A DNA stretch of 64,000 bases, from assembly GCA_028357285.1 (NCBI GenBank), contig JAOMWM010000004.1, positions 1 to 64,000 of the forward strand. Direction: 5' to 3'. A program made the translations under genes and the position numbers. Positions 1-64,000 of the stretch are shown here, in pieces. The notes under the pieces were generated by a model. That model worked only from the letters and a program-made list of their open reading frames with translations, searched no databases and was not told where the DNA came from. This DNA comes from Schleiferiaceae bacterium. Its GTDB lineage: Bacteria > Bacteroidota > Bacteroidia > Flavobacteriales > Schleiferiaceae. Numbering within the stretch: position 1 is the stretch's first letter; the number at the start of each line of letters is the position of its first letter.

Positions 1-818
1 AGAATCTTACCACTGAGACCGCCTGCTCCCATGGCCTCTACCTTTTGCGCTGAGGTCTTTAATCCGGATCTAGATATCGTCGTATTCGTAGCGACTATAC
101 CATCGAGCTTTAACGTATTGATAATGGAAATGATGTCATCTAATTGACCTTTCGTTAAGTCCGGTGCTATCTTGAGCATCAGCGGTTTATGGCCTAGTTT
201 ATTGTTCAAAGATTTCACCTCACTAAGCAATGCCATTAAGGGCTCTTTCTCTTGTAATTCGCGCAAATTCGGGGTGTTCGGTGAACTAACATTAACCACA
301 AAATAATCAACAACTCCGTGCAAAGCTTCGACGCCCTTCAGGTAATCTGAAATTGCTTCTTCATTAGGTGTAACTTTGTTTTTTCCGATATTACCACCAA
401 TAATGATATCGGTTTTCTTTTTGGCTAAGCGCAAAACCGCTTCATCGAGGCCACCGTTATTAAAACCCATTCTATTGATTACAGATTCATCCTCGACTAG
501 ACGAAATAAACGCGGCTTAGGATTCCCTGCTTGAGGCTTAGGAGTCAGTGTTCCTATTTCAATGAAGCCAAATCCAAAAGCACTTAGTTCATTGTAGAGC
601 TTAGCATCCTTATCAAACCCTGCGGCTAAACCGATAGGGTTTTTAAAATGTAAACCCATCACTTCTTTCTCATGTCCTTTTAATGGGCCGAAAAAAGCAT
701 TCACAAGATTTTTTATTCCTGGAACCTTAAAGGCAATCTTCAACGTTTTAAACGTAAAATGATGAGCCTGCTCTGCATTAAGCGTAAAAAGTAACGGACG
801 AATAATGGATTTGTACAT
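1..818 (-). CDS. pyrD: Dihydroorotate dehydrogenase (quinone), 3' end cut by window edge
   Basis: Class 2 dihydroorotate dehydrogenase, the FMN enzyme that oxidises dihydroorotate to orotate at the membrane using quinone in pyrimidine synthesis. Translating the minus strand from the ATG at 818 gives a start [11 protein letters not shown], a helical N-terminal extension typical of the membrane-bound class, then [24 protein letters not shown] and the signature [13 protein letters not shown] with the serine base of class 2 enzymes. About 272 of an expected 340 or so codons are present; the C-terminal part of the barrel lies off the left edge. The start codon abuts the smpB stop codon, so the two are probably cotranscribed (pcm-smpB-pyrD direction). 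Confidence 0.95.
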
Positions 819-1265
819 CTATAGATTCTTTAGTCGTGCTAAATCGCGCTTGGCATCTTTCTCTTTAAGCGACTGACGTTTGTCGTAATTTTTCTTCCCA
901 CGCGCTACAGCAATGTTCATCTTTATCCAGCCTTTTTCACTGAGAAAAACTTTCGTCGGAATCACAGTGATACCTGCATCTTTAGTGGCTTTTAGAATTT
1001 TATCCAATTCTCTTTTAGCCAAAAGTAATTTACGTTCTCGAAGCGGCTCATGATTAAATATATTCCCGTGTGACCATTCAGATATGGTCATATTCTTAAC
1101 GAATAACTCTTCTCCAGCAAAGTAACAATAGGCCTCTGCAATGGACGCTTTACCCATACGAATAGATTTAACCTCAGTTCCTTGCAACTGCATACCAGCA
1201 GTAAAAGTCTCGAGCCATTCGTAGTCAAATTTCGCTTTGCGATTTTTTATTTCAACCGTTTTCAC
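819..1265 (-). CDS. smpB: SsrA-binding protein SmpB
   Basis: Small RNA-binding protein that partners with tmRNA in trans-translation to free stalled ribosomes. The 148 residues cover the whole family: N-terminal KNRKAKFDYEWLETFTAG, central LQGTEVKSIRMGKASI, and the basic C-terminal tail with KKNYDKRQSLKEKDAKRD that reaches into the mRNA channel. The start codon is GTG at 1263-1265; no ATG fits the conserved N-terminus better. A -7 promoter box TACCTTTG ends 4 nt before this GTG, overlapping the pcm stop region, so smpB may have its own leaderless transcript. No ssrA gene is seen in the window. Confidence 0.97.
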   Translation of the reverse strand: MKTVEIKNRKAKFDYEWLETFTAGMQLQGTEVKSIRMGKASIAEAYCYFAGEELFVKNMTISEWSHGNIFNHEPLRERKLLLAKRELDKILKATKDAGITVIPTKVFLSEKGWIKMNIAVARGKKNYDKRQSLKEKDAKRDLARLKNL

Positions 1266-1269
1266 AAGA

Positions 1270-1277
1270 CAAAGGTA
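1270..1277 (-). promoter_or_regulatory. -7 box TACCTTTG in front of smpB
   Basis: Perfect match to the Bacteroidota -7 consensus TAnnTTTG, ending only 4 nt upstream of the smpB GTG. I see no good -33 TTG at 19 nt, so the promoter may be weak. If used, the transcript would start at or beside the start codon. Confidence 0.45.
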
Positions 1278-1279
1278 CG

Positions 1280-1939
1280 CTACTCGCGGTCTTTGAGCAT
1301 AGGGACGAAAGCCGCATCTCCTAACACCTTTTGAACAAAGCTTCCATCCGACTCCTTCGTTATTTTAACCATTTTCTGTGTGCCCTCTCCAACTGGAATA
1401 ATCATGACTCCACCTTCAATGAGCTGTGCCAAAAGTGCCTTAGGTACAAAAGGTGCGCCGCAGGTGACTATTATTCTATCAAAAGGTGCGAACATCGGCA
1501 TGCCTTTAAATCCATCTCCAAACTTTAACTCTGCACGATAGCCTAAATAGGTCAGCATCTTTTTCGCAAAATCGAAAAGTGCTTTTTGACGTTCAATGCT
1601 AAATAGTTTTACACCGAGTTGACATAAAACTGCCGCTTGATAGCCACTGCCTGTCCCTATCTCAAGGACCTTCATGCCGGGCCCTAGATCCAATAATTCA
1701 GATTGCCACGCTACAGTGGAAGGATGAGATATCGTTTGATCTGCAGCAATGGGAAATGCCTTGTCTTGGTAGGCGTGCTGATGGAAGCTGCTCTCAAGAA
1801 AGAGGTGTCTTGGAATTTGATTCATCGCCTCAAGCACGGTATGTCCAGCCAATCCCTTAGCTTTTAATTCAGTACACATAATGGCACGTTGGCCTTGGTA
1901 GTATGGGCTGTCCTCTATTTGCATAATTTGAATGTACAT
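1280..1939 (-). CDS. pcm: Protein-L-isoaspartate O-methyltransferase
   Basis: SAM-dependent methyltransferase that methylates isoaspartyl residues in aged proteins so that they can be repaired. The SAM-binding motif VLEIGTGSGYQAAVL is at about residues 91-105, preceded by the family-typical AYQDKAFPIAADQTISHP with the substrate loop. The length of 219 aa is normal. Start MYIQIMQIEDS is plausible; MQIEDS six codons in is an alternative. The gene is followed 14 bp later by smpB on the same strand, suggesting a small operon pcm-smpB-pyrD. Confidence 0.93.
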   Translation of the reverse strand: MYIQIMQIEDSPYYQGQRAIMCTELKAKGLAGHTVLEAMNQIPRHLFLESSFHQHAYQDKAFPIAADQTISHPSTVAWQSELLDLGPGMKVLEIGTGSGYQAAVLCQLGVKLFSIERQKALFDFAKKMLTYLGYRAELKFGDGFKGMPMFAPFDRIIVTCGAPFVPKALLAQLIEGGVMIIPVGEGTQKMVKITKESDGSFVQKVLGDAAFVPMLKDRE

Positions 1940-2004
1940 CCGGAATAGACGATGTAGTCTATGGAAGTAGGCTTCTTTTTAACAATTTGAAAGACTAGGA
2001 TGAC

Positions 2005-2012
2005 TACATTTG
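2005..2012 (+). promoter_or_regulatory. -7 box TACATTTG that sets the start of the lipoprotein gene
   Basis: TACATTTG fits TAnnTTTG and ends 5 nt before the ATG at 2018. A TTTG lies upstream at 1986-1989, but the 15-nt spacer is short. Because the box sits downstream of the first in-frame ATG (2000), it argues for the second ATG as the real start. Confidence 0.4.
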
Positions 2013-2017
2013 TCTAC

Positions 2018-2887
2018 ATGTTCAAAAAGCCCATTTTAATTGCATTGTTCGGGAGTATTCTAATCCTTCACTCATGTACGGATGAATCTGCTTCTGCCGT
2101 AGCGTATCTGGAGGTTACAGAACTTCTTGTTGCTTCGAAGACAGGTGAAGGAACGTCGTCTGCAAAATTGAACACTATTTGGGTTGAACAAAATGGCCAA
2201 CAAATTGGCGCGTTTTCACCTCCGTGTCGCATTCCAGTGTACGCTGGAGAGGATCAACTCCTCCGATTTATTCCTGGTATTGCTCTAAACGGCGTTTATT
2301 CTCAAAGGAACCAATATGAGATGCTCTCCCCGATTGAAAAAAATTGGGATTTAAATGAAGGATCTACCAAAGTTCTTTCGCCTCAATTTTTGACATTTGA
2401 ATACAACCCCATATACCACTTAATCGTTGTCGAGGATTTTGATGGTATTGGGCTGAACTACAATAAAACGATTCAGAGTGATACGAATTTACTGATCACT
2501 TCAGATACTAGTGAAGTTTTTTACCACCCCGGTGAAATACCCAATAAAAGTGGAAAATTCGTACTACCGCCAATAACCTTAGGTGAATTCAAAACACTCC
2601 AAGCCTTCGAATTACCAAAATATGGAGCAAATGTATGGTTAGAGGTCAACTACAAGACAGATGTAGCTTTGGTCTTTGGTGTGACGGCGAACGAAATCCT
2701 ACAAAGCACTAAGACTCCTGTGGTAACGCTATTTCCTAACGAAGAATGGAATAAAGTATACATCAACCTCGTTACAGAGGTAAGTGGCTACCCGAACGCC
2801 TTAAATTACAATTTATTTTTTGGTAGTATCAATACCACTGACGATACCGCCACTGTATTGATCGACAACATAAAACTATTGTATTGA
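2018..2887 (+). CDS. Hypothetical lipoprotein
   Basis: Predicted SpII lipoprotein of 289 aa. The chosen start gives MFKKPILIALFGSILILHSC, a positively charged n-region, hydrophobic core and lipobox ending at the cysteine; the in-frame ATG 18 nt upstream would put six extra residues before it and lies ahead of the likely -7 box. The mature part is rich in beta-strand-like alternation (VAYLEVTELLV, FVLPPITLGEF, ATVLIDNIKLLY) and resembles secreted beta-sandwich proteins, but I recognise no family. It overlaps the following sugar transferase gene by 4 nt (TTGA), so the two are likely translated together and the lipoprotein may be tied to envelope polysaccharide. Confidence 0.8.
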   Translation: MFKKPILIALFGSILILHSCTDESASAVAYLEVTELLVASKTGEGTSSAKLNTIWVEQNGQQIGAFSPPCRIPVYAGEDQLLRFIPGIALNGVYSQRNQYEMLSPIEKNWDLNEGSTKVLSPQFLTFEYNPIYHLIVVEDFDGIGLNYNKTIQSDTNLLITSDTSEVFYHPGEIPNKSGKFVLPPITLGEFKTLQAFELPKYGANVWLEVNYKTDVALVFGVTANEILQSTKTPVVTLFPNEEWNKVYINLVTEVSGYPNALNYNLFFGSINTTDDTATVLIDNIKLLY

Positions 2888-4308
2888 GTACTGCTAAAAA
2901 GTTAGAACGCAAATTACTCATTCGCTATATCGTGTTTGACCTTATTGCTGGCACTGGCGCTTATACCGCGCTCCATTTAGTGCGTAAGCTTTATGTGGAA
3001 CCCGAACGATTCGGCACAGCGATACCTATAAAATTTGATGAAACATTTGTGCTCGCGGCCGCAGCTACGACCACCGTATTTATTAGCATTAGTGCGCTAA
3101 GTGGAATTTATCGAGACCTTACTCGAAAAAGCCGGTTGTCGGAGGCATTCAACACTTTTGGAGGAACTATAATCACAGCGGTAATACTCTTCTTTTTAGT
3201 CTTTCTAGATGACTACATTAAAGATTACAGCGACTATTACATGACATTAGGAACATATCTGATAAGCCTAGTCACACTCAGCGGAATATTTAGATTTACA
3301 CAAAGTTCCATCGTTAGGCATAAAATTGACAAAGGACTTCTTAAGTTTCCGGCCATATTAGTGGGAGGAGGAAAGGATGCAGCGGACCTTCTCGATGCCT
3401 TCGAAAATGACCGTAGTAAGGGATATTCATTTTTGGGGTATTTAAACACATCGGGCGATATCTCTGATGCACGTATGAATGCCGTACCTTATTTAGGCGA
3501 CATCAATCAATTAGCCGATATCATAAACGACAATACTGTTGAAGATGTAATTATCGCACTGCCAACTGGAAATTCAGAACGAATTGCAACTATGGTAAGT
3601 TCTATAGAAGATAAAGACGTACGTATTCACGTTCTCCCTAACCTGTTCAGTATTCTCTCAGGTCAAGTAAAAATGGAAAGTTTAGGACGATCGCTAATTG
3701 AAGTAAAGCGAGAATTAGTAAAGCCGCATGTCGCATTTATCAAACGATTTTTTGACATCGTAGTCGCTTCACTGCTGCTGATTCTCGCTGCACCATTTAT
3801 CTTGTTTTCTATTACAATGATTGCTGTCGGATCTCCAGGACCATTTTTCTATACACAAGAGCGACTGGGTAAAAACGGCAAAAGCTTCAAAATCATAAAA
3901 CTTCGCAGCATGTATCGAGATGCAGAGGTGCAAGGTCCTCAGCTGAGTAGTGAGGACGACCCTCGAATAACGCCTTGGGGAAGAACCATGCGAAAGTTTC
4001 GCCTAGATGAATTACCGCAGTTTCTAAATGTCTTAAAAGGCGATATGGCCATAGTAGGCCCTAGACCCGAGCGCCAATTTTTCTTTAATCAAATCATTGC
4101 GACCGCGCCGCAGTACAAGTATTTATTGAAGGTGAAACCCGGGATTACTTCCTGGGGCATGGTGAAATTTGGCTATGCTGAAAATGTGGAAGAAATGATT
4201 GAGCGCGCGCGATATGATTTGATTTATACAGAAAACATAACGTTAGTAAACGATATCAAAATCCTGTTCTATACCTTAGTCACTGTCTTGCAAGGGCGAG
4301 GCAAATAA
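2884..4308 (+). CDS. Polyprenyl-phosphate sugar-1-phosphate transferase (WcaJ-like)
   Basis: Initiating enzyme for exopolysaccharide or O-antigen synthesis: transfers a sugar-1-phosphate from a nucleotide sugar to undecaprenyl phosphate at the inner membrane. Layout: four N-terminal membrane helices within about residues 12-145, a nucleotide-binding-like CoA_binding_3 region (ILVGGGKDAADLLDAF, DVIIALPTG), a fifth membrane helix after KRFFDIVVASLLL, and the catalytic bacterial sugar transferase domain with FYTQERLGKNGK, KLRSMYRDAE and IVGPRPERQFF. The length of 474 aa fits the TIGR03025-type family. The start codon is TTG at 2884, inside the stop of the preceding gene. No glycosyltransferase cluster follows. 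Confidence 0.92.
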   Translation: MSTAKKLERKLLIRYIVFDLIAGTGAYTALHLVRKLYVEPERFGTAIPIKFDETFVLAAAATTTVFISISALSGIYRDLTRKSRLSEAFNTFGGTIITAVILFFLVFLDDYIKDYSDYYMTLGTYLISLVTLSGIFRFTQSSIVRHKIDKGLLKFPAILVGGGKDAADLLDAFENDRSKGYSFLGYLNTSGDISDARMNAVPYLGDINQLADIINDNTVEDVIIALPTGNSERIATMVSSIEDKDVRIHVLPNLFSILSGQVKMESLGRSLIEVKRELVKPHVAFIKRFFDIVVASLLLILAAPFILFSITMIAVGSPGPFFYTQERLGKNGKSFKIIKLRSMYRDAEVQGPQLSSEDDPRITPWGRTMRKFRLDELPQFLNVLKGDMAIVGPRPERQFFFNQIIATAPQYKYLLKVKPGITSWGMVKFGYAENVEEMIERARYDLIYTENITLVNDIKILFYTLVTVLQGRGK

Positions 4309-4328
4309 AGAACCACAAATCACCCTAA

Positions 4329-5216
4329 ATGAAAAACATTACCGTAATCGGTGCAGGAACTATGGGCAATGGTATTGCTCACGTCTTCGCGCAGAGTGGC
4401 TTTAGAGTCCATCTCTTTGATATCAGCGAATCCGCTCTAGAGCGCGCATTAGGTACTATCACAAAAAATATGGACCGTCAAATCGCTAAAGAGAAATTGA
4501 CGGAATCCGATAAAGCATCAGCCTTGGCGCTACTAACTACGGGAACAAATCTTAAAGATGCCGTAGCAGATGCAGATATAGTAGTTGAAGCAGCCACAGA
4601 AAATACTGCGATCAAATTTCAACTATTTAAAGATATTGATGCACATGCCCCAGGACATTGCATTTTAGCTTCAAATACCTCGTCCATTAGCATAACGAAG
4701 ATTGCCGCACAGACTGCACGTCCTGATAAAGTCATTGGTATGCATTTCATGAATCCAGTACCGGTGATGCGTCTTGTTGAGATTATTCGTGGATACAGTA
4801 CTTCTGATGAAGTCTGTGATGCTGTCATCGAGATGAGCAAAGCGCTGGGTAAAGTTCCAGTGGCCTGTAATGACTACCCTGGTTTTGTGGCAAATAGAAT
4901 CCTAATGCCTATGATCAATGAGGCCATCATTTCTTTGCACGAAGGAGTCGCTGATGTACAGGCTATTGATTCTATCATGAAACTAGGCATGGCCCATCCT
5001 ATGGGGCCTCTGCAGCTGGCCGATTTTATTGGACTCGATGTATGCCTATCTATACTCAATGTACTTCACGATGGTCTAGGGAATCCGAAATATGCGCCCT
5101 GCCCACTTCTAGTGAATATGGTTACTGCAGGAAAATTAGGCGTTAAATCAAAAGAAGGCTTCTACGATTATTCTGCCGGAATAAAAGAAGCTACAGTTAG
5201 TTCACAATTCAAATAA
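4329..5216 (+). CDS. 3-hydroxybutyryl-CoA dehydrogenase
   Basis: NAD(P)-dependent dehydrogenase interconverting 3-hydroxybutyryl-CoA and acetoacetyl-CoA, in fatty acid or butanoate metabolism. The Rossmann glycine motif GAGTMGNGIAHVFAQSG is at residues 8-24, followed by EAATENTAIK and the catalytic histidine motif MHFMNPVPVM, then the NDYPGFVANRI junction to the C-terminal dimerisation domain. 295 aa is the normal length for the stand-alone enzyme (Hbd/PaaH type). It follows the sugar transferase by 20 bp and precedes the peptidase by 7 bp; the functional link is not obvious. Confidence 0.93.
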   Translation: MKNITVIGAGTMGNGIAHVFAQSGFRVHLFDISESALERALGTITKNMDRQIAKEKLTESDKASALALLTTGTNLKDAVADADIVVEAATENTAIKFQLFKDIDAHAPGHCILASNTSSISITKIAAQTARPDKVIGMHFMNPVPVMRLVEIIRGYSTSDEVCDAVIEMSKALGKVPVACNDYPGFVANRILMPMINEAIISLHEGVADVQAIDSIMKLGMAHPMGPLQLADFIGLDVCLSILNVLHDGLGNPKYAPCPLLVNMVTAGKLGVKSKEGFYDYSAGIKEATVSSQFK

Positions 5217-5223
5217 TCATACT

Positions 5224-6405
5224 ATGAAATTACGCTTACTCCTTGCTGGAGCACTACTAAGTTCTCAGGCTATTGCACAAGTCGATCTCATTAACAAGGT
5301 AAAAGATAATGGAGCTGACGCACCCTTAGGATACGAATGGGAAACCATCGTTGACATAGAAGCAACGCCAGTTAAAAATCAAGGTGCTTCAGGTACGTGC
5401 TGGTCTTACGCCACCACCTCATTCGTTGAAAGCGAAATGATGCGTATGGGTAAGGAACCCGTGGATCTCTCAGAAATGTACACAGTTCGCAAAGTTTATC
5501 AGGACAAAGGTGAAAAGTATATCCGCCTTCATGGGTACCTAAATTTTGCTCAAGGTGGTGCCCTACCCGATGTACTTTATGTCATTAAAAATTACGGCGC
5601 AGTTCCACAAGAAGTCTACAACGGTCTAAACTACGGTACTGAAAAAAACCGCCATGGCGAAATGGAAGGTGCTTTAAAAGGCATTCTAGATGCTGTGAAA
5701 GGCAATAAGAATGGAAAATTATCTACTTCCTGGAGGAAAGCATTTGATGCGACTTTGGATGCATATTTAGGCGAAGAACCGGCACAATTCGGCTACAATG
5801 GTGAGACCTACACACCAAGAAGTTTCGCTGATGAAGTTATTGGTATCGACCCTGATGACTACGTTCAGCTCACCTCTTGGACACACCACCCGTTCTATGA
5901 GGCTTGTCAAATTCAGGTACCAGACAACTGGACATGGGGTACTTCTTACAACCTTCCTATAGATGAAATGATGGAAGCTCTTAATGCATCACTAGAAGCA
6001 GGGTATCCAGTCGCATGGGCTTGTGATGTGAGCGACAAAGGATTTTCTATTAAAAATGGTATTGCTGTAATGCCGAACCAGAGTTGGAGCGATATGAGCA
6101 CAGAAGAAGCGCAAGCTATATACGCCGGGCCACATGATGAAGCCATAGTTGACCAAGGGGCGCGTCAAGAACAATACGACAATTACCTTACACAGGATGA
6201 TCACGGCATGGTCATACAAGGAATGGTAAAAGATCAGGAAGGAAATGTTTTCTATATCGTCAAAAACTCTTGGGGCGATATTCCCAACGATTTTCGACCT
6301 GGATACCTCTATGCCTCAGAGAGCTATGTGCGCTTAAAGACCATTAGCATCATGATGCACGGCGATTCTATGGAGAAGTCTTTGAAAAAGAAATTGAGTT
6401 TATAA
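5224..6405 (+). CDS. Secreted C1 family cysteine peptidase (PepC/bleomycin hydrolase-like)
   Basis: Papain-fold peptidase of the C1B aminopeptidase type. A signal peptide (MKLRLLLAGALLSSQAIAQ) is followed by the active-site region VKNQGASGTCWSYA with Gln53 and nucleophile Cys59, then His327 in DDHGMVIQG and Asn348 in VKNSWG, so the full catalytic set is present. Bleomycin hydrolases and PepC are normally cytoplasmic; the clear signal peptide places this member in the periplasm or outside, as in several Bacteroidota. The 393-aa length is slightly short for the family. A strong terminator follows. Confidence 0.9.
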   Translation: MKLRLLLAGALLSSQAIAQVDLINKVKDNGADAPLGYEWETIVDIEATPVKNQGASGTCWSYATTSFVESEMMRMGKEPVDLSEMYTVRKVYQDKGEKYIRLHGYLNFAQGGALPDVLYVIKNYGAVPQEVYNGLNYGTEKNRHGEMEGALKGILDAVKGNKNGKLSTSWRKAFDATLDAYLGEEPAQFGYNGETYTPRSFADEVIGIDPDDYVQLTSWTHHPFYEACQIQVPDNWTWGTSYNLPIDEMMEALNASLEAGYPVAWACDVSDKGFSIKNGIAVMPNQSWSDMSTEEAQAIYAGPHDEAIVDQGARQEQYDNYLTQDDHGMVIQGMVKDQEGNVFYIVKNSWGDIPNDFRPGYLYASESYVRLKTISIMMHGDSMEKSLKKKLSL

Positions 6406-6428
6406 TCTAATTTAATAGATCCTCAATG

Positions 6429-6463
6429 AAGCCGCTCATCTTATGGATGGGCGGCTTTTTTTT
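6429..6463. terminator. Bidirectional terminator
   Basis: Stem GCCGCTCATC / GATGGGCGGC followed by a run of eight T. It lies between the convergent peptidase and PAP2 genes and includes the PAP2 stop codon. Confidence 0.8.
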
Positions 6464-7056
6464 ATGGCCGTGAACGCTCGGTTCACGAGCAGCGCTAGAA
6501 TCATACCTAATACTGCACCGGCCATGACATCCGGTAACCAGTGTGCCATTAAATATACACGAGAAAGCCCTACTCCTATTACAGCTATGGCAGCTAAAAT
6601 TTGAACTGATATCTTTTTGAAATGAAATGCAAGCAATGTGAAAAACACGAATGCCGTAGTCGTGTGGCCGCTCGGAAAAGCGAATTGTAAGGGTACTTCG
6701 AGCCCTTCCGGCAATAAGGTCTCAGACCATTTGATTACTGCCATAGGCCGAGGTGTCGGCGCGAATACTAAGCGTTTCAAGGATTGGACTACGATACTTG
6801 ATAGTATGCCGGCAGATAGAAACTCAAGAGCCATGAGATAACGCTTTTGTAAGGCAACGGCAATAATTACAATAGCAAAGAGGTGAGCCTCACCCCAGCT
6901 TGTAACGACTCCCATCCACCAATATCCCGCTGGACTATACCACGCATGATGCAAGGCGAGCTGAGCATCTACTTTATTTGGATAAAAGCATAAAAAAAGC
7001 CCGCAGCACATGATAAACAGAACTGCGGGTATACTATAAAACGGGATCTGCTTCAT
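6436..7056 (-). CDS. PAP2 superfamily membrane phosphatase
   Basis: Integral membrane phosphatase, likely acting on lipid phosphates such as undecaprenyl pyrophosphate or phosphatidic acid. The three PAP2 motifs are present: KRLVFAPTPRP (motif 1, K-x6-RP), PSGHTTTAF (motif 2) and SRVYLMAHWLPDVMAG (motif 3, R-x5-H-x3-D). About five to six membrane helices; 206 aa. The start codon overlaps the stop codon of the START-like gene (TAATG), so the two form a unit in the order START-like then PAP2. Confidence 0.9.
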   Translation of the reverse strand: MKQIPFYSIPAVLFIMCCGLFLCFYPNKVDAQLALHHAWYSPAGYWWMGVVTSWGEAHLFAIVIIAVALQKRYLMALEFLSAGILSSIVVQSLKRLVFAPTPRPMAVIKWSETLLPEGLEVPLQFAFPSGHTTTAFVFFTLLAFHFKKISVQILAAIAVIGVGLSRVYLMAHWLPDVMAGAVLGMILALLVNRAFTAIKKSRPSIR

Positions 7057-7442
7057 TAGGCACCTATAGTGTGCTGTAATTCATGAATCTGACTCTCCCA
7101 GAGCTGTTTCGCTTCCTCTATTTCATCAGCATTGGCAAAGTCTGTTACTATGATAGAAGTATCGTTCGTTAGCGCATCGACCTCGATTCTGAACTCAAAG
7201 TATGTGTCTAAACCATCCTCTTCGTCACTCAGCCACCGGAAACGAACCATTTTATCCATTTGTTTCTTCAATAGTCGCGCTTGCTCTTCTGAGCCGTCCC
7301 AGAAAAAGGTAAAGAGTTCCGTTCTTGAGTTAACATCGTCACAAAACCACTCGCTTAGTCCTGAAGGTGTACTCAAAAATGGGAACAGCATCTTTGGAGA
7401 AGCGCGAAGCGGAATTTCTAACTCATATTGTATTTTTTCCAT
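7056..7442 (-). CDS. START/AHSA1-like domain protein
   Basis: 128-aa protein conserved in Bacteroidota with a START-like (SRPBCC) helix-grip fold. N-terminal YELEIPLRASPKMLFPFLSTPSGLSEWFCDDV is the typical opening strand and loop of Aha1-C-type domains; the C-terminus is one long helix (ADEIEEAKQLWESQIHELQHTIG). A ligand is not known. It overlaps the PAP2 start by 1 nt, so translational coupling is likely. Confidence 0.8.
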   Translation of the reverse strand: MEKIQYELEIPLRASPKMLFPFLSTPSGLSEWFCDDVNSRTELFTFFWDGSEEQARLLKKQMDKMVRFRWLSDEEDGLDTYFEFRIEVDALTNDTSIIVTDFANADEIEEAKQLWESQIHELQHTIGA

Positions 7443-7561
7443 GTGTGGTAACTAACTAATTCATGCAATATAACAAGTCAAACGAAATAAGCAACACTTT
7501 GTGCAAAAACCCTTGCAAAAACTGTAGTTATGACATATTCTTTATCTTCATGATGCTAATT

Positions 7562-8782
7562 ATGAATCCCATGCAGTCTACCGCTTCTATCTTTCGTCAG
7601 CCCATTATTTGGGTTGCGGCGCTTGGATATTTTGTTGATATCTATGACTTATTACTTTTTAGTATCATTCGCATTCCGTCATTAACGGATCTAGGTATCG
7701 CCGATCTAAGTGAAGTCGGTATGCTCATCTTAAATACCCAGATGTTCGGTCTACTACTCGGCGGAATCTTGTGGGGTGTGCTAGGAGATAAATTAGGCCG
7801 CACAAAAGTGTTGTTTTACTCAATCGCACTCTACTCTTTGGGCAATATTGCAAATGGATTTGTTACAAACGGTACGCAATATGCATGGATCCGATTCTTT
7901 GCGGGTATCGGTCTTGCCGGAGAATTAGGGGCAGGTATAACGTTAGTCTCGGAATTACTACCAAAAGAGAAGCGTGGTATCGGGACATCACTGGTTGCAG
8001 GCGTCGGTCTCACAGGTGCTGTTCTTGCCTTTTTTATTGCCCAGTGGTTCGATTGGCGAACGTGTTATTTCATCGGTGGAGGATTGGGATTACTACTTCT
8101 TTTTGTTCGATTGAGCGTTTTTGAAAGTGGCCTGTATAAGAGCTTAGCCTCGAACTCTAAAGTATCAAAAGGTAATTTTTTAATGTTATTTGCGACTAAA
8201 GAACGTTTCATGCGTTATTTAAGAAGCATCTTGATCGGTTTACCCACATGGTTTGTAGTGGGAATCCTCATCTCCTTTTCCCCAGAATTCGCACGCCAAT
8301 TAGGCATAGTTGAGTCTATAGATCCCGGTATTGGTATAATGGTTAGTTATAGTGCCATCGCTATTGGAGATGTAGCCATCGGACTCTTATCCCAAAGACT
8401 AAAATCACGTAAGCACGCAATGCACGTATTTTATATCATAACAATGATTGGAATGCTCGTTTTCTTTACGGCTTCCTCTGCTTTACAATTATACATTTCC
8501 ACCGGAATAATGGGCTTTGGAACAGGATTCTGGGCAGTATTTGTGACTATTGGTGCAGAAAATTTCGGGACTAATTTGAGAGCCACAGCCGCTACCTCCA
8601 TCCCAAATATGGTCCGGGGTTCACTCAATGGTATTACAGCACTCTTCCTAGCACTTAATGCAAAAATCACATATGTCAATGCCGGTATCGTAACGGCTGC
8701 TGTAGTAATGCTTATAACGTATTGGGCTATATCTGGTCTACAAGAAACCTTCGGCAGGGATTTAGACTTCTATGAGGAATAA
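7562..8782 (+). CDS. MFS transporter
   Basis: Twelve-helix major facilitator permease of 406 aa. The loop between helices 2 and 3 carries the MFS signature WGVLGDKLGRTKVLF, and helix 4 has ARIRFFAGIGLAGELGAG-like spacing (WIRFFAGIGLAGELGAG), resembling the sugar/metabolite:H+ symporter branch (SP/MHS families). I start it at MNPMQSTASIF (ATG 7562): a longer in-frame start at 7463 adds 33 residues with no homology-like character. The substrate is unknown. A terminator and the tRNA gene follow. Confidence 0.85.
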   Translation: MNPMQSTASIFRQPIIWVAALGYFVDIYDLLLFSIIRIPSLTDLGIADLSEVGMLILNTQMFGLLLGGILWGVLGDKLGRTKVLFYSIALYSLGNIANGFVTNGTQYAWIRFFAGIGLAGELGAGITLVSELLPKEKRGIGTSLVAGVGLTGAVLAFFIAQWFDWRTCYFIGGGLGLLLLFVRLSVFESGLYKSLASNSKVSKGNFLMLFATKERFMRYLRSILIGLPTWFVVGILISFSPEFARQLGIVESIDPGIGIMVSYSAIAIGDVAIGLLSQRLKSRKHAMHVFYIITMIGMLVFFTASSALQLYISTGIMGFGTGFWAVFVTIGAENFGTNLRATAATSIPNMVRGSLNGITALFLALNAKITYVNAGIVTAAVVMLITYWAISGLQETFGRDLDFYEE

Positions 8783-8784
8783 AA

Positions 8785-8819
8785 AAACCCTCTGAAGTTT
8801 TGACTTCAAAGGGTTTCTT
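8785..8819. terminator. Bidirectional terminator between the MFS gene and tRNA-Met
   Basis: Hairpin AAACCCTcTGAAGT / ACTTCAaAGGGTTT with T or A runs on both sides. It serves the MFS gene on the plus strand and ends the tRNA transcript 2 nt beyond the tRNA on the minus strand. Confidence 0.8.
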
Positions 8820-8820
8820 G

Positions 8821-8894
8821 TAGCGAGAGAGGGGCACGATCCCTCGACCTCCGGGTTATGAATCCGACGCTCTAACCAGCTGAGCTACCTCGCC
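8821..8894 (-). tRNA. tRNA-Met (anticodon CAT)
   Basis: 74-nt cloverleaf on the minus strand: acceptor GGCGAGG / TCTCGCT (G-U at both ends), D-arm GCTC-AGCTGGTTA-GAGC, anticodon loop TTCATAA, T-stem GAGGG/CCCTC, discriminator A; CCA is not encoded. It lacks the initiator hallmark of three G-C pairs next to the anticodon loop, so it is an elongator tRNA-Met or possibly tRNA-Ile2 (CAT read as lysidine). Odd points: the T-loop reads ATCGTGC in place of TTCRANN, and pair 31-39 is A-C. Its 5' half (from the anticodon loop outward) and promoter form one copy of the island repeat, so this gene is a junction product: 3' half chromosomal, 5' half and promoter from the element. Confidence 0.92.
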
Positions 8895-8958
8895 ATTCGT
8901 GGGGTGCAAATATAATGCGCCTAATGAAATAGGAAAGTGATTTTTTGAATAATATCAA
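8855..8958 (-). repeat. Left attachment site (attL): tRNA 5' half plus promoter
   Basis: Direct repeat of 104 bp matching 14188-14292. It consists of a 43-bp perfect block (8855-8897: anticodon loop to the tRNA 5' end) and a 59-bp perfect block (8900-8958: promoter and upstream region), separated by two bases (cg) where the right copy has three (gaa). Crossover in the 43-bp block would make the promoter block here element-derived. Confidence 0.85.
8907..8937 (-). promoter_or_regulatory. Promoter of tRNA-Met (element-borne copy)
   Basis: On the minus strand a perfect -7 box TATATTTG (8907-8914) lies 12 nt before the tRNA 5' end. The position 19 nt upstream is CTTT, a weak -33. The same promoter is repeated at 14241-14248. 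Confidence 0.65.
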
Positions 8959-9402
8959 AAAGCCTCTACCAGTAATAGATACAGCTCTGGCAGGCAGTAA
9001 ATATTGGCATTTCCTTTCTTCTTAAAACCAGTTACTTTAAAGAACAGTTCACTCGTGACAGTGATTAAATAATGCTGTAAAAATAGGTGGATAAGAGCAT
9101 ATATTGTCAGTTTTTACTGTCAGTTTTTCCAAAATTCTGCAAGTGGCTAGGTCTAATTAGACACCCATACCCTTGGGAATCTGTTTCGGTATTCAATTCC
9201 GCCTGACTGTATATGTATAGAATCCCATCCCTCTGTATTTCTAGGCAGTATTTCTTGATGTGTGTACCCAATGTTGAGTAGTTATCTCATTATTGATATG
9301 TTAGGGGAGTGATTGTTCCATAAATCTGTAGGGCTTGCCTCAGTAAACATTGTGTTCTACCTTCAAAGGGTACAAAAAGCACCACATATATAGGGAGCTA
9401 TT
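8959..9402. other. Non-coding left end of the island; possible origin and integrase arm region
   Basis: 444 bp without a convincing gene. It holds the paired TGTCAGT repeats at 9105-9124, an inverted relative TGACAGT at 9056-9062, and a perfect 12-bp palindrome GTCTAATTAGAC at 9151-9162. These are the kinds of site an integrase, a replication protein or a repressor would bind. No iteron array is apparent by eye. Confidence 0.4.
9105..9124 (+). repeat. Paired TGTCAGT repeat, candidate integrase arm-type sites (left)
   Basis: Two TGTCAGT units 13 bp apart. The same paired unit, 14 bp apart and in the same orientation, occurs at 14110-14130 beside the integrase start. Placement at both ends of the element matches the arm-type sites of tyrosine integrases. 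Confidence 0.5.
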
Positions 9403-10878
9403 ATGGGTAGGAAGAAGAGAAGGCAGTTATTCAAGGTTGTTATACCAATTAGCTTATTAGGGTTAGTAGGATTAAATGAAGAGTTAGAGGCAGCTAATTA
9501 TAAGCTTGCCCACTTCATCTCTATCCTCACACATCACATATACAGCAATTACCCTAATGGGGATTACTACTTGAAGAAGCCTCTTACATCAGTGTACTTG
9601 GGAATGCTGTACAACAAGCGTTACCTAAGTGAAGTTATAACTCCCCTAAAACAAGATGGCATTATAGAAGTTAATGACAGTTATTCAACCGACTTAGGTT
9701 TCTGCAAAGAGTACGGCTTCAATAAAGGCATCATACAGGAGGTAATAGATGAAGAGTATACAGAGGTATACATAACCAAGAACACACTAATAAACAGAAT
9801 CAACGACTGGCAAAGAGAAACACTTAACAGGCAGATTAAGAAGTACCGCTTCATAGAAACAGAAGCAGATATGCTGTTGAACCTAAGTATTGAGACTACT
9901 GCCCTTGAACAGCTTTACAGCCAGCGTATAGAGGACATTAAGCAGTCTAGTGACAAGAAGAAGAAACTGGCTATAACCAACGCTACAAGGCACAAGGAAG
10001 AGATATTGCAGCTAACAGAGGCAAGAGACTTATTAGATGCACGTGTAAGGTATATAAGCGGTAGGGTGTATCACCCTTTTGTACAATGTCCCAGAGAGTA
10101 TCGTAAAGCTGTGGTTGATGAACAAGGAGAACCTTATGTTGAGGTAGACCTTAGAAGCTCTCAAGCAGTCTTCTTATGTAAGGTGATAGCCGTTGCCTTA
10201 AAGCACAGGCTAATCACCTATGAGTTTGGTAAACAAGCAACAGCATCTGACAATCTAATAGAACAGATAATACCACTCCTTGATGAACCGATTAATGTGC
10301 TTGAGCAGGGAGTATATCCAAGTGACTTTATTGCTTTTGTAAGCGCTGTATTCCTAGATGACATCTACGAGGATGCCAGTCCTAAGAACATATCACAATC
10401 AGCTTCAGTACAGGTTGGAGAGAATATATATGAGGTCGGAGGTTACACAAGGGTGTCTGGTGCTAAGACACTTGTAGGTGAAGCTCGTGATGAAGCCAAA
10501 AGACAGTTCTTCAAAGACATATTCTTCAACTACTACAACAAGGAAAACTACGGTGTAGCGGGACAGCTTTCAATCAGTACTGAATACCTTGAGGACTTTG
10601 CAAAGACGTACTATACTGTCTATGAGTTCTGTCGCATTTGTGCTTTACAGAGTAAGGAAGGGAAGAAGAAGTCTAGAGACCTAGCACTACTGCTTCAACA
10701 AACAGAATCAAGGTTCTTTCACGAGCTGCTACCAAGCGCTCTACGCGGCATAGAACCATTCAACTACTTCGTAGTCCACGATGCTTTATATGTCCCTCAC
10801 AAGCAGCAAGAAACAGTTATAAATGCGTGTAATGAGGAGGCAGTTAAGTTCTTTGGAGTAGTACCTATGTTTAGGTAG
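9403..10878 (+). CDS. Putative element replication protein with family-A-polymerase-like palm motifs
   Basis: 491 aa, no family I can name with certainty. Residues about 33-120 look like a winged helix of the replication-initiator kind (YLSEVITPLKQDGIIEV followed by a strand and FCKEYGFN). About 160-215 is a charged coiled coil. The C-terminal half carries, in order and at plausible spacing, RVYHPF and a basic loop, then VEVDLRSSQ (Asp249, Gln254; like motif A), RDEAKRQFFKDIFFNYY (Arg362, Lys366, Tyr377; like the R-x3-K-x6/7-Y motif B) and YFVVHDALYVP (His439, Asp440; like motif C VHD). These match the palm/finger signature of family A DNA polymerases and phage-type RNA polymerases. The start ATG has an AGGGAG ribosome-binding sequence at 9392-9397, uncommon in this phylum. 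The reading is inference until structure comparison is done. Confidence 0.55.
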   Translation: MGRKKRRQLFKVVIPISLLGLVGLNEELEAANYKLAHFISILTHHIYSNYPNGDYYLKKPLTSVYLGMLYNKRYLSEVITPLKQDGIIEVNDSYSTDLGFCKEYGFNKGIIQEVIDEEYTEVYITKNTLINRINDWQRETLNRQIKKYRFIETEADMLLNLSIETTALEQLYSQRIEDIKQSSDKKKKLAITNATRHKEEILQLTEARDLLDARVRYISGRVYHPFVQCPREYRKAVVDEQGEPYVEVDLRSSQAVFLCKVIAVALKHRLITYEFGKQATASDNLIEQIIPLLDEPINVLEQGVYPSDFIAFVSAVFLDDIYEDASPKNISQSASVQVGENIYEVGGYTRVSGAKTLVGEARDEAKRQFFKDIFFNYYNKENYGVAGQLSISTEYLEDFAKTYYTVYEFCRICALQSKEGKKKSRDLALLLQQTESRFFHELLPSALRGIEPFNYFVVHDALYVPHKQQETVINACNEEAVKFFGVVPMFR

Positions 10879-10889
10879 TATAAACCTGT

Positions 10890-10916
10890 TTGTGAGCAAC
10901 TAATAGTTACTCACAA
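10890..10916 (+). terminator. Hairpin after the polymerase-like gene
   Basis: TTGTGAGCAACT / AGTTACTCACAA, an 11-pair stem with one mismatch and a 3-nt loop, 12 nt after the stop codon. There is no strong T run, so it may be a mRNA-stabilising or weak terminator structure. Confidence 0.45.
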
Positions 10917-10979
10917 TACTTAGAGATATGAACGACAGCCTTAGGGTTAAACTGATTACATAGTCGGTGTTTCATCCAT

Positions 10980-11008
10980 AAAAAAGCCCCTTCCGAAGAA
11001 GAGGCTGA
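10980..11008 (-). terminator. Terminator for the cargo operon
   Basis: On the minus strand AGCC-CTTC-TTCG-GAAG-GGCT followed by TTTTTT, a hairpin with a UUCG-type tetraloop, 22 bp beyond the BspA-like lipoprotein stop codon. Confidence 0.75.
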
Positions 11009-11029
11009 TATCTTAAGTCTACTTATCCT

Positions 11030-11716
11030 TTAAGGACAAGTACCCCAAACTGGGTGGTTAGCTGTTGATGCGCTGAGTGAGAAATTATTAGGCATAGTTG
11101 TAAATTGACTTACACACCATTGGGTTAAGTCTTGGTTAAAGGAACCTGCTGCAAAAAACATACCGCCCATTTCAGTAACATTACTGACATCCCAGTTACC
11201 AATGTCTTGGTTGAATGACGATGCCCACCAAAACATAGAACTCATATTAGTCACATTACCAACATCCCAATTACCAATGTCTTGGTTGAATGACTTTGCA
11301 TAATCAAACATAATACTCATATCAGTTACATTACTCACATCCCAATTACCGATGTCTTGGTTGAAGGACTGTGCACCCTCAAACATAAAACTCATATTAG
11401 TCACATTACTAACATCCCAAGAACTTATATTCTGATTGAAGTCATAAGAAGCTTCCTGAAAAAGAAGTGACATATCCACAATCTTTGAGGTGCAGTACTT
11501 CGTTAAGTCAATATCACGTTCAATAGCACGTGTTAACAATGCCTTATTAGCTACTTGATATCTAATTCCATCCAAAAGGAATGATTCACCAGCGGTATAA
11601 TTATCACATTCAAGGCAACCACGACTATTAAATTGCGCATCACCAGAATTCTCAGTGTCTGTTTTGTCGCAACTTATAATTGCAAGTAATGGTAAAAGGA
11701 AAAGTAATTTCTTCAT
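11030..11716 (-). CDS. BspA-like surface lipoprotein with DUF285 repeats
   Basis: 228-aa predicted lipoprotein: [16 protein letters not shown] is a clear SpII signal with lipobox. The body carries about four tandem 25-residue repeats of the DUF285/BspA type (core [20 protein letters not shown], with F, W and M/F positions invariant). Repeats of this family are found on surface proteins of Bacteroidota and mollicutes, often in adhesion. At the DNA level the units are nearly identical with a 75-nt period. An upstream in-frame ATG would overlap the preceding gene by 29 bp; the start used here leaves a 7-bp gap and keeps the AATACACC-n-ATG leader shared with the two genes upstream. Confidence 0.85.
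11160..11430 (-). repeat. 75-nt tandem coding repeats in the BspA-like gene
   Basis: The motif caatgtcttggttgaa recurs at about 11200, 11275 and 11350 with a 75-bp period, each encoding one DUF285 unit. Near identity of the copies indicates recent expansion and makes repeat-number change by slippage or recombination likely. Confidence 0.75.
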
Positions 11717-11723
11717 TGGTGTA

Positions 11724-12203
11724 TTACTGATTAGCAGCCTTGATAGCTTCATTCAACTTATCAGCTACTTTATTGAATTGATTATCTCTTTTTCTGAGAC
11801 ACGCTTCTGGTGATAAAGCAATCATTGAAAATGCTTTGTACGAGACTACGCAGAGACCTGTTCCCGCAGCTGTCATAGGAATACCTAAACCAGGGGACCA
11901 ATAAATAAGCAACCCACCAAAAAAGACCAAAAAACCTCCTGCTGGACCATTTGCAGCACCACTAACAAAGTTAAAGGTGTTATTCGTACCACGGAGGTAT
12001 GAACTCTTATACATAAGGTTAAACCTATTAGCCCTGAGGATGTTACCTCCTCCGGATTTATGTAATTCAGTTAAATCATAAATCTGTTCCATTGACAATT
12101 CCTCTCCATTCTGAGTGAAGGTGCCTTCATTGTATTCAACGTAATCCTGGCTGAAAGCAGAGATTGATATCAGTACTGCTGCAATTGTAGTTAGTAGTTT
12201 CAT
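11724..12203 (-). CDS. Exported island protein A, paralogue of protein B
   Basis: 159 aa of unknown function. Residues 1-18 ([18 protein letters not shown]) are a signal peptide, followed by [20 protein letters not shown], which is shared nearly residue for residue with the 12475-12981 product. After about residue 40 the two diverge, though both keep a long hydrophobic stretch (here [18 protein letters not shown] and about 25 more apolar residues) and a basic C-terminal helix rich in K, N and Q after a single Cys. It is probably exported and membrane-associated. The BspA-like lipoprotein gene follows 7 bp downstream, so the two are cotranscribed. Not recognised beyond flavobacterial hypothetical proteins of this style. 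Confidence 0.75.
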
Positions 12204-12352
12204 AGGTGTATTCGTTTGGATATTACTTCATCAAGTTAAGGTTATCTAAAACTCTAACCAATGAGTTAAATATCAATTATGGACTGATAAATCACCTCTA
12301 CGCACTTGTTTTTATTGGCTTATCGGGTTTCTGTCTCATTAACGAGAACAAT

Positions 12353-12460
12353 CTACAACTCTGGCAAGTCCTCAACATCCAGTTGTTTAATTTCTAAGTT
12401 TCTTAAATAGGTAAGTGATACTTTGAGGTCGCTATGGCCCATTACCTGCTGTAGCTTGAG
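12353..12460 (-). pseudogene. Remnant of a second tyrosine integrase (last 35 codons)
   Basis: The minus strand reads in frame LKLQQVMGHSDLKVSLTY (with catalytic His and Tyr) and on to VEDLPEL and a TAG stop. It matches the last 35 residues of the intact integrase (13042-14106) with four conservative or single changes (M to L, G to N, V to I, R to K) but about 20 of 108 nucleotides differ, mostly silently. It therefore comes from a related integrase that evolved under selection, not from recent duplication and decay of this one. It lies directly upstream of protein A, as the intact integrase end lies upstream of protein B. Confidence 0.85.
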
Positions 12461-12474
12461 TAGTTATATCGGTT

Positions 12475-12981
12475 TTAATATCCGAGCAGTTTGTATTTAG
12501 CTTCTATCTTTTTATTCAACTTCTCTACTAATTTCTCACATAGCTTATCAACTTTATTTTGACACCTGTCCTTTGTAGAATGGACATAGGCCAAATGAGG
12601 AAAATAAGCAGTCGCTGATGCGAGACCAACTGTTATAACCCCAAACCCTACTGCACCTACCATATCCCCACTGTCTGCACTGACAAGAGAAAAAAGTCCA
12701 AATAATCCTGTTCCAAGGGCCAAAACAGGAGTTTCTATGATAGATAGCGATAGCATACCAACACGCCTAAATTTATTTTCGCAATTTCTTATTTGTTTTT
12801 TTACACTCTGCAAACGCGCTCGGTAGAATGGAACCCTGTATTGTTTCATTATCAGCTCAACTTTATCTAATGAAAGTTCTTTTCCATTACTTGAGAAGGT
12901 TCCTTCATTGTACTCAACATAGTCTTGACTGAAAGCAGAGATTGATATCAGTACTGCTGCAATTGTAGTAAGTAGTTTCAT
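12475..12981 (-). CDS. Exported island protein B, paralogue of protein A
   Basis: 168 aa of unknown function. It has the same leader as protein A ([20 protein letters not shown] then [14 protein letters not shown]), then a different middle: a basic helix (QSVKKQIRNCENKFRRV), two apolar stretches (SLSIIETPVLALGTGLFGLF and about 30 residues around MVGAVGFGVITVGLASATAYF) and a charged C-terminal helix with two Cys (CQNKVDKLCEKLVEKLNK). Probably exported and membrane-inserted. It begins 60 bp after the integrase stop codon. Confidence 0.75.
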   Translation of the reverse strand: MKLLTTIAAVLISISAFSQDYVEYNEGTFSSNGKELSLDKVELIMKQYRVPFYRARLQSVKKQIRNCENKFRRVGMLSLSIIETPVLALGTGLFGLFSLVSADSGDMVGAVGFGVITVGLASATAYFPHLAYVHSTKDRCQNKVDKLCEKLVEKLNKKIEAKYKLLGY

Positions 12982-13041
12982 AGGTGTATTAGTTTATCAT
13001 AAATCTAATGAATCTACAGTGACTTCCTGTTTCATTCTGAC

Positions 13042-14106
13042 TTACAACTCTGGCAAGTCCTCAACATCTAACTGCCTCACCTCTAATCCCCTTAAATAGG
13101 TGAGGGATACTTTCATATCGCTATGCCCCATTACTTGCTGTAGCTTGAGGAGAGAGCCTGTCTTTTCAAAGACTTTGATTGCACCGTGATGTCTCCAACT
13201 ATATAGGGTCACCCCTTCTTCCATTAGTTGCGACTGTTTGCGGTAGCGAGACCATAAAAGCGATATATAATCACGATTGTAAGGTGTATCTGCGGACGAT
13301 AGGATATAATTATCGTGTAGCTTGTTTTTATCAAAGGAGTGTAAAACCTCTACGATAAATTCAGTCATAGGCACTACCCTATTCCTTCCGCTCTTATTGC
13401 GCTTACCGCTTAGTGAGATTATTCTTCGTTCAAAATCTATATCTCCCCATTTCAACAGCCTTATCTCTTGATGTGGACGAAGTAAGCATCCATAGGTAAG
13501 TATACAGGTTAAATACAACCGCTTATCGTAGCGTTTAATGTCCTCCAATAGCTCCTTTGGATTCCTTATAGGTTTATGCAATTCGGACTTGATACGGCTC
13601 AACTTTATGCCCCCTAATTGAACATTCAGAATGTCTTTAGTAAGGATTTTAAAGTAAGTTAGTATGTTCTTCTGAGTTCTCGCTGACCACCTGGGTTGTT
13701 TAACAAAGTCCTCTACTATCCTTCTGGTTATACTATCTGAATTACAGCTGTTTAAATCCACTTCCTTAGAGTACTTTATCCACTGATTGAATAACCACTT
13801 GCAATCTCTTTTATAGTGAAACGAATAACGCCCCGCTTGCTTCTTTATTAGCTGCTCCTCAAGTAATTCAATAAAGGTTTTAGGGACTACAGCTTTAACT
13901 TTCTTCGCTTTTCTAACAGGAGGCTTCCACCCTTCTCTAAGCTTTAACTCAAATGCGCTACGCAATAAATAGGGGTCTTCGCTTGCATTTAAATTCACAT
14001 TAATAACCTTCCCATTCCAATAACGATACCGCTTGTTTTGGTAGTACACATTGATGAAAGGTTTACTCTGAGCTGAACCCACAGTTACGCTCCAATTCTT
14101 CTTCAT
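13042..14106 (-). CDS. Tyrosine recombinase/integrase of the island
   Basis: 354-aa site-specific recombinase, expected to integrate and excise the element at tRNA-Met. The N-terminal part (1-60) includes an arm-binding-like segment (INVYYQNKRYRYWNGKVIN), 75-165 the SAM-like core-binding domain, 180-354 the catalytic domain. Catalytic positions: Arg210 in YGCLLRPHQEIRLLKW, a Lys in SLSGKRNKSGRNR, Arg305 in LYSWRHHGA (Tyr302 stands where His is usual, as in many Bacteroidota integrases), His328 in MGHSD, and nucleophile Tyr337 in SLTYL. The gene begins 81 bp inside the right attachment repeat and its upstream region holds paired TGTCAGT motifs, which suggests autoregulation. Confidence 0.93.
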   Translation of the reverse strand: MKKNWSVTVGSAQSKPFINVYYQNKRYRYWNGKVINVNLNASEDPYLLRSAFELKLREGWKPPVRKAKKVKAVVPKTFIELLEEQLIKKQAGRYSFHYKRDCKWLFNQWIKYSKEVDLNSCNSDSITRRIVEDFVKQPRWSARTQKNILTYFKILTKDILNVQLGGIKLSRIKSELHKPIRNPKELLEDIKRYDKRLYLTCILTYGCLLRPHQEIRLLKWGDIDFERRIISLSGKRNKSGRNRVVPMTEFIVEVLHSFDKNKLHDNYILSSADTPYNRDYISLLWSRYRKQSQLMEEGVTLYSWRHHGAIKVFEKTGSLLKLQQVMGHSDMKVSLTYLRGLEVRQLDVEDLPEL

Positions 14107-14109
14107 AAT

Positions 14110-14130
14110 TGTCAGTATTGTACTGTCAGT
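14110..14130 (+). repeat. Paired TGTCAGT repeat, candidate integrase arm-type sites (right)
   Basis: Two TGTCAGT units 14 bp apart, 4 bp upstream of the integrase start codon. They match the pair at 9105-9124. Binding here would overlap the integrase leader, so the sites could couple recombination to repression of the gene. Confidence 0.5.
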
Positions 14131-14168
14131 TATGAGCTATTCCAGTAAGTATTTGATTTTAAGGCGGT

Positions 14169-14187
14169 AAGACTTAGATATAGTCTT
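14169..14187. repeat. Inverted repeat abutting the right attachment site
   Basis: AAGACT / AGTCTT, a perfect 6-bp stem with a 7-nt loop that ends exactly where tRNA identity ends (14188). It could be part of the integrase core site or a hairpin in the integrase leader RNA. No T run follows. Confidence 0.45.
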
Positions 14188-14292
14188 GTTATGAATCCGA
14201 CGCTCTAACCAGCTGAGCTACCTCGCCATTGAATGGGGTGCAAATATAATGCGCCTAATGAAATAGGAAAGTGATTTTTTGAATAATATCAA
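14188..14292 (-). repeat. Right attachment site (attR): displaced tRNA 5' half plus promoter
   Basis: 105-bp copy of the left repeat: 14188-14230 equals 8855-8897 and 14234-14292 equals 8900-8958. It contains 40 nt of tRNA-Met (G1 at 14227 to just after the anticodon loop) with no 3' half, so no functional tRNA can be made here. This is most likely the original chromosomal promoter and 5' half. Confidence 0.88.
14241..14271 (-). promoter_or_regulatory. tRNA promoter now facing the integrase gene
   Basis: Perfect -7 box TATATTTG at 14241-14248 on the minus strand, identical to the one driving the intact tRNA. Transcription would run through the 40-nt tRNA 5' half, the inverted repeat and into the integrase start at 14106, with no terminator between. 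Confidence 0.6.
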
Positions 14293-14352
14293 CACCCTTC
14301 CTTATGAACCTTTACCTATCGCTATTGTTAGATTAAAAACAACACAAATCGT

Positions 14353-14472
14353 ATGGACACCCTCATTTATCTACTTACTGCAGGACTATTAGGAAGCATA
14401 GTTATTTCCTTTCGCATTATGCATCACCTTGCCAAAGAGATTGCCGACTTGAAGAAAAAGTTAGAAGCATAA
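14353..14472 (+). CDS. Small membrane protein, 39 aa
   Basis: Short open frame starting MDTLIYLLTAGLLGS: one membrane helix of about 22 residues followed by a charged amphipathic tail (KEIADLKKKLEA). A terminator hairpin begins at the stop codon, which supports it as a transcribed gene. It lies 60 bp outside the right island border. Function unknown; the shape resembles small single-span proteins that join larger membrane complexes. Confidence 0.6.
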   Translation: MDTLIYLLTAGLLGSIVISFRIMHHLAKEIADLKKKLEA

Positions 14473-14500
14473 AAAAAGCGGGCAATGCCCGCTTTTTTTT
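14471..14500. terminator. Bidirectional terminator
   Basis: AAAAAAAGCGGGC-aat-GCCCGCTTTTTTTT: perfect stem with A/T runs on both sides, between the 39-aa gene and the convergent lipoprotein gene. Confidence 0.9.
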
Positions 14501-14915
14501 ATCTGGTAAGGATTAAATCATAATTCCAATAGAAGCTATTACCTGAGTTTGGATCATAATCCTGATAATCGTAATTCAAATGCATACTGTCTTCAGCCTC
14601 ATTAATATACCACTCTAAACAGGGTGCCCAATTCATATAGAATTCATCGGTAGTCCAGCTGTACCCCCACTGTTGATACATGTGGTCGCTCAACATGGAA
14701 ACATCGAAGGTTGCACTCCCGTGCTTCGCTAAAGTTAAGGTACCTGAATGATCTTCATTCGCAGCACTAAGCTGTCCTACCGCATCGTGCGATCGATTCA
14801 ACGCTACATTCCACGGAGCTTTATAAAAACGTTCTGTGTTCGTCTCCGTAGTAGTTTGCGTTTCGCAAGAAGCGAACAAGACAACAAAGGGCAAAAGCAA
14901 TAAAGTTCTTCTCAT
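14499..14915 (-). CDS. Hypothetical lipoprotein
   Basis: 138 aa. MRRTLLLLPFVVLFASC is an SpII signal with lipobox at Cys17. The mature part is short, acidic and aromatic-rich, with WNVALNRSHDAVGQLSAANE and a closing beta-like segment (GNSFYWNYDLILTR); this is reminiscent of lipocalin-like or META-like small beta-barrel lipoproteins, but I cannot assign a family. Separated from the PAP2 gene by about 46 bp on the same strand. Confidence 0.75.
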   Translation of the reverse strand: MRRTLLLLPFVVLFASCETQTTTETNTERFYKAPWNVALNRSHDAVGQLSAANEDHSGTLTLAKHGSATFDVSMLSDHMYQQWGYSWTTDEFYMNWAPCLEWYINEAEDSMHLNYDYQDYDPNSGNSFYWNYDLILTR

Positions 14916-14961
14916 TATTCGATTTAATTATTAATGTCTCCCTACAAGAATCGGGCCGATA

Positions 14962-15906
14962 TTACCAATTTATAGCGATAGAAGGTCCGACAACTCCAAA
15001 ATTTTGGCCTATCCCCATTTGAGTGCGGTACTTTCGTCTTTCCTTCAATGAACGAGATGTATTTCGACGCTCATGGTAATTTTCATAGACTACCTTTCCA
15101 ATGAACTCTCCTATTACAGCACCAGCTACCAATTCACTGACCCAATGGTTGTGTCCGCGAATGTCATAAAGCAAGGCTGTAGTTGCTAAACCGTAGGGTA
15201 TCCATTTATTATCAAAAACTTTAGCATTTACACTTGCAAAAGCAAAGAACATTGTGGCATGGTACGAAGGAAAGCCTGTACCGTAAGCATCGGAATGAAG
15301 GTATGGCACATGAAAGTTGAAAAAATCTAAAGGACTATGTACAAATGGATATTGGCTGTCCCTATCAGTTTGACTATAATCTCCCAATGGTCGTGCGGGA
15401 CGATGTCGAGCCGCCAAGGTCTTTAGGACGATGTGGCTTACAACATAGGATTCAACAACTGCCTTAACTGTGAGTAGGCCAGCCTCCTGCATTTTTTCGT
15501 GTCCCGTAAGCACACCTGCTGCATACATTGCTGTAACACCTGTATACATCCAGCCGTCAACTCCACCTCCCCATCTACCCAATACGGGTACATTGGGATA
15601 CAAACTAGGGAAAGACACCACCGACCGAATATGAACATCCAAAGGCTCAATATGCTCCTGAAAAAACTTCGTGGTCTGGTAATCCGTAACAATCATAGCA
15701 AACAGCTTGACACCATTTACAGAAAGATTTGGGTTCTTTAACGGTCGGTTAATGATGGCTTTCGCATCATCATCGATGGTCAGCAAGGTATTTCTAATTA
15801 TACCGACGCGGGTTTCTTTGACCGTTCTATCTATTTCAAAATCAAGCTGGGCCACCATAGGTAGCGAAAAGAAAAGCGCTGCAACCAATAAGGCGCAGCG
15901 CTTCAT
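14962..15906 (-). CDS. Secreted or membrane PAP2-family phosphatase
   Basis: 314 aa from the start chosen here (MKRCALLVAALFFSLPMVAQ, a good signal peptide); in-frame starts at 15921 and 15963 exist, the last overlapping glyA. PAP2 motifs: KTLAARHRPAR (motif 1), PSYHATMFF (motif 2, with Tyr for the usual Gly) and RGHNHWVSELVAG (motif 3, Arg and His present, Glu in place of the usual Asp). The acid-phosphatase-like layout with an exported N-terminus suggests a periplasmic phosphatase. Follows glyA closely, perhaps on its transcript. Confidence 0.8.
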   Translation of the reverse strand: MKRCALLVAALFFSLPMVAQLDFEIDRTVKETRVGIIRNTLLTIDDDAKAIINRPLKNPNLSVNGVKLFAMIVTDYQTTKFFQEHIEPLDVHIRSVVSFPSLYPNVPVLGRWGGGVDGWMYTGVTAMYAAGVLTGHEKMQEAGLLTVKAVVESYVVSHIVLKTLAARHRPARPLGDYSQTDRDSQYPFVHSPLDFFNFHVPYLHSDAYGTGFPSYHATMFFAFASVNAKVFDNKWIPYGLATTALLYDIRGHNHWVSELVAGAVIGEFIGKVVYENYHERRNTSRSLKERRKYRTQMGIGQNFGVVGPSIAINW

Positions 15907-15953
15907 AATACTCTTGTACATATTACTAAGGCTATTGGTTCCTTCGAAGATAA

Positions 15954-17234
15954 TTAATCCCAAGTAAACAACGGGCGGTCCTGCATCATTTTAACGACTT
16001 CATCGCCAACTGCATTTATGTGTGTATCTGAATCAATGTTTGTCACTACTCGGTCAATAAAGTCGGTGATGGTTTCCATATCCGCTTCTTTCAGTCCACG
16101 CGTAGTGATGGCTGATGCCCCTAAACGAATGCCAGAGGTAGTGAATGGGCTTTTATCATCGAAAGGCACCATATTCTTGTTTGCGGTAATATGAGCACGA
16201 ACTAATGCATGCTCTGCCGCTTTACCTGTTACGCCTTTATTGCGCAAATCAATCAGCATTAAGTGATTATCCGTTCCACCTGATATAATATCATACCCCC
16301 GATCTACAAAAGCCTTAGCCATGGCTGCTGCATTCTTTTTCACCTGCAATTGGTAGTGGAAGAACTCTTCCGTTAAAGCTTCACCATAGGCAATAGCTTT
16401 TGCTGCTATAACGTGCTCAAGAGGTCCACCTTGAATTCCCGGGAAGATTGCCATGTCTAATACATTAGACATCATTTTCACTTCGCCTTTCATGTTGGTT
16501 TCCCCCCATGGATTTGGAAAGTCCTCTCCCATCATGATCATACCACCTCGTGGTCCACGAAGGGTTTTGTGCGTAGTGGTTGTGACGATGTGGCAATGCG
16601 GCATTGGGTCATTAAGAATACCCTTAGCAATCATACCCGATGGGTGCGATATATCTGCCAAAAGGATGGCTCCTACTTCATCTGCTATTTCACGAAAGCG
16701 AGCAAAATCTATATCACGGCTGTAAGCTGAAGCACCTGCGATGATCATGCGCGGCTTGCATTCTTTCGCTTTCGCTTCAATAGCCTCATAATTCAATAAA
16801 CCCGTCTCCTTTTCAACACCATAAAATTCCGCATGGTAGATTTTTCCTGAGAAGTTTACTGGTGAACCGTGCGTGAGGTGTCCCCCGTGACTAAGATCAA
16901 AACCCAAAACCGTATCACCGGGCTTCATCACTGCGAGATATACTGCAGCGTTTGCCTGCGATCCAGAGTGTGGCTGAACGTTGACATAAGCTGCGCCATA
17001 TAGTTCTTTCGCACGATCGCGTGCCAAATCCTCGACGACATCTACAATCTCACACCCGCCATAATAACGCTTACCAGGATATCCTTCCGCGTATTTATTG
17101 GTAAGGACCGAACCCTGGGCTTCCATAACTTGCGCAGAGGCAAAGTTTTCTGAAGCAATCAGCTCTATTCCATTAACTTGTCTCTGGCGTTCCTGGGCGA
17201 TTAGGTCGAAAATCGTAGTATCTCTCATGATCAA
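15954..17234 (-). CDS. glyA: Serine hydroxymethyltransferase
   Basis: PLP enzyme converting serine and tetrahydrofolate to glycine and methylene-tetrahydrofolate, the main one-carbon source. 426 aa, full length. Motifs: N-terminal [44 protein letters not shown] (PLP-binding Asp and His) and the PLP-lysine region [15 protein letters not shown]. The start MIMRDTTIF has a second ATG two codons in. An inverted repeat lies in the 70-bp gap upstream. Confidence 0.98.
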
Positions 17235-17249
17235 TTTATGAATCGTAAA

Positions 17250-17270
17250 ATTACGGCGAACAGCCGTAAT
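17250..17270 (-). terminator. Inverted repeat between the peroxidase gene and glyA
   Basis: ATTACGGC / GCCGTAAT, a perfect 8-bp stem with a 5-nt loop, followed on the minus strand by TTTTA. It probably ends the upstream S46-peroxidase transcript; a role in the glyA leader is an alternative. Confidence 0.5.
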
Positions 17271-17303
17271 CGCCCAATAATCAGTATGAGTAAGTTTTAA
17301 ACA

Positions 17304-18476
17304 TTAAAACGGCGATGACCATCGTTCGTTTATATAGATATTATTACCCGTTAGGGTTTTAACAAATGCCTCTAAATCCGCGCGTTCAGTGGTTGTTAGC
17401 TCAAGTTTAACCGTGGTTAATCCGCGAACCAATTTTCCGTCTACTGTACGATTATTAACATCAGGTATGACCTCATTGTAATGTTCCACTATGGTAGTGA
17501 ACTCTAGGAAGTTTCCTGTGTGCATCATAGGGGTATTAATCTGTCCATTAATACCAAAAATATCACGTAGTGAAGGTGAACGTGTATTTGTCGTATCAAA
17601 GCCCGCAGGATTTCCCGCTTCTTTATCTACGCCGTTGTTTCCGCTCATTGGATCAATATCAAACTCTGGAGGTCGGTGGCATCCTGCACATCCCGCTCCT
17701 CCTGCCGTTCGTACATTCTGATTATCAAGTTGAGCCGGTGCTCTAAAGAGAAACTTTCCTCGGTTCTCCTCAGGCGTGAAATTCGAATACTGGCCTTGAA
17801 TATCACCTACTGTCGTGAATCCTTCATCGAACCTTGAATCAAAACTCTCAATAGAGCTCACAAAGTGTTCTAGTGCTTGGGCTAGGCGCTGTTTATTGAT
17901 TGTAACGCCTTCTTGTTCGAAGGCCCAATCAAAGAGTTCAGAATAGTAAGGCAGTCCTTGCAATTTAGCTAATAGACTGTCCAAGCCAGGCTGATCACCA
18001 GTGCCGCTGAAGCCCATTTCTATATGGTCTTGAATAGGTTGCGTGACTTGGTTTCTTAGGTTTATCGCTCGACGGTCCCAGAACATTGCTGGCAGTGCCG
18101 CGAATCTTGTGTTCACTAACCGCATACTTTGTCTTGAGGTCAAACCACCGTCTAACCCTATGCTTTGCTGGGAAGTATCGCCAAAAGCGTGCGACTGAAT
18201 GTGGCACGAACCACAGGCTATGGAGTTGTTTAGGCTTAGTTGTTTGTCATAGAACAGTACACGCCCTAAGGTCGCTTTGCGATCATCTACATCCCCATCT
18301 AGACGATTATCTCGAGTAATATAATCCGGTGCTGTGCTACTGTAATCCAGAGGAGGCTCTAATGGGAAATCGGCTCCTAAATAAGTGTAAGCCGCATCCA
18401 ATTCATATGCTCCCTCACCCGCTCGACCACAGGCCGACAGTATCAAAAGAACAAGAATGAATGCGTGTTTCCTCAT
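17304..18476 (-). CDS. Di-heme cytochrome c peroxidase / MauG-family lipoprotein
   Basis: Periplasmic di-heme protein of 390 aa. Lipobox signal (FILVLLILSAC, Cys16), then two heme c sites: CGSCH at 88-92 and CAGCH at 263-267. The sequence between (LFYDKQLSLNNSIACGSCH, ALEHFVSSIESFDSRFDEG) and the C-terminal TTTERADLEAFVKTLTG are standard for the CcpA/MauG family, which reduces H2O2 or oxidises protein or small substrates. Starts on the base after the S46 peptidase stop codon, so the two are cotranscribed. Confidence 0.9.
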   Translation of the reverse strand: MRKHAFILVLLILSACGRAGEGAYELDAAYTYLGADFPLEPPLDYSSTAPDYITRDNRLDGDVDDRKATLGRVLFYDKQLSLNNSIACGSCHIQSHAFGDTSQQSIGLDGGLTSRQSMRLVNTRFAALPAMFWDRRAINLRNQVTQPIQDHIEMGFSGTGDQPGLDSLLAKLQGLPYYSELFDWAFEQEGVTINKQRLAQALEHFVSSIESFDSRFDEGFTTVGDIQGQYSNFTPEENRGKFLFRAPAQLDNQNVRTAGGAGCAGCHRPPEFDIDPMSGNNGVDKEAGNPAGFDTTNTRSPSLRDIFGINGQINTPMMHTGNFLEFTTIVEHYNEVIPDVNNRTVDGKLVRGLTTVKLELTTTERADLEAFVKTLTGNNIYINERWSSPF

Positions 18477-20474
18477 TTATTTAACCAGCTCCATTTCATC
18501 GATTAACCAACGTTGTCCTGCAAACTTGTCAATAATGAATAACACGTAACGGCTATCCACCATGATGTTACGACAAATACTCGGATCAAAATTCACATCA
18601 CTCATGGTCCCTTCCCAAATTCGGTCAAAGTTCAGTCCAATGAGCTCGCCACGGCCGTTCAATACGGGAGACCCGCTATTCCCTCCTGTGGTGTGGTTTG
18701 AAGCGATGTTACACACCGGAAGCTTACCGTTTTCTGAATACTGACCATAGTCCTTGTTGTCGTACAACTCGGTAAGTTTTGCAGGCATATCAAATTCATA
18801 ATCGCCCGGCTTATATTTCGCCATAGCACCATCTAAATACGTAGTGGTACCATACGATACGGCATCACGAGGGCTCACCCCTTCAAGCTTTCCGTAGGTC
18901 ACACGCAAAGTACTATTCGCATCTGGGTAGAAGTTGCGCTCAGGAAACACCTCCATCAGTGCACGCATGTATTCCGCCGAAAGTTCGCCAGCCCGCTGCA
19001 ACAGTGCATTATCCGGTGAAACCTCGTAAAACGCTTGGAATGCCGAAGTATTAAACATGCTCGCTGTTGGAGCGACTATTGCTAGGTCTATAGGCTCATC
19101 TGTTGTGGCCAATTCTACCAGCGCATCTATCTCATTATGAACTGTACTTACAAAAGTGGCCTCGTCCATTTCCCCTAACAGGTCTGGGAAAGTCTCCAAA
19201 GCCATGGAAAGCATGGCTGCTGTGGTTTTTTCACTGACTGTGCGGCTGTAGTTTTGATGAAATTCAACCAGCGCCGCGTCCACATCAACTTCTGATTTCG
19301 CGCGTTGAAGTTTACTCATCAATGAGAACCACTCCATTCCATAGTAAATGGTTTCGATAAACTCGTTGCGCTTTAATTGTACTTCCGCAATCTGCGTCTT
19401 GTTCACCGCGATTTCGTTCAACAATCCGCTGTACTTGTCCCAAAGGTTCGCATCTTTTGCAATGCGGGCAGTGAATTCAGCTTCGAGTTTGCGTTTTCGA
19501 TCGATTCCTTTCGAAAATTGGACCCCTTCAATCTGACCAATCCATTTTTTCCAACCGTTAGCAATACGAGCATATTTTGAAGCATACTTCAGCTGCACGG
19601 CAGCATCTGAACGCATTTCAGCATCCATGATAGACAAAAGAACATCGCGGATTTCTACGCGACGCGCATTTTCTACGTTGACTAATTGGTCCATTTCAAC
19701 CGCCGTCAAATATTCCTGAGTACGACCGGGGTAACCGAACACCATAGTGAATTCTCCGGGTGTACGCGGCGCGATGTTCACTTTCAGGTGCTGGTCGGGT
19801 GTAAAGACACTTCCGTTTTCATCATATACTCGGAACAAACTAAAATCCCCGGAATGACGTGGAAATACCCAGTTGTCCGTATCTGCACCAAACTTACCGA
19901 TCGAGCTCGGCGGGGCACCTACTAAGCGTACATCATTGTATTTGATGGTGGCCAAAAGAAAGAATTGATTGTTATTGAAAAATGGGACCACCTTGTAATT
20001 GAGATTAGGATTGTCTAATTCTTTAGCTTCAATCAATGACGTCTCTATGTCTTTGAATTTATCTCCGGAATTCACCAAGGAATTGGTCACATCTTCCATG
20101 TAGACCAATTGCTCCACGAACAATCCCGGGTTTTTCAACTCCTCGTCCATTGAACGCGCCCAGAAGCCGTCTTTAAGGTAGTTGTGCTCCATCGAGCTCT
20201 GCTTTTGGATCTGACTGTACCCGCAGTGGTGGTTGGTAAGGACGAGCCCTTTGGATGAAATGAATTCGCCAGTACAAAAACCACCAAAACTTACGATTGC
20301 GTCTTTCAACGAACTGTGATTTACACTGTAGATGTCTTCAGCGCTTAATTCGCAGCCCATAGCCTGCATTTCTGCAATGTTATTGTTTAGAAGCATGGGG
20401 ATCCACATGCCTTCTTTAGCAACCAATTGGACACTAAAAACTAAGATTGTGATTAGGGTAACGATTTTCTTCAT
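18477..20474 (-). CDS. S46 family dipeptidyl-peptidase, DPP11-like
   Basis: Periplasmic serine exopeptidase that removes dipeptides from peptide N-termini. Signal peptide at 1-19; catalytic His in LVLTNHHCGYSQIQ (residues 79-92) and nucleophile Ser600 in TGGNSGSPVLNGRGELIG. Arg618 lies 18 residues after the serine, in LNFDRIWEG. In the Porphyromonas enzymes the residue at that spacing is Arg in DPP11 (Asp/Glu at P1) and Gly in DPP7, so this one is predicted to prefer acidic P1 residues. 665 aa, slightly short for the family. Drives the operon that includes the di-heme peroxidase. Confidence 0.92.
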   Translation of the reverse strand: MKKIVTLITILVFSVQLVAKEGMWIPMLLNNNIAEMQAMGCELSAEDIYSVNHSSLKDAIVSFGGFCTGEFISSKGLVLTNHHCGYSQIQKQSSMEHNYLKDGFWARSMDEELKNPGLFVEQLVYMEDVTNSLVNSGDKFKDIETSLIEAKELDNPNLNYKVVPFFNNNQFFLLATIKYNDVRLVGAPPSSIGKFGADTDNWVFPRHSGDFSLFRVYDENGSVFTPDQHLKVNIAPRTPGEFTMVFGYPGRTQEYLTAVEMDQLVNVENARRVEIRDVLLSIMDAEMRSDAAVQLKYASKYARIANGWKKWIGQIEGVQFSKGIDRKRKLEAEFTARIAKDANLWDKYSGLLNEIAVNKTQIAEVQLKRNEFIETIYYGMEWFSLMSKLQRAKSEVDVDAALVEFHQNYSRTVSEKTTAAMLSMALETFPDLLGEMDEATFVSTVHNEIDALVELATTDEPIDLAIVAPTASMFNTSAFQAFYEVSPDNALLQRAGELSAEYMRALMEVFPERNFYPDANSTLRVTYGKLEGVSPRDAVSYGTTTYLDGAMAKYKPGDYEFDMPAKLTELYDNKDYGQYSENGKLPVCNIASNHTTGGNSGSPVLNGRGELIGLNFDRIWEGTMSDVNFDPSICRNIMVDSRYVLFIIDKFAGQRWLIDEMELVK

Positions 20475-20516
20475 CTCTTCTATGTAATTTGCGGACTGTA
20501 AACTTAAACAATAGCA

Positions 20517-21587
20517 ATGAAGAAAGTAATGCTTAGTGTTGCAGCTGCGGCAATTTTAGCCTCCTGTGCACCTGAAACTGGCTTTGATCTCACTATAGAT
20601 GCGCAATCTGCTGGAGATAGCCCTGTCAAATTAAGTCTTGAAAATCAAGAGGTGCTTTATGAAGGCACCTTAAATGCAGGTAAATTGACCATACACGTCG
20701 ACGATTTCCCTCATCAATACGCCATGGTTGAAATTACACAGCTCGGTATGCCAGCGGTATACTACCACGACGGTGCTGATGTTACCATTACAATGGATTC
20801 CGTGGCCGGTATCGTGGTTGAAGCAGGTGTATTCAACGACTCAGCAGACGCCTTCCGCGATAAAGGAGCTTTTTTCGATGCGACCATGATGACATTGGAA
20901 GATAAATTCCGAAATGCAATGCAACTCAATGATACGCTAGCAACGGAAGAGATTCGTGAGGAAGCCATGACTCTTATCGACAGTCAAACTAAAATGACCC
21001 TAGACTTTGCAAAGAAGAATGATATTCTAGGTGCGGCGATAGTTTTAAGTGGAAATACAAGCAGTTATGATCTAGAAGATTTCCGTACGGTACGTGATCA
21101 AATTAGCGCTGAATACCATGATTCACCAGATTACATAAAGTTATCTGAAAAAATTACTGCCCTAGAAAAATCTGCGGTAGGTGCAACCTTTACCGATTTT
21201 AGTCAGGCAACTCCTGAAGGTGAAATGCTGAGCCTGAGAAGCGTTGAGGGTAAATTAGTTCTGGTAGACTTTTGGGCCTCTTGGTGTAAGCCTTGTCGTG
21301 CAGCAAACCCAGCTTTGGTAGGCCTGTATGATGCCTACAAAGAGCGTGGATTTAATATTATCGGAGTTAGTCTAGATCGTGATAAAGAGGCGTGGATTAA
21401 AGGAATCGCTGAAGACGGACTGCAATGGCCACAAGTCAGTGATTTACAGTTCTGGCAAAATGAAATTTCAACTTTCTATGGCATTCAATTCATTCCACAG
21501 AATTTACTTATCGACGAAAGCGGTGTGATCGTAGGAAAGAATATGGAGCCTGAGGCCCTAGCACTATTCTTGGAGAACAACCTCTAA
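20517..21587 (+). CDS. Thioredoxin-like (TlpA/AhpC-TSA) lipoprotein
   Basis: Periplasmic thiol-disulfide oxidoreductase, anchored as a lipoprotein (lipobox Cys17 in AAILASC). Residues about 20-105 form the DUF4369-type beta-rich domain common in Bacteroidota TlpA proteins, about 105-220 a helical linker, and 221-356 the thioredoxin fold with WASWCKPC (Cys257, Cys260) and the cis-Pro loop FIPQNLLI. Likely keeps c-type cytochrome or other secreted thiols reduced. Divergent from the S46 peptidase gene with a 42-bp shared promoter gap. Confidence 0.9.
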   Translation: MKKVMLSVAAAAILASCAPETGFDLTIDAQSAGDSPVKLSLENQEVLYEGTLNAGKLTIHVDDFPHQYAMVEITQLGMPAVYYHDGADVTITMDSVAGIVVEAGVFNDSADAFRDKGAFFDATMMTLEDKFRNAMQLNDTLATEEIREEAMTLIDSQTKMTLDFAKKNDILGAAIVLSGNTSSYDLEDFRTVRDQISAEYHDSPDYIKLSEKITALEKSAVGATFTDFSQATPEGEMLSLRSVEGKLVLVDFWASWCKPCRAANPALVGLYDAYKERGFNIIGVSLDRDKEAWIKGIAEDGLQWPQVSDLQFWQNEISTFYGIQFIPQNLLIDESGVIVGKNMEPEALALFLENNL

Positions 21588-23239
21588 GACAATCCTTTTC
21601 GTCTTCTAAGCAACCATTCTGCGAAGGCAAAAATCAAGAAGGCTCCCCAATACCACCATAAGTTGTGTTGGGGAGTTTTTTTTGTACGTACCATCGATCT
21701 CCCCTCTAATTCCCAATTAGCAATCGCTATCTGCAACGTGTTCACATCCGTTGCACGGAACAACTCATTCTTCGAATATCTGTCCCACATCGCTTTGTTA
21801 AAAGGCCTGTATTGCTCGATAGAAGCCGGTAAAACAGATACTGTACTCTGCCAGCTATACTGTTCATTTGAAGCTTCTGCTTTTATTTCTAAGGCGTACG
21901 TTCCGGCTTCTGAGAATGAGGTAGAAAAAAAATAACCATTGCCTTCTATGGCTTCAGCTTGCGGAATATCAAAAATCTCATCATCTCGTGTGATTTTCAT
22001 TTCGACAGCTGCAGCCTGCGCCAGCGATCGGTTATTCACTACGCCAACGACCCATTCAGCTTCCTGGCTTTGGTAAAGTCTCTCGGGGCCAGATACTCGC
22101 AGTTCATCAGGTCTTGAGTCCCGCAATAAACCTTTGATTAGTGCGCGGAATACACTTCCTGTTTCAGGGTATGCTAAACCGTCTTGAAACCAATTAATGC
22201 CTCGTCCATTCCAGTTTTGTCCGATTCGTTGGAGCTTGTCCTTTTTCTTATCTCGTTTTCTAATCGAAAAGTATTCAGGTGCGCCAATAGATACTAAAGC
22301 CTCTGGTGATCGAATCCTATCCGCGGTGCCTTGTGGAGGATCGTTACTTGAATCCAGCCATAAAATAGGCTTATCTAATTGAGCGTCTAACTGTTCAAAT
22401 ACTGGTAGTCCACCGCCGATAGCCACGGTTGGGAATTGTTTTAGTTGGGTCTTGGCCTCTTTCCATGAAAGTAAATGGTAGGTAAAACCTAGCTCTTGAG
22501 CCAATCGGTTTACCATCCCAATGTGCGGATGGGGATAGGGAGAAATGACTTGAATTGTATTAAAATAAGGGACCACTTCAATAGTACGTTCAATGACGTC
22601 TTCAATACCATTTCTTTCTGCAGTAAGTGTGAGCAGGTAACGTCCAGGAAGGTCAGGCGCGATAAAAGTGGCTGCACTCCTGTTTTGAGATTTACCATTG
22701 AATGTTGCACGGACGGTTTCAGGTTCTGTTGTGAACCTTACCCTGTAATCAAACTTAGCTCCTATTTCTACCCTTTCAGGGACTATGACATTTTTAATCA
22801 GCGGTGGGCTTAATAGCGAATTCGCCTCTAGTAATACTGAAGCAATCGGAGCAGTACCCTTAGGAACGTCTATATGACCATCTCCAACGTATATCCACGG
22901 AAGCTCATCGTTTGGATCTTGTGAAGAATTAAAATCGGAGAGCACCCATTTTACTGGCGCTTTTTTTTCAAAATCAATCAATAGATCTAAGACCCCATTT
23001 AGCGGTGATTTTAAAGATGCCGAGGAATCTATTCGCAAAGAAATGAGCTGCGGTTGCTCAACGATAGTTTGCTCCTCACGTTCAGGCGCAAAAAATGCAA
23101 ATAGAAGCATTCCAATCCAGCTAAAACGAAAAAAGGCCAACACCCAATCGGACGTTGACCTTTTTTTATAAAAATACGTAAACCACGCAACAGCAAGACC
23201 CAAAACAAGGGCTAGTATTGCAGCAGTAAGAAAATTCAT
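21584..23239 (-). CDS. Conserved membrane-anchored protein with large periplasmic part
   Basis: 551 aa from the start MNFLTAAILALVLG, whose ATG overlaps the fabG stop codon (TAATG); a start 7 codons upstream is less likely. Two N-terminal membrane helices (5-25 and about 33-55), a soluble region of roughly 450 residues with Ig/beta-sandwich-like stretches (YRVRFTTEPETVRATFNG, GTYALEIKAEA), and one C-terminal helix (LWWYWGAFLIFAFAEWLLRRR). The architecture resembles BatA-like proteins and conserved Bacteroidota proteins of unknown function; no catalytic motif is evident. Confidence 0.75.
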   Translation of the reverse strand: MNFLTAAILALVLGLAVAWFTYFYKKRSTSDWVLAFFRFSWIGMLLFAFFAPEREEQTIVEQPQLISLRIDSSASLKSPLNGVLDLLIDFEKKAPVKWVLSDFNSSQDPNDELPWIYVGDGHIDVPKGTAPIASVLLEANSLLSPPLIKNVIVPERVEIGAKFDYRVRFTTEPETVRATFNGKSQNRSAATFIAPDLPGRYLLTLTAERNGIEDVIERTIEVVPYFNTIQVISPYPHPHIGMVNRLAQELGFTYHLLSWKEAKTQLKQFPTVAIGGGLPVFEQLDAQLDKPILWLDSSNDPPQGTADRIRSPEALVSIGAPEYFSIRKRDKKKDKLQRIGQNWNGRGINWFQDGLAYPETGSVFRALIKGLLRDSRPDELRVSGPERLYQSQEAEWVVGVVNNRSLAQAAAVEMKITRDDEIFDIPQAEAIEGNGYFFSTSFSEAGTYALEIKAEASNEQYSWQSTVSVLPASIEQYRPFNKAMWDRYSKNELFRATDVNTLQIAIANWELEGRSMVRTKKTPQHNLWWYWGAFLIFAFAEWLLRRRKGLS

Positions 23240-23985
23240 TAGGTAAGCATTCCCCCACAAACGTTCATCACTTGACCGGTGATGTAACCGCTCATGTCAG
23301 AAGCTAAGAAAAGACATGCATTTGCAACGTCTTCCGCTGATCCACCGCGTTTTAATGGGATGCCATCTCTCCATTGCTGAACAGTTTTTTCGTCCAACAC
23401 AGCCGTCATTTCAGTCTCAATAAATCCTGGTGCGATCGCATTGCAACGAATGTTGCGAGAGCCGAGCTCCAACGCAACAGACTTTGTGAAGCCAATGATA
23501 CCTGCTTTTGAGGCAGCATAGTTCGCCTGACCAGCATTACCCTTTACACCTACGACAGAGCTAATATTTATGATCGAACCTGAACGCTGCTTTAAGAATG
23601 TACGTTGTACGGCTTTTGTCATATTGAAGACTGAATTTAGATTTACTTCGATTACTCGATTAAAATCTTCTTCAGTCATACGCATTAACAGCGTATCCTT
23701 CGTAATTCCGGCGTTATTGACTACGATGTGAACAGCACCGAAGTCTTCTATAACCTGAGCAACTAAGGCTTCAGCATCATCCATTTTTGAAGCATCAGAA
23801 CGGTAGCCTTTTACCTGGGTACCGTACTGTTGTAGTTCCTGTTCTAACGCTTGTCCTTTTTCGACTGAACTTAAAAACGTGAAGGCAACATTTGCACCTT
23901 GCTTTGCAAAGGTCTCTGCGATTCCTTTACCAATTCCCTTTGACGCGCCAGTTATAATGGCGGTTTTTCCAGAAAGTAAACCCAT
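23239..23985 (-). CDS. fabG: 3-oxoacyl-ACP reductase
   Basis: Short-chain dehydrogenase reducing beta-ketoacyl-ACP with NADPH in fatty acid synthesis. 248 aa. Cofactor motif TGASKGIGKGIAETF at 12-26, NNAGITKD, catalytic Ser in INISSVVGVKGNAGQ and the YAASKAG Tyr-Lys pair; C-terminal GYITGQVMNVCGGMLT is typical. Follows the SPOR-like gene by 2 bp and overlaps the next gene by 1 nt, so it sits mid-operon. Confidence 0.95.
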   Translation of the reverse strand: MGLLSGKTAIITGASKGIGKGIAETFAKQGANVAFTFLSSVEKGQALEQELQQYGTQVKGYRSDASKMDDAEALVAQVIEDFGAVHIVVNNAGITKDTLLMRMTEEDFNRVIEVNLNSVFNMTKAVQRTFLKQRSGSIINISSVVGVKGNAGQANYAASKAGIIGFTKSVALELGSRNIRCNAIAPGFIETEMTAVLDEKTVQQWRDGIPLKRGGSAEDVANACLFLASDMSGYITGQVMNVCGGMLT

Positions 23986-23987
23986 AA

Positions 23988-24503
23988 TTATTTTTTAATA
24001 GCGGTTTTATTCGGCAGCAAACCTACGGCAATTCCTTCTTTGTATGCAACAATAAAGGCATTTTCAAAGCCAACATGTACCACTTTCTCTAAATAAAGCT
24101 GCGCTTCGGGAAGACTCGCGAAACTTCCAAGTAGAATACGTTGAACACCATTATCTTCTTGCACTTTTAAATCACCAAAATCCGAACTTAATGCGCTGTA
24201 ATCTAAATTATTAAAAGCGCCGACCTGAATAGAATATTCAATACCAAACGAAGGTTGTAACGTGGTATCTTTCAAGGAACCGTCTTTCCACATTTCTACT
24301 TTTATGGCGCTCAATTCGTCTGCGGATGGCTTGCTGAATTTCCAAACCAAAAACAACGCCCCAATCAGTAAGGTGATCACGATGAATGGCCAACGGGCAC
24401 TTTTTACAGTGCTATCCTGCTGCTCAAGCTGCAAGCGAAAACCTTTGTTTTCTGCTTCTAGCTTTGCGATGCGTTCTTTAGTTTTTGGTGATAGAAACTC
24501 CAT
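23988..24503 (-). CDS. SPOR-domain membrane protein
   Basis: 171 aa from the ATG at 24503 (MEFLSPKTKERIAKLEAENK); the longer frame upstream has no coding character and overlaps the neighbouring gene. A coiled coil (about 8-35) precedes one membrane helix (WPFIVITLLIGALFLVWKF) and a C-terminal SPOR-like repeat (EYSIQVGAFNNLDYSAL, then RILLGSFASLPEAQLYLEKV). SPOR domains bind denuded peptidoglycan at division sites, so a cell-wall role is likely. Confidence 0.8.
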   Translation of the reverse strand: MEFLSPKTKERIAKLEAENKGFRLQLEQQDSTVKSARWPFIVITLLIGALFLVWKFSKPSADELSAIKVEMWKDGSLKDTTLQPSFGIEYSIQVGAFNNLDYSALSSDFGDLKVQEDNGVQRILLGSFASLPEAQLYLEKVVHVGFENAFIVAYKEGIAVGLLPNKTAIKK

Positions 24504-24535
24504 AATGAGACTAAGGTCGTAAAAATTAAGTTGCG

Positions 24536-24826
24536 TTACAGCGGTGCGACCAAGATTCCTATGATGGTGCCTATCATAAAAAGAATGGTTTGGATTACAA
24601 ATCCAATATTGTTTAAAATTACTAGAGCCCAATGCATCTCACCAAAGCGTTTCCACGTTAACGGTGGTTTGCTCACGGGATCTTTCATCCCCTCTTCGTG
24701 GGCTTTCTGTTTTTCGGTTTTTACCGCATAAGGTGCATCACAATGTGAGCATATATGGCTGTATTTATCGCCACTAAGCTCAACACTATACCAAGCTGTA
24801 CAAGAAGGACATTTTACCTGTTTCAT
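24536..24826 (-). CDS. Small zinc-ribbon membrane protein
   Basis: 96 aa. N-terminal zinc ribbon with two CxxC knuckles (KCPSCTAWY and HICSHCDAPY), a charged linker, and a C-terminal hydrophobic hairpin (WALVILNNIGFVIQTILFMIGTIIGILVAPL). The family is unknown to me; zinc-ribbon plus transmembrane proteins of this size are common single-copy proteins in Flavobacteriales. It lies just upstream of the SPOR gene on the same strand. Confidence 0.75.
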   Translation of the reverse strand: MKQVKCPSCTAWYSVELSGDKYSHICSHCDAPYAVKTEKQKAHEEGMKDPVSKPPLTWKRFGEMHWALVILNNIGFVIQTILFMIGTIIGILVAPL

Positions 24827-24852
24827 TCTAACAAAGGTAGTAGCGGTTTACG

Positions 24853-24887
24853 GGAATAAAAAAGCCGCTCCCATTGGAAGCGGCTTA
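24853..24887 (-). terminator. Terminator after sucD
   Basis: AAGCCGCT / AGCGGCTT stem with TTTTTTATTCCC following on the minus strand, 18 bp beyond the sucD stop codon. Confidence 0.85.
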
Positions 24888-24904
24888 ATACCTTATCGAT
24901 ACTA

Positions 24905-25777
24905 TTATTTACCTAGTAACTTCGCCATCGCTGTCCCTAAGTCTGCCGGTGAATCGACTACTGTAATTCCACAATCGCGTAAAATAGCTTTCTTAGCTGC
25001 TGCAGTATCCTCTGCACCGCCAACAATAGCGCCTGCATGACCCATGGTACGTCCTGCTGGTGCCGTTTCTCCTGCGATAAACGCAACTACTGGCTTCGTA
25101 CCGTGCTCTTTAATCCAAAGACCTGCCTCTGCTTCGAGTTGGCCACCAATCTCACCGATCATAATGATTCCTTCGGTCTCATCGTCGTGCATCAAAAGCT
25201 CAACAGCTTCTTTTGTAGTTGTACCTATGATTGGATCACCACCGATACCAATAGCTGTAGTCTGACCCAGACCCGCCTTAGTACACTGATCAACTGCTTC
25301 ATACGTCAGAGTACCGGACTTACTTACAATACCAACGGTGCCTTTATTGAAAATGAAACCAGGCATGATACCCACTTTCGCTTCTCCGGCAGTCATTACA
25401 CCTGGACAGTTCGGTCCAATAAGCGTACAATCTTTATCGCTCAAATACTCTTTCACTTTTACCATGTCCGCAACAGGAATGCCCTCAGTGATACAAATAA
25501 TCACTTTGATACCTGCTTCAGCAGCCTCCATAATACCGTCAGCGGCGAAGGCTGGTGGAATAAAAATAATTGAAGTATCTGCAGCAGCTTTTTCAACAGC
25601 TTCAGTTACGGTGTTAAATACCGGACGATCAAGGTGCGTCATTCCCCCTTTTCCAGGAGTTACTCCACCGACAACGTTCGTGCCATACTCAATCATTTGA
25701 GTGGCATGAAATGTTCCTTCTTTACCCGTAAATCCTTGGACAATAATGTTCGAGTCTTTGTTGACTAATACGCTCAT
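24905..25777 (-). CDS. sucD: Succinyl-CoA synthetase alpha subunit
   Basis: TCA-cycle enzyme subunit that binds CoA and carries the phosphohistidine. 290 aa from MSVLVNKDSNIIVQGFTGKEG; ten residues of upstream frame are not conserved-looking. CoA-binding Rossmann domain (FTGKEGTFHATQMIEYGT, GVTPGKGG, IGPNCPG) and the active-site histidine region GHAGAIVGG at about 250. sucC is not adjacent. A -7 box TACATTTG is present upstream. Confidence 0.97.
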   Translation of the reverse strand: MSVLVNKDSNIIVQGFTGKEGTFHATQMIEYGTNVVGGVTPGKGGMTHLDRPVFNTVTEAVEKAAADTSIIFIPPAFAADGIMEAAEAGIKVIICITEGIPVADMVKVKEYLSDKDCTLIGPNCPGVMTAGEAKVGIMPGFIFNKGTVGIVSKSGTLTYEAVDQCTKAGLGQTTAIGIGGDPIIGTTTKEAVELLMHDDETEGIIMIGEIGGQLEAEAGLWIKEHGTKPVVAFIAGETAPAGRTMGHAGAIVGGAEDTAAAKKAILRDCGITVVDSPADLGTAMAKLLGK

Positions 25778-25804
25778 GTAGATGGTTTTTCTGTGAGTTT
25801 GCCA

Positions 25805-25812
25805 CAAATGTA
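25805..25812 (-). promoter_or_regulatory. -7 box TACATTTG upstream of sucD
   Basis: Perfect TAnnTTTG match on the minus strand, 27 nt before the sucD ATG, giving a leader of about 22 nt. No clear -33 TTG at 19 nt. Confidence 0.4.
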
Positions 25813-25852
25813 CTACCCAAGCTTCAATGGATTTCCCTTCTTTTCAAATTTC

Positions 25853-25881
25853 TTTGCTCATTACTTAACGACGTATCTTTA
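25853..25881 (+). promoter_or_regulatory. Candidate mnmE promoter
   Basis: TTTG (25853-25856), a 17-nt spacer, then TATCTTTA (one mismatch to TAnnTTTG) ending 4 nt before the mnmE ATG at 25886. This supports the internal ATG and a near-leaderless transcript. Confidence 0.4.
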
Positions 25882-25885
25882 CGGC

Positions 25886-27265
25886 ATGCTTAGAGACGAT
25901 ATTATCTGTGCACTTTCGACACCGCAAGGTCTAGGAGCACTAGCCATCATACGAGTTAGCGGGGTCAATTCAAAGGACCTCCTCTCTCCGTATTTCCATT
26001 CAAAACGCGTGAATAAATCGGGCTTTACCTCACATGTTGCCTACTTTGGAGATTACAGTATAGCCGGGGAGCACATTGATGAAGTACTCATCACCTATTT
26101 TGAAGACGGTAAAAGCTTTACTGGTGAGGAGAGTTTTGAAATTAGCAGCCACGGCTCGCCCTACATTATCGGTCGCATCATGGAAAGTTTATTACAAGCA
26201 GGTGCGCGTCTAGCTGATCCTGGCGAGTATACCATGCGTGCATTTATGAACGGTAAGATGGATTTAGCACAAGCGGAGGCGGTTGCGGATCTGATCCATG
26301 CTGAGAATAAAACCATGCACGATGTGGCTTTGCGCCAGCTAAAAGGTGGGCTCTCCAATGAAATCACCCTTTTTCGCGAGGATTTAGTGCATTTTGCTTC
26401 GATGATTGAATTGGAATTGGACTTTAGTGAAGAAGATGTAGAATTCGCATCTCGAGACCAATTACTAAAAATGCTCCATAGTCTTCTCCAAAAAGTAAGC
26501 GCACTCATCGATAGTTTTAAATATGGTAACGCCATTAAAAAAGGGATTGCGACCGCCATACTAGGCGCACCAAATGCGGGTAAATCCACCTTATTGAATG
26601 CACTCCTAGGTGAGGATAGAGCAATCGTTAGTGCTATTGCTGGTACAACGCGCGATACGGTTGAGGACACCTTCAATTTTAGTGGACTTACGTACCGACT
26701 CATTGATACTGCCGGAATTCGTGATACTGAAGATTACGTAGAGCAAATAGGTATTCAAAAAGCATTCGAACAGGCGGAAAAGGCGGATGTCATTTTTTAC
26801 CTTATCGACGCCACAGCGGCTGAGGATGATCTCGAGCTACGACTCGCCCATCTAAAAACAAGTGCACCACAAGCCCATTTGTTTGTTTGCATCAATAAAT
26901 CGGACCAAGCCTCTACAGCACCGATAAAAGCACGGTTGAACCAGATCGATTGTGAAATCTTTGATATTGCTGCAAAAAATAAAACAGGACTCACTGAGCT
27001 CCTAGCTGCATTGAAGGCCGCCACTGCATGGTCTGACAATTCATCTTCACAAACGATCGTAACAAATGCCCGCCACGCGGATGCACTGCGTAGAACTGCG
27101 GAAGCACTACAAAAAAGCATTGAAGCCGTAGAATTGAGCATTCCTGGTGATTTACTCGCTCAAGATTTGAGACTTGCTCTAGACGGGCTTGGTGAGATTA
27201 CAGGTACCATTTCTACTGATGATCTTTTAGCAAACATCTTCAGTAAATTCTGTATAGGGAAGTAA
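25886..27265 (+). CDS. mnmE: tRNA modification GTPase MnmE
   Basis: With MnmG it makes the carboxymethylaminomethyl group on U34 of certain tRNAs. 459 aa from MLRDDIICALSTPQGLGALA; the 31-residue upstream extension overlaps the sucD promoter and is discarded. N-terminal folate-binding domain (RVSG to GEYTMRAFMNGKMDLAQAEAVADL), then the inserted G domain: P-loop GAPNAGKSTLLN, G2 GTTRDT, DTAGIRDT and NKSD, and the C-terminal FCIGK with the conserved Cys. Confidence 0.97.
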   Translation: MLRDDIICALSTPQGLGALAIIRVSGVNSKDLLSPYFHSKRVNKSGFTSHVAYFGDYSIAGEHIDEVLITYFEDGKSFTGEESFEISSHGSPYIIGRIMESLLQAGARLADPGEYTMRAFMNGKMDLAQAEAVADLIHAENKTMHDVALRQLKGGLSNEITLFREDLVHFASMIELELDFSEEDVEFASRDQLLKMLHSLLQKVSALIDSFKYGNAIKKGIATAILGAPNAGKSTLLNALLGEDRAIVSAIAGTTRDTVEDTFNFSGLTYRLIDTAGIRDTEDYVEQIGIQKAFEQAEKADVIFYLIDATAAEDDLELRLAHLKTSAPQAHLFVCINKSDQASTAPIKARLNQIDCEIFDIAAKNKTGLTELLAALKAATAWSDNSSSQTIVTNARHADALRRTAEALQKSIEAVELSIPGDLLAQDLRLALDGLGEITGTISTDDLLANIFSKFCIGK

Positions 27266-27270
27266 ACGCT

Positions 27271-29622
27271 TTACTTCCAGGAAATAAGTTTAATGTAGCC
27301 CGATCCCATCTCGCTTTCATAATGAAGAATCAACGGCTGATTAAGCCGTAAGTCTGAGACATTTAGTTTGGAATAACCTTCCAACCGTATTACGTCCACT
27401 AATCTTCCCTGCATAGAGTAGCAACGCACGGTCATAGCCGTCGGCCAAGTATTGTCTAACGTAAAGTTTCCACTGTGCGGATTAGGGAAAATGTTTAGCC
27501 CCGGCCCTTGTTGCTCTTCAAGATCGAGCATGCCATTGCTAGCATCAGGAGTTGCTGTAGTGAAGGTTATCCAATTTGGTGATGCGTCATAGGACCTACC
27601 GAAACTCACATCCGTTGTTTGTGCCGAATAACTAATATAATCTACCGTATCAGCAGCCCCTGTTGGATCAAAAAACAAGGCAACTTCTTCTCCCGATTTG
27701 GAAAGTTTGAATGGTGCATGATAAGGGTCATTCTGGGCGGAAGAAGAAGCCCAGAATAAAACAAAGTCGCCCGATGCAAGAACCGTATTTGGCAATTCAA
27801 ATTTTGCGGGATTGCTTAAGTCATCTGAAAGAGCATAATCGCCCAAATTGATTGGCGAATTTGAAGCATTATATAATTCTATCCAATCATGGTAGTCACC
27901 GTTAATATCAGCGATGGTTCCATCATTGCTGGCCATAAACTCGTTGATGACTAATCCTGATGTTGGGGTTTGAAAACCTACTGTGTGGTACTCAAAACCT
28001 GCACGCTCGGGCGAGAATTTTCCAATCGTTGCTGCATCAGCATAAATGTAAAATTGCTTTTGCACGGATTGTAAGTAAATGGACGCGCCAAAAATACCAT
28101 CATTTGCGGCGCCGTCACCATGCTGCCCATCATCGTACATCTCATAACGCATGTATCTACCATCAATAGAATCACGAACGTGAACATAGACCGCAGTGGC
28201 ATTGCTAACATTTGCGGTGATGAACCCACTCGCTGGAAGTGTCCCTGGCACATTCGCGACAACATTTGAAATAGTCGGTTGGGTTGCAGATAAATCGCTG
28301 AGTCCTAAAAGGTATGTAGCACGGGCATCCATTAAATTTTTAAGACCTGGTGATGAACCGCCGCCAGGTCCACCACCACCTGGACCACCACCCCCACCGC
28401 TCGTTACATCAGTAGTGATGTTTGACTGAAATTGAGCATACGTTGTGAGCTTGTTGGGGTCAGAACTGACAGCATTATCGATAAGAGAATACAATGCTTG
28501 CGCACGGTTGTAGAATAAACTTGCATTAGCACCAGAATTCGAAGAGAAATTTTCTGTGATTATCGTCTTTAAGTGCGCCAAATACATGCGTTTGTACATG
28601 GGCACACTGAGTAATTTTTGAATTAACGGCCATGATGCATCATTACTATGCAATAAATGAGTCATTTGCGCTTTTGAAGTTGTATTTGTTAGGCTAATGG
28701 TACCGGTCATTGAGAATTGACCGAAACTTTCATTCATATCCCAAACTACAGGATAGAACTGACGGTTTTCCATACGATAGAGATAATAATTCTGTGCAAA
28801 TCCACCAGAGTAGCTATCAAGATTGACAAGGCCATTGTTGAAGGCGTGCATCCAGAGCGTCTGGTCTACATTCAAAAATTCTTCGATCGCCGCGACGTGA
28901 TTTTTAAGGGTATCCGTAAATACTATTAAATCGTTCCAACCATGGTCAGATTTTAACTCATAGCCGGCATAATAATCTGCACTGTCGGTCCCTTCATAAA
29001 CTAAATTAGGATAATCTGTAGTCCCTGGTCCTGCACCCGCCGGCGGATTACATTTAATAAAAGTCTCCGTATTGGAAGAGAGATGGAGTTTAACAAAGGT
29101 TTTCGAAATTGCTTCAGAATTCGAGTATAAACCAATCTGACTACCATTTACATAGACAACGGCATAATTTGATCTTGGAGCGACCATGTATTTTCTCGCA
29201 ACTTCATACGACAAAACCTCTCTCAAAAAAGAAGGATCTTTAGCAACATTACTAAGTTTAATATCCTTGAATCCCTGATAATCTTGCGACTTATAAGTAT
29301 CCAGTTCTATATGCCATGGATTTTTCGTCTGATTTGCTTTGTAGGTTGAATTCCCCTTGTACTTCACTCCTACACTATCAAAAACAGTCCCGTTTATAGT
29401 AACCGTTTGGGCCATTAAATAGCTTTCGTCACCAGCTTTTGCTGTATCTAACATGTAATCCCAATTACTCTGGGAAAACACAATCTTAATTTCTTGAATG
29501 GTACCTATATCATAAAAAGATTGACTTTTCAATGTCGAAGAGAACAGGAATAAAAGTGCAAAAGCAACGCGTTTAGAGGCGATAAGGCAGGAAGTTTTCA
29601 ATGATACGTGGGTTAATTTCAA
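27271..29622 (-). CDS. Secreted CotH-family protein with lamin-tail domain and T9SS sorting signal
   Basis: 783 aa. Exported (hydrophobic segment at about 17-33). Residues about 40-420 are a CotH kinase-like domain (KYKGNSTYKANQTKNPWHIELD; RSNYAVVYVNGSQIGLYSNSEAISK; WDMNESFG). A Gly-rich linker (GGGGGPGGGGPGGGSS) is followed by an Ig-like segment, then a lamin-tail domain (LVINEFMASNDGTIADINGD and HDWIELYN) and a C-terminal T9SS type A sorting domain (LNIFPNPHSGNFTL). CotH is a protein kinase in spore formers; here it is a cell-surface or secreted version of unknown target. Convergent with mnmE, 5 bp apart. Confidence 0.88.
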   Translation of the reverse strand: MKLTHVSLKTSCLIASKRVAFALLFLFSSTLKSQSFYDIGTIQEIKIVFSQSNWDYMLDTAKAGDESYLMAQTVTINGTVFDSVGVKYKGNSTYKANQTKNPWHIELDTYKSQDYQGFKDIKLSNVAKDPSFLREVLSYEVARKYMVAPRSNYAVVYVNGSQIGLYSNSEAISKTFVKLHLSSNTETFIKCNPPAGAGPGTTDYPNLVYEGTDSADYYAGYELKSDHGWNDLIVFTDTLKNHVAAIEEFLNVDQTLWMHAFNNGLVNLDSYSGGFAQNYYLYRMENRQFYPVVWDMNESFGQFSMTGTISLTNTTSKAQMTHLLHSNDASWPLIQKLLSVPMYKRMYLAHLKTIITENFSSNSGANASLFYNRAQALYSLIDNAVSSDPNKLTTYAQFQSNITTDVTSGGGGGPGGGGPGGGSSPGLKNLMDARATYLLGLSDLSATQPTISNVVANVPGTLPASGFITANVSNATAVYVHVRDSIDGRYMRYEMYDDGQHGDGAANDGIFGASIYLQSVQKQFYIYADAATIGKFSPERAGFEYHTVGFQTPTSGLVINEFMASNDGTIADINGDYHDWIELYNASNSPINLGDYALSDDLSNPAKFELPNTVLASGDFVLFWASSSAQNDPYHAPFKLSKSGEEVALFFDPTGAADTVDYISYSAQTTDVSFGRSYDASPNWITFTTATPDASNGMLDLEEQQGPGLNIFPNPHSGNFTLDNTWPTAMTVRCYSMQGRLVDVIRLEGYSKLNVSDLRLNQPLILHYESEMGSGYIKLISWK

Positions 29623-29670
29623 AATAGATATGATGCAAGAATACAGCGGAAGTTTAAAACCTTTGAATTA

Positions 29671-29704
29671 TTTGTATGCATTTTTCTAAGGGATAGTACT
29701 TTTG
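29671..29704 (+). promoter_or_regulatory. Promoter of the 29721 gene
   Basis: TTTG (29671-29674), 22-nt spacer, then TACTTTTG (29697-29704), a perfect -7 box 16 nt before the ATG. Confidence 0.5.
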
Positions 29705-29720
29705 AGACTAAATAACGGGC

Positions 29721-30128
29721 ATGAAAAAAGATATTCTTATACCAGAGGTTAAAAACGTTTACGTAGCTGCAGTTTTGATGACTAATGCCACGGGGGATCA
29801 ACAATGGTGGATTCATTTAATCAACGACAGCGCTCGCCCATTAGAAAACGTAATGATTCAAAGTCGTGGCTACAGTAATTTGGATACGAAGTCTGGCGTT
29901 AAAACGGCAACGCTCAGAAAGGTTATAAAAGTCTTACCCGCGAAGTCTGCAGCTAAATTAGAGCCTATTATGCCCGAAGTATTCCGCTTGTTTAATGAAT
30001 ACTGGGTAACTTTTTTTGAAGAAAACACATTAAAAGATCGCAAATTCATTTTCGGTCCGCACACCATCGAAGCTGCAATTAAAGAAGACTTGCCGGTACT
30101 AAAGGATAAAGGGATTCTGGTGCGTTAA
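29721..30128 (+). CDS. Conserved hypothetical protein
   Basis: 135 aa, soluble, no signal peptide. It opens MKKDILIPEVKNVYVAAVL and contains WWIHLINDSARPLENVMIQSRGY and a closing charged helix. The alternating beta-strand pattern suggests a small beta-sandwich. I recognise it only as the kind of conserved protein seen across Bacteroidota, without a function. It has its own promoter and overlaps the convergent PnuC-like gene by 4 nt. Confidence 0.75.
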   Translation: MKKDILIPEVKNVYVAAVLMTNATGDQQWWIHLINDSARPLENVMIQSRGYSNLDTKSGVKTATLRKVIKVLPAKSAAKLEPIMPEVFRLFNEYWVTFFEENTLKDRKFIFGPHTIEAAIKEDLPVLKDKGILVR

Positions 30129-30838
30129 TTGGTTTTTTCAGAATAATCACGCCCCTTCCTAACTCTGTGCCAAACCACCCATGCTAGGGATGCATTAATT
30201 AAATAGAATGCATACTTCGCGATATACGCTATGTTGCCAAAGAGTATATTTTGATAAAGCTTCAGAATATTATAAACCTGCCAGCTTGCCCATGAGTCAG
30301 CATACATTCTTGGCGTATTTAAAATCCCAGAATAAGTAATACCCGTAATGATTGCCGTAACGGTGAATTTTGCGCTGTTATCGCCTAAAGGTGCGCGTAA
30401 AAAATCCGTGAAGCCTATGTAGTTCAGAGAGATTCCAAGTACAAAGGCCATTGCAATATTGATAAAGTATATTGAATCGATTTTTCTAGGTATTCGGTTC
30501 TTTCTTTTCTTCCAATACAGATAGGATACACCAGCACCTAAAAATGAAATTGGATACGTTAGAAATGCGGCATCATTGCCTAAATAATAATCAACGAATG
30601 CCGAGTTTACCGCCGTTAGCAAACCAATTAAATTCCCAATATTATTTCTTTTAGTCACTAAACGCGTGACCATCATGGACCCAGCAGCACCGAAGGTTGA
30701 AAATATTCCGATGGGTAAATCTTGACGTACGGTCTTGTGAAATCCTAGCGCAAAAGATATAACAAGAACCAGGAGTACACCAATGGCGTCCATCCACTTG
30801 CTTTCTGTAATCTCTTGTAACCTTTTACCCCGTTCCAC
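30125..30838 (-). CDS. PnuC-like membrane transporter
   Basis: 237 aa with about seven membrane helices. The spacing of helices and aromatic signatures (DSWASWQVYNILKLYQNILFG, then KYAFYLINASLAWVVWHRV) resemble PnuC-type transporters of nicotinamide riboside or related vitamins. A neighbouring NAD or thiamine gene that would fix the substrate is absent. The N-terminal 15 residues are basic and cytoplasmic. Assignment rests on helix layout and partial motifs, so another small polytopic family is possible. Confidence 0.55.
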   Translation of the reverse strand: MERGKRLQEITESKWMDAIGVLLVLVISFALGFHKTVRQDLPIGIFSTFGAAGSMMVTRLVTKRNNIGNLIGLLTAVNSAFVDYYLGNDAAFLTYPISFLGAGVSYLYWKKRKNRIPRKIDSIYFINIAMAFVLGISLNYIGFTDFLRAPLGDNSAKFTVTAIITGITYSGILNTPRMYADSWASWQVYNILKLYQNILFGNIAYIAKYAFYLINASLAWVVWHRVRKGRDYSEKTN

Positions 30839-30888
30839 TATGCTCTTTTGAGTTCCAAAAGTAATTGGAATACGTCGACTTAGAGAAA

Positions 30889-32247
30889 CTATTGAACCGA
30901 AATTAAAGCGCTGAGCCCTAATTCAACATTTCTAACGATATAAAAACCTTCACTAAGGTTTTCAGGAAGTTCCACCCAGCTCCCTGTAACCGCTAAAGTT
31001 TGAAGTAGACGTCCATTTAAATCGTAAAGCGCAACCTCCCGAAGTGATGGCGCACCCGCTATGAAAAATTCACCGGAAGTAGGATTCGGATAAATCGTCC
31101 AGTTCGAAGTGTTCTCGTCTAGCCCAACGGTAGTGATTGATATACAATCGCTCCATTCCGTGCAGTTGCCCTGAGTAACTTTCACTGCATAGCTTCCGTT
31201 AGCCGCAACCGGATACTGCGCCGTAATTGCACCTGCGATATCTGTACTATCATCGCAGTTCACCCATTGAAAAGAGGCATTAGTTGCAGGAGAACTGAGC
31301 ACAACACCCCATTGGTTGATCCGATTATCAACGGTATCAATGGTGAGATCATAGGTGACGATGGAATCACAACCTGCTGATGCTCCAGTAGCTTGGTTGA
31401 AGGTCCAGCTGTAGATCCCCGTCGCATCCCAATAACCACTCCCATCAGGTATTGGGTATTTCTCGCAAACTGTGGCAACAACTGTATCAAAAGCCGTTTG
31501 GCTCAAGTTTTGTCCATAGGTCCAATTGCTACTCGCGCCGCTTAAACTGAAATTTTGAAGTGTGCCATTATTACTACCTGATTGGTCGGTGAGTGTAGTC
31601 GTATTCGTATTGTTACCATCGGCCACTCCATCGTTCATAGTATAATACAAAACTAAATTATTGGGTGGCGCACAAATTTCACCATTCATATGCGCCTGAA
31701 CATCTGAGTCTGTCAATGCAATGTTCCAAAGACGGAATTCATCAATGTCTCCGCCAAAGGGATTTGCACCGTCCACTCTCCGGCCAATAACCACATTACC
31801 CGCAGTAGTTGCTGGGGTGGCTGTAAAGTTTCCTGTTCCGCAAACTACTCCATCGACATATAGGGTAATCTTTTTATTAGCGGTTGGATCATAAACTGCA
31901 GCTACATGATGCCATAGCGAATCATTAACGGCTACCGAACCACTGACACCAGATCCCCCTATTTCTAAACGCACAGAATTTGAAAATAAAAGATTAAAAG
32001 TGAATCGTTTACCGACTACAAATGTCCCCATATCGGCTATTACTTGCTGAACGCCTCCTCCGGAACCAGGTATACAATTTTCATCCGTTCTAATCCAGGC
32101 TTCAAAACTACGCGCCGCATTTCCTTGAATGGCCGATTTGCTCGTACTCACATAGTCATCTACACCATCAAGGTTTAAGGCATGATTTGTCTGAGCGAAA
32201 CTGACGGTGATAAATAAAGCGGCTAGAAATAGGTAAAATTGTTTCAT
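30889..32247 (-). CDS. LamG-domain secreted protein with T9SS sorting signal
   Basis: 452 aa. Signal peptide (MKQFYLFLAALFITVSFAQ), then a LamG/concanavalin-like domain at about 22-200 (HALNLDGVDDYVSTSK, SFEAWIRTDENC, WHHVAAVYDPTANKKITLYV, FGGDIDEFRLWNIALTDSDV), a Cys-containing linker with two short beta units (EWSDCISITTV) and the C-terminal type A sorting domain (WTIYPNPTSGEFFIAG, LYDLNGRLLQTL, GFYIVRNVE). LamG domains bind glycans or proteins; the product is expected on the cell surface or outside. Confidence 0.9.
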   Translation of the reverse strand: MKQFYLFLAALFITVSFAQTNHALNLDGVDDYVSTSKSAIQGNAARSFEAWIRTDENCIPGSGGGVQQVIADMGTFVVGKRFTFNLLFSNSVRLEIGGSGVSGSVAVNDSLWHHVAAVYDPTANKKITLYVDGVVCGTGNFTATPATTAGNVVIGRRVDGANPFGGDIDEFRLWNIALTDSDVQAHMNGEICAPPNNLVLYYTMNDGVADGNNTNTTTLTDQSGSNNGTLQNFSLSGASSNWTYGQNLSQTAFDTVVATVCEKYPIPDGSGYWDATGIYSWTFNQATGASAGCDSIVTYDLTIDTVDNRINQWGVVLSSPATNASFQWVNCDDSTDIAGAITAQYPVAANGSYAVKVTQGNCTEWSDCISITTVGLDENTSNWTIYPNPTSGEFFIAGAPSLREVALYDLNGRLLQTLAVTGSWVELPENLSEGFYIVRNVELGLSALISVQ

Positions 32248-32291
32248 GCTTTGATTTTATTGTATCCACCAAATTAGCCATTTTTGATATT

Positions 32292-32939
32292 ATGAAGGAT
32301 ATCATTTATTTAACCGTCGAATTCGTTAAACGACAACTACAGGACGCCGAAGGCGGTCACGATTGGTTTCACATCGAGCGTGTATGGAAAAATGCAGAGA
32401 CTATTGCAAAAAGTGAGCAATGCGATCCAGAAATTGTAGCCCTAGCAGCACTGTTGCATGACATTGCTGATTCTAAATTTCACGGAGGCGATGAAACAGT
32501 AGGTCCTACCCTCGCGAGAAATTGGTTAGAATCAAACGGTTACTCACGGGCGAATCTTCAACATATTATCGCGATCATTGAAAATGTGAGTTTTAAAGGA
32601 GGTAATATGGCCAGAACGCATGAAAGTATTGAACTGGATGTAGTTCAGGATGCGGATAGATTAGATGCCATAGGTGCTATTGGAATCGCGCGAACGTTTA
32701 ATTACGGTGGTTTTAAGAATCGAGCTATTTATGACCCTGAAACACTACCGAATCTTAATTTGTCAAAAGAGGAATATAAAAAATCTACAGCCCCTACAAT
32801 CAATCATTTTTATGAAAAGCTGCTGCTTTTGAAAGATCGCATGAATACTCAAACGGGGAAAGAAATGGCGGCAGAGCGTCACCGCTTTATGGAAATCTAT
32901 TTGGTCCAATTTTATGCCGAATGGAACGGCTCGCGTTAA
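32292..32939 (+). CDS. HD-domain phosphohydrolase
   Basis: 215-aa metal-dependent phosphohydrolase of the YedJ-like type. The metal ligands are visible: His27 (GGHDWFHIERV), His56-Asp57 (ALLHDIADSKFH) and the distal Asp in DVVQDADRLDAIGAIG. Members act on nucleotides or other phosphate esters, but the substrate here is unknown. Divergent from the LamG gene with a 44-bp gap. Confidence 0.9.
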   Translation: MKDIIYLTVEFVKRQLQDAEGGHDWFHIERVWKNAETIAKSEQCDPEIVALAALLHDIADSKFHGGDETVGPTLARNWLESNGYSRANLQHIIAIIENVSFKGGNMARTHESIELDVVQDADRLDAIGAIGIARTFNYGGFKNRAIYDPETLPNLNLSKEEYKKSTAPTINHFYEKLLLLKDRMNTQTGKEMAAERHRFMEIYLVQFYAEWNGSR

Positions 32940-32977
32940 TTCTATTGTAATTTACACCTACCTAAACAACTGTACAT

Positions 32978-33469
32978 ATGACATTTCGAATTTTACATCG
33001 GTATTTAGGCTACTTCTTAGCCGGAGTAATGATGGTTTATGCCTTGAGCGGAATTACGCTTATTTTTAGAAAAACGAACACATTTAAAGTTTCAATCGAG
33101 AAGGAAATGACTGTTGCGCCTGGACTTGACGCGATTGGATTAGGGAAAGTACTTAGAATTCGAAACTTAACTCCTATCGATAATGATGGATCTTTGATGG
33201 TATTTGAGCAGGGCGTATACAATACGATCACAGGAGAAGCGGATTACACCGTTAAAGAGCTGCCTTATTGGCTCGATAAATTGACCCATTTACACAAAGC
33301 CACCACAGAAGATCCGTTGTATTATTTCAACATCTTCTTCGGATTGGCACTGCTCTTTTTGGCCATTTCGAGCTTTTTCATGTTTGCCAAATCATCTTTC
33401 ATTTTTAAAAAGGGATTGTGGTTTACCCTCGGAGGAATCATCCTAGTACTTATTATGCTCTATGTCTGA
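32978..33469 (+). CDS. PepSY-associated TM-like membrane protein
   Basis: 163 aa with an N-terminal helix (FRILHRYLGYFLAGVMMVYALSG) whose LHRYLG pattern is typical of the PepSY_TM/DUF2271-like families, a periplasmic segment of about 65 residues, the second LTHLHKATTEDPLYYFN stretch and two C-terminal helices. His in HRYLG and HLHK could bind heme or metal. First gene of a run of overlapping genes continuing to 36164. Confidence 0.75.
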   Translation: MTFRILHRYLGYFLAGVMMVYALSGITLIFRKTNTFKVSIEKEMTVAPGLDAIGLGKVLRIRNLTPIDNDGSLMVFEQGVYNTITGEADYTVKELPYWLDKLTHLHKATTEDPLYYFNIFFGLALLFLAISSFFMFAKSSFIFKKGLWFTLGGIILVLIMLYV

Positions 33470-33641
33470 AGATAAAGTAACAGCACGTCAAGGATTCGCT
33501 ATCGGCGGCGGATTAATGCTTGGAACAGGTCTAGGCTTTTTACTGATCCCGTATTTAGGAGGAACTGCGCTAGTTGGTGGAATCATTGCCGGCTTAGGCA
33601 TTGGCCTGCTGACTGCGGCCTTTATGAAGAACAAATTATGA
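33462..33641 (+). CDS. Small membrane protein, 59 aa
   Basis: Overlaps the preceding gene by 8 bp and the TspO gene by 4 bp (ATGA), so it is clearly part of the operon. MSEDKVTARQGF leads into two Gly-rich membrane segments (AIGGGLMLGTGLGFLLIPYL and TALVGGIIAGLGIGLLTAAF). Function unknown; it is too short for standard gene callers' usual cut-offs. Confidence 0.75.
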   Translation: MSEDKVTARQGFAIGGGLMLGTGLGFLLIPYLGGTALVGGIIAGLGIGLLTAAFMKNKL

Positions 33642-34090
33642 GACTCCTCGTATTCTTTATCTTAAACTTTGGCGCCCTTGCCCTAGGTAGTTATCTGATG
33701 GGTGAAGGCCCCATGGGCAGTTGGTATACAAACCTCAATAAAGCGCCATGGACGCCGCCAGGATGGGTGTTTGGCGCCTCGTGGACACTAATCATGGTGT
33801 GTTTGAGCATCTTCATGAATAAAGCCGTACAAATAGATTCATTACGCACGAGCATTCTTTGGATTTATGCAGTCCAATTAGTGCTAAACATCCTATGGAA
33901 TCCGCTGTTTTTCAATCTTCATTGGACTGGACTCGCGCTTATTGAGATTATTATTTTAGTTTTTGTCGTAGGTTTTATGGCCCTGAAAGCCAAACCTTAT
34001 TTACCGCAGTTGACCTGGTTACTAACACCTTATGTGATTTGGCTTAGCATTGCAATAACTCTGAATGCGTATGCCCTACAGAACAATTAA
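33638..34090 (+). CDS. TspO/MBR family membrane protein
   Basis: Five-helix tryptophan-rich sensory protein, 150 aa, homologous to the mitochondrial benzodiazepine receptor; binds porphyrins and is linked to tetrapyrrole or oxidative stress. Signatures: WYTNLNKAPWTPPGWVFGASWT after helix 1 and LNILWNPLFFNLHWTGLALIEI. The start overlaps the stop of the 59-aa gene. Confidence 0.93.
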   Translation: MRLLVFFILNFGALALGSYLMGEGPMGSWYTNLNKAPWTPPGWVFGASWTLIMVCLSIFMNKAVQIDSLRTSILWIYAVQLVLNILWNPLFFNLHWTGLALIEIIILVFVVGFMALKAKPYLPQLTWLLTPYVIWLSIAITLNAYALQNN

Positions 34091-34472
34091 GGCAAAGAAA
34101 ATCCTCATACTTCTCGGGTTTATTGTCGGTCTACCCCTGCTATTTATGGCAGGATGCAAAACACTAACAAGCACCATCTATAAAAGCATGGATTGTGACC
34201 AATTCAATATTGATCACATCGAATTACGCACGGGTATAGATGTCCCAAAAATCAAAAGAAAGTATTGTCAACTTAACGGCAGTAAGCGCACCGTCGAATT
34301 CGAAGTACTACTGAACTCTGATGAATTAAAATCCTACAGTACAAAATACTTTAACTGGGACGCCCCTCTTTTTACAGCAGAAGGTCGGCGCAGCGATACA
34401 GAATGGCAAGCCCGATTAGATACATCGACTAGAGCGCTTATTTTTACTATTTATTATTTAGCGAATGAGTGA
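34065..34472 (+). CDS. Hypothetical membrane-anchored protein
   Basis: 135 aa. One N-terminal hydrophobic segment (ILILLGFIVGLPLLFMAGC) that may be an SpII lipobox or a plain membrane anchor, then a small mixed alpha/beta region with Cys in MDCDQF and KYCQL that could pair. Overlaps the TspO gene end by 26 bp and the VIT1 gene start by 8 bp. A second ATG lies two codons in. Not recognised. Confidence 0.7.
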   Translation: MRMPYRTIKAKKILILLGFIVGLPLLFMAGCKTLTSTIYKSMDCDQFNIDHIELRTGIDVPKIKRKYCQLNGSKRTVEFEVLLNSDELKSYSTKYFNWDAPLFTAEGRRSDTEWQARLDTSTRALIFTIYYLANE

Positions 34473-35154
34473 TTTAGAAAAACATTACGTCAATCGGTCC
34501 AGCTGGATACGTGCCGCCGTTTTAGGTGCGAATGATGGAATACTTAGTGTTTCTAGTATTGCCGTGGGTGTTGCTTCGGCAAGCACATCAGAGGCGCCAG
34601 TGGTCATAGCTGCATTGGCCGGTTTAGTGGCTGGGGCACTGAGTATGGCTGCAGGAGAATATGTGAGCGTGAGTTCACAATCAGATATTGAGCAAGCCGA
34701 TCTGGCGCGCGAGCGAAAAGAAATTGAGGAAATGCCGGAGGTGGAAGAGCGTGAATTGGCAAAAATTTACGTTGGTCGTGGGCTGACTGAAGAAACTGCG
34801 GCCGAAGTTGCGCGTCAATTACACGAGCACGATGCTCTCGCAGCGCATGCTCGGGACGAATTAGGCATCAATGAAATGACGGCCGCACAGCCGTTGCAAG
34901 CCGCAGGAGCCAGCGCTTTAAGTTTTTTAATTGGCGGTCTATTCCCTTTTGGACTCATTTTTCTTTTTCCTTTGAATCAATTGTATTGGGTAGAATACAT
35001 CTTCAGCATTTCGTTCCTAGCGCTACTCGGTGCTATCAGTGCGCGAATTGGAGGTAGTAATGCTTGGAAAGCCGTGGTTCGAATCACCGTTTGGGGTACC
35101 ATTACCATGGGACTCAGCGCTTTGGTAGGAAGTTGGGTCCAAATAGGGCTTTAG
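34465..35154 (+). CDS. VIT1/CCC1 family transporter
   Basis: Five-helix divalent metal (Fe/Mn) transporter of 229 aa. The typical openings are present: HYVNRSSWIRAAVLGANDGILS, AGALSMAAGEYVSVSSQ, then the cytoplasmic metal-binding helical loop (RERKEIEEMPEVEERELAKIY) and the C-terminal helices (SFLIGGLFPFGLIFLF). It may export or sequester iron or manganese. Upstream genes overlap it, so it belongs to the 32978-36164 operon. Confidence 0.93.
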   Translation: MSDLEKHYVNRSSWIRAAVLGANDGILSVSSIAVGVASASTSEAPVVIAALAGLVAGALSMAAGEYVSVSSQSDIEQADLARERKEIEEMPEVEERELAKIYVGRGLTEETAAEVARQLHEHDALAAHARDELGINEMTAAQPLQAAGASALSFLIGGLFPFGLIFLFPLNQLYWVEYIFSISFLALLGAISARIGGSNAWKAVVRITVWGTITMGLSALVGSWVQIGL

Positions 35155-35157
35155 CCC

Positions 35158-35165
35158 TACCTTTG
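35158..35165 (+). promoter_or_regulatory. -7 box TACCTTTG in front of rluF
   Basis: Perfect TAnnTTTG ending 4 nt before the rluF ATG. A TTG at 35133-35135 gives a 22-nt spacer. Would yield a leaderless transcript. Confidence 0.45.
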
Positions 35166-35169
35166 ACCT

Positions 35170-35889
35170 ATGGCAACACGAATAAACAAATACCTGAGTG
35201 AAATGGGTCACTGTTCGCGAAGAGGCGCGGATAAATTACTCGAACAAGGGCGTATCACCATCAACGGAGTAGTACCAGAATTAGGCGAAAAGGTGCAAGA
35301 AGGTGATGTGGTTGCCGTTGACGGAAAAGTCGTCGGTGAACGTACTGAAAAACATGTCTATATAGCTGTAAATAAACCACGAGGCATTGTTTGCACTACG
35401 GACCGGCGAGTAGAAAAAGACAATATCGTAGACTTTGTAGGACATCCTCAGCGCATCTTCCCTATCGGTCGATTAGACAAGCCTTCCGAAGGACTCATTC
35501 TTATGACCAGTGACGGCGATATTGTCAATAAAATTTTACGTGCAAGAAACAATCACGAGAAGGAATATGTCGTTACTGTGCACAAGCCCATTACACAAGA
35601 ATTTATCACCCGCATGCGCAATGGTGTTCCCATTTTGGATACCGTAACACGCAAATGCCACGTTGAGCAGATCGGTCCGAAAGCCTTTAGAATTATCCTC
35701 ACCCAGGGTCTAAACAGACAGATTCGCAGAATGAGTGAGTATTTGGATTATCGAGTAACGAAACTCAAGCGTGTTCGTATTATGAATATTGAGCTTGACT
35801 TACCAGTCGGCGCCTGGCGTGATTTGAAAAAGCATGAATTGCTCACACTTAATAGATTGTGTGAATCCAGTAATAAAACGCATTTTTAA
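35170..35889 (+). CDS. rluF: 23S rRNA pseudouridine synthase RluF
   Basis: RsuA-family pseudouridine synthase (U2604 of 23S rRNA in Escherichia coli). 239 aa: N-terminal S4 RNA-binding domain ([21 protein letters not shown]), then the catalytic domain with [13 protein letters not shown] (catalytic Asp103) and the C-terminal [40 protein letters not shown]. It matches RluF over RluB by the latter block. Overlaps the next gene by 1 nt. Confidence 0.9.
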
Positions 35890-36164
35890 TGGATGTTTTA
35901 AGTGCAAATATTCAATTCATCCCTTTACACAGTGAAAATCCGATGGCGGCAGTAGATGAAGCTATTGCATTGATACAGTCAGTCGGTGTATCCTATGAGG
36001 TTGGCCCTTTTGGCACTAGCGTTGAAGGTGATATCGATGCTGTCAATAATTTAATTCACAACCTTCAGAAAAGTGCGATCACAAAAGAATTTCTGCTTAA
36101 TGTTCAGTACCATGTGGGTGGGGATAAACTAAGCAATGAAGAGAAGATTGCAAAGTTCAGATAG
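35889..36164 (+). CDS. MTH1187-type thiamine-binding protein (DUF77)
   Basis: 91-aa ferredoxin-like fold protein. [18 protein letters not shown] and EVGPFGTSVEGDIDAV are the family signatures; members bind thiamine or related molecules in homotetramers. The ATG overlaps the rluF stop codon (TAATG). No thiamine biosynthesis gene is adjacent. Confidence 0.85.
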   Translation: MDVLSANIQFIPLHSENPMAAVDEAIALIQSVGVSYEVGPFGTSVEGDIDAVNNLIHNLQKSAITKEFLLNVQYHVGGDKLSNEEKIAKFR

Positions 36165-36169
36165 TTCCC

Positions 36170-38447
<2,278 letters not shown>

Positions 38448-38472
38448 GCACTGAGCAACATAAATGAAAAGG

Positions 38473-38507
38473 AAAACCCGGCGCCCTGTAGCGCCGGGTT
38501 TCTTTTT
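38473..38507 (+). terminator. Terminator after icd
   Basis: AACCCGGCGC / GCGCCGGGTT stem, 6-nt loop, then TTCTTTTT. Confidence 0.9.
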
Positions 38508-38545
38508 ACCGCGCATCGCGGCCGCGTGTGCGGCGCACGATCTGG

Positions 38546-39517
38546 TTAACGCTGTTTCGCAAAGGCGAATGTCAGCGGTATGTGCAAGCGTTTGGCCCAG
38601 CTCTTCTCATCGTGCGCCGCACCCGGGAACTTTTGGGTAACCCAACGTTCTCCTGAAATAAAACCATTGGCCTCTAAAACGGAATTGACTTGATTTTGAA
38701 ACGGCTCATACATTGCGTCGAGCGTCTCAGTACCATAATCAAAGTAAATTTTCCCAATGCGATCCGGTGTAATGTTTTCAGTTAAGTACTTCTGAAATGC
38801 ATTAGGAATCTCTTCATTTGGACTAAAACCGCCTGGCCAATGCGTGCTCATGCACAAGGCCGTGCCGAACACCTCGGGGTATTCCCCGATAGCATACATA
38901 CTCATGAGACCGCCCATAGAGCTGCCCGCTACAGCCGTTGCACTTTTATCGGAATAGACCTGGAATGTAGCATCAACTAAAGGTTTCACAACGTCTACCA
39001 TGTAGTGTAAATACGTATCGCTTTTAACAGGAAACGCCGTGTCAGATCCATAACGGGAAGCGATTGCCGCCATGGTAGAATCTGAAAATTGTGCACGCAG
39101 CGTATGAAAAGGCTTCTGCGGGAAGTATTCAAAGTTTCGCATGACACCACCATGATGCAACGCCACAATAATGGTCGGCAAAGTCGTTTTTATCGCAATA
39201 AGACTGTCCATGATTTCATCGACACGCCATTCCTGGTGGTTCCAAGTTGAATTTGCATCAAACAACATCTGACCATCATACATGTAGAGTACCGCATGTT
39301 TGCGTTTACCATCGTAAGTGCTGGGCAGCCAAACGTCCAACGGACGCGCACTAATTGTACCTTTCGTATGCGAGCTATCCAGTCGCAATAACGTTCCTGC
39401 AGATACCCCACTAACCGTATCCCATTGCAATACAGCAGTGACTTCGCTTTGCGTAGAAGTGCTGTTGCAACTCAACAAGAACAGGGCTGCAAATAAGGCA
39501 AAAAAGTAGGGTTTCAT
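38546..39517 (-). CDS. Esterase-like alpha/beta-hydrolase lipoprotein
   Basis: 323 aa, lipobox Cys17 (FALFAALFLLSC). The fold matches the enterochelin-esterase/esterase-D family: VLYMYDGQMLFDANSTWNHQ, nucleophile Ser in GSSMGGLMSMYAIGEYP, and an Asp and His late in the chain (YFDYGTETLD, GAAHDEKSWAKR). It could hydrolyse siderophore or acyl esters in the periplasm. The gene follows the amylase gene by 3 bp, so both form an operon and may share a polysaccharide-related role. Confidence 0.85.
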   Translation of the reverse strand: MKPYFFALFAALFLLSCNSTSTQSEVTAVLQWDTVSGVSAGTLLRLDSSHTKGTISARPLDVWLPSTYDGKRKHAVLYMYDGQMLFDANSTWNHQEWRVDEIMDSLIAIKTTLPTIIVALHHGGVMRNFEYFPQKPFHTLRAQFSDSTMAAIASRYGSDTAFPVKSDTYLHYMVDVVKPLVDATFQVYSDKSATAVAGSSMGGLMSMYAIGEYPEVFGTALCMSTHWPGGFSPNEEIPNAFQKYLTENITPDRIGKIYFDYGTETLDAMYEPFQNQVNSVLEANGFISGERWVTQKFPGAAHDEKSWAKRLHIPLTFAFAKQR

Positions 39518-39520
39518 GGG

Positions 39521-41356
39521 CTATTTTAAATCAAAAATGAGTGCGCCCATCGGCGCTATGGTGAATGTTTCTCCAAGGGGAGTTGTTTCTCCTGTCCAAA
39601 CCTCAGTCGCCGCTGAGAAACCTTCGAGTCCTTGTTGGAATCGGCCCAAATCAAGCGATACTTCTTCACTGTTTCGATTCAATACCACCATTTTATGCTC
39701 GTCCTCGAACGATCTGAAATAGACGTAAACCTCATTCTGCGGGATATAATGCAAGAGTGTCCCCATATTCAAGGCACACGACTCGCGACGTAATTTAGCC
39801 AGCGACTGAATGTAAGCAAAGGCCTCTTTCTGCTGCGTAGTAAGCCCTTCGCCGGTGAATGCATTCACGGCATCTCCTTCCCATCCCCCAGGAAAATCTG
39901 ATCGAATAATACCATGGTCTTCAGTTCCTGGATTTCCCATAAGAATCTCTGTACCATAATAGAACTGCAACGTGCCACGCGTAGTAAACAGAAATGCCAT
40001 CGCCATCTTCCATTTGTCGAAGTCTTCGTCCAATTGCGTATAAATACGACTCATATCGTGATTGTCTGGGAAAATCATAATATTATTGACATCCCCGTAC
40101 ATGTAGTCGTTGGCAAGACTTTCGTAAATCTTCGTCATGCTGCTTCTCCATCCCGATTCACCGTTCAACCCATTTATCAGTGCCGATTGCAACGGAAAAT
40201 CCATAACACTTGGTAAATAGGTCGAATAATCGTCCATCTTCGCTGTTCCCGCCTGCCAATAGCTGATCAAAGAGGGATCACTCACCCACTCTTCACCCAC
40301 GATGTTAAAGTTGGGATATTCATCTAAAATAGCTTTCGTCCAATCCGCGAGGAACTGCTTGTCCGGATACGGCCAGGTATCCATTCGGATGCCGTGCAGT
40401 CCCAAATATTCCACCCACCAAATTGAATTCTGAATAAGGTAACGGGCCAATTTTTCATTGCGCTGGTTCAAATCCGGCATCGTCTCTACAAACCACCCAT
40501 CTGTAAACTGCTTGCGGTCCACCTCCGCAGCATGCGGATCGAACCTGCTGACTTTCATGTGATTCGTCTGCGTAAATTCTGGCCATTGATTGACCCAATC
40601 TTTGCTCGGCAGATCCGCCATCCAAGGATGTGAACTTCCGATATGATTTGCGACCTGATCCATAATAAGACCAATACCTTTCTCTTTCGCCTTATCGGCC
40701 AATTCTTTGTACAATGCATTCGAACCGTACCGTGCATCCACTGCGTACAAATCCGTCATCGCATACCCGTGATAACTGTACGCAGGCATATCATTTTCAA
40801 GCACCGGGTTAAGCCACAAACTACTTACTCCTAGCGATTTAAAGTACTCTAAACTTTCAATAACGCCCGCTAAATCACCACCGTGGCGACCGCCTTGAAA
40901 CGCGCGATTAGGGCCTTCGAGCATGCCCTTAACGCGGTCATTGCTTGGATCCCCGTTACGAAAACGGTCTGGGGTCAAGAGGTATATAAAATCGGCTGAG
41001 GTAAATCCTTTACGTGCTGCACTTCCTTCCCCGCGAGATCCAATATGCACAGTCAAACGACCTATTTTCTTACCTTTCGTATTGCGAAAAACTAATCTGT
41101 GATCCCCAACTTTTGCATCTGCAGGTACGGTAGCAGTAACAAAAAGATAGTTCGGACTCTCCAATGCTTCGGTTTTTAATACTACCAGGGTCCTACTTTC
41201 CGCTATCAGATCGGAAATATCCTTTCCGTATACCATGAATTCAATGGTATTCATTTCCATACCAGCCCACCAACTTGCAGGTTCAATCTTATATAAATCC
41301 TGCGCCTGGACGGAAATACTTAGTGCCAAAACAACACCAATGATTAGCTTTTTCAT
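39521..41356 (-). CDS. Secreted GH13 alpha-amylase/cyclomaltodextrinase-type enzyme
   Basis: 611 aa from MKKLIIGVVLALSISVQAQ, a signal peptide; a 13-residue extension upstream is rejected. An N-terminal cyclomaltodextrinase-N-like domain (KIEPASWWAGMEMNTIEFMV) is followed by the GH13 barrel: LNPVLENDMPAYSYHGYAMT, DQVANHIGSSHPW, nucleophile Asp in GIRMDTWPYP, general acid Glu in NIVGEEWVSDP, and FPDNHDMSR. This is the SusA/neopullulanase style found in Bacteroidota starch loci, although no SusC/D pair is present. Confidence 0.93.
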   Translation of the reverse strand: MKKLIIGVVLALSISVQAQDLYKIEPASWWAGMEMNTIEFMVYGKDISDLIAESRTLVVLKTEALESPNYLFVTATVPADAKVGDHRLVFRNTKGKKIGRLTVHIGSRGEGSAARKGFTSADFIYLLTPDRFRNGDPSNDRVKGMLEGPNRAFQGGRHGGDLAGVIESLEYFKSLGVSSLWLNPVLENDMPAYSYHGYAMTDLYAVDARYGSNALYKELADKAKEKGIGLIMDQVANHIGSSHPWMADLPSKDWVNQWPEFTQTNHMKVSRFDPHAAEVDRKQFTDGWFVETMPDLNQRNEKLARYLIQNSIWWVEYLGLHGIRMDTWPYPDKQFLADWTKAILDEYPNFNIVGEEWVSDPSLISYWQAGTAKMDDYSTYLPSVMDFPLQSALINGLNGESGWRSSMTKIYESLANDYMYGDVNNIMIFPDNHDMSRIYTQLDEDFDKWKMAMAFLFTTRGTLQFYYGTEILMGNPGTEDHGIIRSDFPGGWEGDAVNAFTGEGLTTQQKEAFAYIQSLAKLRRESCALNMGTLLHYIPQNEVYVYFRSFEDEHKMVVLNRNSEEVSLDLGRFQQGLEGFSAATEVWTGETTPLGETFTIAPMGALIFDLK

Positions 41357-41427
41357 GAGTTTGCTTATTATTATGACTAAATGTACAACCCACACAATAT
41401 TTTACCTCATGTTTGTTAAAGACCCCT

Positions 41428-41435
41428 TAGTTTTG
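41428..41435 (+). promoter_or_regulatory. -7 box TAGTTTTG upstream of the DEAD-like gene
   Basis: Perfect TAnnTTTG 16 nt before the ATG at 41452. The -33 element is not clear. Confidence 0.4.
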
Positions 41436-41451
41436 CACAAAAGATGAGCAA

Positions 41452-42060
41452 ATGGCAAAATTGAAATTACAAGCGGAAGTTTTAAGTGCTCTTGAAGGTG
41501 CCGAACTACAAGATTTTAGCACCGCTCAACGCGCCGTAGTCAGCACCCTTAAAAGTGGTCAGAACAAATGGCTCATCGCTGCGGATCTAACTCCTTTGCG
41601 TATTGCAGTGGCAGCAACGATTATCCATAAACTGAAAGAGAGCTTTGAAGATGTAGCACGCGCTTTAATCTTGGTGCAAAACGCGGAGATCGCGGACGAA
41701 TACGCACAGTACTTCGAAACCTTAGGAAAACATACAGATCTTCGTGTTTGGACCGCTTATCCTGGACCTCAATTATTGAAACAAAAGGAGAATATTTATT
41801 TTGGAGCAGATGTAGTTATCGCTACGCCAAAGCGCTTAAATGAATTACTAAAGATTGAAGGATTTAATAGCGCCTCTGTTCAAACGCTTGTTCTTGACGC
41901 ATCGAACCATTTACTCAAAGTGGGTAATGTGGCCTTCACCCAGCGCATTAGCGACAGTATCCCTTTAAAACAACGCGTCTCGCTGAGTACCGAAAACAAA
42001 GGCAGTACCGCTGCTTACATGGATCGCTTCGCTTTCCCTTTTTCCGCAGAGCAGTTTTAA
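41452..42060 (+). CDS. Degenerate DEAD-box-like single RecA domain protein
   Basis: 202 aa that align by eye with the first RecA domain of DEAD-box RNA helicases, but every ATP-binding motif is altered. A Q-motif-like FSTAQRAVV is followed by AADLTPLRIA where the Walker A GxxGKT should be; VVIATPKRL keeps motif Ib; motif II is VLDASN in place of VLDEAD; motif III SAT is LSTEN. There is no second RecA domain. The frame is intact, has its own -7 box and is well formed, so it looks like a maintained pseudo-helicase, perhaps an RNA- or protein-binding scaffold, not a decaying fragment. Confidence 0.7.
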   Translation: MAKLKLQAEVLSALEGAELQDFSTAQRAVVSTLKSGQNKWLIAADLTPLRIAVAATIIHKLKESFEDVARALILVQNAEIADEYAQYFETLGKHTDLRVWTAYPGPQLLKQKENIYFGADVVIATPKRLNELLKIEGFNSASVQTLVLDASNHLLKVGNVAFTQRISDSIPLKQRVSLSTENKGSTAAYMDRFAFPFSAEQF

Positions 42061-42833
42061 ACCTGAATAGTAAGACGATCGTCAGGCCAATATCCACAAT
42101 GGCGAGCCGGATAGGCCTCGCTCAAACCTACTAAACTGTTTTTCCACCATTCTTGAGCGTCTGCAATCAATGCATCAGCGTCGGGGTTGGAAATAGGTAC
42201 ATGACGAACATCGACATAAGCTTTGATATTCGGCTCGCGACACACTGCCCAAAGGTGTGAAAGAAAATTAATACCAATCGGAAAGCCTGTTTTCGCGGAA
42301 TCGAAGTGTAAGCTCCATTGATAAATGTTAAAACCGTGCTTGGCACTTTCATAAAACATACCTGGCTTTAATGGCAGCATTTGCGGTCCTTCCCATGATG
42401 AACCTTCTGGAAACAAAACTACTGTTTGCCCGCTTTTGACAGCGTCAATGATGCCTTCGCGTGTTTTTGTGCGACTCTCTTTACTCTCGCGCTTAACCCA
42501 TAAAACACCTAGGGCCCGAGCAGCCCATCCTATGAGTGGCCAACTCTTCACTTCAGCTTTTCCTACTATTGTAAATAGTGCACTTGTTGGTACAAATAGA
42601 ACATCGAGGTAAGAACGGTGATTCGCCATCAATATACCTGGACCAATACTATCGAAACGGGGCCCCGATACTTTAACACCAACGACCCAAAGTAACACCC
42701 AACGCAAAGCAATAAATAAACGGTGGGCTACTTTTCTACCTGCAAAAGGATACAATATAGCAAGACTCAATACGCCAATAAGAATGACACTAAAAACACC
42801 GCAAACGCGAATTAAACCCAAGATACTTTTCAT
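42057..42833 (-). CDS. plsC: 1-acyl-sn-glycerol-3-phosphate acyltransferase
   Basis: Phospholipid synthesis enzyme adding the second acyl chain to lysophosphatidate. 258 aa from MKSILGLIRVCGVFSVIL (a longer start adds a 17-residue tail). Motif I NHRSYLDVLF (HX4D) at about 90, then KAEVKSWPLIGWAAR, and LFPEGSSWEG (the glycerophosphate-binding motif). The N-terminal hydrophobic segment anchors it. Convergent with the DEAD-like gene, 4-bp overlap. Confidence 0.88.
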   Translation of the reverse strand: MKSILGLIRVCGVFSVILIGVLSLAILYPFAGRKVAHRLFIALRWVLLWVVGVKVSGPRFDSIGPGILMANHRSYLDVLFVPTSALFTIVGKAEVKSWPLIGWAARALGVLWVKRESKESRTKTREGIIDAVKSGQTVVLFPEGSSWEGPQMLPLKPGMFYESAKHGFNIYQWSLHFDSAKTGFPIGINFLSHLWAVCREPNIKAYVDVRHVPISNPDADALIADAQEWWKNSLVGLSEAYPARHCGYWPDDRLTIQV

Positions 42834-42955
42834 TGAAGTAATATACACTTGCAATTTAAGGAGACGTAAAAGAGAAATAATCATGTTTTGAGAAAAAATG
42901 GCTTCAAATCAAAGCTACTCGCTATTACATTTTTAATTCGTTCTCTAATAAGAGA

Positions 42956-45139
42956 CTAAAAATTCCAACGATCTTTAAAAGTATCCTTCACATCTACACC
43001 TATTTTCACGCGAAAACCAGGATTCGCATCGGTTGGACTCGTTAAATAGTAGACTCCAAAACGTGTTGGGGTTTGCCAAAGTCTTACTTTATGCTCGAGT
43101 CCAACATAGGTTTCTAAATGCGAGAAGTTACTTGAAGGTAAATATAAAGCACTGAAGCCAACTGCCGAACCAAAACCCAACCTGTTCAGGACAGGGATTC
43201 GGTCTAAAAGAAAGCCATCAAAATGATGTATGCCAAAGGCCTGCGCATACACTTCCGGCGAAGCGAAGGTCTCTGATAAACTCTGCATGGTAAACAATGG
43301 ATTCGTAAACAGTAGGAAATCGCCACCCCGAAACCATTTGTACTCTATGAAACGTACTGTTGATGGGTCGTTCAAAAATCCACCTGAGATGAGATTATAA
43401 AAACTCTCTCCCGGCGCACCCCAGCGTACCATATCCTCTACCTGGAATTCGTATTTAGTATAGCGCACATTAGACCCGAAAATATCCGGAATACCTTGCT
43501 TAACGCTCAATCTGAAATCTGGCCAGCGACTGCTTAAGACTATCTTTTGCCGCCCCTTTAAATAATAACGCTGGAACGGTCGAATCAATATTTCGGCACC
43601 CAGTTGAGCTACAGTGTAAGTTTCGAAATAACCCGGTTGGTTTCGCGTACCAAACAAATCGTTTGACCAATCAGCTAATTCCAGTTCTTCAATACTTTGC
43701 CTTTTGCTATATTCAATCCCTAACCGAGTATAAAACCCGTTGAACCACTCGTATTTATGATAACTCTCAACAAAAGTTTTCTGAATAAAATTGCTTCGCG
43801 CTAACAGTCCTGTTAAATCTACGTTTTGGGTTATTTGGTCATAGGTATCCCCAACCTTGAAATGAACAGAGCCGTTATGCAACGGTGAATAGGTGTAACC
43901 CACATCTACAGAGCCTTTCATGTCGTGGTTCTTAAAACCGTAGTTCAAATTGCCGTAGAAGTTGATGGCATTGTCGTTTTCAAATCGCTTGCCTAACACC
44001 ATAGTAGGTCGCCAGCGAACACCACCTATTCCTAGAAGATTCCATTGACCGATCAGGGGGCTTAAATAAACATTAGTCCCTTGACTTCTTTTACGGTACC
44101 CAACTCCACTAAATAGCGGTTCATACCAATGAAAAGCGTTATACACGGCATCCATACTATCTAGATACGTATCGGAGTTTAAGTAACGAATCAAACTGTC
44201 TTGCTTCCTTGTCCATTGGTCCAATTCCTCGCCTTCAGGGCGATATTCCGCCCAGTAACTAACTTCCCGCATCTGCTCTCCTGGCAAGGAGCCTATCTGC
44301 ATCGCTCGCTTCACTGCGGGAACGATCGGTAAATCCATACCCTCCAATTGCCATTCAAAAACACTTTTCTTTGCGCTATTTCGAATCTTAATAGAAGTGC
44401 TACTAAATGAATATCCCTTTGTGTACGTCTGTTCTAGCGTAAATGTTCCAATAGAACCTTTGAAGGATACGGGTCGCGATTGCGTACTATTGATCAACAA
44501 TTTACCCGACCAGCCAATCTTGCCTGGCTTCGGTTCGAAGCCTAACTCTACAAAAGTCTCTCCAGCGAAAAGATATTCTTTGAGCCATTGAAATTGGTAA
44601 ACACTAAAGCCATCCCAATCCAAAAGACCTGAAATGGTTCTGGCCGATGCCTCTGGTAATTCGTTCGAATTGAATGGATAAAAGTAAGCACGATTAAAGG
44701 ACATCTCAGGATACTTTTCTAGTAGCCCAGCGTCCTGATCTCCATTGAAATCAAAGGAAGGGTTTAAATTAAAACTTGCGTCAAACCGTACCGTCCGTCC
44801 ATCATCTGGAACATACTTGCTGTAGTCCCGATACGCCTGTACCTCCTGTCTCGCATCTAATCCATCAAAGAAAACATGTGCAACTTGCTCAAAGTCGACC
44901 GCATTATTCGTGCTCTTATATTTTCTGCTGTAATATTTTAAATTCGATGGTGTGGAGCGCCTAAGAGTTTTCCAGTTTTGTCGCAGCGCCTTTATCAAAA
45001 TCTTTGCTGGATCTCCCTGATCGACAACAGTTACTTGTTGTAAAATAATGCTCGTATCGTTTTGTCCTGCACTATTTATGGACAAAGACAATAGCGCTAT
45101 GATTGCGAAAAGTCTTTGATCAAGGATTAATTTTAACAT
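42956..45139 (-). CDS. DUF5686-type outer membrane beta-barrel protein
   Basis: 727 aa with signal peptide. The N-terminal region (VVDQGDPAKILIKALRQNWKTL, LKYYSRKYKSTN) is the conserved block of DUF5686 proteins. A large C-terminal part alternates aromatic and polar residues and ends in an aromatic after alternating strands (DVKDTFKDRWNF), as for outer membrane barrels. Many family members carry a carboxypeptidase-regulatory-like domain at the N-terminus; here it is absent, since the conserved block begins about 30 residues after the signal peptide. Upstream terminator separates it from the CsgG-like gene. Confidence 0.8.
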   Translation of the reverse strand: MLKLILDQRLFAIIALLSLSINSAGQNDTSIILQQVTVVDQGDPAKILIKALRQNWKTLRRSTPSNLKYYSRKYKSTNNAVDFEQVAHVFFDGLDARQEVQAYRDYSKYVPDDGRTVRFDASFNLNPSFDFNGDQDAGLLEKYPEMSFNRAYFYPFNSNELPEASARTISGLLDWDGFSVYQFQWLKEYLFAGETFVELGFEPKPGKIGWSGKLLINSTQSRPVSFKGSIGTFTLEQTYTKGYSFSSTSIKIRNSAKKSVFEWQLEGMDLPIVPAVKRAMQIGSLPGEQMREVSYWAEYRPEGEELDQWTRKQDSLIRYLNSDTYLDSMDAVYNAFHWYEPLFSGVGYRKRSQGTNVYLSPLIGQWNLLGIGGVRWRPTMVLGKRFENDNAINFYGNLNYGFKNHDMKGSVDVGYTYSPLHNGSVHFKVGDTYDQITQNVDLTGLLARSNFIQKTFVESYHKYEWFNGFYTRLGIEYSKRQSIEELELADWSNDLFGTRNQPGYFETYTVAQLGAEILIRPFQRYYLKGRQKIVLSSRWPDFRLSVKQGIPDIFGSNVRYTKYEFQVEDMVRWGAPGESFYNLISGGFLNDPSTVRFIEYKWFRGGDFLLFTNPLFTMQSLSETFASPEVYAQAFGIHHFDGFLLDRIPVLNRLGFGSAVGFSALYLPSSNFSHLETYVGLEHKVRLWQTPTRFGVYYLTSPTDANPGFRVKIGVDVKDTFKDRWNF

Positions 45140-45158
45140 GGGTCTAAGGTAAAAAGAA

Positions 45159-45190
45159 AACCCCCTCTGAGCTCATGCTCAGAGGGGGCT
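45159..45190 (-). terminator. Terminator of the CsgG-like gene
   Basis: Perfect 12-bp stem CCCCCTCTGAGC / GCTCAGAGGGGG with a 4-nt loop, T run on the minus strand. Confidence 0.9.
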
Positions 45191-45208
45191 GCTTTAACAT
45201 ACTAGGAA

Positions 45209-46249
45209 TTAGTCAAATAATCTTTTTTTCTTTGCTGAATTCCACCCCATAGAAACACCAAACCTGTATGAGGTACCGTCTTTAGGTGGAATTAGGAAGG
45301 CATTGATTGGGAAGTTCATTTCCCCACTTTTTACGGTCTTACCTACGGAGAACACTAATGCAGTACTAAAGCTAATTTCGCCGCGACTGTCTAGTTGTCC
45401 ATCCAAGGTTCTTGAAACATCAATCGTCGGACCGAAAGCAAACTCCCAGCCAGAATTGTTCGAACGTAATCCATTTAAGATGGTTAAATTCGGAATGAAG
45501 CGATTAGACTCAAGACCGGATATCATTGGCACAATTTCCGCTAAAGCTTGCCAATTACCCGTAGTTATATATGCCTTCTCAAATTGGTAACCAAACTGCG
45601 AGTTCAAAGGAATTTGCTGGTTCCATCCGCCCTCTGCCGATGGCTTCGCTAAAATTTTAGCATTGTTTCCCGTCACGAAACCGAAGCCCATACGAGGACC
45701 TTCTGCAACTAACGTTCTGTCAAACGGGTTATTGAGAATATTGTCGTAATCATTGGCTACGGTGACGCGACGAACTAACTCTGGATCTACCTCTACACCC
45801 AACATATCTTTTAGAGCGAGCTCTGCCATGAGAAGATCATTTTTAGGAACATCGACATAATTTCGATTAGTACTCTTGATGAATTTTCCTTCTGAAACAT
45901 CAAACAAGCGTACGGTAGTACTCACTTTTTCACCCAGCAAATTCATGGAACCTGTCAAAATAAAATCAACTTCTAACTGCTCTCCGTATTCTTTTAGACA
46001 GATTCTCGAAAAACAGCCAGTGAAATCTTTTTCATCACGCTGGGAAATGTATTCAATGTCATAGTTATCCATTACTTCATAGCCGGACATATTAATCATC
46101 TCAAGTGACAGCTTTTGAATGATTTGGTAACGTTCCACTTCATTGTAACCACGTGTATCAAAATCTAATACAGCTACAGAAGGCTTCGATTGTGCATTTA
46201 CGCCAAACGCGCTCATTGTTAATGCAATAACAAATAATAAATTTTTCAT
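45209..46249 (-). CDS. CsgG-like N-domain secreted protein
   Basis: 346 aa with signal peptide (MKNLLFVIALTMSAFGVNAQ). The first half (PSVAVLDFDTRGY, YQIIQKLSLEMINMSGYEVM, VDFILTGSMNLLGEKVSTTV) is typical of CsgG/TolB-N-like alpha/beta domains of the bacterial envelope. The second half is a beta-rich region that could be a barrel (GFGFVTGNNAKILAK; YRFGVSMGWNSAKKKRLFD). Probably an outer-membrane or periplasmic protein; its partners are unknown. Confidence 0.7.
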   Translation of the reverse strand: MKNLLFVIALTMSAFGVNAQSKPSVAVLDFDTRGYNEVERYQIIQKLSLEMINMSGYEVMDNYDIEYISQRDEKDFTGCFSRICLKEYGEQLEVDFILTGSMNLLGEKVSTTVRLFDVSEGKFIKSTNRNYVDVPKNDLLMAELALKDMLGVEVDPELVRRVTVANDYDNILNNPFDRTLVAEGPRMGFGFVTGNNAKILAKPSAEGGWNQQIPLNSQFGYQFEKAYITTGNWQALAEIVPMISGLESNRFIPNLTILNGLRSNNSGWEFAFGPTIDVSRTLDGQLDSRGEISFSTALVFSVGKTVKSGEMNFPINAFLIPPKDGTSYRFGVSMGWNSAKKKRLFD

Positions 46250-46383
46250 AGTTCGTTGTTTAAGTCTTTCAACAGTTCTAAAGTCTAAAGAAGCAGCATA
46301 CTTCCTAACCCAAAATAATCTCGAATACGAGTATATATAATACGATTATGGCCGATTACTGATCAAAATCTAGGATTTTTGTA

Positions 46384-46998
46384 TCAAAATTGATACTTTT
46401 TGTTTTTTTCAAAAGCTCGATACAGGCTCGCCCTACTTACACCAATGTATTGAGCAAGTGTAATCCTATCCATAATATGGTACAATTCTCTTCGATGTTG
46501 CTGCACCCATTCAATACGATTGGGAGTCTTGTTCATCCGTAACATATTTAAGCGTTCTCTCCGACTCTTTTGGATTTCAGCAGTCCCACTTAAGTATAAT
46601 AGATTTATTACAACCGGATATTTTTGGAGTAATCTCATATATTCAGCCTCCTTCAGTCTAAGAATTTCAACACTCGTATATGCTGTAAAATAATGCTGTG
46701 GCCTTTGGTTTGAAAATAAGGTGTCTTCATTGACAAATATGGAAGAGGGAGGAATCATGTTGAATAAAGAATCTTCTTTCGCATAAGGACTACGATACAT
46801 TTCTTTTAAAAATCCATCTTTTAAGAACCAAAAATCTTTATTGGTGGAACCCAACTCAATCAAAACTCTTCCTTTTTCGGCACTAATGCCGGAATCCATT
46901 GCTACAATTATAGCATCTATCGCTTCATCAAAAAATTCCGAATAGACGGGTAGCGATTCAAAATATTTACGCATTGCTACTTTTTCTCCACTATTCAT
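46384..46998 (-). CDS. Crp/Fnr-family regulator, second of a tandem pair
   Basis: 204 aa from the ATG at 46998 (MNSGEKVAMRKYF). N-terminal cyclic-nucleotide-binding-like beta-barrel (RVLIELGSTNKDFWFLKDGFLK, SSIFVNEDTLF), a long helix and a C-terminal HTH (ITLAQYIGVSRASLYRAF). The usual phosphate-binding cassette residues are not conserved, so it may sense something other than cAMP. Overlaps the preceding gene by 8 bp. Confidence 0.8.
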   Translation of the reverse strand: MNSGEKVAMRKYFESLPVYSEFFDEAIDAIIVAMDSGISAEKGRVLIELGSTNKDFWFLKDGFLKEMYRSPYAKEDSLFNMIPPSSIFVNEDTLFSNQRPQHYFTAYTSVEILRLKEAEYMRLLQKYPVVINLLYLSGTAEIQKSRRERLNMLRMNKTPNRIEWVQQHRRELYHIMDRITLAQYIGVSRASLYRAFEKNKKYQF

Positions 46999-47593
46999 GA
47001 CCAATTTCTTTTAGAGATCTAAATAATGAGGCCCGTGAAATACCGATATAATCCGCGAGTTCTCGTCTTGGTATCAAGTGAAGTAAATCAGAGAATTGTT
47101 CCAAAGCAGCGTGAATTCTATTTGTTCCAGAAGTTTGAAGCATTTCATAAGTAGTGTTGCGATATTCTGTCATACTCAGGTTAATCAATACCTCCATAAG
47201 TTTAGCTCCTAAACCGCCTTGACGAAGTGCATTTTGGAAATGAACAGATGGTAAGGACGCCACCTTCGAGTGAGATAAGGCCTTAGAATAGGTGTCTGAG
47301 CGTTTAGAATATAGCAATAAATCCTCGGAGAAAGCGAATTTTCCCGGCCGAGAGAAACGGAGAATAAATGAATGTGTACCGCGCTGTAAATATTCTGCAA
47401 AAGTACCTTCGAATATAAAGTGAAGGTCTCCTGTATCCGAATTTAAATCCCAAAGGGTGTGTCCAGCTGGTACATCCCGAAGGGTAAACTTACTACTTAA
47501 TTCTCTTAAGGCTTGGACTTCTACATCGCCTTGTAATTGAATATGAGATAGTAACCCGTAATGAAGTCGTTCAACCTCTTCTTGAGTAAGCAT
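46991..47593 (-). CDS. Crp/Fnr-family regulator, first of a tandem pair
   Basis: 200 aa from MLTQEEVERLHYGLLSHIQ (ATG 47593); a 33-residue upstream extension reads like leader. cNMP-binding barrel (FTLRDVPAGHTLWDLNSDTG, LHFIFEGTFAEYL), helix, then HTH (RRELADYIGISRASLFRSL). It ends two residues after the recognition helix plus a short tail, as in many Bacteroidota Crp-like proteins. Its HTH resembles the next gene's (YIGxSRASLxR), which suggests duplication and divergence. Confidence 0.8.
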   Translation of the reverse strand: MLTQEEVERLHYGLLSHIQLQGDVEVQALRELSSKFTLRDVPAGHTLWDLNSDTGDLHFIFEGTFAEYLQRGTHSFILRFSRPGKFAFSEDLLLYSKRSDTYSKALSHSKVASLPSVHFQNALRQGGLGAKLMEVLINLSMTEYRNTTYEMLQTSGTNRIHAALEQFSDLLHLIPRRELADYIGISRASLFRSLKEIGHE

Positions 47594-47882
47594 TGGTATC
47601 GTAGTATTGGTTTGGTATGGTGAAGACAAGTTATTAAAAAATACAGGCCGCGGAAATATTAGTCGGAAAAGTTTCCCGCATTGCTTCATCAATTTTTCAC
47701 TCAGGGATCTTCCTAAATTAATTGTTAATAACTGACTTTAGCATTTAAGGCACTTTCTTCTAAAGGACTGATATAAGTGTCAATACATCCATTTAAATGA
47801 ATATCATTTCGTTAATAAGATTATTCGAATCAGTCGATTATTAATTGTAAATTTCAATGTGTTAAACTAAAAACGTGCTTTT
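47594..47882. other. Intergenic region, 289 bp
   Basis: AT-rich stretch between the divergent regulator pair and the 44-aa gene. It probably holds the promoters of both, but I see no perfect TAnnTTTG box, no RNA gene and no repeat. Confidence 0.4.
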
Positions 47883-48017
47883 ATGAAACGTATATGTAGT
47901 ATTAACCAAGCCATCAAACTTTTTAAAGGAGACCTTCCAAAGGTTAAAAATCATCTTCTGGAGCGGGGTATCCGAATCTCAGATAAAGTGTTAAGGGAAC
48001 GACTCAAAACACTTTGA
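47883..48017 (+). CDS. Small basic protein, 44 aa
   Basis: Open frame MKRICSINQAIKLFKGD... with Lys/Arg-rich helices and a short HTH-like helix pair (NHLLERGIRISDKVLRERLK). A strong terminator 10 bp after the stop codon supports it as a real transcript. Not recognised; possible DNA- or RNA-binding protein. Confidence 0.5.
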   Translation: MKRICSINQAIKLFKGDLPKVKNHLLERGIRISDKVLRERLKTL

Positions 48018-48024
48018 AGTTTTT

Positions 48025-48055
48025 AAAAACAGCCCTTAAGAGGGCTGTTTTTTTT
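48025..48055 (+). terminator. Terminator after the 44-aa gene
   Basis: AACAGCCCT-taag-AGGGCTGTT followed by six more T: a perfect 9-bp stem. Confidence 0.9.
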
Positions 48056-48084
48056 ACCCTATTTTTGATGAAAATAAAGCCGCA

Positions 48085-48450
48085 ATGAAACGAATGCTCC
48101 TAACAGCTACCATCGGTCTCCTTTTGAATTCGTGTGCTAGTCCTAATCGCAGTCTTTACGATACTGCAAACACATTGTATGGGCAGAATTGGACCTATAT
48201 CGGTACAATAATGGTATATCCGGACATTATCTACAGCGATAAAATCACGACCGCCGAAAAAACTCGAGAGATATCCTTACACGACGGCTTAATCAGCTAC
48301 GATAAGATGTTGACTGCTGCGCGCAAGGAATACGGTGATACAGTCACAATTGCAAACATCAGAATTTATACTGAAGAATTTAAAACACGTTGGTTTGGTC
48401 GCAATTCAGATGTTCAAGCCATGGTTGACGTTATCTACGTAACAAAGTGA
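48085..48450 (+). CDS. Hypothetical lipoprotein
   Basis: 121 aa, lipobox Cys17 (TATIGLLLNSC). The mature part is about 104 residues, mixed alpha/beta, with WTYIGTIMVYPDIIYSDKIT and a closing DVQAMVDVIYVTK strand. No family recognised. It directly abuts a convergent unknown gene. Confidence 0.7.
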   Translation: MKRMLLTATIGLLLNSCASPNRSLYDTANTLYGQNWTYIGTIMVYPDIIYSDKITTAEKTREISLHDGLISYDKMLTAARKEYGDTVTIANIRIYTEEFKTRWFGRNSDVQAMVDVIYVTK

Positions 48451-48879
48451 TCAATTGCAAAGATGGAGTAAAGAGCTATCAAAATGCGCCTTGTAATCCG
48501 TGATGCGATGATAGGTAGCCTCTAGTTCTTCTAAATAACATGCTACTTCCTCGTAACACGTTTCAAAAAAATTATCATCAATAAGATTCAAACTAAGACG
48601 ATATTGCTCTAAGGCATTAAGTACTTCGCGCGCGGAGGAACCAAATGTTTCAAAGAAATAAACGGAATGTGATTGAAGTAAAGCAAGGTTAAATCCGTTT
48701 TGTTTGAATGCCCATATGATTTGTACTTCCCTGTTATCCTTTAAAACAGGTTCAGGTAAAGCACGAATTATTTCTTGAAAAGCATGCAAATAACACAACT
48801 TACTTACGATTAATCTGTTCGTAGTTTTAGCAACATCAACAAACAGTATGTCGGCGCTATTTAATCTAAGAATATCCAC
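48451..48879 (-). CDS. Hypothetical helical protein
   Basis: 142 aa, predominantly helical, no signal peptide. Notable runs: FQEIIRALPEPVLKDNREVQ and FETCYEEVACYLEELEATYH. It contains four Cys without a CxxC pattern. I do not recognise a family. It lies between a lipoprotein gene (convergent) and an AlbA_2-domain gene (divergent). Confidence 0.6.
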   Translation of the reverse strand: MDILRLNSADILFVDVAKTTNRLIVSKLCYLHAFQEIIRALPEPVLKDNREVQIIWAFKQNGFNLALLQSHSVYFFETFGSSAREVLNALEQYRLSLNLIDDNFFETCYEEVACYLEELEATYHRITDYKAHFDSSLLHLCN

Positions 48880-48904
48880 CTACATAAGTTAAGCATAAAA
48901 TTCA

Positions 48905-49558
48905 ATGTATAAGGATTACGATCGAAAAGTTTCATTGAACGACTTATATGCTCTGATTCGCGAGGGAGAGCATGAAGAACAAGACTTTAAGTACCGTATA
49001 TCAGATGCACGTAAGATTGCAAGAACGCTGAGCGCCTTTGCTAATACGACTGGTGGGAGACTGCTAGTGGGTGTTAGAGACAACGGTAGTGTAGCAGGTG
49101 TAAAAGATGAAGATGATATATACATGCTAGAGAGTGCTTCTGAAGTATTCCTGAAACCTGCTTTGAAGCTAGAAGTTTGGGCGCATGAGATTGAAGGGAA
49201 AACCGTTTGGGAAATTGGAATTACTGAAGGCAAAGAAAAGCCCTATCAAGTTGATGAGACTGACGGATTGAAGGCATATTATCGGGAAGGCGACCAAAAT
49301 TTTATAGCAAATTCGGTTTTAAAAGAAGTTTGGAAACAAGACCGTTTAAAAGAATCTAAACACCCTGTTGCATTTACTGAAAAAGAGCAACGGCTGATTC
49401 AATATCTCAAAGATTATGAAGAGGTAAGCGTGAGTAAAGCAGCTAAAGTGATGCAACTTCATAGAAATAAGACGATTGAAATTTTAGCGCGGCTGATTCG
49501 ATGGGAGGTTATTAATTGGTCACACGATACACAGGAAGGTTTCCGATATAGCCTTTAA
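48905..49558 (+). CDS. AlbA_2 (Schlafen-like) domain protein
   Basis: 217 aa. The N-terminal half carries the AlbA_2/divergent AAA-4 pattern: EGEHEEQDFKYRISDARKIA, SAFANTTGGRLLVGVRDNG, EVWAHEIEGKTVWEIGI and KPYQV-AYYREGDQNFIA. The C-terminal part is a winged-helix (LIQYLKDYEEVSVSKAAKVM). Proteins of this build are putative DNA- or RNA-binding regulators; family members also occur in defence systems, but no partner nuclease or ATPase is adjacent, so no such role is claimed. Confidence 0.8.
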   Translation: MYKDYDRKVSLNDLYALIREGEHEEQDFKYRISDARKIARTLSAFANTTGGRLLVGVRDNGSVAGVKDEDDIYMLESASEVFLKPALKLEVWAHEIEGKTVWEIGITEGKEKPYQVDETDGLKAYYREGDQNFIANSVLKEVWKQDRLKESKHPVAFTEKEQRLIQYLKDYEEVSVSKAAKVMQLHRNKTIEILARLIRWEVINWSHDTQEGFRYSL

Positions 49559-50241
49559 CCCAGGTATTGATGTGGATTTGACACCGTCCGCAATGACCAT
49601 TGAATTAATGTATTCAATTCATCCTCTTCCTCTAGTCCCCTTTCGACCCCTTCTAGTTCCATATGATGGGTTAAATGATGCAATACAATGCCACAACTAA
49701 CGGAGACATTGAAACTCTCGACAAACCCTTGCATGGGTATGTAAATTAATTCATCAGCCAATGACTGGAGCAAATCAGAAGCACCCTCATGCTCATTACC
49801 GAAGCAAATTGTTGCGCTCACTGAAGCATCAAGGGATTCAATCGGCCTTGCATGTGAATCAACTGCTGTAACGTATAGTTTGCGCCCTGAGGCCTTTAAT
49901 TGATGCGCCCACTCCTCTTGATTTCCGTCATTATAGGTATTAAAAAAAGTGGTATCAAGCCACTTCTCCACCCCTTTAGAGATACCAGAGGCGACATTGA
50001 ATCGTTCGTTTTTATCGTAGATATCAACCCGATGGACTCCAAAAGCATCTGCAGTTCTCATTAATGCTGAGGCATTCTGTGTCTTCATCATGTCTTCAAG
50101 GCCGAGTGCAAAATGTCGAGTTCTATTTGCCACCTTAGTCTTAAACAAGGATTGCTTGTGCGCGGTCAAACCAGTGCATAACTCTTTATACAATTTTCTT
50201 TTCTCGCTTATATCTAAGGTCATCCAATCAGTTGTGGTCAT
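49555..50241 (-). CDS. trmH: SpoU/TrmH-family 2'-O-ribose RNA methyltransferase
   Basis: SPOUT methyltransferase, closest in form to TrmH (Gm18 of tRNA). Motifs: NASALMRTADAFGVHRV, FGNEHEGAS, MQGFVESFNVSVSCGIVL (trefoil knot with the catalytic Arg and SAM loop). 228 aa from the ATG at 50241; starts at 50223 and 50265 are alternatives. The C-terminal helix is rich in Glu. Divergent from the next gene. Confidence 0.85.
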   Translation of the reverse strand: MTTTDWMTLDISEKRKLYKELCTGLTAHKQSLFKTKVANRTRHFALGLEDMMKTQNASALMRTADAFGVHRVDIYDKNERFNVASGISKGVEKWLDTTFFNTYNDGNQEEWAHQLKASGRKLYVTAVDSHARPIESLDASVSATICFGNEHEGASDLLQSLADELIYIPMQGFVESFNVSVSCGIVLHHLTHHMELEGVERGLEEEDELNTLIQWSLRTVSNPHQYLG

Positions 50242-50276
50242 TTCTTCGTTTCTTTGCAAAGTCAAAAATAATAGAG

Positions 50277-50792
50277 ATGGTCAGTAAGATAATTCGATTA
50301 GGTGTAACTGCCGCAATTTTGGTTTGGTCGGTATTGCAATTCGCAGATGGCGAAATTGGTAACGGCATTGCCTTACTCTTTCCTGCAGCCCTTGTTCTAT
50401 TGACCTATTTCAGAAATGAACGTATACTCATATCCCTTTGGTACATGCGTAAGAGTGATGTTGCTAAAGCAGAAAAAATGTTAGGTCGTATTCGTAATCC
50501 TGAAAAAAGCCTGATTAAAAGTCAATTGGCATATTACTATCTTCTTATGGGGATGATTGAAAGCCAGCGTAAAGTGGGTAAAGCCGAAACGTTATTGAAG
50601 AAAGCTTTGAATACCGGTTTAAGAATGGACCAAGACAAAGCTTTGGCTAAACTAAATCTAGCAGGTATTGCATTAACAAAACGTCGTAAGAAAGAAGCGC
50701 AGATTTTATTGACTGAAGTAAAGCGATTGGATAGTAAAAATGTACTTGCTGAACAAACGAAGTACATCAAGCAACAAATGAAACGCATCTAA
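50277..50792 (+). CDS. Membrane-anchored TPR-like protein
   Basis: 171 aa from MVSKIIRLGVTAAILVWS. Two N-terminal membrane segments (8-24 and 30-45) resemble the DUF2892-style hairpin, followed by helical repeats of TPR type (AKAEKMLGRIRNPEKSLIKS, AYYYLLMGMIESQRKVGKAE, ALAKLNLAGIALTKRRKKEA). Probably a small inner-membrane scaffold. A 15-residue in-frame upstream extension overlaps the trmH region. Confidence 0.75.
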   Translation: MVSKIIRLGVTAAILVWSVLQFADGEIGNGIALLFPAALVLLTYFRNERILISLWYMRKSDVAKAEKMLGRIRNPEKSLIKSQLAYYYLLMGMIESQRKVGKAETLLKKALNTGLRMDQDKALAKLNLAGIALTKRRKKEAQILLTEVKRLDSKNVLAEQTKYIKQQMKRI

Positions 50793-50850
50793 GGCTAAGC
50801 CTTGAACTTATAGGTAATTCAGGTGTTATAAATATTAAACATTACACCTA

Positions 50851-51309
50851 ATGTACACCCTCGAACGTACTCAACGTCTTCCTATATCTATTGAAGAGGC
50901 CTGGAAGTTTTTCCAGTCGCCAGAAAATTTAGCAGTCATTTCACCGGATTCCCTGGGATTTAACATTCTTTCTGATACGCCAGATGAAATGTACCCCGGT
51001 TTGTTTATCCACTATAAAGTGAGTCCACTTTTCGGCATCAAGATGCACTGGACCACAGAGATTACCCATGTCGAAGCGCCAACCTATTTTGTTGATGATC
51101 AACGGGTAGGCCCATACAGCATATGGCATCACGAGCACCACTTCAAAGCTATCGAAGGCGGAGTAGAAATGCTTGATCGTGTCAATTACAAGGTTCCCTT
51201 TGGAATTTTGGGCAAAATTGCCCACCCCATCATCGTGCGTCCCAAACTGGAGGAAATATTTAATTATCGCGTTCAGAAAACGGAAGAGCTCTTCGGTAAG
51301 TGGAAGTAG
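50851..51309 (+). CDS. SRPBCC-fold (START-like) protein
   Basis: 152 aa. The opening LERTQRLPISIEEAWKFFQSPENLAVISP is the classic polyketide-cyclase/START-like pattern, seen in the CDC-type (cell-division-inhibitor-named) SRPBCC branch; FHHEHHFKAIEGG-like IWHHEHHFKAIEGGVEMLD and a long C-terminal helix follow. Likely a lipid or isoprenoid binder. Overlaps the next gene start by 10 bp. Confidence 0.8.
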   Translation: MYTLERTQRLPISIEEAWKFFQSPENLAVISPDSLGFNILSDTPDEMYPGLFIHYKVSPLFGIKMHWTTEITHVEAPTYFVDDQRVGPYSIWHHEHHFKAIEGGVEMLDRVNYKVPFGILGKIAHPIIVRPKLEEIFNYRVQKTEELFGKWK

Positions 51310-51890
51310 TTGCATTAGGCATAGATTACGGTAGTAAAACCTCAGGTTTTACAGCCGCGGCAAGCTACTCTTCTAATGGTATAGTGCAGGTCTATCAAAG
51401 CACAAAAGGCAAAGATGCAGATGCTTGGCTCCTCAATTTGATCCACGATTTGAAGCCTAAAAATGTTGCGATTGACGCTCCTCTAAGCTTACCTGGTGTC
51501 TTCATTGACCCAAGCTCGTTCAATAACTATCACTACAGAGAGTGCGACCGTATTACAGGTGCAATGAGCCCCATGTTTTTAGGTGGGTTGACAGCACGCG
51601 CGATGCAATTGTCTGCAAAACTGAAAGCATTTAAAATAGAATCGGTTATTGAGACCTACCCAAAAATGGTTTGTGGATCTCTAGGACTGGATATGACGCG
51701 GTACAAAAAAGATAGCGAGTATCTCGAAGAGCTGAATTTTGGAGACTTTTTACATAATGGCCAGCTCAATCACCAAGTTAAGAATTGGCACCAATGGGAT
51801 GCATTAATGGCCTTATTAGCTTGTTTAAAGCATAATAACGGGACGGCGGAAGCCATCGGAAATCCTTTAGAGGGAATCATTTATTTTTGA
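51300..51890 (+). CDS. DUF429-family protein (RNase H-like fold)
   Basis: 196 aa from a GTG start that overlaps the SRPBCC gene. IDYGSKTSGFTAAASY, IDAPLSLPG, ECDRITGAMSPMFLG and IETYPKMVCGSLG are the DUF429 signatures; the fold is RNase H-like with acidic positions, function unknown. Part of the 50277-52939 gene run. Confidence 0.8.
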   Translation: MEVVALGIDYGSKTSGFTAAASYSSNGIVQVYQSTKGKDADAWLLNLIHDLKPKNVAIDAPLSLPGVFIDPSSFNNYHYRECDRITGAMSPMFLGGLTARAMQLSAKLKAFKIESVIETYPKMVCGSLGLDMTRYKKDSEYLEELNFGDFLHNGQLNHQVKNWHQWDALMALLACLKHNNGTAEAIGNPLEGIIYF

Positions 51891-51893
51891 GAC

Positions 51894-52325
51894 ATGTCAG
51901 AAGAGAAGAGAACATTTAATCCTATTGATCCCGAAAAAATCGCCGAAAACGCAAATTTACTGCCATACGGCTCCTCTGTTTCTGCACCTGCCTTTCAAGC
52001 TGTTGATACGCTAAAAAACAAGAGTCTTGATGTAAATGCGATGGAAATGCAGACTGACATGCAGCTCGATCAAATCCGTCAACAGATCGAATTATTGGCC
52101 CAGCAAGCTGGAAAAATTCAAGCAAGAAAAGCCCTTAGCGAACAGATTTATTCAGCACAGATGGGTTTCAAGCCCGAGATCAATCATACGTATTACCTCT
52201 ACAAGAAAGATGAAGAGGGTAATGTCCTCAGTATGATTGCTCCACATGAATGGCGCAGCTGTCCATACGAGTTTTTAAATAAGGTCCTATTATTAGCCGA
52301 TCATACTTGGGATATCATCGACTAA
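51894..52325 (+). CDS. DUF2452-family protein
   Basis: 143 aa. NPIDPEKIAENANLLPYGSS, a central amphipathic helix (MQLDQIRQQIELLAQQAGKI) and NHTYYLYKKDEEGNVLSMIA plus PHEWRSCPYEFL match the DUF2452 family of conserved proteins of unknown role. Its stop codon overlaps the ATG of the esterase (TAATG). Confidence 0.85.
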   Translation: MSEEKRTFNPIDPEKIAENANLLPYGSSVSAPAFQAVDTLKNKSLDVNAMEMQTDMQLDQIRQQIELLAQQAGKIQARKALSEQIYSAQMGFKPEINHTYYLYKKDEEGNVLSMIAPHEWRSCPYEFLNKVLLLADHTWDIID

Positions 52326-52939
52326 TGTTAGAATACATCGATCACATCGAATCGGCTACCTCTCCTACCCTTGTTTTGTTGCATGGATACGGTAGCAATA
52401 AAGAAGATCTTTTCGGTCTTCGTCCTTATTTTAAGGGATATAATCTCGTTTGCTTTCAAGCTCCAATCGCTATGGGCATGGGCGGATATGCTTGGTATCC
52501 TATAGATTGGAATAATGGAGCCAAAATCATTGACAGCGAAGAAGTAGCCTCCGCGAAGTCGCTCGTATTAGATGCCATTGAAGAATGGACTGCATCGAAG
52601 CAAATTAGTGGACCACTAGTAATAGGCGGATTTTCGCAAGGCGCCATACTTTCTACCGCAGTATATGCTAGCGGATTTACAGCGGATGGATACGTCTTCT
52701 TAAGCGGTTATGCGCTACCTGAATGGCGTAATCAACTCTCCTCGTTTATGTCCACAACCCCTGTATTTCAATCGCATGGGACAGAAGATCCGGTCATTCC
52801 ATTCGAATGGGCACATGCCACGGCTGAATTATTAACCGCTAATCCCAATTACAATTTTCATGAATTTGCAATGGGGCACAATCTAAATATGCCCTGCATC
52901 TCAAAATTGCAGGAATTCTTAAAAAAAACGCTAGCCTAG
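52325..52939 (+). CDS. Phospholipase/carboxylesterase-type alpha/beta hydrolase
   Basis: 204 aa from MLEYIDHIESATSPTLVLLHGYGSNKEDL; the upstream six residues of frame lie in the DUF2452 gene. Active-site elements: LLHGYGSN, nucleophile Ser in GGFSQGAILST, Asp in GTEDPVIPFEWAH, His near FAMGHNLNM. Small acyl-protein-thioesterase type. Last gene of the run; convergent with the epimerase gene, overlapping 9 bp. Confidence 0.85.
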   Translation: MLEYIDHIESATSPTLVLLHGYGSNKEDLFGLRPYFKGYNLVCFQAPIAMGMGGYAWYPIDWNNGAKIIDSEEVASAKSLVLDAIEEWTASKQISGPLVIGGFSQGAILSTAVYASGFTADGYVFLSGYALPEWRNQLSSFMSTTPVFQSHGTEDPVIPFEWAHATAELLTANPNYNFHEFAMGHNLNMPCISKLQEFLKKTLA

Positions 52940-53995
52940 GGCCAGGATAATATTCTGACTAGCCTTACCATCACCATAAGGTGCTTTTGTCCCAGGCTTA
53001 AAAGTTGAAAGAATGTTTCGTGCTATTGGCGCTAGGGGTTCATTATGGGACGGATCGAAAAGTATACTCGCTCCCATTTCAATCAATTCGACCCATTCGG
53101 TTTCACCTCTGAGTGTAACCGAGGGCTTATCTGAGTAATAAGCTTCTTTCTGAAGTCCCCCACTATCGGTTAATACCAACGATGTCTGTTTGAGCGCCCA
53201 AAGCATTTCAAGATAGCCTACTGGTGGAGCAACCTGAATAGATAAGTTCAAACCAAAATCTTTTAAGCGAATAGCCGTAGCGGGATGTAATGGCATCCAA
53301 ACAGGCATTACTGTATCGTGAAACGTGTTTAACTGATCTACTAGAAAGGCCAATCGCTCCGGACGGCTTATATTTTCAAATCTATGCATGGTAGCCAAAG
53401 CAAATGGCTTTTGAAAAAATGACATTGGTCCCATTTTTTCAGTATGTTCAGCGCTAGACTGAAACATTTGCAACGCATCTAACATCACATCTCCAACTTG
53501 CTCAATAACACGTCCCTTGAAGCCCTCACGCTTCAAATTTTCGGTGGCTTGTTGCGTTGGTGTGAATAGCCATTTTGCAATTTGGTCAGATTCAATTCTA
53601 TTATGTTCTTCAGGCATCTCATCATTGTAAGATCGCAGTCCCGCTTCTATGTGAACCAGCGGAATCTTGCATTCCTGTGCCATGCGCGCTCCTGCCAAAG
53701 TTGAATTCGTATCACCATAAACAAGTGTGATATTCGGCTGTATAGCATCAAATAGGGGTTTCAATTCATTCCTCATCCGAGCGAGCATCTCATCTCGCTT
53801 GAGATTGCCACAATTTAAAATGGCATAAGGCTTTGGAAGGCCCATTTCTTCAAAAAAAACAGTACTCATATCAGGATCATAATGCTGTCCCGTATGAATT
53901 ACATATTCCTGATAACCATTTGACTGAAGCGCTTTACTTACAGGTGCACTTTTAATGAATTGGGGACGCGCACCAACAATAGTAATGACCTTCAT
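52931..53995 (-). CDS. UDP-sugar 2-epimerase, non-hydrolysing, WbpI-like
   Basis: 354-aa epimerase of the WecB family. The N-terminal motif GARPQFIKSAPVSKALQ reads as in WbpI/WlbD (UDP-2,3-diacetamido-glucuronate 2-epimerase) more than WecB (GTRPEAIK). Catalytic Asp/Glu/His region HIEAGLRSYNDEMPEEHNR and LTDSGGLQKEAYY are conserved. It follows a transferase-aminotransferase pair, so I infer the last step of UDP-diacetamido-mannuronate synthesis; plain UDP-GlcNAc epimerase remains possible. Confidence 0.75.
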   Translation of the reverse strand: MKVITIVGARPQFIKSAPVSKALQSNGYQEYVIHTGQHYDPDMSTVFFEEMGLPKPYAILNCGNLKRDEMLARMRNELKPLFDAIQPNITLVYGDTNSTLAGARMAQECKIPLVHIEAGLRSYNDEMPEEHNRIESDQIAKWLFTPTQQATENLKREGFKGRVIEQVGDVMLDALQMFQSSAEHTEKMGPMSFFQKPFALATMHRFENISRPERLAFLVDQLNTFHDTVMPVWMPLHPATAIRLKDFGLNLSIQVAPPVGYLEMLWALKQTSLVLTDSGGLQKEAYYSDKPSVTLRGETEWVELIEMGASILFDPSHNEPLAPIARNILSTFKPGTKAPYGDGKASQNIILALG

Positions 53996-53999
53996 ATTT

Positions 54000-54572
54000 T
54001 TATGAAATTACAGCGACTACCCCATCGCGTAGTTCGTATTTCTCACCGGTCGTCTCACAAACGGCAATAGTACCGTTATCAAAATTTAATCGTGTACCTG
54101 CCTTACTAACCCAGCCTTTCTGTCTTGCTGGCACCCCGTACATAAAAGCGAAATCAGGCACTTCATGGGTAACAACAGAACCTGCTCCTATAAACGCAAA
54201 AGCACCGATGGTGTTTCCACATACTATCGTAGCATTGGCACCTATAGAAGCACCTTTTTTCACTAATGTTCTGGAGTAATTCTTTTGCTCTACAAAACTG
54301 CGCGGTGCATTGACATTGGTAAAAACCATCGAAGGCCCTAGAAAAACATCATCTTCAATCTCCACGCCACTATAAACACTAACGTTATTTTGAATTTTAA
54401 CTCCTGATCCGACTTTCACTGCATCACCTAGAAATACGTTTTGACCTAGTATGCAATTTGCACCAAGCGAACAATGTGACATGATATGCGAAAAATGCCA
54501 AACCTTAGAGCCAGCACCTATTTGAACATCGGTATCAACAACAGCTGTTTTATGTACGAAAAAATCACCCAT
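54000..54572 (-). CDS. Left-handed beta-helix N-acetyltransferase, WbpD/WlbB-like
   Basis: 190 aa. MGDFFVHKTAVVDTDVQIGAGSKVWHFS is the WlbB/WbpD opening; hexapeptide repeats follow (IGAGSKVWHF, LGQNVFLG, IEDDVFLGPS, IGANATIVCG) with GVPARQKGWVSKAG at the end. The expected reaction is acetylation of the 3-amino group of UDP-2-acetamido-3-amino-glucuronate. Gene order aminotransferase-acetyltransferase-epimerase, with gaps of 2 and 4 bp, supports this. Confidence 0.85.
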   Translation of the reverse strand: MGDFFVHKTAVVDTDVQIGAGSKVWHFSHIMSHCSLGANCILGQNVFLGDAVKVGSGVKIQNNVSVYSGVEIEDDVFLGPSMVFTNVNAPRSFVEQKNYSRTLVKKGASIGANATIVCGNTIGAFAFIGAGSVVTHEVPDFAFMYGVPARQKGWVSKAGTRLNFDNGTIAVCETTGEKYELRDGVVAVIS

Positions 54573-54574
54573 AA

Positions 54575-55696
54575 TTAGGAAAAGTAGTTTGTTACGGCAG
54601 CCTGTATTGTACGAGCTTCATGCGGTTCGAGCGCCTCATGCACAGGAATACTAATAACGCAGTTAGATAAACTTTCGCTTACAGACAGTGAAGTTCTCGG
54701 TTCAAAATGTGCGTAAGCTTTCTGTTTATGAAGTGGAATGGGGTAATAGATCATTGTAGCAATACCGCTTTCATACATAAATGAAGCAAAATCATCACGT
54801 TTTTCACTAAGAACGCGAAGCGTAAATTGGTGGTACGTGTGGTTCGAAAAAGATGCGGTCAAAGGAAGTATTATTCCATTTTTCAAAGATTCAAAAGCGC
54901 TCAAATACTGTCCCGCAATGCCAACTTTGGCGATTAATGCTTGTGGTAAGTAGTTCAATTTGACAATGAGCGCTGCTGCGTGAATAGGGTCTAACCTCGA
55001 ATTCACGCCTAATTGATCGTGATGGTATTTCTTACTCTGCCCATGACTTGCAATGGATTTTGCTTTTGCAAGCAACGACTCATTCGTGCTGGCAATTGCC
55101 CCTCCATCCCCTAGTCCACCCAGATTCTTCGTGGGAAAGAAGCTAAACGTCCCAAAGGCCCCAACTGTTCCGGCATGTCTACCAACATACTTACCCGTTC
55201 TAAAGGCAGCACCAAAAGCTTGAGCGGTATCCTCCACAATAGGAATGCCGGGAGCACAATTTTCTAATGCCTCAATATCGGCACATTGACCGTAAAGGTG
55301 CACCGCTATTATCGCAGCAGTTTTATCAGATAGAACAGATTTAACCGAATCAGGATCGATAGTAAAGGTTGATTCATTGACATCACACCAAACTGCTACA
55401 GCCCCTAACAACCCAATAACTTCGGCGCTTGCTGCATAGGTAAAGGCCGGGACAATCACCTCGTCACCCGGCTTGATAGCTAAAGCCATAAGTGCGATTT
55501 GAAGCGCATCAGTACCGCTTCCAACGCCTATTACAGGTGCCCCTAAATAAGTCGATGCCTTCGCTTCGAATTCCTGTACGACAGTCCCTCCGATATATCC
55601 TCCACTGCGCACCACAGCGAGTACAGCTTTATCCAATTCGCTTTGATAAGGCGCATGGATTTTGGGTAAATCTACCATTGGAATTGGCTTCGACAT
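54575..55696 (-). CDS. DegT/DnrJ/EryC1-type aminotransferase, WbpE-like
   Basis: 373 aa from MSKPIPMVDLPKIHAPYQSE; a 13-residue longer start is possible. PLP enzyme of the sugar aminotransferase family: GSGTDALQIALMAL, VEDTAQAFGAAF, the PLP-lysine in FFPTKNLGGLGDGGAI and GVNSRLDPIHAA. In context it should transfer the 3-amino group to UDP-2-acetamido-3-keto-glucuronate. The dehydrogenase (WbpA) and oxidase (WbpB) steps are not in the window. Confidence 0.85.
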   Translation of the reverse strand: MSKPIPMVDLPKIHAPYQSELDKAVLAVVRSGGYIGGTVVQEFEAKASTYLGAPVIGVGSGTDALQIALMALAIKPGDEVIVPAFTYAASAEVIGLLGAVAVWCDVNESTFTIDPDSVKSVLSDKTAAIIAVHLYGQCADIEALENCAPGIPIVEDTAQAFGAAFRTGKYVGRHAGTVGAFGTFSFFPTKNLGGLGDGGAIASTNESLLAKAKSIASHGQSKKYHHDQLGVNSRLDPIHAAALIVKLNYLPQALIAKVGIAGQYLSAFESLKNGIILPLTASFSNHTYHQFTLRVLSEKRDDFASFMYESGIATMIYYPIPLHKQKAYAHFEPRTSLSVSESLSNCVISIPVHEALEPHEARTIQAAVTNYFS

Positions 55697-55751
55697 CATC
55701 TCAGAATTATACTGCAAAATAGGGCGAATCCACAAGGTTAAAAAATATTAA

Positions 55752-58700
55752 CTAGTCCAGCTTAAGCCATCGCAATTGAGCCATTCTTTCTCCATCAATC
55801 AATCGTATAAAATACAAACCCACACTCCCTGATATATTTAGTTGCTTTCGATGTGCTCCGATCGGTAAATATTCTGAAAGAATTTGCTCACCCTGGGGAT
55901 TAAATACCGATAGTTCTGCGGCAGTACTAGTTGGTGGAAATACCAATTCAACCCATTCTTTTCCAGGATTTGGATAGGCTGTAAATACCAGCACAGTATC
56001 CGACCGTGACCAATTTACATCTTCCGATTTCTTACCTCCTTTATCAGGACAAAGCAATACACTTGGAGGCTGACTAGAAGCATACAACAAATAAACGGTG
56101 TCTCTTCTAATAGTTAAAAGGCTACTATTGGCTTTAGAAAAACTCGTGTTGTCAGCGTTCAAGTAATGGTACGAACCATTGTAGTTAATACCTGCAGTGG
56201 GTGCAAAACTACCTGCCAAATCAAACATTACCTGCTGACTAAAAGTATTATGTCCTTGCTGTAATTCTAGTTTTTCTAGACCTTGAAAACTCACGCCGAC
56301 AGTATTGTTTTCAAAGATGTTTCCAGCGTTTTTTGCTAGTTTTAATTGGCCTTTTGATGCCTTAACACCTAATGCATTGAAAGAAAAAGCGCTGCACATA
56401 ATATGAAGCTTCGATTGCATAGATTGTAATCCAGCGCTGCTATTTGATGAGAAACTACAAGACTCTAATTGAATCCAATTACCGGGACCACTTAGGATTA
56501 ACCCAACATCATTATTGTGGAATAGCGAACGTTCAATAAGGTAATCACCCCCTGATATATGCCCTCCTGTAGTGTTACCTGTAAACGAGTTCGCTGAAAA
56601 TAGTTTTGGCGCCGTCGTTGCACGCAAACCAAAAAATGCATTCGCAATCGTTGTATTCGCCATATCCCATTGAACAGAATCATGAATTGAAAGTGCAGGT
56701 CTACCCCCTAAAAATTTGCAATGCTGAATTTCTGCAGTTCCATGTGACACAAAAACTGAGGTATTTTGTTTCTTACCGGATTTAACAAACTCCGTATTCC
56801 ATAGTTGAGCGTTGCAGTTCAAATGAAGCGTAGCCTCTGATTCGAGACGTAGTTTACAGTGATTCAACAGAAATTCGTCCAATTGTAACGGCATTTCAAG
56901 AGTAGATGCCATCCGAATCTTTGCATTTTCTAGATGAATTGAAGTCTGTTTGCTTGCCGTAATAACCGCATTTTCGCCAAAAGCAAATTGCCCAGATCCA
57001 ATTGGTCGAAATTCAGCTCCAGTTTCTAATGAAAGTGTTCCTTGTATTTCGAAGGCTCCACTATCCAGCATTATGGACACACCTTTTTCCACAATCAATA
57101 CGGCTCTTTCTCCAATTTCTAATCGACTGCCGAACTCGATAGTCAAGGATGATCCTTTATGAAGTAACAAAGCACTGGCATCATTTATCCTTAATGAAGC
57201 CATACGGTAAGGTCCGTCGCCTATATGTAGTTTCCCATAGACGTGTAAGGTATCCGAAGTACAGCCCTGTCCGACAAAACAATATACATTCTGCCTTAAA
57301 GCAGCAATATTGGCAGAATTATCTGCACCTATAACACCATCGTTCGCTAGTATCAAGGATTTATTTTTAGGTACTATCACCTTCCCTAGGTCACTTAGTG
57401 TGGCTCCAAAATATGTATGTTTCTGTGCTACGTTGAAATTAGTCTTTAAACTGTCTTTTAACTTATCGTCATAAATGGAACGTAACTGCGCCATCCCATA
57501 GGCAATTGTTAGAGAATCGACTGCGATGTGCGCTTGATTTGAATCAGCATTATCGTATGATATTCCTGGAGCAATAAAACTATGAAAAGATGGAATAGGA
57601 AGATTTCTCAACGGCTGGTTTACTAAGCTGTCACTAAAATCTAAAGCACTAAAAGCGGGAATAAAGCAATGTGTAGAGCTATAGATTTTACTAAGTATAG
57701 GTATTTCAAATGCATCAGTAGTACCCGTCCAACCTCCTGGAACTTCAGCATAATTGATAGGAAATTTATGCTGAAGAACAATGGACGCATTTTTTGTCAT
57801 TCGCTGCTTCATTTTCGCTAACCCATAATTGGTGCGTTTTTGGCGCATAATTATTGCCTTAGAAAGGAGTGCTTTTGATAAGCCCGGAATCATTGGACCA
57901 ACTGCCGCGATAAATTGGACTTTACGGGCAGAACACCTCGCAGTCCAGTTCATTTGAAGTGCCGTTACCAATTGTCTAAACGAGGTTGCCTGAAATAAAT
58001 ACGAATCAGCATGACTGTGAGCAACGGCCTCCATACCAAATACTAAAAGTGAATCGCGATATCCATCAAGATTAAAGGAAATGGTGTCTGGATGATTGCC
58101 AACAGCATGTTTTACGCAGGTCTGTAAGTGTAAACCGTGCATGAAATATCGGCTAAAGGGGTCCGTCAATATTCGCGGAATTCCCATATCACTGCCATTA
58201 GCTATAGCGAATGTACGCATACCCAGAGGCAGCATTCCAGCCTTATGCAATAGCTGTTCATGCGCCTTATGAGCGGTGGGATCAAAGTGCGTAACCAACA
58301 GCTCACGAGCCGCCTTTGAATTCATTACCCTAGTCCAGGGATTCCTTGCCATAGGAACAAACGGCAACAATTCGGAGTAATATTTACTGGCAGCTTGCAG
58401 ACCTATGGGGATAAATGCACCACGATGAGGGACATCAAAAGAGCCATATCCGACGATTGGGTAACAACAGCCTGCATCGGCAAGATCGTTTATGGCCATC
58501 TTTGCAATGAGTCCTCCCATTGATGCGCCAATCATTGTAATTTCAGCAGTTGGATTCTCATCGTTTATCCATTGTATAGTCCTTAGAAGATTGATCTCAT
58601 TCTCTTGAAGTGATAATTTTGCTTCTCTAAAATCCAGATGTACAATATCAAATCCCGCATTAGTCAGAGAATCATACAACCAACTTAAAGGATGTATGTG

Positions 58701-59801
58701 TTGAAAGATTCGCGCTCCATTTTCGTTAAATACGTAACCGCTGCTGATGCTCTTATAAGTAAGACTTCCATAAGGCTGAATGGAAGATTCGAAGCCTTCA
58801 ATAATTAGAACTGGTTTTTGAATTCCCACGCCGGGGTTGGCATATTTAACAGTGACGCGCGCACCTTCTGATGGATCTGCAGGAGGCAAACAGGGTGGAG
58901 ATGGCAATTGACTTGTTAGAATTTCTTTGTGAGCTACAGGAGTATTAAATACAATATTGAATCTTAGCCTGCTCTCAGCGGTCTTTCCATTTTTATAACC
59001 TCGTATCCTGAGTTGTTTAACGAGATTTTCAACGTTGGAAGTGGCACATTGGTACGAAATGGAAATCAATTGGTTTGTATTTATTTTTCGAAACCCGTTT
59101 CCATCGGCGAAGTCAACACTTATACTATCAATGCCGCCTATATTCTCGAACACCTCACTTTGATCAAGTTTGAAAGTTACAAGTGCCGTATTTGTTTCGC
59201 TGTAGACGGATGAATGAAGGACGGATCCAATAAACGTCGTGTCTTGCAATACCGCTTGCTGCGCGAGTTTTATCGGGTCGCCTTGATAAATAGGATATTG
59301 TCCTTGATCATCAACGAAAATATATTCGTCTACTACATCGAATTGACCGTCTTGAAAATCTAAATATCCTTTAGCCAATGAGTTAGAATCTAATGTGTTA
59401 AAAGTTGCCCAAAGCAACATCAGAGGAACATCCACTTTATCGCTGTATTTCCCTTCTAATTTCAGAGTGTCCCAAGGTAAAAGACGCAGGCTATTTTGCG
59501 CACATAACGCATCGGTTGAATCGCGTAATTGACTATGATACAGATCCATATAGACATACTGTAAACGCTCGATGTTCGCATTTCGACCAGGAACTCTGCC
59601 GCTGTGAAAATGAGGGTCTAGCGGACTCTCATGCGTAAATAAATGTACTGAACTAGCATCGTGTAATAGTCCTGTGGGGAATATTTGCGTGGGCAGTTTC
59701 ACATAGATCCAATCCAAAGAATCTTGTAATTGAGCATTCGCCTTAAAAGGAAGATGGATACAAATAATCCAAAAAAGTAAACGTAGTAGCATTGCTTTCA
59801 T
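55752..59801 (-). CDS. Large secreted hydrolase/beta-helix protein with T9SS sorting signal
   Basis: 1349 aa. Signal peptide (about 1-23). Residues 320-700 form an alpha/beta-hydrolase fold of the lipase/PGAP1 kind: IIEGFESSIQPYGS, DFREAKLSLQENEINLL, and nucleophile Ser427 in MIGASMGGLIAKM. About 840-1240 is a right-handed parallel beta-helix of short repeats with filled-in small residues (e.g. LHIMCSAFSFNALGVKASKG), similar to right-handed beta-helix/parallel-repeat proteins. The C-terminus has a type A sorting domain (VFTAYPNPGKEWVELVFP, GLYFIRLIDG). I cannot assign the N-terminal 320 residues. Hydrolase plus beta-helix in one secreted chain suggests a cell-surface esterase attached to a carbohydrate-binding or adhesive stalk. 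Confidence 0.8.
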   Translation of the reverse strand: MKAMLLRLLFWIICIHLPFKANAQLQDSLDWIYVKLPTQIFPTGLLHDASSVHLFTHESPLDPHFHSGRVPGRNANIERLQYVYMDLYHSQLRDSTDALCAQNSLRLLPWDTLKLEGKYSDKVDVPLMLLWATFNTLDSNSLAKGYLDFQDGQFDVVDEYIFVDDQGQYPIYQGDPIKLAQQAVLQDTTFIGSVLHSSVYSETNTALVTFKLDQSEVFENIGGIDSISVDFADGNGFRKINTNQLISISYQCATSNVENLVKQLRIRGYKNGKTAESRLRFNIVFNTPVAHKEILTSQLPSPPCLPPADPSEGARVTVKYANPGVGIQKPVLIIEGFESSIQPYGSLTYKSISSGYVFNENGARIFQHIHPLSWLYDSLTNAGFDIVHLDFREAKLSLQENEINLLRTIQWINDENPTAEITMIGASMGGLIAKMAINDLADAGCCYPIVGYGSFDVPHRGAFIPIGLQAASKYYSELLPFVPMARNPWTRVMNSKAARELLVTHFDPTAHKAHEQLLHKAGMLPLGMRTFAIANGSDMGIPRILTDPFSRYFMHGLHLQTCVKHAVGNHPDTISFNLDGYRDSLLVFGMEAVAHSHADSYLFQATSFRQLVTALQMNWTARCSARKVQFIAAVGPMIPGLSKALLSKAIIMRQKRTNYGLAKMKQRMTKNASIVLQHKFPINYAEVPGGWTGTTDAFEIPILSKIYSSTHCFIPAFSALDFSDSLVNQPLRNLPIPSFHSFIAPGISYDNADSNQAHIAVDSLTIAYGMAQLRSIYDDKLKDSLKTNFNVAQKHTYFGATLSDLGKVIVPKNKSLILANDGVIGADNSANIAALRQNVYCFVGQGCTSDTLHVYGKLHIGDGPYRMASLRINDASALLLHKGSSLTIEFGSRLEIGERAVLIVEKGVSIMLDSGAFEIQGTLSLETGAEFRPIGSGQFAFGENAVITASKQTSIHLENAKIRMASTLEMPLQLDEFLLNHCKLRLESEATLHLNCNAQLWNTEFVKSGKKQNTSVFVSHGTAEIQHCKFLGGRPALSIHDSVQWDMANTTIANAFFGLRATTAPKLFSANSFTGNTTGGHISGGDYLIERSLFHNNDVGLILSGPGNWIQLESCSFSSNSSAGLQSMQSKLHIMCSAFSFNALGVKASKGQLKLAKNAGNIFENNTVGVSFQGLEKLELQQGHNTFSQQVMFDLAGSFAPTAGINYNGSYHYLNADNTSFSKANSSLLTIRRDTVYLLYASSQPPSVLLCPDKGGKKSEDVNWSRSDTVLVFTAYPNPGKEWVELVFPPTSTAAELSVFNPQGEQILSEYLPIGAHRKQLNISGSVGLYFIRLIDGERMAQLRWLKLD

Positions 59802-59883
59802 AGCGTGCGATATTTGAGGTTTCTATTCAAATTGGCACGTGAAATCGTGAAAGTCAATTTTTGTTGAGAACTAAAAATTGCGA

Positions 59884-59922
59884 ACAAAAAAAGCCCCCAA
59901 TCCGGGAGGATTGGGGGCTTTG
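59884..59922 (-). terminator. Terminator after trxA
   Basis: AAGCCCCCAATCC / GGATTGGGGGCTT stem, 4-nt loop, T run on the minus strand. Confidence 0.9.
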
Positions 59923-59942
59923 AAATTTTGCTTTGCGGTTAC

Positions 59943-60260
59943 TTACATCGCGCCATCAAGCTTCGCCGCAAGTACTTGCTTGCTTGTTGCTCCTACTTGC
60001 TTATCTACGATCTCACCATTTTTGAAAACAAGTAGCGTTGGGATGTTACGTACACCGAACTGCTGTGCAACGGCACCGTCTGTATCTACGTTTAATTTTC
60101 CTACAACTGCCTTGCCTTCGTAATCACCCGCTAATTCGTCAACAACTGGTCCAACCATGCGGCAAGGGCCGCACCATTCTGCCCAGAAGTCAACCAATAC
60201 GGGTTTGTCTGATTTCATTACAACTTCTTCAAAGTTTGCTTCTGTTATTTCGAGTGCCAT
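59943..60260 (-). CDS. trxA: Thioredoxin
   Basis: 105-aa cytosolic thioredoxin, general disulfide reductase. Active site WAEWCGPCR, then GPVVDELAGDYEGKAVVGKLN and the cis-Pro loop RNIPTLLVFKNGE. No signal peptide. Has its own -7 box upstream and a terminator downstream, so it is a single-gene unit. Confidence 0.97.
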   Translation of the reverse strand: MALEITEANFEEVVMKSDKPVLVDFWAEWCGPCRMVGPVVDELAGDYEGKAVVGKLNVDTDGAVAQQFGVRNIPTLLVFKNGEIVDKQVGATSKQVLAAKLDGAM

Positions 60261-60285
60261 AAAAATGTATTTCGTTTTCTTATTT

Positions 60286-60293
60286 CAAAAGTA
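60286..60293 (-). promoter_or_regulatory. -7 box TACTTTTG of trxA
   Basis: Perfect TAnnTTTG on the minus strand, 25 nt before the trxA ATG. No clear -33 TTG at 19 nt. Confidence 0.45.
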
Positions 60294-60380
60294 GGACCAA
60301 TTTAGCCTTGTAACCTATAGGCTCCACCTATTAGGTCATTGATGTTATCCACACGAAATAACCCTATTCTGTTAAAAACC

Positions 60381-61190
60381 CTATTGAACCAGCAAGAGCT
60401 GGGCTGTACCGTTATTACGCACGATATAACTCCCTCGAGGCCAATCCGAAATATCGATGGTACCCTCATCAGCTATATCGCCCTCAAATTGCACGCTACC
60501 CCGCATATCGATAATTTGAAAAGCACCATCAGATCCATCTGTTTTTAGCGTGATTATGTTTATTGCAGGATTTGGAAAACACGTCCAAGGTGCATCATCA
60601 CGCTCCTCCATTCCAATGTGTAACGCCAGTCCAAAAGCAAAACCACCAGTGAATCCCTTTGCAGTAGTATCTAGACGTATCCAACGTTCTGGAAACGAAT
60701 TAGCAATATCATAGGGAATGAGTGAATCGCCTTCAAAATAAACTTGCGTCACTAATGTATCTGTAAACCAAGCGTCTGTTAAATAACTTTTTAGATGTAT
60801 GTGCGAAGGTCGGTACGGGTAAATACCTGGTAATTCAGTATGAACTACCGTAGACTTGCCAGAGAGTTCCAATTTGCCTCTGTAAGCGAAGTCGTTTGGA
60901 TTGCCATCAACATTACTATAATCGCCTAACGCATTTGTGTGCCACAACTCTACCATATAAGTGCTCGCAAGTGAATCTAAATCTACCGTATCACAATTTG
61001 ATGAAACATAGAATGTAAGCTGTAAAGCGCTCGCCGTGTCATTAACTCCTGGAGCAAGAGTATCATTAGTAATGATCGGTGCATTTTCAATAAAATAGGG
61101 TCCTAACTGGTCCGGCGTAGTCACACAATTCACCTGGGCTAAAAGAGGTGTCGTAATGACCAGCATGATGCATCCAATCCACTTTTTCAT
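60381..61190 (-). CDS. Secreted intradiol ring-cleavage dioxygenase-like protein with T9SS signal
   Basis: 269 aa. Signal peptide (MKKWIGCIMLVITTPLLAQ). The intradiol dioxygenase core shows GPYFIENAPI, VELWHTNALGDYSNVDG (Tyr91), RGKLEL, and PGIYPYRPSHIHLKSY (Tyr124/Tyr126, His130, His132), so the four non-heme Fe(III) ligands can be matched. A type A T9SS sorting domain follows (CFPNPAINIITLK, IDISDWPRGSYIV). Intradiol dioxygenases are usually cytoplasmic; an exported form is less common, though homologues occur in Bacteroidota. Substrate unknown, possibly an aromatic diol such as catechol or a related protein-bound group. Confidence 0.8.
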   Translation of the reverse strand: MKKWIGCIMLVITTPLLAQVNCVTTPDQLGPYFIENAPIITNDTLAPGVNDTASALQLTFYVSSNCDTVDLDSLASTYMVELWHTNALGDYSNVDGNPNDFAYRGKLELSGKSTVVHTELPGIYPYRPSHIHLKSYLTDAWFTDTLVTQVYFEGDSLIPYDIANSFPERWIRLDTTAKGFTGGFAFGLALHIGMEERDDAPWTCFPNPAINIITLKTDGSDGAFQIIDMRGSVQFEGDIADEGTIDISDWPRGSYIVRNNGTAQLLLVQ

Positions 61191-64000
61191 CTAGTTTATC
61201 ACCTTTGGCTGGAGTTTATCGTGCTGTTCTAGTACTTGCAACAAGTCACGAGTAATAGTGACTTTGAATTCTTTTACAGGCAGCTTTATATCTAGTTTTT
61301 CTTCTAAATCTATCACATGTAGTTTCACTCGTTTTTTCCCGGGATACAGCGCCAAAAGCCCATGAAGCTCATCAACCAATGGCGTAGTCAGTTGTTGTAA
61401 GTCCAGTTTAATTTCTAGACTCTTACTGCTTTCCTCTAATACTTCCGAAAGTAAACGCACCTCTGCAACATCAACGCTCAAACGTTCTATAAAGCCTTCG
61501 CCTTGGCGTTGATTAAACTTCCTGCCGCGTGCTCTTATATAGAGTAATTGCTCGTTATCAAAGAAGTGACGGAACTTCAGGTAATCTTCGCCAAAGAGCT
61601 TGAATTCATAATCTCCATGAAAATCCTCGAGTCTGAATATCCCCCAACCTTTTCCCATTTTAGAAATGCGATGTTGGGCATCGGTTACTATCCCGGCGAC
61701 GGTTACATCCCGGCCCAATATGCTTTCGACATTATTCAAACGGCTTAAAGAGGCGTTACAGAAATATTTAATCTCTGTTCTAAAGTCATCAAGCGGGTGA
61801 GAACTAAGGTACATCCCATTGATCTCCTTTTCCTTTTTAAGTGCAACGATTGACGGCCATTCAGGTACTTCTGGCATAGTAGGCGGTGGTAATTCTTCTC
61901 CAGATCCTTCACCAAAAAGTGAAGCTTGTGCACTTTCCGCATCATTTTTCTTGCCTTGTACGTATTTGATTGCTTTTTCTACAAAACTCCGTCCGCCTTC
62001 TTCCTCTGAGAAATACATCGCACGATGCGTGGACTCGAAATCATCCATTGCACCGCCAAGAATAAGGCATTCGATCGTTTTTCTATTGGCTTGACGGAGA
62101 TCCATGCGCTCTAATAAATCGAAGAGATTTTTGAATTGGCCACCAGTTTCGCGTTGTGCGATAATTTCCCGGACTGCATTTTCACCTACACCTTTCATAC
62201 CTCCCATTCCAAATCGAACTGCACCTTTTGGGTTTACCGCAAAACGTAATAAACTTTCATTCACAGAAGGACCCAATACTTGTACACCGATGCGGCGGCA
62301 TTCTTCCATAAAGAAGGTCACAGTCTTCAAATCGGACATGTTATTTGACAAGACCGAGGCCATAAATTCAGCAGGATAATGTGCTTTAAGGTAAGCCGTT
62401 TGATAGGCTACCCAAGCGTAACATGTAGAATGCGATTTGTTAAATGCGTATGAAGCGAATGCCTCCCAATCTTTCCAGACCTTCTCGAGCACGTCCCTAT
62501 GGTGACCACGTTCTTCGCCGCCGTCTAAGAACATTGGCTTAAGCTTATCTATGATATGTTTTTGCTTCTTACCCATACCCTTACGAAGCATATCGGCTTG
62601 ACCTTTTGAAAAACCAGCCAATTCCTGCGACAAAAGCATTACTTGCTCTTGATAGACAGTAATTCCGTATGTTTCTTTGAGCTTGCCCTCCATAGCATCT
62701 AAATCGTAAACGATTTCCTTACGGCCGTGTTTTCGATCGATAAATTCAGGTATATATTCAAGTGGCCCTGGACGATACAATGCGTTCATTGCAATGAGAT
62801 CAGCAAACTCTGTAGGCTTCAGCTCTTTGAGGTATTTCTGCATTCCAGCACTTTCGTATTGGAAAATACCAACAGTTTCTCCTCGTTGAAATAATTCGTA
62901 GGTTTTCGTGTCATCAAGCGGAAAACTATCTGGGTCTAAATCTACATCGTGACGCTGTTTGACTAAACGGCAAGCCTCTTTGATTATGGTCAACGTGCGA
63001 AGGCCTAAGAAATCCATTTTAAGCAGACCGGCGTCTTCTACAACAGAGTTGTCGAACTGGGTACACCACATTTCTGAATCCTTCGCACGAGCCACTGGAA
63101 CTAATTCTCGAATGTCACTAGGCGTTATGATTACTCCACATGCATGAATACCGGTATTTCGAACCGAACCTTCCAAAACACGAGCTTGGTTAATAGTGGT
63201 TGCCTCAAGCGATTCACCTTCGGAAAGTGATTTTAACTGTCGAACCATACCTGCTTCTTCTGAACCAAATTTGCTCCGCAGTTGCTTGTCATCTAATTCC
63301 CAGAGCTTTTTAAGCTTTGTCATATCTGGAATTAGCTTTGCAATACGATCCGTATCCGGTAATGGCAATTCTAACACTCTTCCAGCATCACGAATGGAGC
63401 TCTTTGCTGCCATCGTACCATAAGTAATGATTTGGGCCACCTGAGAGGAGCCATATTTATCAATAACATACTGAATAACCTTATCGCGACCTTCGTCGTC
63501 AAAGTCAATATCAATATCGGGTAGTGATACACGTTCCGGATTCAAAAAACGTTCGAACAGCAGGTCATATTTAATGGGGTCAACATTTGTAATTCCCGTA
63601 CAATAAGCTACCGCAGAGCCAGCTGCAGAACCACGCCCCGGTCCCACACTAACTCCCATTTGCCGCGCAGCTTCACAAAAATCTTGTACGATCAAGAAAT
63701 ACCCAGGATAACCAGTACGTGCGATGGTCTCAAGCTCAAAGTCTAAACGTTCGCCAATTTCCGTTGATAAGTCTTCATAGCGAGTTTTAGCACCTTCGTA
63801 AGTCAAATGTCGTAAGTAAGCATTTTCACCACGTTGTCCGCCATCAATCTTGTCTTGAGGATCTTGGAATTGCTCAGGTATATCAAATTCAGGCAGCAAA
63901 ACATCACGCTCAAGAGGATATAACTCTATTTTATCTAAAATTTCTTTTGTTGTGTTTAGTGCTTCAGGCAAATCGGAAAACAACTCAACCATTTCCTCTT
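61191..64000 (-). CDS. dnaE: DNA polymerase III alpha subunit (5' end outside window)
   Basis: Replicative polymerase, C-terminal 935 or so residues. The visible part has GPGRGSAAGSAVAYCTG, SLPDIDIDFDDEGRDKV (the catalytic acidic triad region), GVIITPSD, MDFLGLRTLTII, the LYRPGPLEYIPEF finger region, KGMGKKQKHI and the OB fold near the end (GRDVTVAGIVTDAQHRIS). The N-terminal PHP domain and start lie off the right edge, upstream on the minus strand. Ends one base before the dioxygenase gene start, so those two are closely arranged. Confidence 0.97.
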   Translation of the reverse strand, partial: EEMVELFSDLPEALNTTKEILDKIELYPLERDVLLPEFDIPEQFQDPQDKIDGGQRGENAYLRHLTYEGAKTRYEDLSTEIGERLDFELETIARTGYPGYFLIVQDFCEAARQMGVSVGPGRGSAAGSAVAYCTGITNVDPIKYDLLFERFLNPERVSLPDIDIDFDDEGRDKVIQYVIDKYGSSQVAQIITYGTMAAKSSIRDAGRVLELPLPDTDRIAKLIPDMTKLKKLWELDDKQLRSKFGSEEAGMVRQLKSLSEGESLEATTINQARVLEGSVRNTGIHACGVIITPSDIRELVPVARAKDSEMWCTQFDNSVVEDAGLLKMDFLGLRTLTIIKEACRLVKQRHDVDLDPDSFPLDDTKTYELFQRGETVGIFQYESAGMQKYLKELKPTEFADLIAMNALYRPGPLEYIPEFIDRKHGRKEIVYDLDAMEGKLKETYGITVYQEQVMLLSQELAGFSKGQADMLRKGMGKKQKHIIDKLKPMFLDGGEERGHHRDVLEKVWKDWEAFASYAFNKSHSTCYAWVAYQTAYLKAHYPAEFMASVLSNNMSDLKTVTFFMEECRRIGVQVLGPSVNESLLRFAVNPKGAVRFGMGGMKGVGENAVREIIAQRETGGQFKNLFDLLERMDLRQANRKTIECLILGGAMDDFESTHRAMYFSEEEGGRSFVEKAIKYVQGKKNDAESAQASLFGEGSGEELPPPTMPEVPEWPSIVALKKEKEINGMYLSSHPLDDFRTEIKYFCNASLSRLNNVESILGRDVTVAGIVTDAQHRISKMGKGWGIFRLEDFHGDYEFKLFGEDYLKFRHFFDNEQLLYIRARGRKFNQRQGEGFIERLSVDVAEVRLLSEVLEESSKSLEIKLDLQQLTTPLVDELHGLLALYPGKKRVKLHVIDLEEKLDIKLPVKEFKVTITRDLLQVLEQHDKLQPKVIN

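Follow-up and report, generated by a model that had tools for sequence, protein, structure and literature searches.

A minimal family-A polymerase with a predicted N-terminal winged helix carried by a 5.3-kb element integrated at a tRNA-Met gene in a Schleiferiaceae bacterium

The window analyzed here, a stretch of 64,000 nucleotides from contig JAOMWM010000004.1 of a Schleiferiaceae bacterium, contains an integrated element of 5,333 bp (8855-14187) whose target is an intact tRNA-Met (CAT) gene (8820-8894, minus strand). The element is bounded by direct repeats of about 104 bp, the left copy (8855-8958) covering the 5' half of the tRNA gene and about 64 nt upstream of it, and the right copy lying at 14188-14292. 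Each repeat is made up of an exact 43-nt block (8855-8897 and 14188-14230) and an exact 59-nt block (8900-8958 and 14234-14292), and the copies differ solely between these blocks, where the left has CG and the right GAA. Joining the flanks gives a 398-base site that was found whole in two of 24 congeneric genomes, G009 (88%) and G016 (87%), identifying empty sites in which the G009 sequence carries the left repeat allele and the G016 sequence the right. Two other congeners, G024 and G011, have related integrase or cargo DNA at the same tRNA gene; as their contigs end inside that DNA, absence of the polymerase described below cannot be claimed for them. The G+C content of the element interior (8959-14187) is 38.8%, versus 42.2% (1-8854) and 43.4% (14293-30000) in the flanks.

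The element encodes five scanned proteins. One, which we refer to as P0001, is read from the plus strand (9403-10878), and the other four from the minus strand: a tyrosine recombinase (integrase) of 354 aa (13042-14106; PF00589, E 2e-15), a DUF285 repeat protein (11030-11752; PF03382, E 7e-63), a small protein with no Pfam match at E up to 1 (11724-12203), and a second small protein with Pfam matches below cut-offs only (12475-12981), the gene of which repeats in its 5' part that of 11724-12203 (85%). No helicase was recognized among these five proteins using Pfam. The sequence-only reading of this DNA had supposed that P0001 might serve a small element, and the tRNA-Met repeats, the integrase and the empty sites bear this out. 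Repeated stretches are also present within the element: 12354-12463 matches 13043-13152 (82%) and appears as a remnant of an integrase 3' end, while beside it a second copy of the start of the neighbouring cargo gene is seen (12088-12217 versus 12866-12995, 85%). This pattern would fit tandem integration of two related elements followed by loss of the DNA between them; in G024, too, this tRNA gene is accompanied by several repeats of this kind.

Similar TGTCAGT pairs are found inside both ends of the element, the TATTGTCAGTT / TACTGTCAGTT pair at 9102-9125 and ATTGTCAGTATTGTACTGTCAGTT at 14108-14131, both given on the plus strand. Allowing up to one mismatch, TACTGTCAGTT occurs four times in the window, three of them at these pairs, versus an expectation of 0.9, and one of 100 shuffles reaches four. 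The pairs would suit either integrase arm sites or initiator sites. In 8855-9405, 10879-11029 and 14107-14187 we found no iteron array or origin, a TGTCAGT pair being the only repeat there, and with no repeat array in these three stretches a classical iteron initiator was ruled against.

P0001 starts with ATG and is 491 aa long, and the three motifs quoted in the sequence-only reading are all present in it: motif A, VEVDLRSSQ (aa 246-254; 10138-10164); motif B of the fingers, RDEAKRQFFKDIF (10486-10524), in the stretch RDEAKRQFFKDIFFNYY that spans aa 362-378 and includes Arg362 and Lys366; and motif C, YFVVHDALYVP (aa 455-465; 10765-10797). Searches with P0001 returned no Pfam match at E up to 1, PF00476 of bacterial DNA polymerase I included, noise from PHROGs (E 0.078), and no PDB sequence match beyond noise. 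NCBIfam, which was queried with P0001 and the relative P0002 introduced below, likewise gave noise for P0001 (E 0.01, far below cut-off). An ordinary PolA is encoded separately in the host genome, so P0001 is not the housekeeping enzyme.

To describe the protein further, a structural model of P0001 was generated with AlphaFold2 from 62 family members and no templates (pLDDT 79.8, pTM 0.81). In this model, the C-terminal part of the protein is predicted to form a thumb, palm and fingers, the thumb-like long helices occupying aa 127-209 (9781-10029), as judged from the AlphaFold2 secondary structure and from VIA-align rows that begin at model residues 132-148. All of the best 50 PDB matches obtained with Foldseek belong to the family-A polymerases (best E 1e-4, prob 1.00); their TM-scores are low, 0.24-0.38 by query length, which we attribute to the angles between domains and to insertions. 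VIA-align, whose best 50 matches are all family-A DNA polymerases, placed the Plasmodium apicoplast polymerase first (Z 13.9, rmsd 4.0 over 264 residues, model 146-491), and gave Z-scores of 12.7 for Bacillus Pol I, 12.6 for Pol theta, 11.5 for T7 DNA polymerase and 11.2 for Klenow. That no other family occurs in these 50 rows is not in itself evidence against one. Two BFVD viral models of about 400 aa, one of them named putative DNA polymerase I of a marine phage, match far better, with TM-scores of 0.74 and 0.75 by target length. The model thus gives P0001 a predicted thumb-palm-fingers fold of the Pol I type, in agreement with the earlier assignment of its motifs to a PolA-type palm. The resemblance to bacterial DNA polymerase I extends to fold and motif register, whereas that enzyme carries exonuclease domains; no exonuclease or other nuclease domain was found in P0001, the modelled thumb helices of which come directly after the N-terminal domain.

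That N-terminal domain is modelled as a winged helix both in the full protein and when aa 1-126 are folded alone (pLDDT 85.2). It spans approximately aa 30-106 (9490-9720); the winged helix proposed in the sequence-only reading therefore stands in the model, with its limits moved from the aa 33-120 given there. VIA-align ranked the winged helix of ORC2 first (Z 9.0, 2.7 Angstrom over 93 residues), followed by TFIIE and MarR-type proteins (Z 7 to 7.5), while Foldseek with the winged helix alone returned no match under 0.001 (best E 0.07). The assignment is accordingly a predicted one, drawn from the model and a ranked list.

We next compared sequences. A single collinear hhalign alignment of the P0001 family with a 15-row Pol I profile pairs R221 with R668, R234 with R690 and D249 with D705 of E. 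coli Pol I, S253/Q254 with S707/Q708, R362 with R754, K366 with K758, F370 with F762, Q432 with Q849, and H459/D460 with H881/D882. The Pol I residues paired in this way are, we take it, the functional ones. On this register, D249 and D460 are predicted to be the two metal-binding aspartates of motifs A and C, R362 and K366 the RxxxK of the fingers helix, and R221 the template arginine. G220-R221 (10060-10065), in register with Pol I G667-R668, constitutes a fourth family-A motif absent from the sequence-only reading, and Q432 falls within an LQQTE stretch (10693-10707) that also contains E435.

The statistics of these comparisons are modest. Family against Pol I, hhalign gave a P of 0.0042 and a probability of 8%, and with E. 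coli Pol I added a P of 0.03, a probability of 1.6% and a score of 23.8, where two reversed profiles and an integrase profile scored 15.3-17.0. In single-sequence comparisons with 60 shuffles per target, the scores for L047, a short and distant palm protein from the phylum (43.6), MAP_030 of phage Ma-LMM01 (26.7) and T7 RNA polymerase (23.1, over 21 columns only) exceeded all 60 shuffles, while that for the Klenow part of E. coli Pol I (19.4) was reached by 5 of 60 and that for T7 DNA polymerase (14.8) by 28 of 60. Taken by themselves, then, the sequences link the family weakly to Pol I and, as the pairwise scores are modest, it is structure and invariance that carry the family-A claim.

The score against T7 RNA polymerase, together with the HDS form of motif C in most members (S in 62/66, A in P0001), which is similar to the HDSF of T7 RNA polymerase, raised the question of whether P0001 might be a single-subunit RNA polymerase, serving either to transcribe the element or to supply RNA primers. 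We consider this very unlikely: the best 50 PDB matches are DNA polymerases with Foldseek and VIA-align alike, F, Y or L is found in 62/66 members at the position of Pol I F762 with the motif B spacing of Pol I, and P0001 has 491 aa versus 883 for T7 RNA polymerase. Among the BFVD matches, many of which are unnamed, the first row named RNA polymerase is at rank 42. As only the HDS stretch aligns, a T7-like RNA polymerase was set aside.

Relatives of P0001 are difficult to reach directly. Searches with P0001 itself found no relative in the genome_contigs and viral_contigs sets by short patterns, in plasmids, in phages, or by protein search of the 24 congeners, and a comparison with 395 genomes of the order gave a single weak match besides itself (G182, E 2.9e-4). 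This protein, P0002, is encoded on a Chryseobacterium lacus contig and adjoins a tyrosine recombinase, and the remaining relatives were reached by using P0002 as the next query. Family matches were obtained in five of 59 relatives of G182 (query genome counted), in 11 of 395 genomes of the phylum (own or query genome counted) and, with a 22-row profile, in 20 of 395 sampled genomes of the phylum (own genome counted). One Hymenobacter plasmid and six phage records added further relatives. Relatives were also found at 59 genome-contig loci, all titled Bacteroidota except one titled only 'bacterium', and at 50 loci in IMG/VR. Profile search of every ORF in the fetched loci (E up to 1e-5) yielded 126 distinct ORFs, a number that takes in fragments and split genes, from which 66 were selected for alignment with fragments, near-duplicates and very divergent matches (e.g. 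L041, L043, L045 and L053) omitted. Within the genus, a profile search across 25 genomes, the host's own among them, revealed one more polymerase, L203 in contig C50 of G008, cut by the contig end; by eye, its neighbourhood contains ORFs resembling the AAA_24 and DUF3871 types seen beside other relatives.

In the alignment, R221, D249, Y322, K366, E435 and D460 are invariant (66/66), while Q254 is Q in 65/66 members, H459 is H in 64/66, Q432 is Q in 64/66, R362 is R in 58/66 and G220 is G in 37/66, even though the other aligned members share just 14-21% identity with P0001. Conservation of Asp249, Lys366 and the motif C aspartate, on which the sequence-only reading had staked its proposal, is thus complete among aligned members, and the 'Asp440' named there is a miscount of residue 460. 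Given this invariance despite low identity, the motifs of P0001 are, on the strength of the alignment, not a product of chance. The invariance also weighs against the idea that P0001 is an inactive polymerase relic that merely binds DNA, for example as a directionality factor for the integrase. Winged-helix proteins are described as serving as directionality factors of tyrosine recombinases (PMC11963761), and RRM-only, probably inactive relatives are described as adjoining other elements (PMC10061031); the catalytic residues are, however, intact in P0001 and invariant across the aligned members, and we give this idea hardly any credence. P0001 does depart from the majority at three positions, S252 (N in 60/66), A255 (P in 62/66) and A461 (S in 62/66), which counts against its being a replication protein. 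L042, a match of the 22-row profile outside both the 66 and the 126, has Glu at the D249 position of motif A, and by eye L041, L042 and L007 show intermediate NCH or NSH forms of this motif.

A FastTree phylogeny of 62 members placed P0001 on a long branch grouped with eight IMG/VR members (support 0.863). When 22 members were scanned, three matched phrog_4756 of unknown function (best E 1.1e-5), one matched phrog_15971, DNA polymerase I (E 0.002), and one, in alignment A1, had a weak match to PF18662, the Cch helix-turn-helix of SCC helicase (E 0.0069). Against the DNA polymerase I of phage G20c the 22-row profile reached an E of 1.5 only, with the GRLHTN and HD stretches in place. A match of P0002 to designed pentatricopeptide proteins in the PDB (E 2.6e-7, aa 92-134) was taken as a composition artefact; no stretch passes alone.

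In L009 (1471-3531) the polymerase ORF continues into a GIY-YIG/NUMOD1 homing-endonuclease part, the match having been assigned to this locus by length (686 aa) and sequence. Contig CALSMU010000004.1 carries two polymerase loci, L106 and L108, approximately 16 kb apart, the latter split into two overlapping ORFs. L023-L027 are members of 387-424 aa on phage genomes of 595-735 kb. For the distant L047 (298-1677), relatives occur in 122 phage records, among them 98 of Vibrio and 14 of Aeromonas, and among the matches listed (H8-H22) its annotated relatives are hypothetical proteins except for one DNA polymerase.

To place the family in its genomic context, we analyzed the 59 genome-contig loci, for 58 of which the polymerase was present in the ORF set. 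A related tyrosine recombinase lies within 5 kb at 40 of the genome loci. In 17 cases it is encoded on the opposite strand no more than 120 bp away, and for 26 of the 40 a tRNA gene is present within 400 bp of the recombinase; at the viral loci a recombinase was found within 5 kb in two of 50. The second end was sought within the fetched flanks of 22 tRNA-linked loci and found for one, L090, which provides a second element with both ends, about 9.3 kb long and bounded by a 44-nt repeat of tRNA-Asn. Judged by how their sequences start, two adjacent cargo genes in L090 (1349-3243) look like those of a phage Gp37/Gp68-type protein and a three-Cys-motif partner protein.

The Hymenobacter qilianensis plasmid L248 (NZ_CP060788.1) carries an annotated replication initiator and a ParA family protein away from the polymerase. 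The polymerase is therefore not the only replication gene of that plasmid, and the idea that it acts there as sole replication protein was dropped. In L248 (27817-30450 and 407-4398) the ParA family protein accompanies the replication initiator and a second nucleotide-binding protein lies near the polymerase, and the plasmid may be a fusion of two replicons.

For the neighbouring genes, 168 ORFs were collected after removal of related recombinases, and 88 from 150, chiefly longer ORFs, were scanned. The 25 families listed out of 74 for these 88 ORFs are led by AAA_24 (12) and DUF3871 (11); a resolvase domain occurs three times, and neither a D5 helicase nor any other helicase is present among the 25. 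A literature search on DUF3871 and AAA_24 returned unrelated matter only. We assume that AAA_24 covers Sak4-like annealing or recombinase ATPases, and the prominence of these two families, like the lack of a helicase among the families listed, favours an accessory repair or recombination polymerase, one that extends ends arising from integration, excision or annealing and does not start replication. The phage polymerase divPolA2, for which PMC11348598 describes a proposed role in repair or as an RNA polymerase, points the same way. However, AAA_24 and DUF3871 match none of the five proteins of the element described here, and a winged-helix head would be more expected of a site-specific initiator or regulator; on balance, we think such an accessory role unlikely for P0001.

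The sequence-only reading had held P0001 to be unlike any known replication protein. This does not hold, as the TV-Pols (transposon-virus polymerases; Iyer, Abhiman and Aravind 2008, PMC2579912) and CcPol-MP, the SCCmec primase, are close in kind. TV-Pols have a core consisting of a minimal thumb, a hairpin with the template arginine, an RRM palm with two Asp and RxxxK fingers, they reside in mobile elements with integrases (some lambda-type) or resolvases, and a subset has an extra N-terminal domain, uncharacterized and predicted to be all-helical (PMC2579912). The four core features are matched in P0001, which likewise lacks a nuclease domain and has an extra N-terminal domain, and its family shares the residence in mobile elements or viruses, the recombinases and the Bacteroidetes hosts. 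A figure legend of PMC2579912 names Cytophaga hutchinsonii, a Flavobacteriales bacterium, Polaribacter and Psychroflexus, so some members of the P0001 branch may already be counted there. Differences are that in the model the N-terminal domain of P0001 is not all-helical but a winged helix that includes a beta wing, and that part of the TV-Pols are linked to a D5-like helicase, of which there was none among the 25 of 74 neighbour families listed for relatives of P0001.

Phage Ma-LMM01 is named in PMC2579912 without its gene, and from its transposase-gene neighbours and motifs we take MAP_030 for the Ma-LMM01 TV-Pol, the phage genome having been covered except for its last 12 kb. A putative primase gene, MAP_134, lies beside another transposase in the same phage. 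The family HMM did not detect MAP_030, the sole presumed TV-Pol compared (E 0.52), and hhalign placed the best local match in the N-terminal domain (P 0.014, probability 3%). When alignment over the full length was forced, D-x-x-x-C-H of MAP_030 paired with motif A and LLQxxE with Q432/E435, while its HD missed H459/D460. As TV-Pol features are common to both and the match to MAP_030 is weak, we file P0001 as TV-Pol-like and not as a proven member; it probably works like a TV-Pol in kind and belongs beside or within that group.

Of the systems tested experimentally, CcPol-MP comes nearest. By itself, CcPol extends primers; in combination with MP it starts DNA de novo, as described in PMC7581432 and PMC10061031. 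In CcPol-MP and the PolA-SSB primases, a family-A polymerase is the replication or priming enzyme of an integrating element, as is proposed for P0001, and a recombinase is likewise nearby. They differ in that full-length PolA-SSB primases contain the 3'-5' exonuclease region in whole or in part where P0001 has the predicted winged helix, and in that PolA-SSB is encoded with an OB-fold partner and a helicase, whereas no helicase was recognized in the P0001 element. The divPolA2 of barbaviruses is similar to P0001 in having a palm without exonuclease and an unusual N-terminal domain, yet PMC11348598 reports no thumb homologous to those of other polymerases, while the P0001 model has a thumb. A Barba31A polymerase, which may be divPolA2, is at rank 21 of the BFVD matches to P0001 (weak, E 3e-3). 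Family-A polymerase ORFs are also described from a putative mobile element of an algal plastid (PMC4487195). Among titles and abstract openings of the open-licence literature, we found no description of this winged-helix family-A branch.

Taken together, we consider it likely that P0001 is the replication protein of the 5.3-kb integrative element, acting as a primase-polymerase or primer extender that is TV-Pol-like in kind. The tyrosine recombinase would excise the element as a circle via recombination between the tRNA-Met repeats, and the winged helix would bring P0001 to a site on this circle. There, the family-A palm would make DNA using two-metal chemistry at Asp249 and Asp460, and it might either synthesize the initial primer, in the manner of CcPol and its partner MP, or extend a nick or transcript. 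Host replisome proteins would do the remainder, and copies would re-integrate. Replication modules usually include a helicase, and the lack of one among the five scanned proteins counts against P0001 being a replication protein, as does the missing iteron array or origin in the three stretches examined. From the modelled domains, P0001 could, as the sequence-only reading suggested, combine an origin binder with a polymerase or primase. In the furthest form of this proposal, for which the chances seem to us well below even, a single 491-aa chain would bind an origin by its winged helix, make its own primer and extend it, and the 5.3-kb element would need no helicase, primase or initiator of its own.

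New here are the divergent family-A branch, the winged helix predicted for it, and an element of defined limits whose recognized genes include no helicase. According to PMC10061031, almost every known primase is of the DnaG or AEP family, and in PMC7581432 Bebel et al. state that to their knowledge CcPol was, as of 2020, the sole TV-Pol characterized biochemically. P0001 itself draws nothing above noise from Pfam, NCBIfam or the PDB, yet its family is found in 20/395 sampled genomes of the phylum and on phage contigs. With a single candidate replication gene in a small element whose ends are known, the idea that a family-A polymerase can start replication alone becomes directly testable. If P0001 does constitute such a one-protein replicon, it would stand for a wide branch of family-A primase-polymerases in Bacteroidota and jumbo phages.
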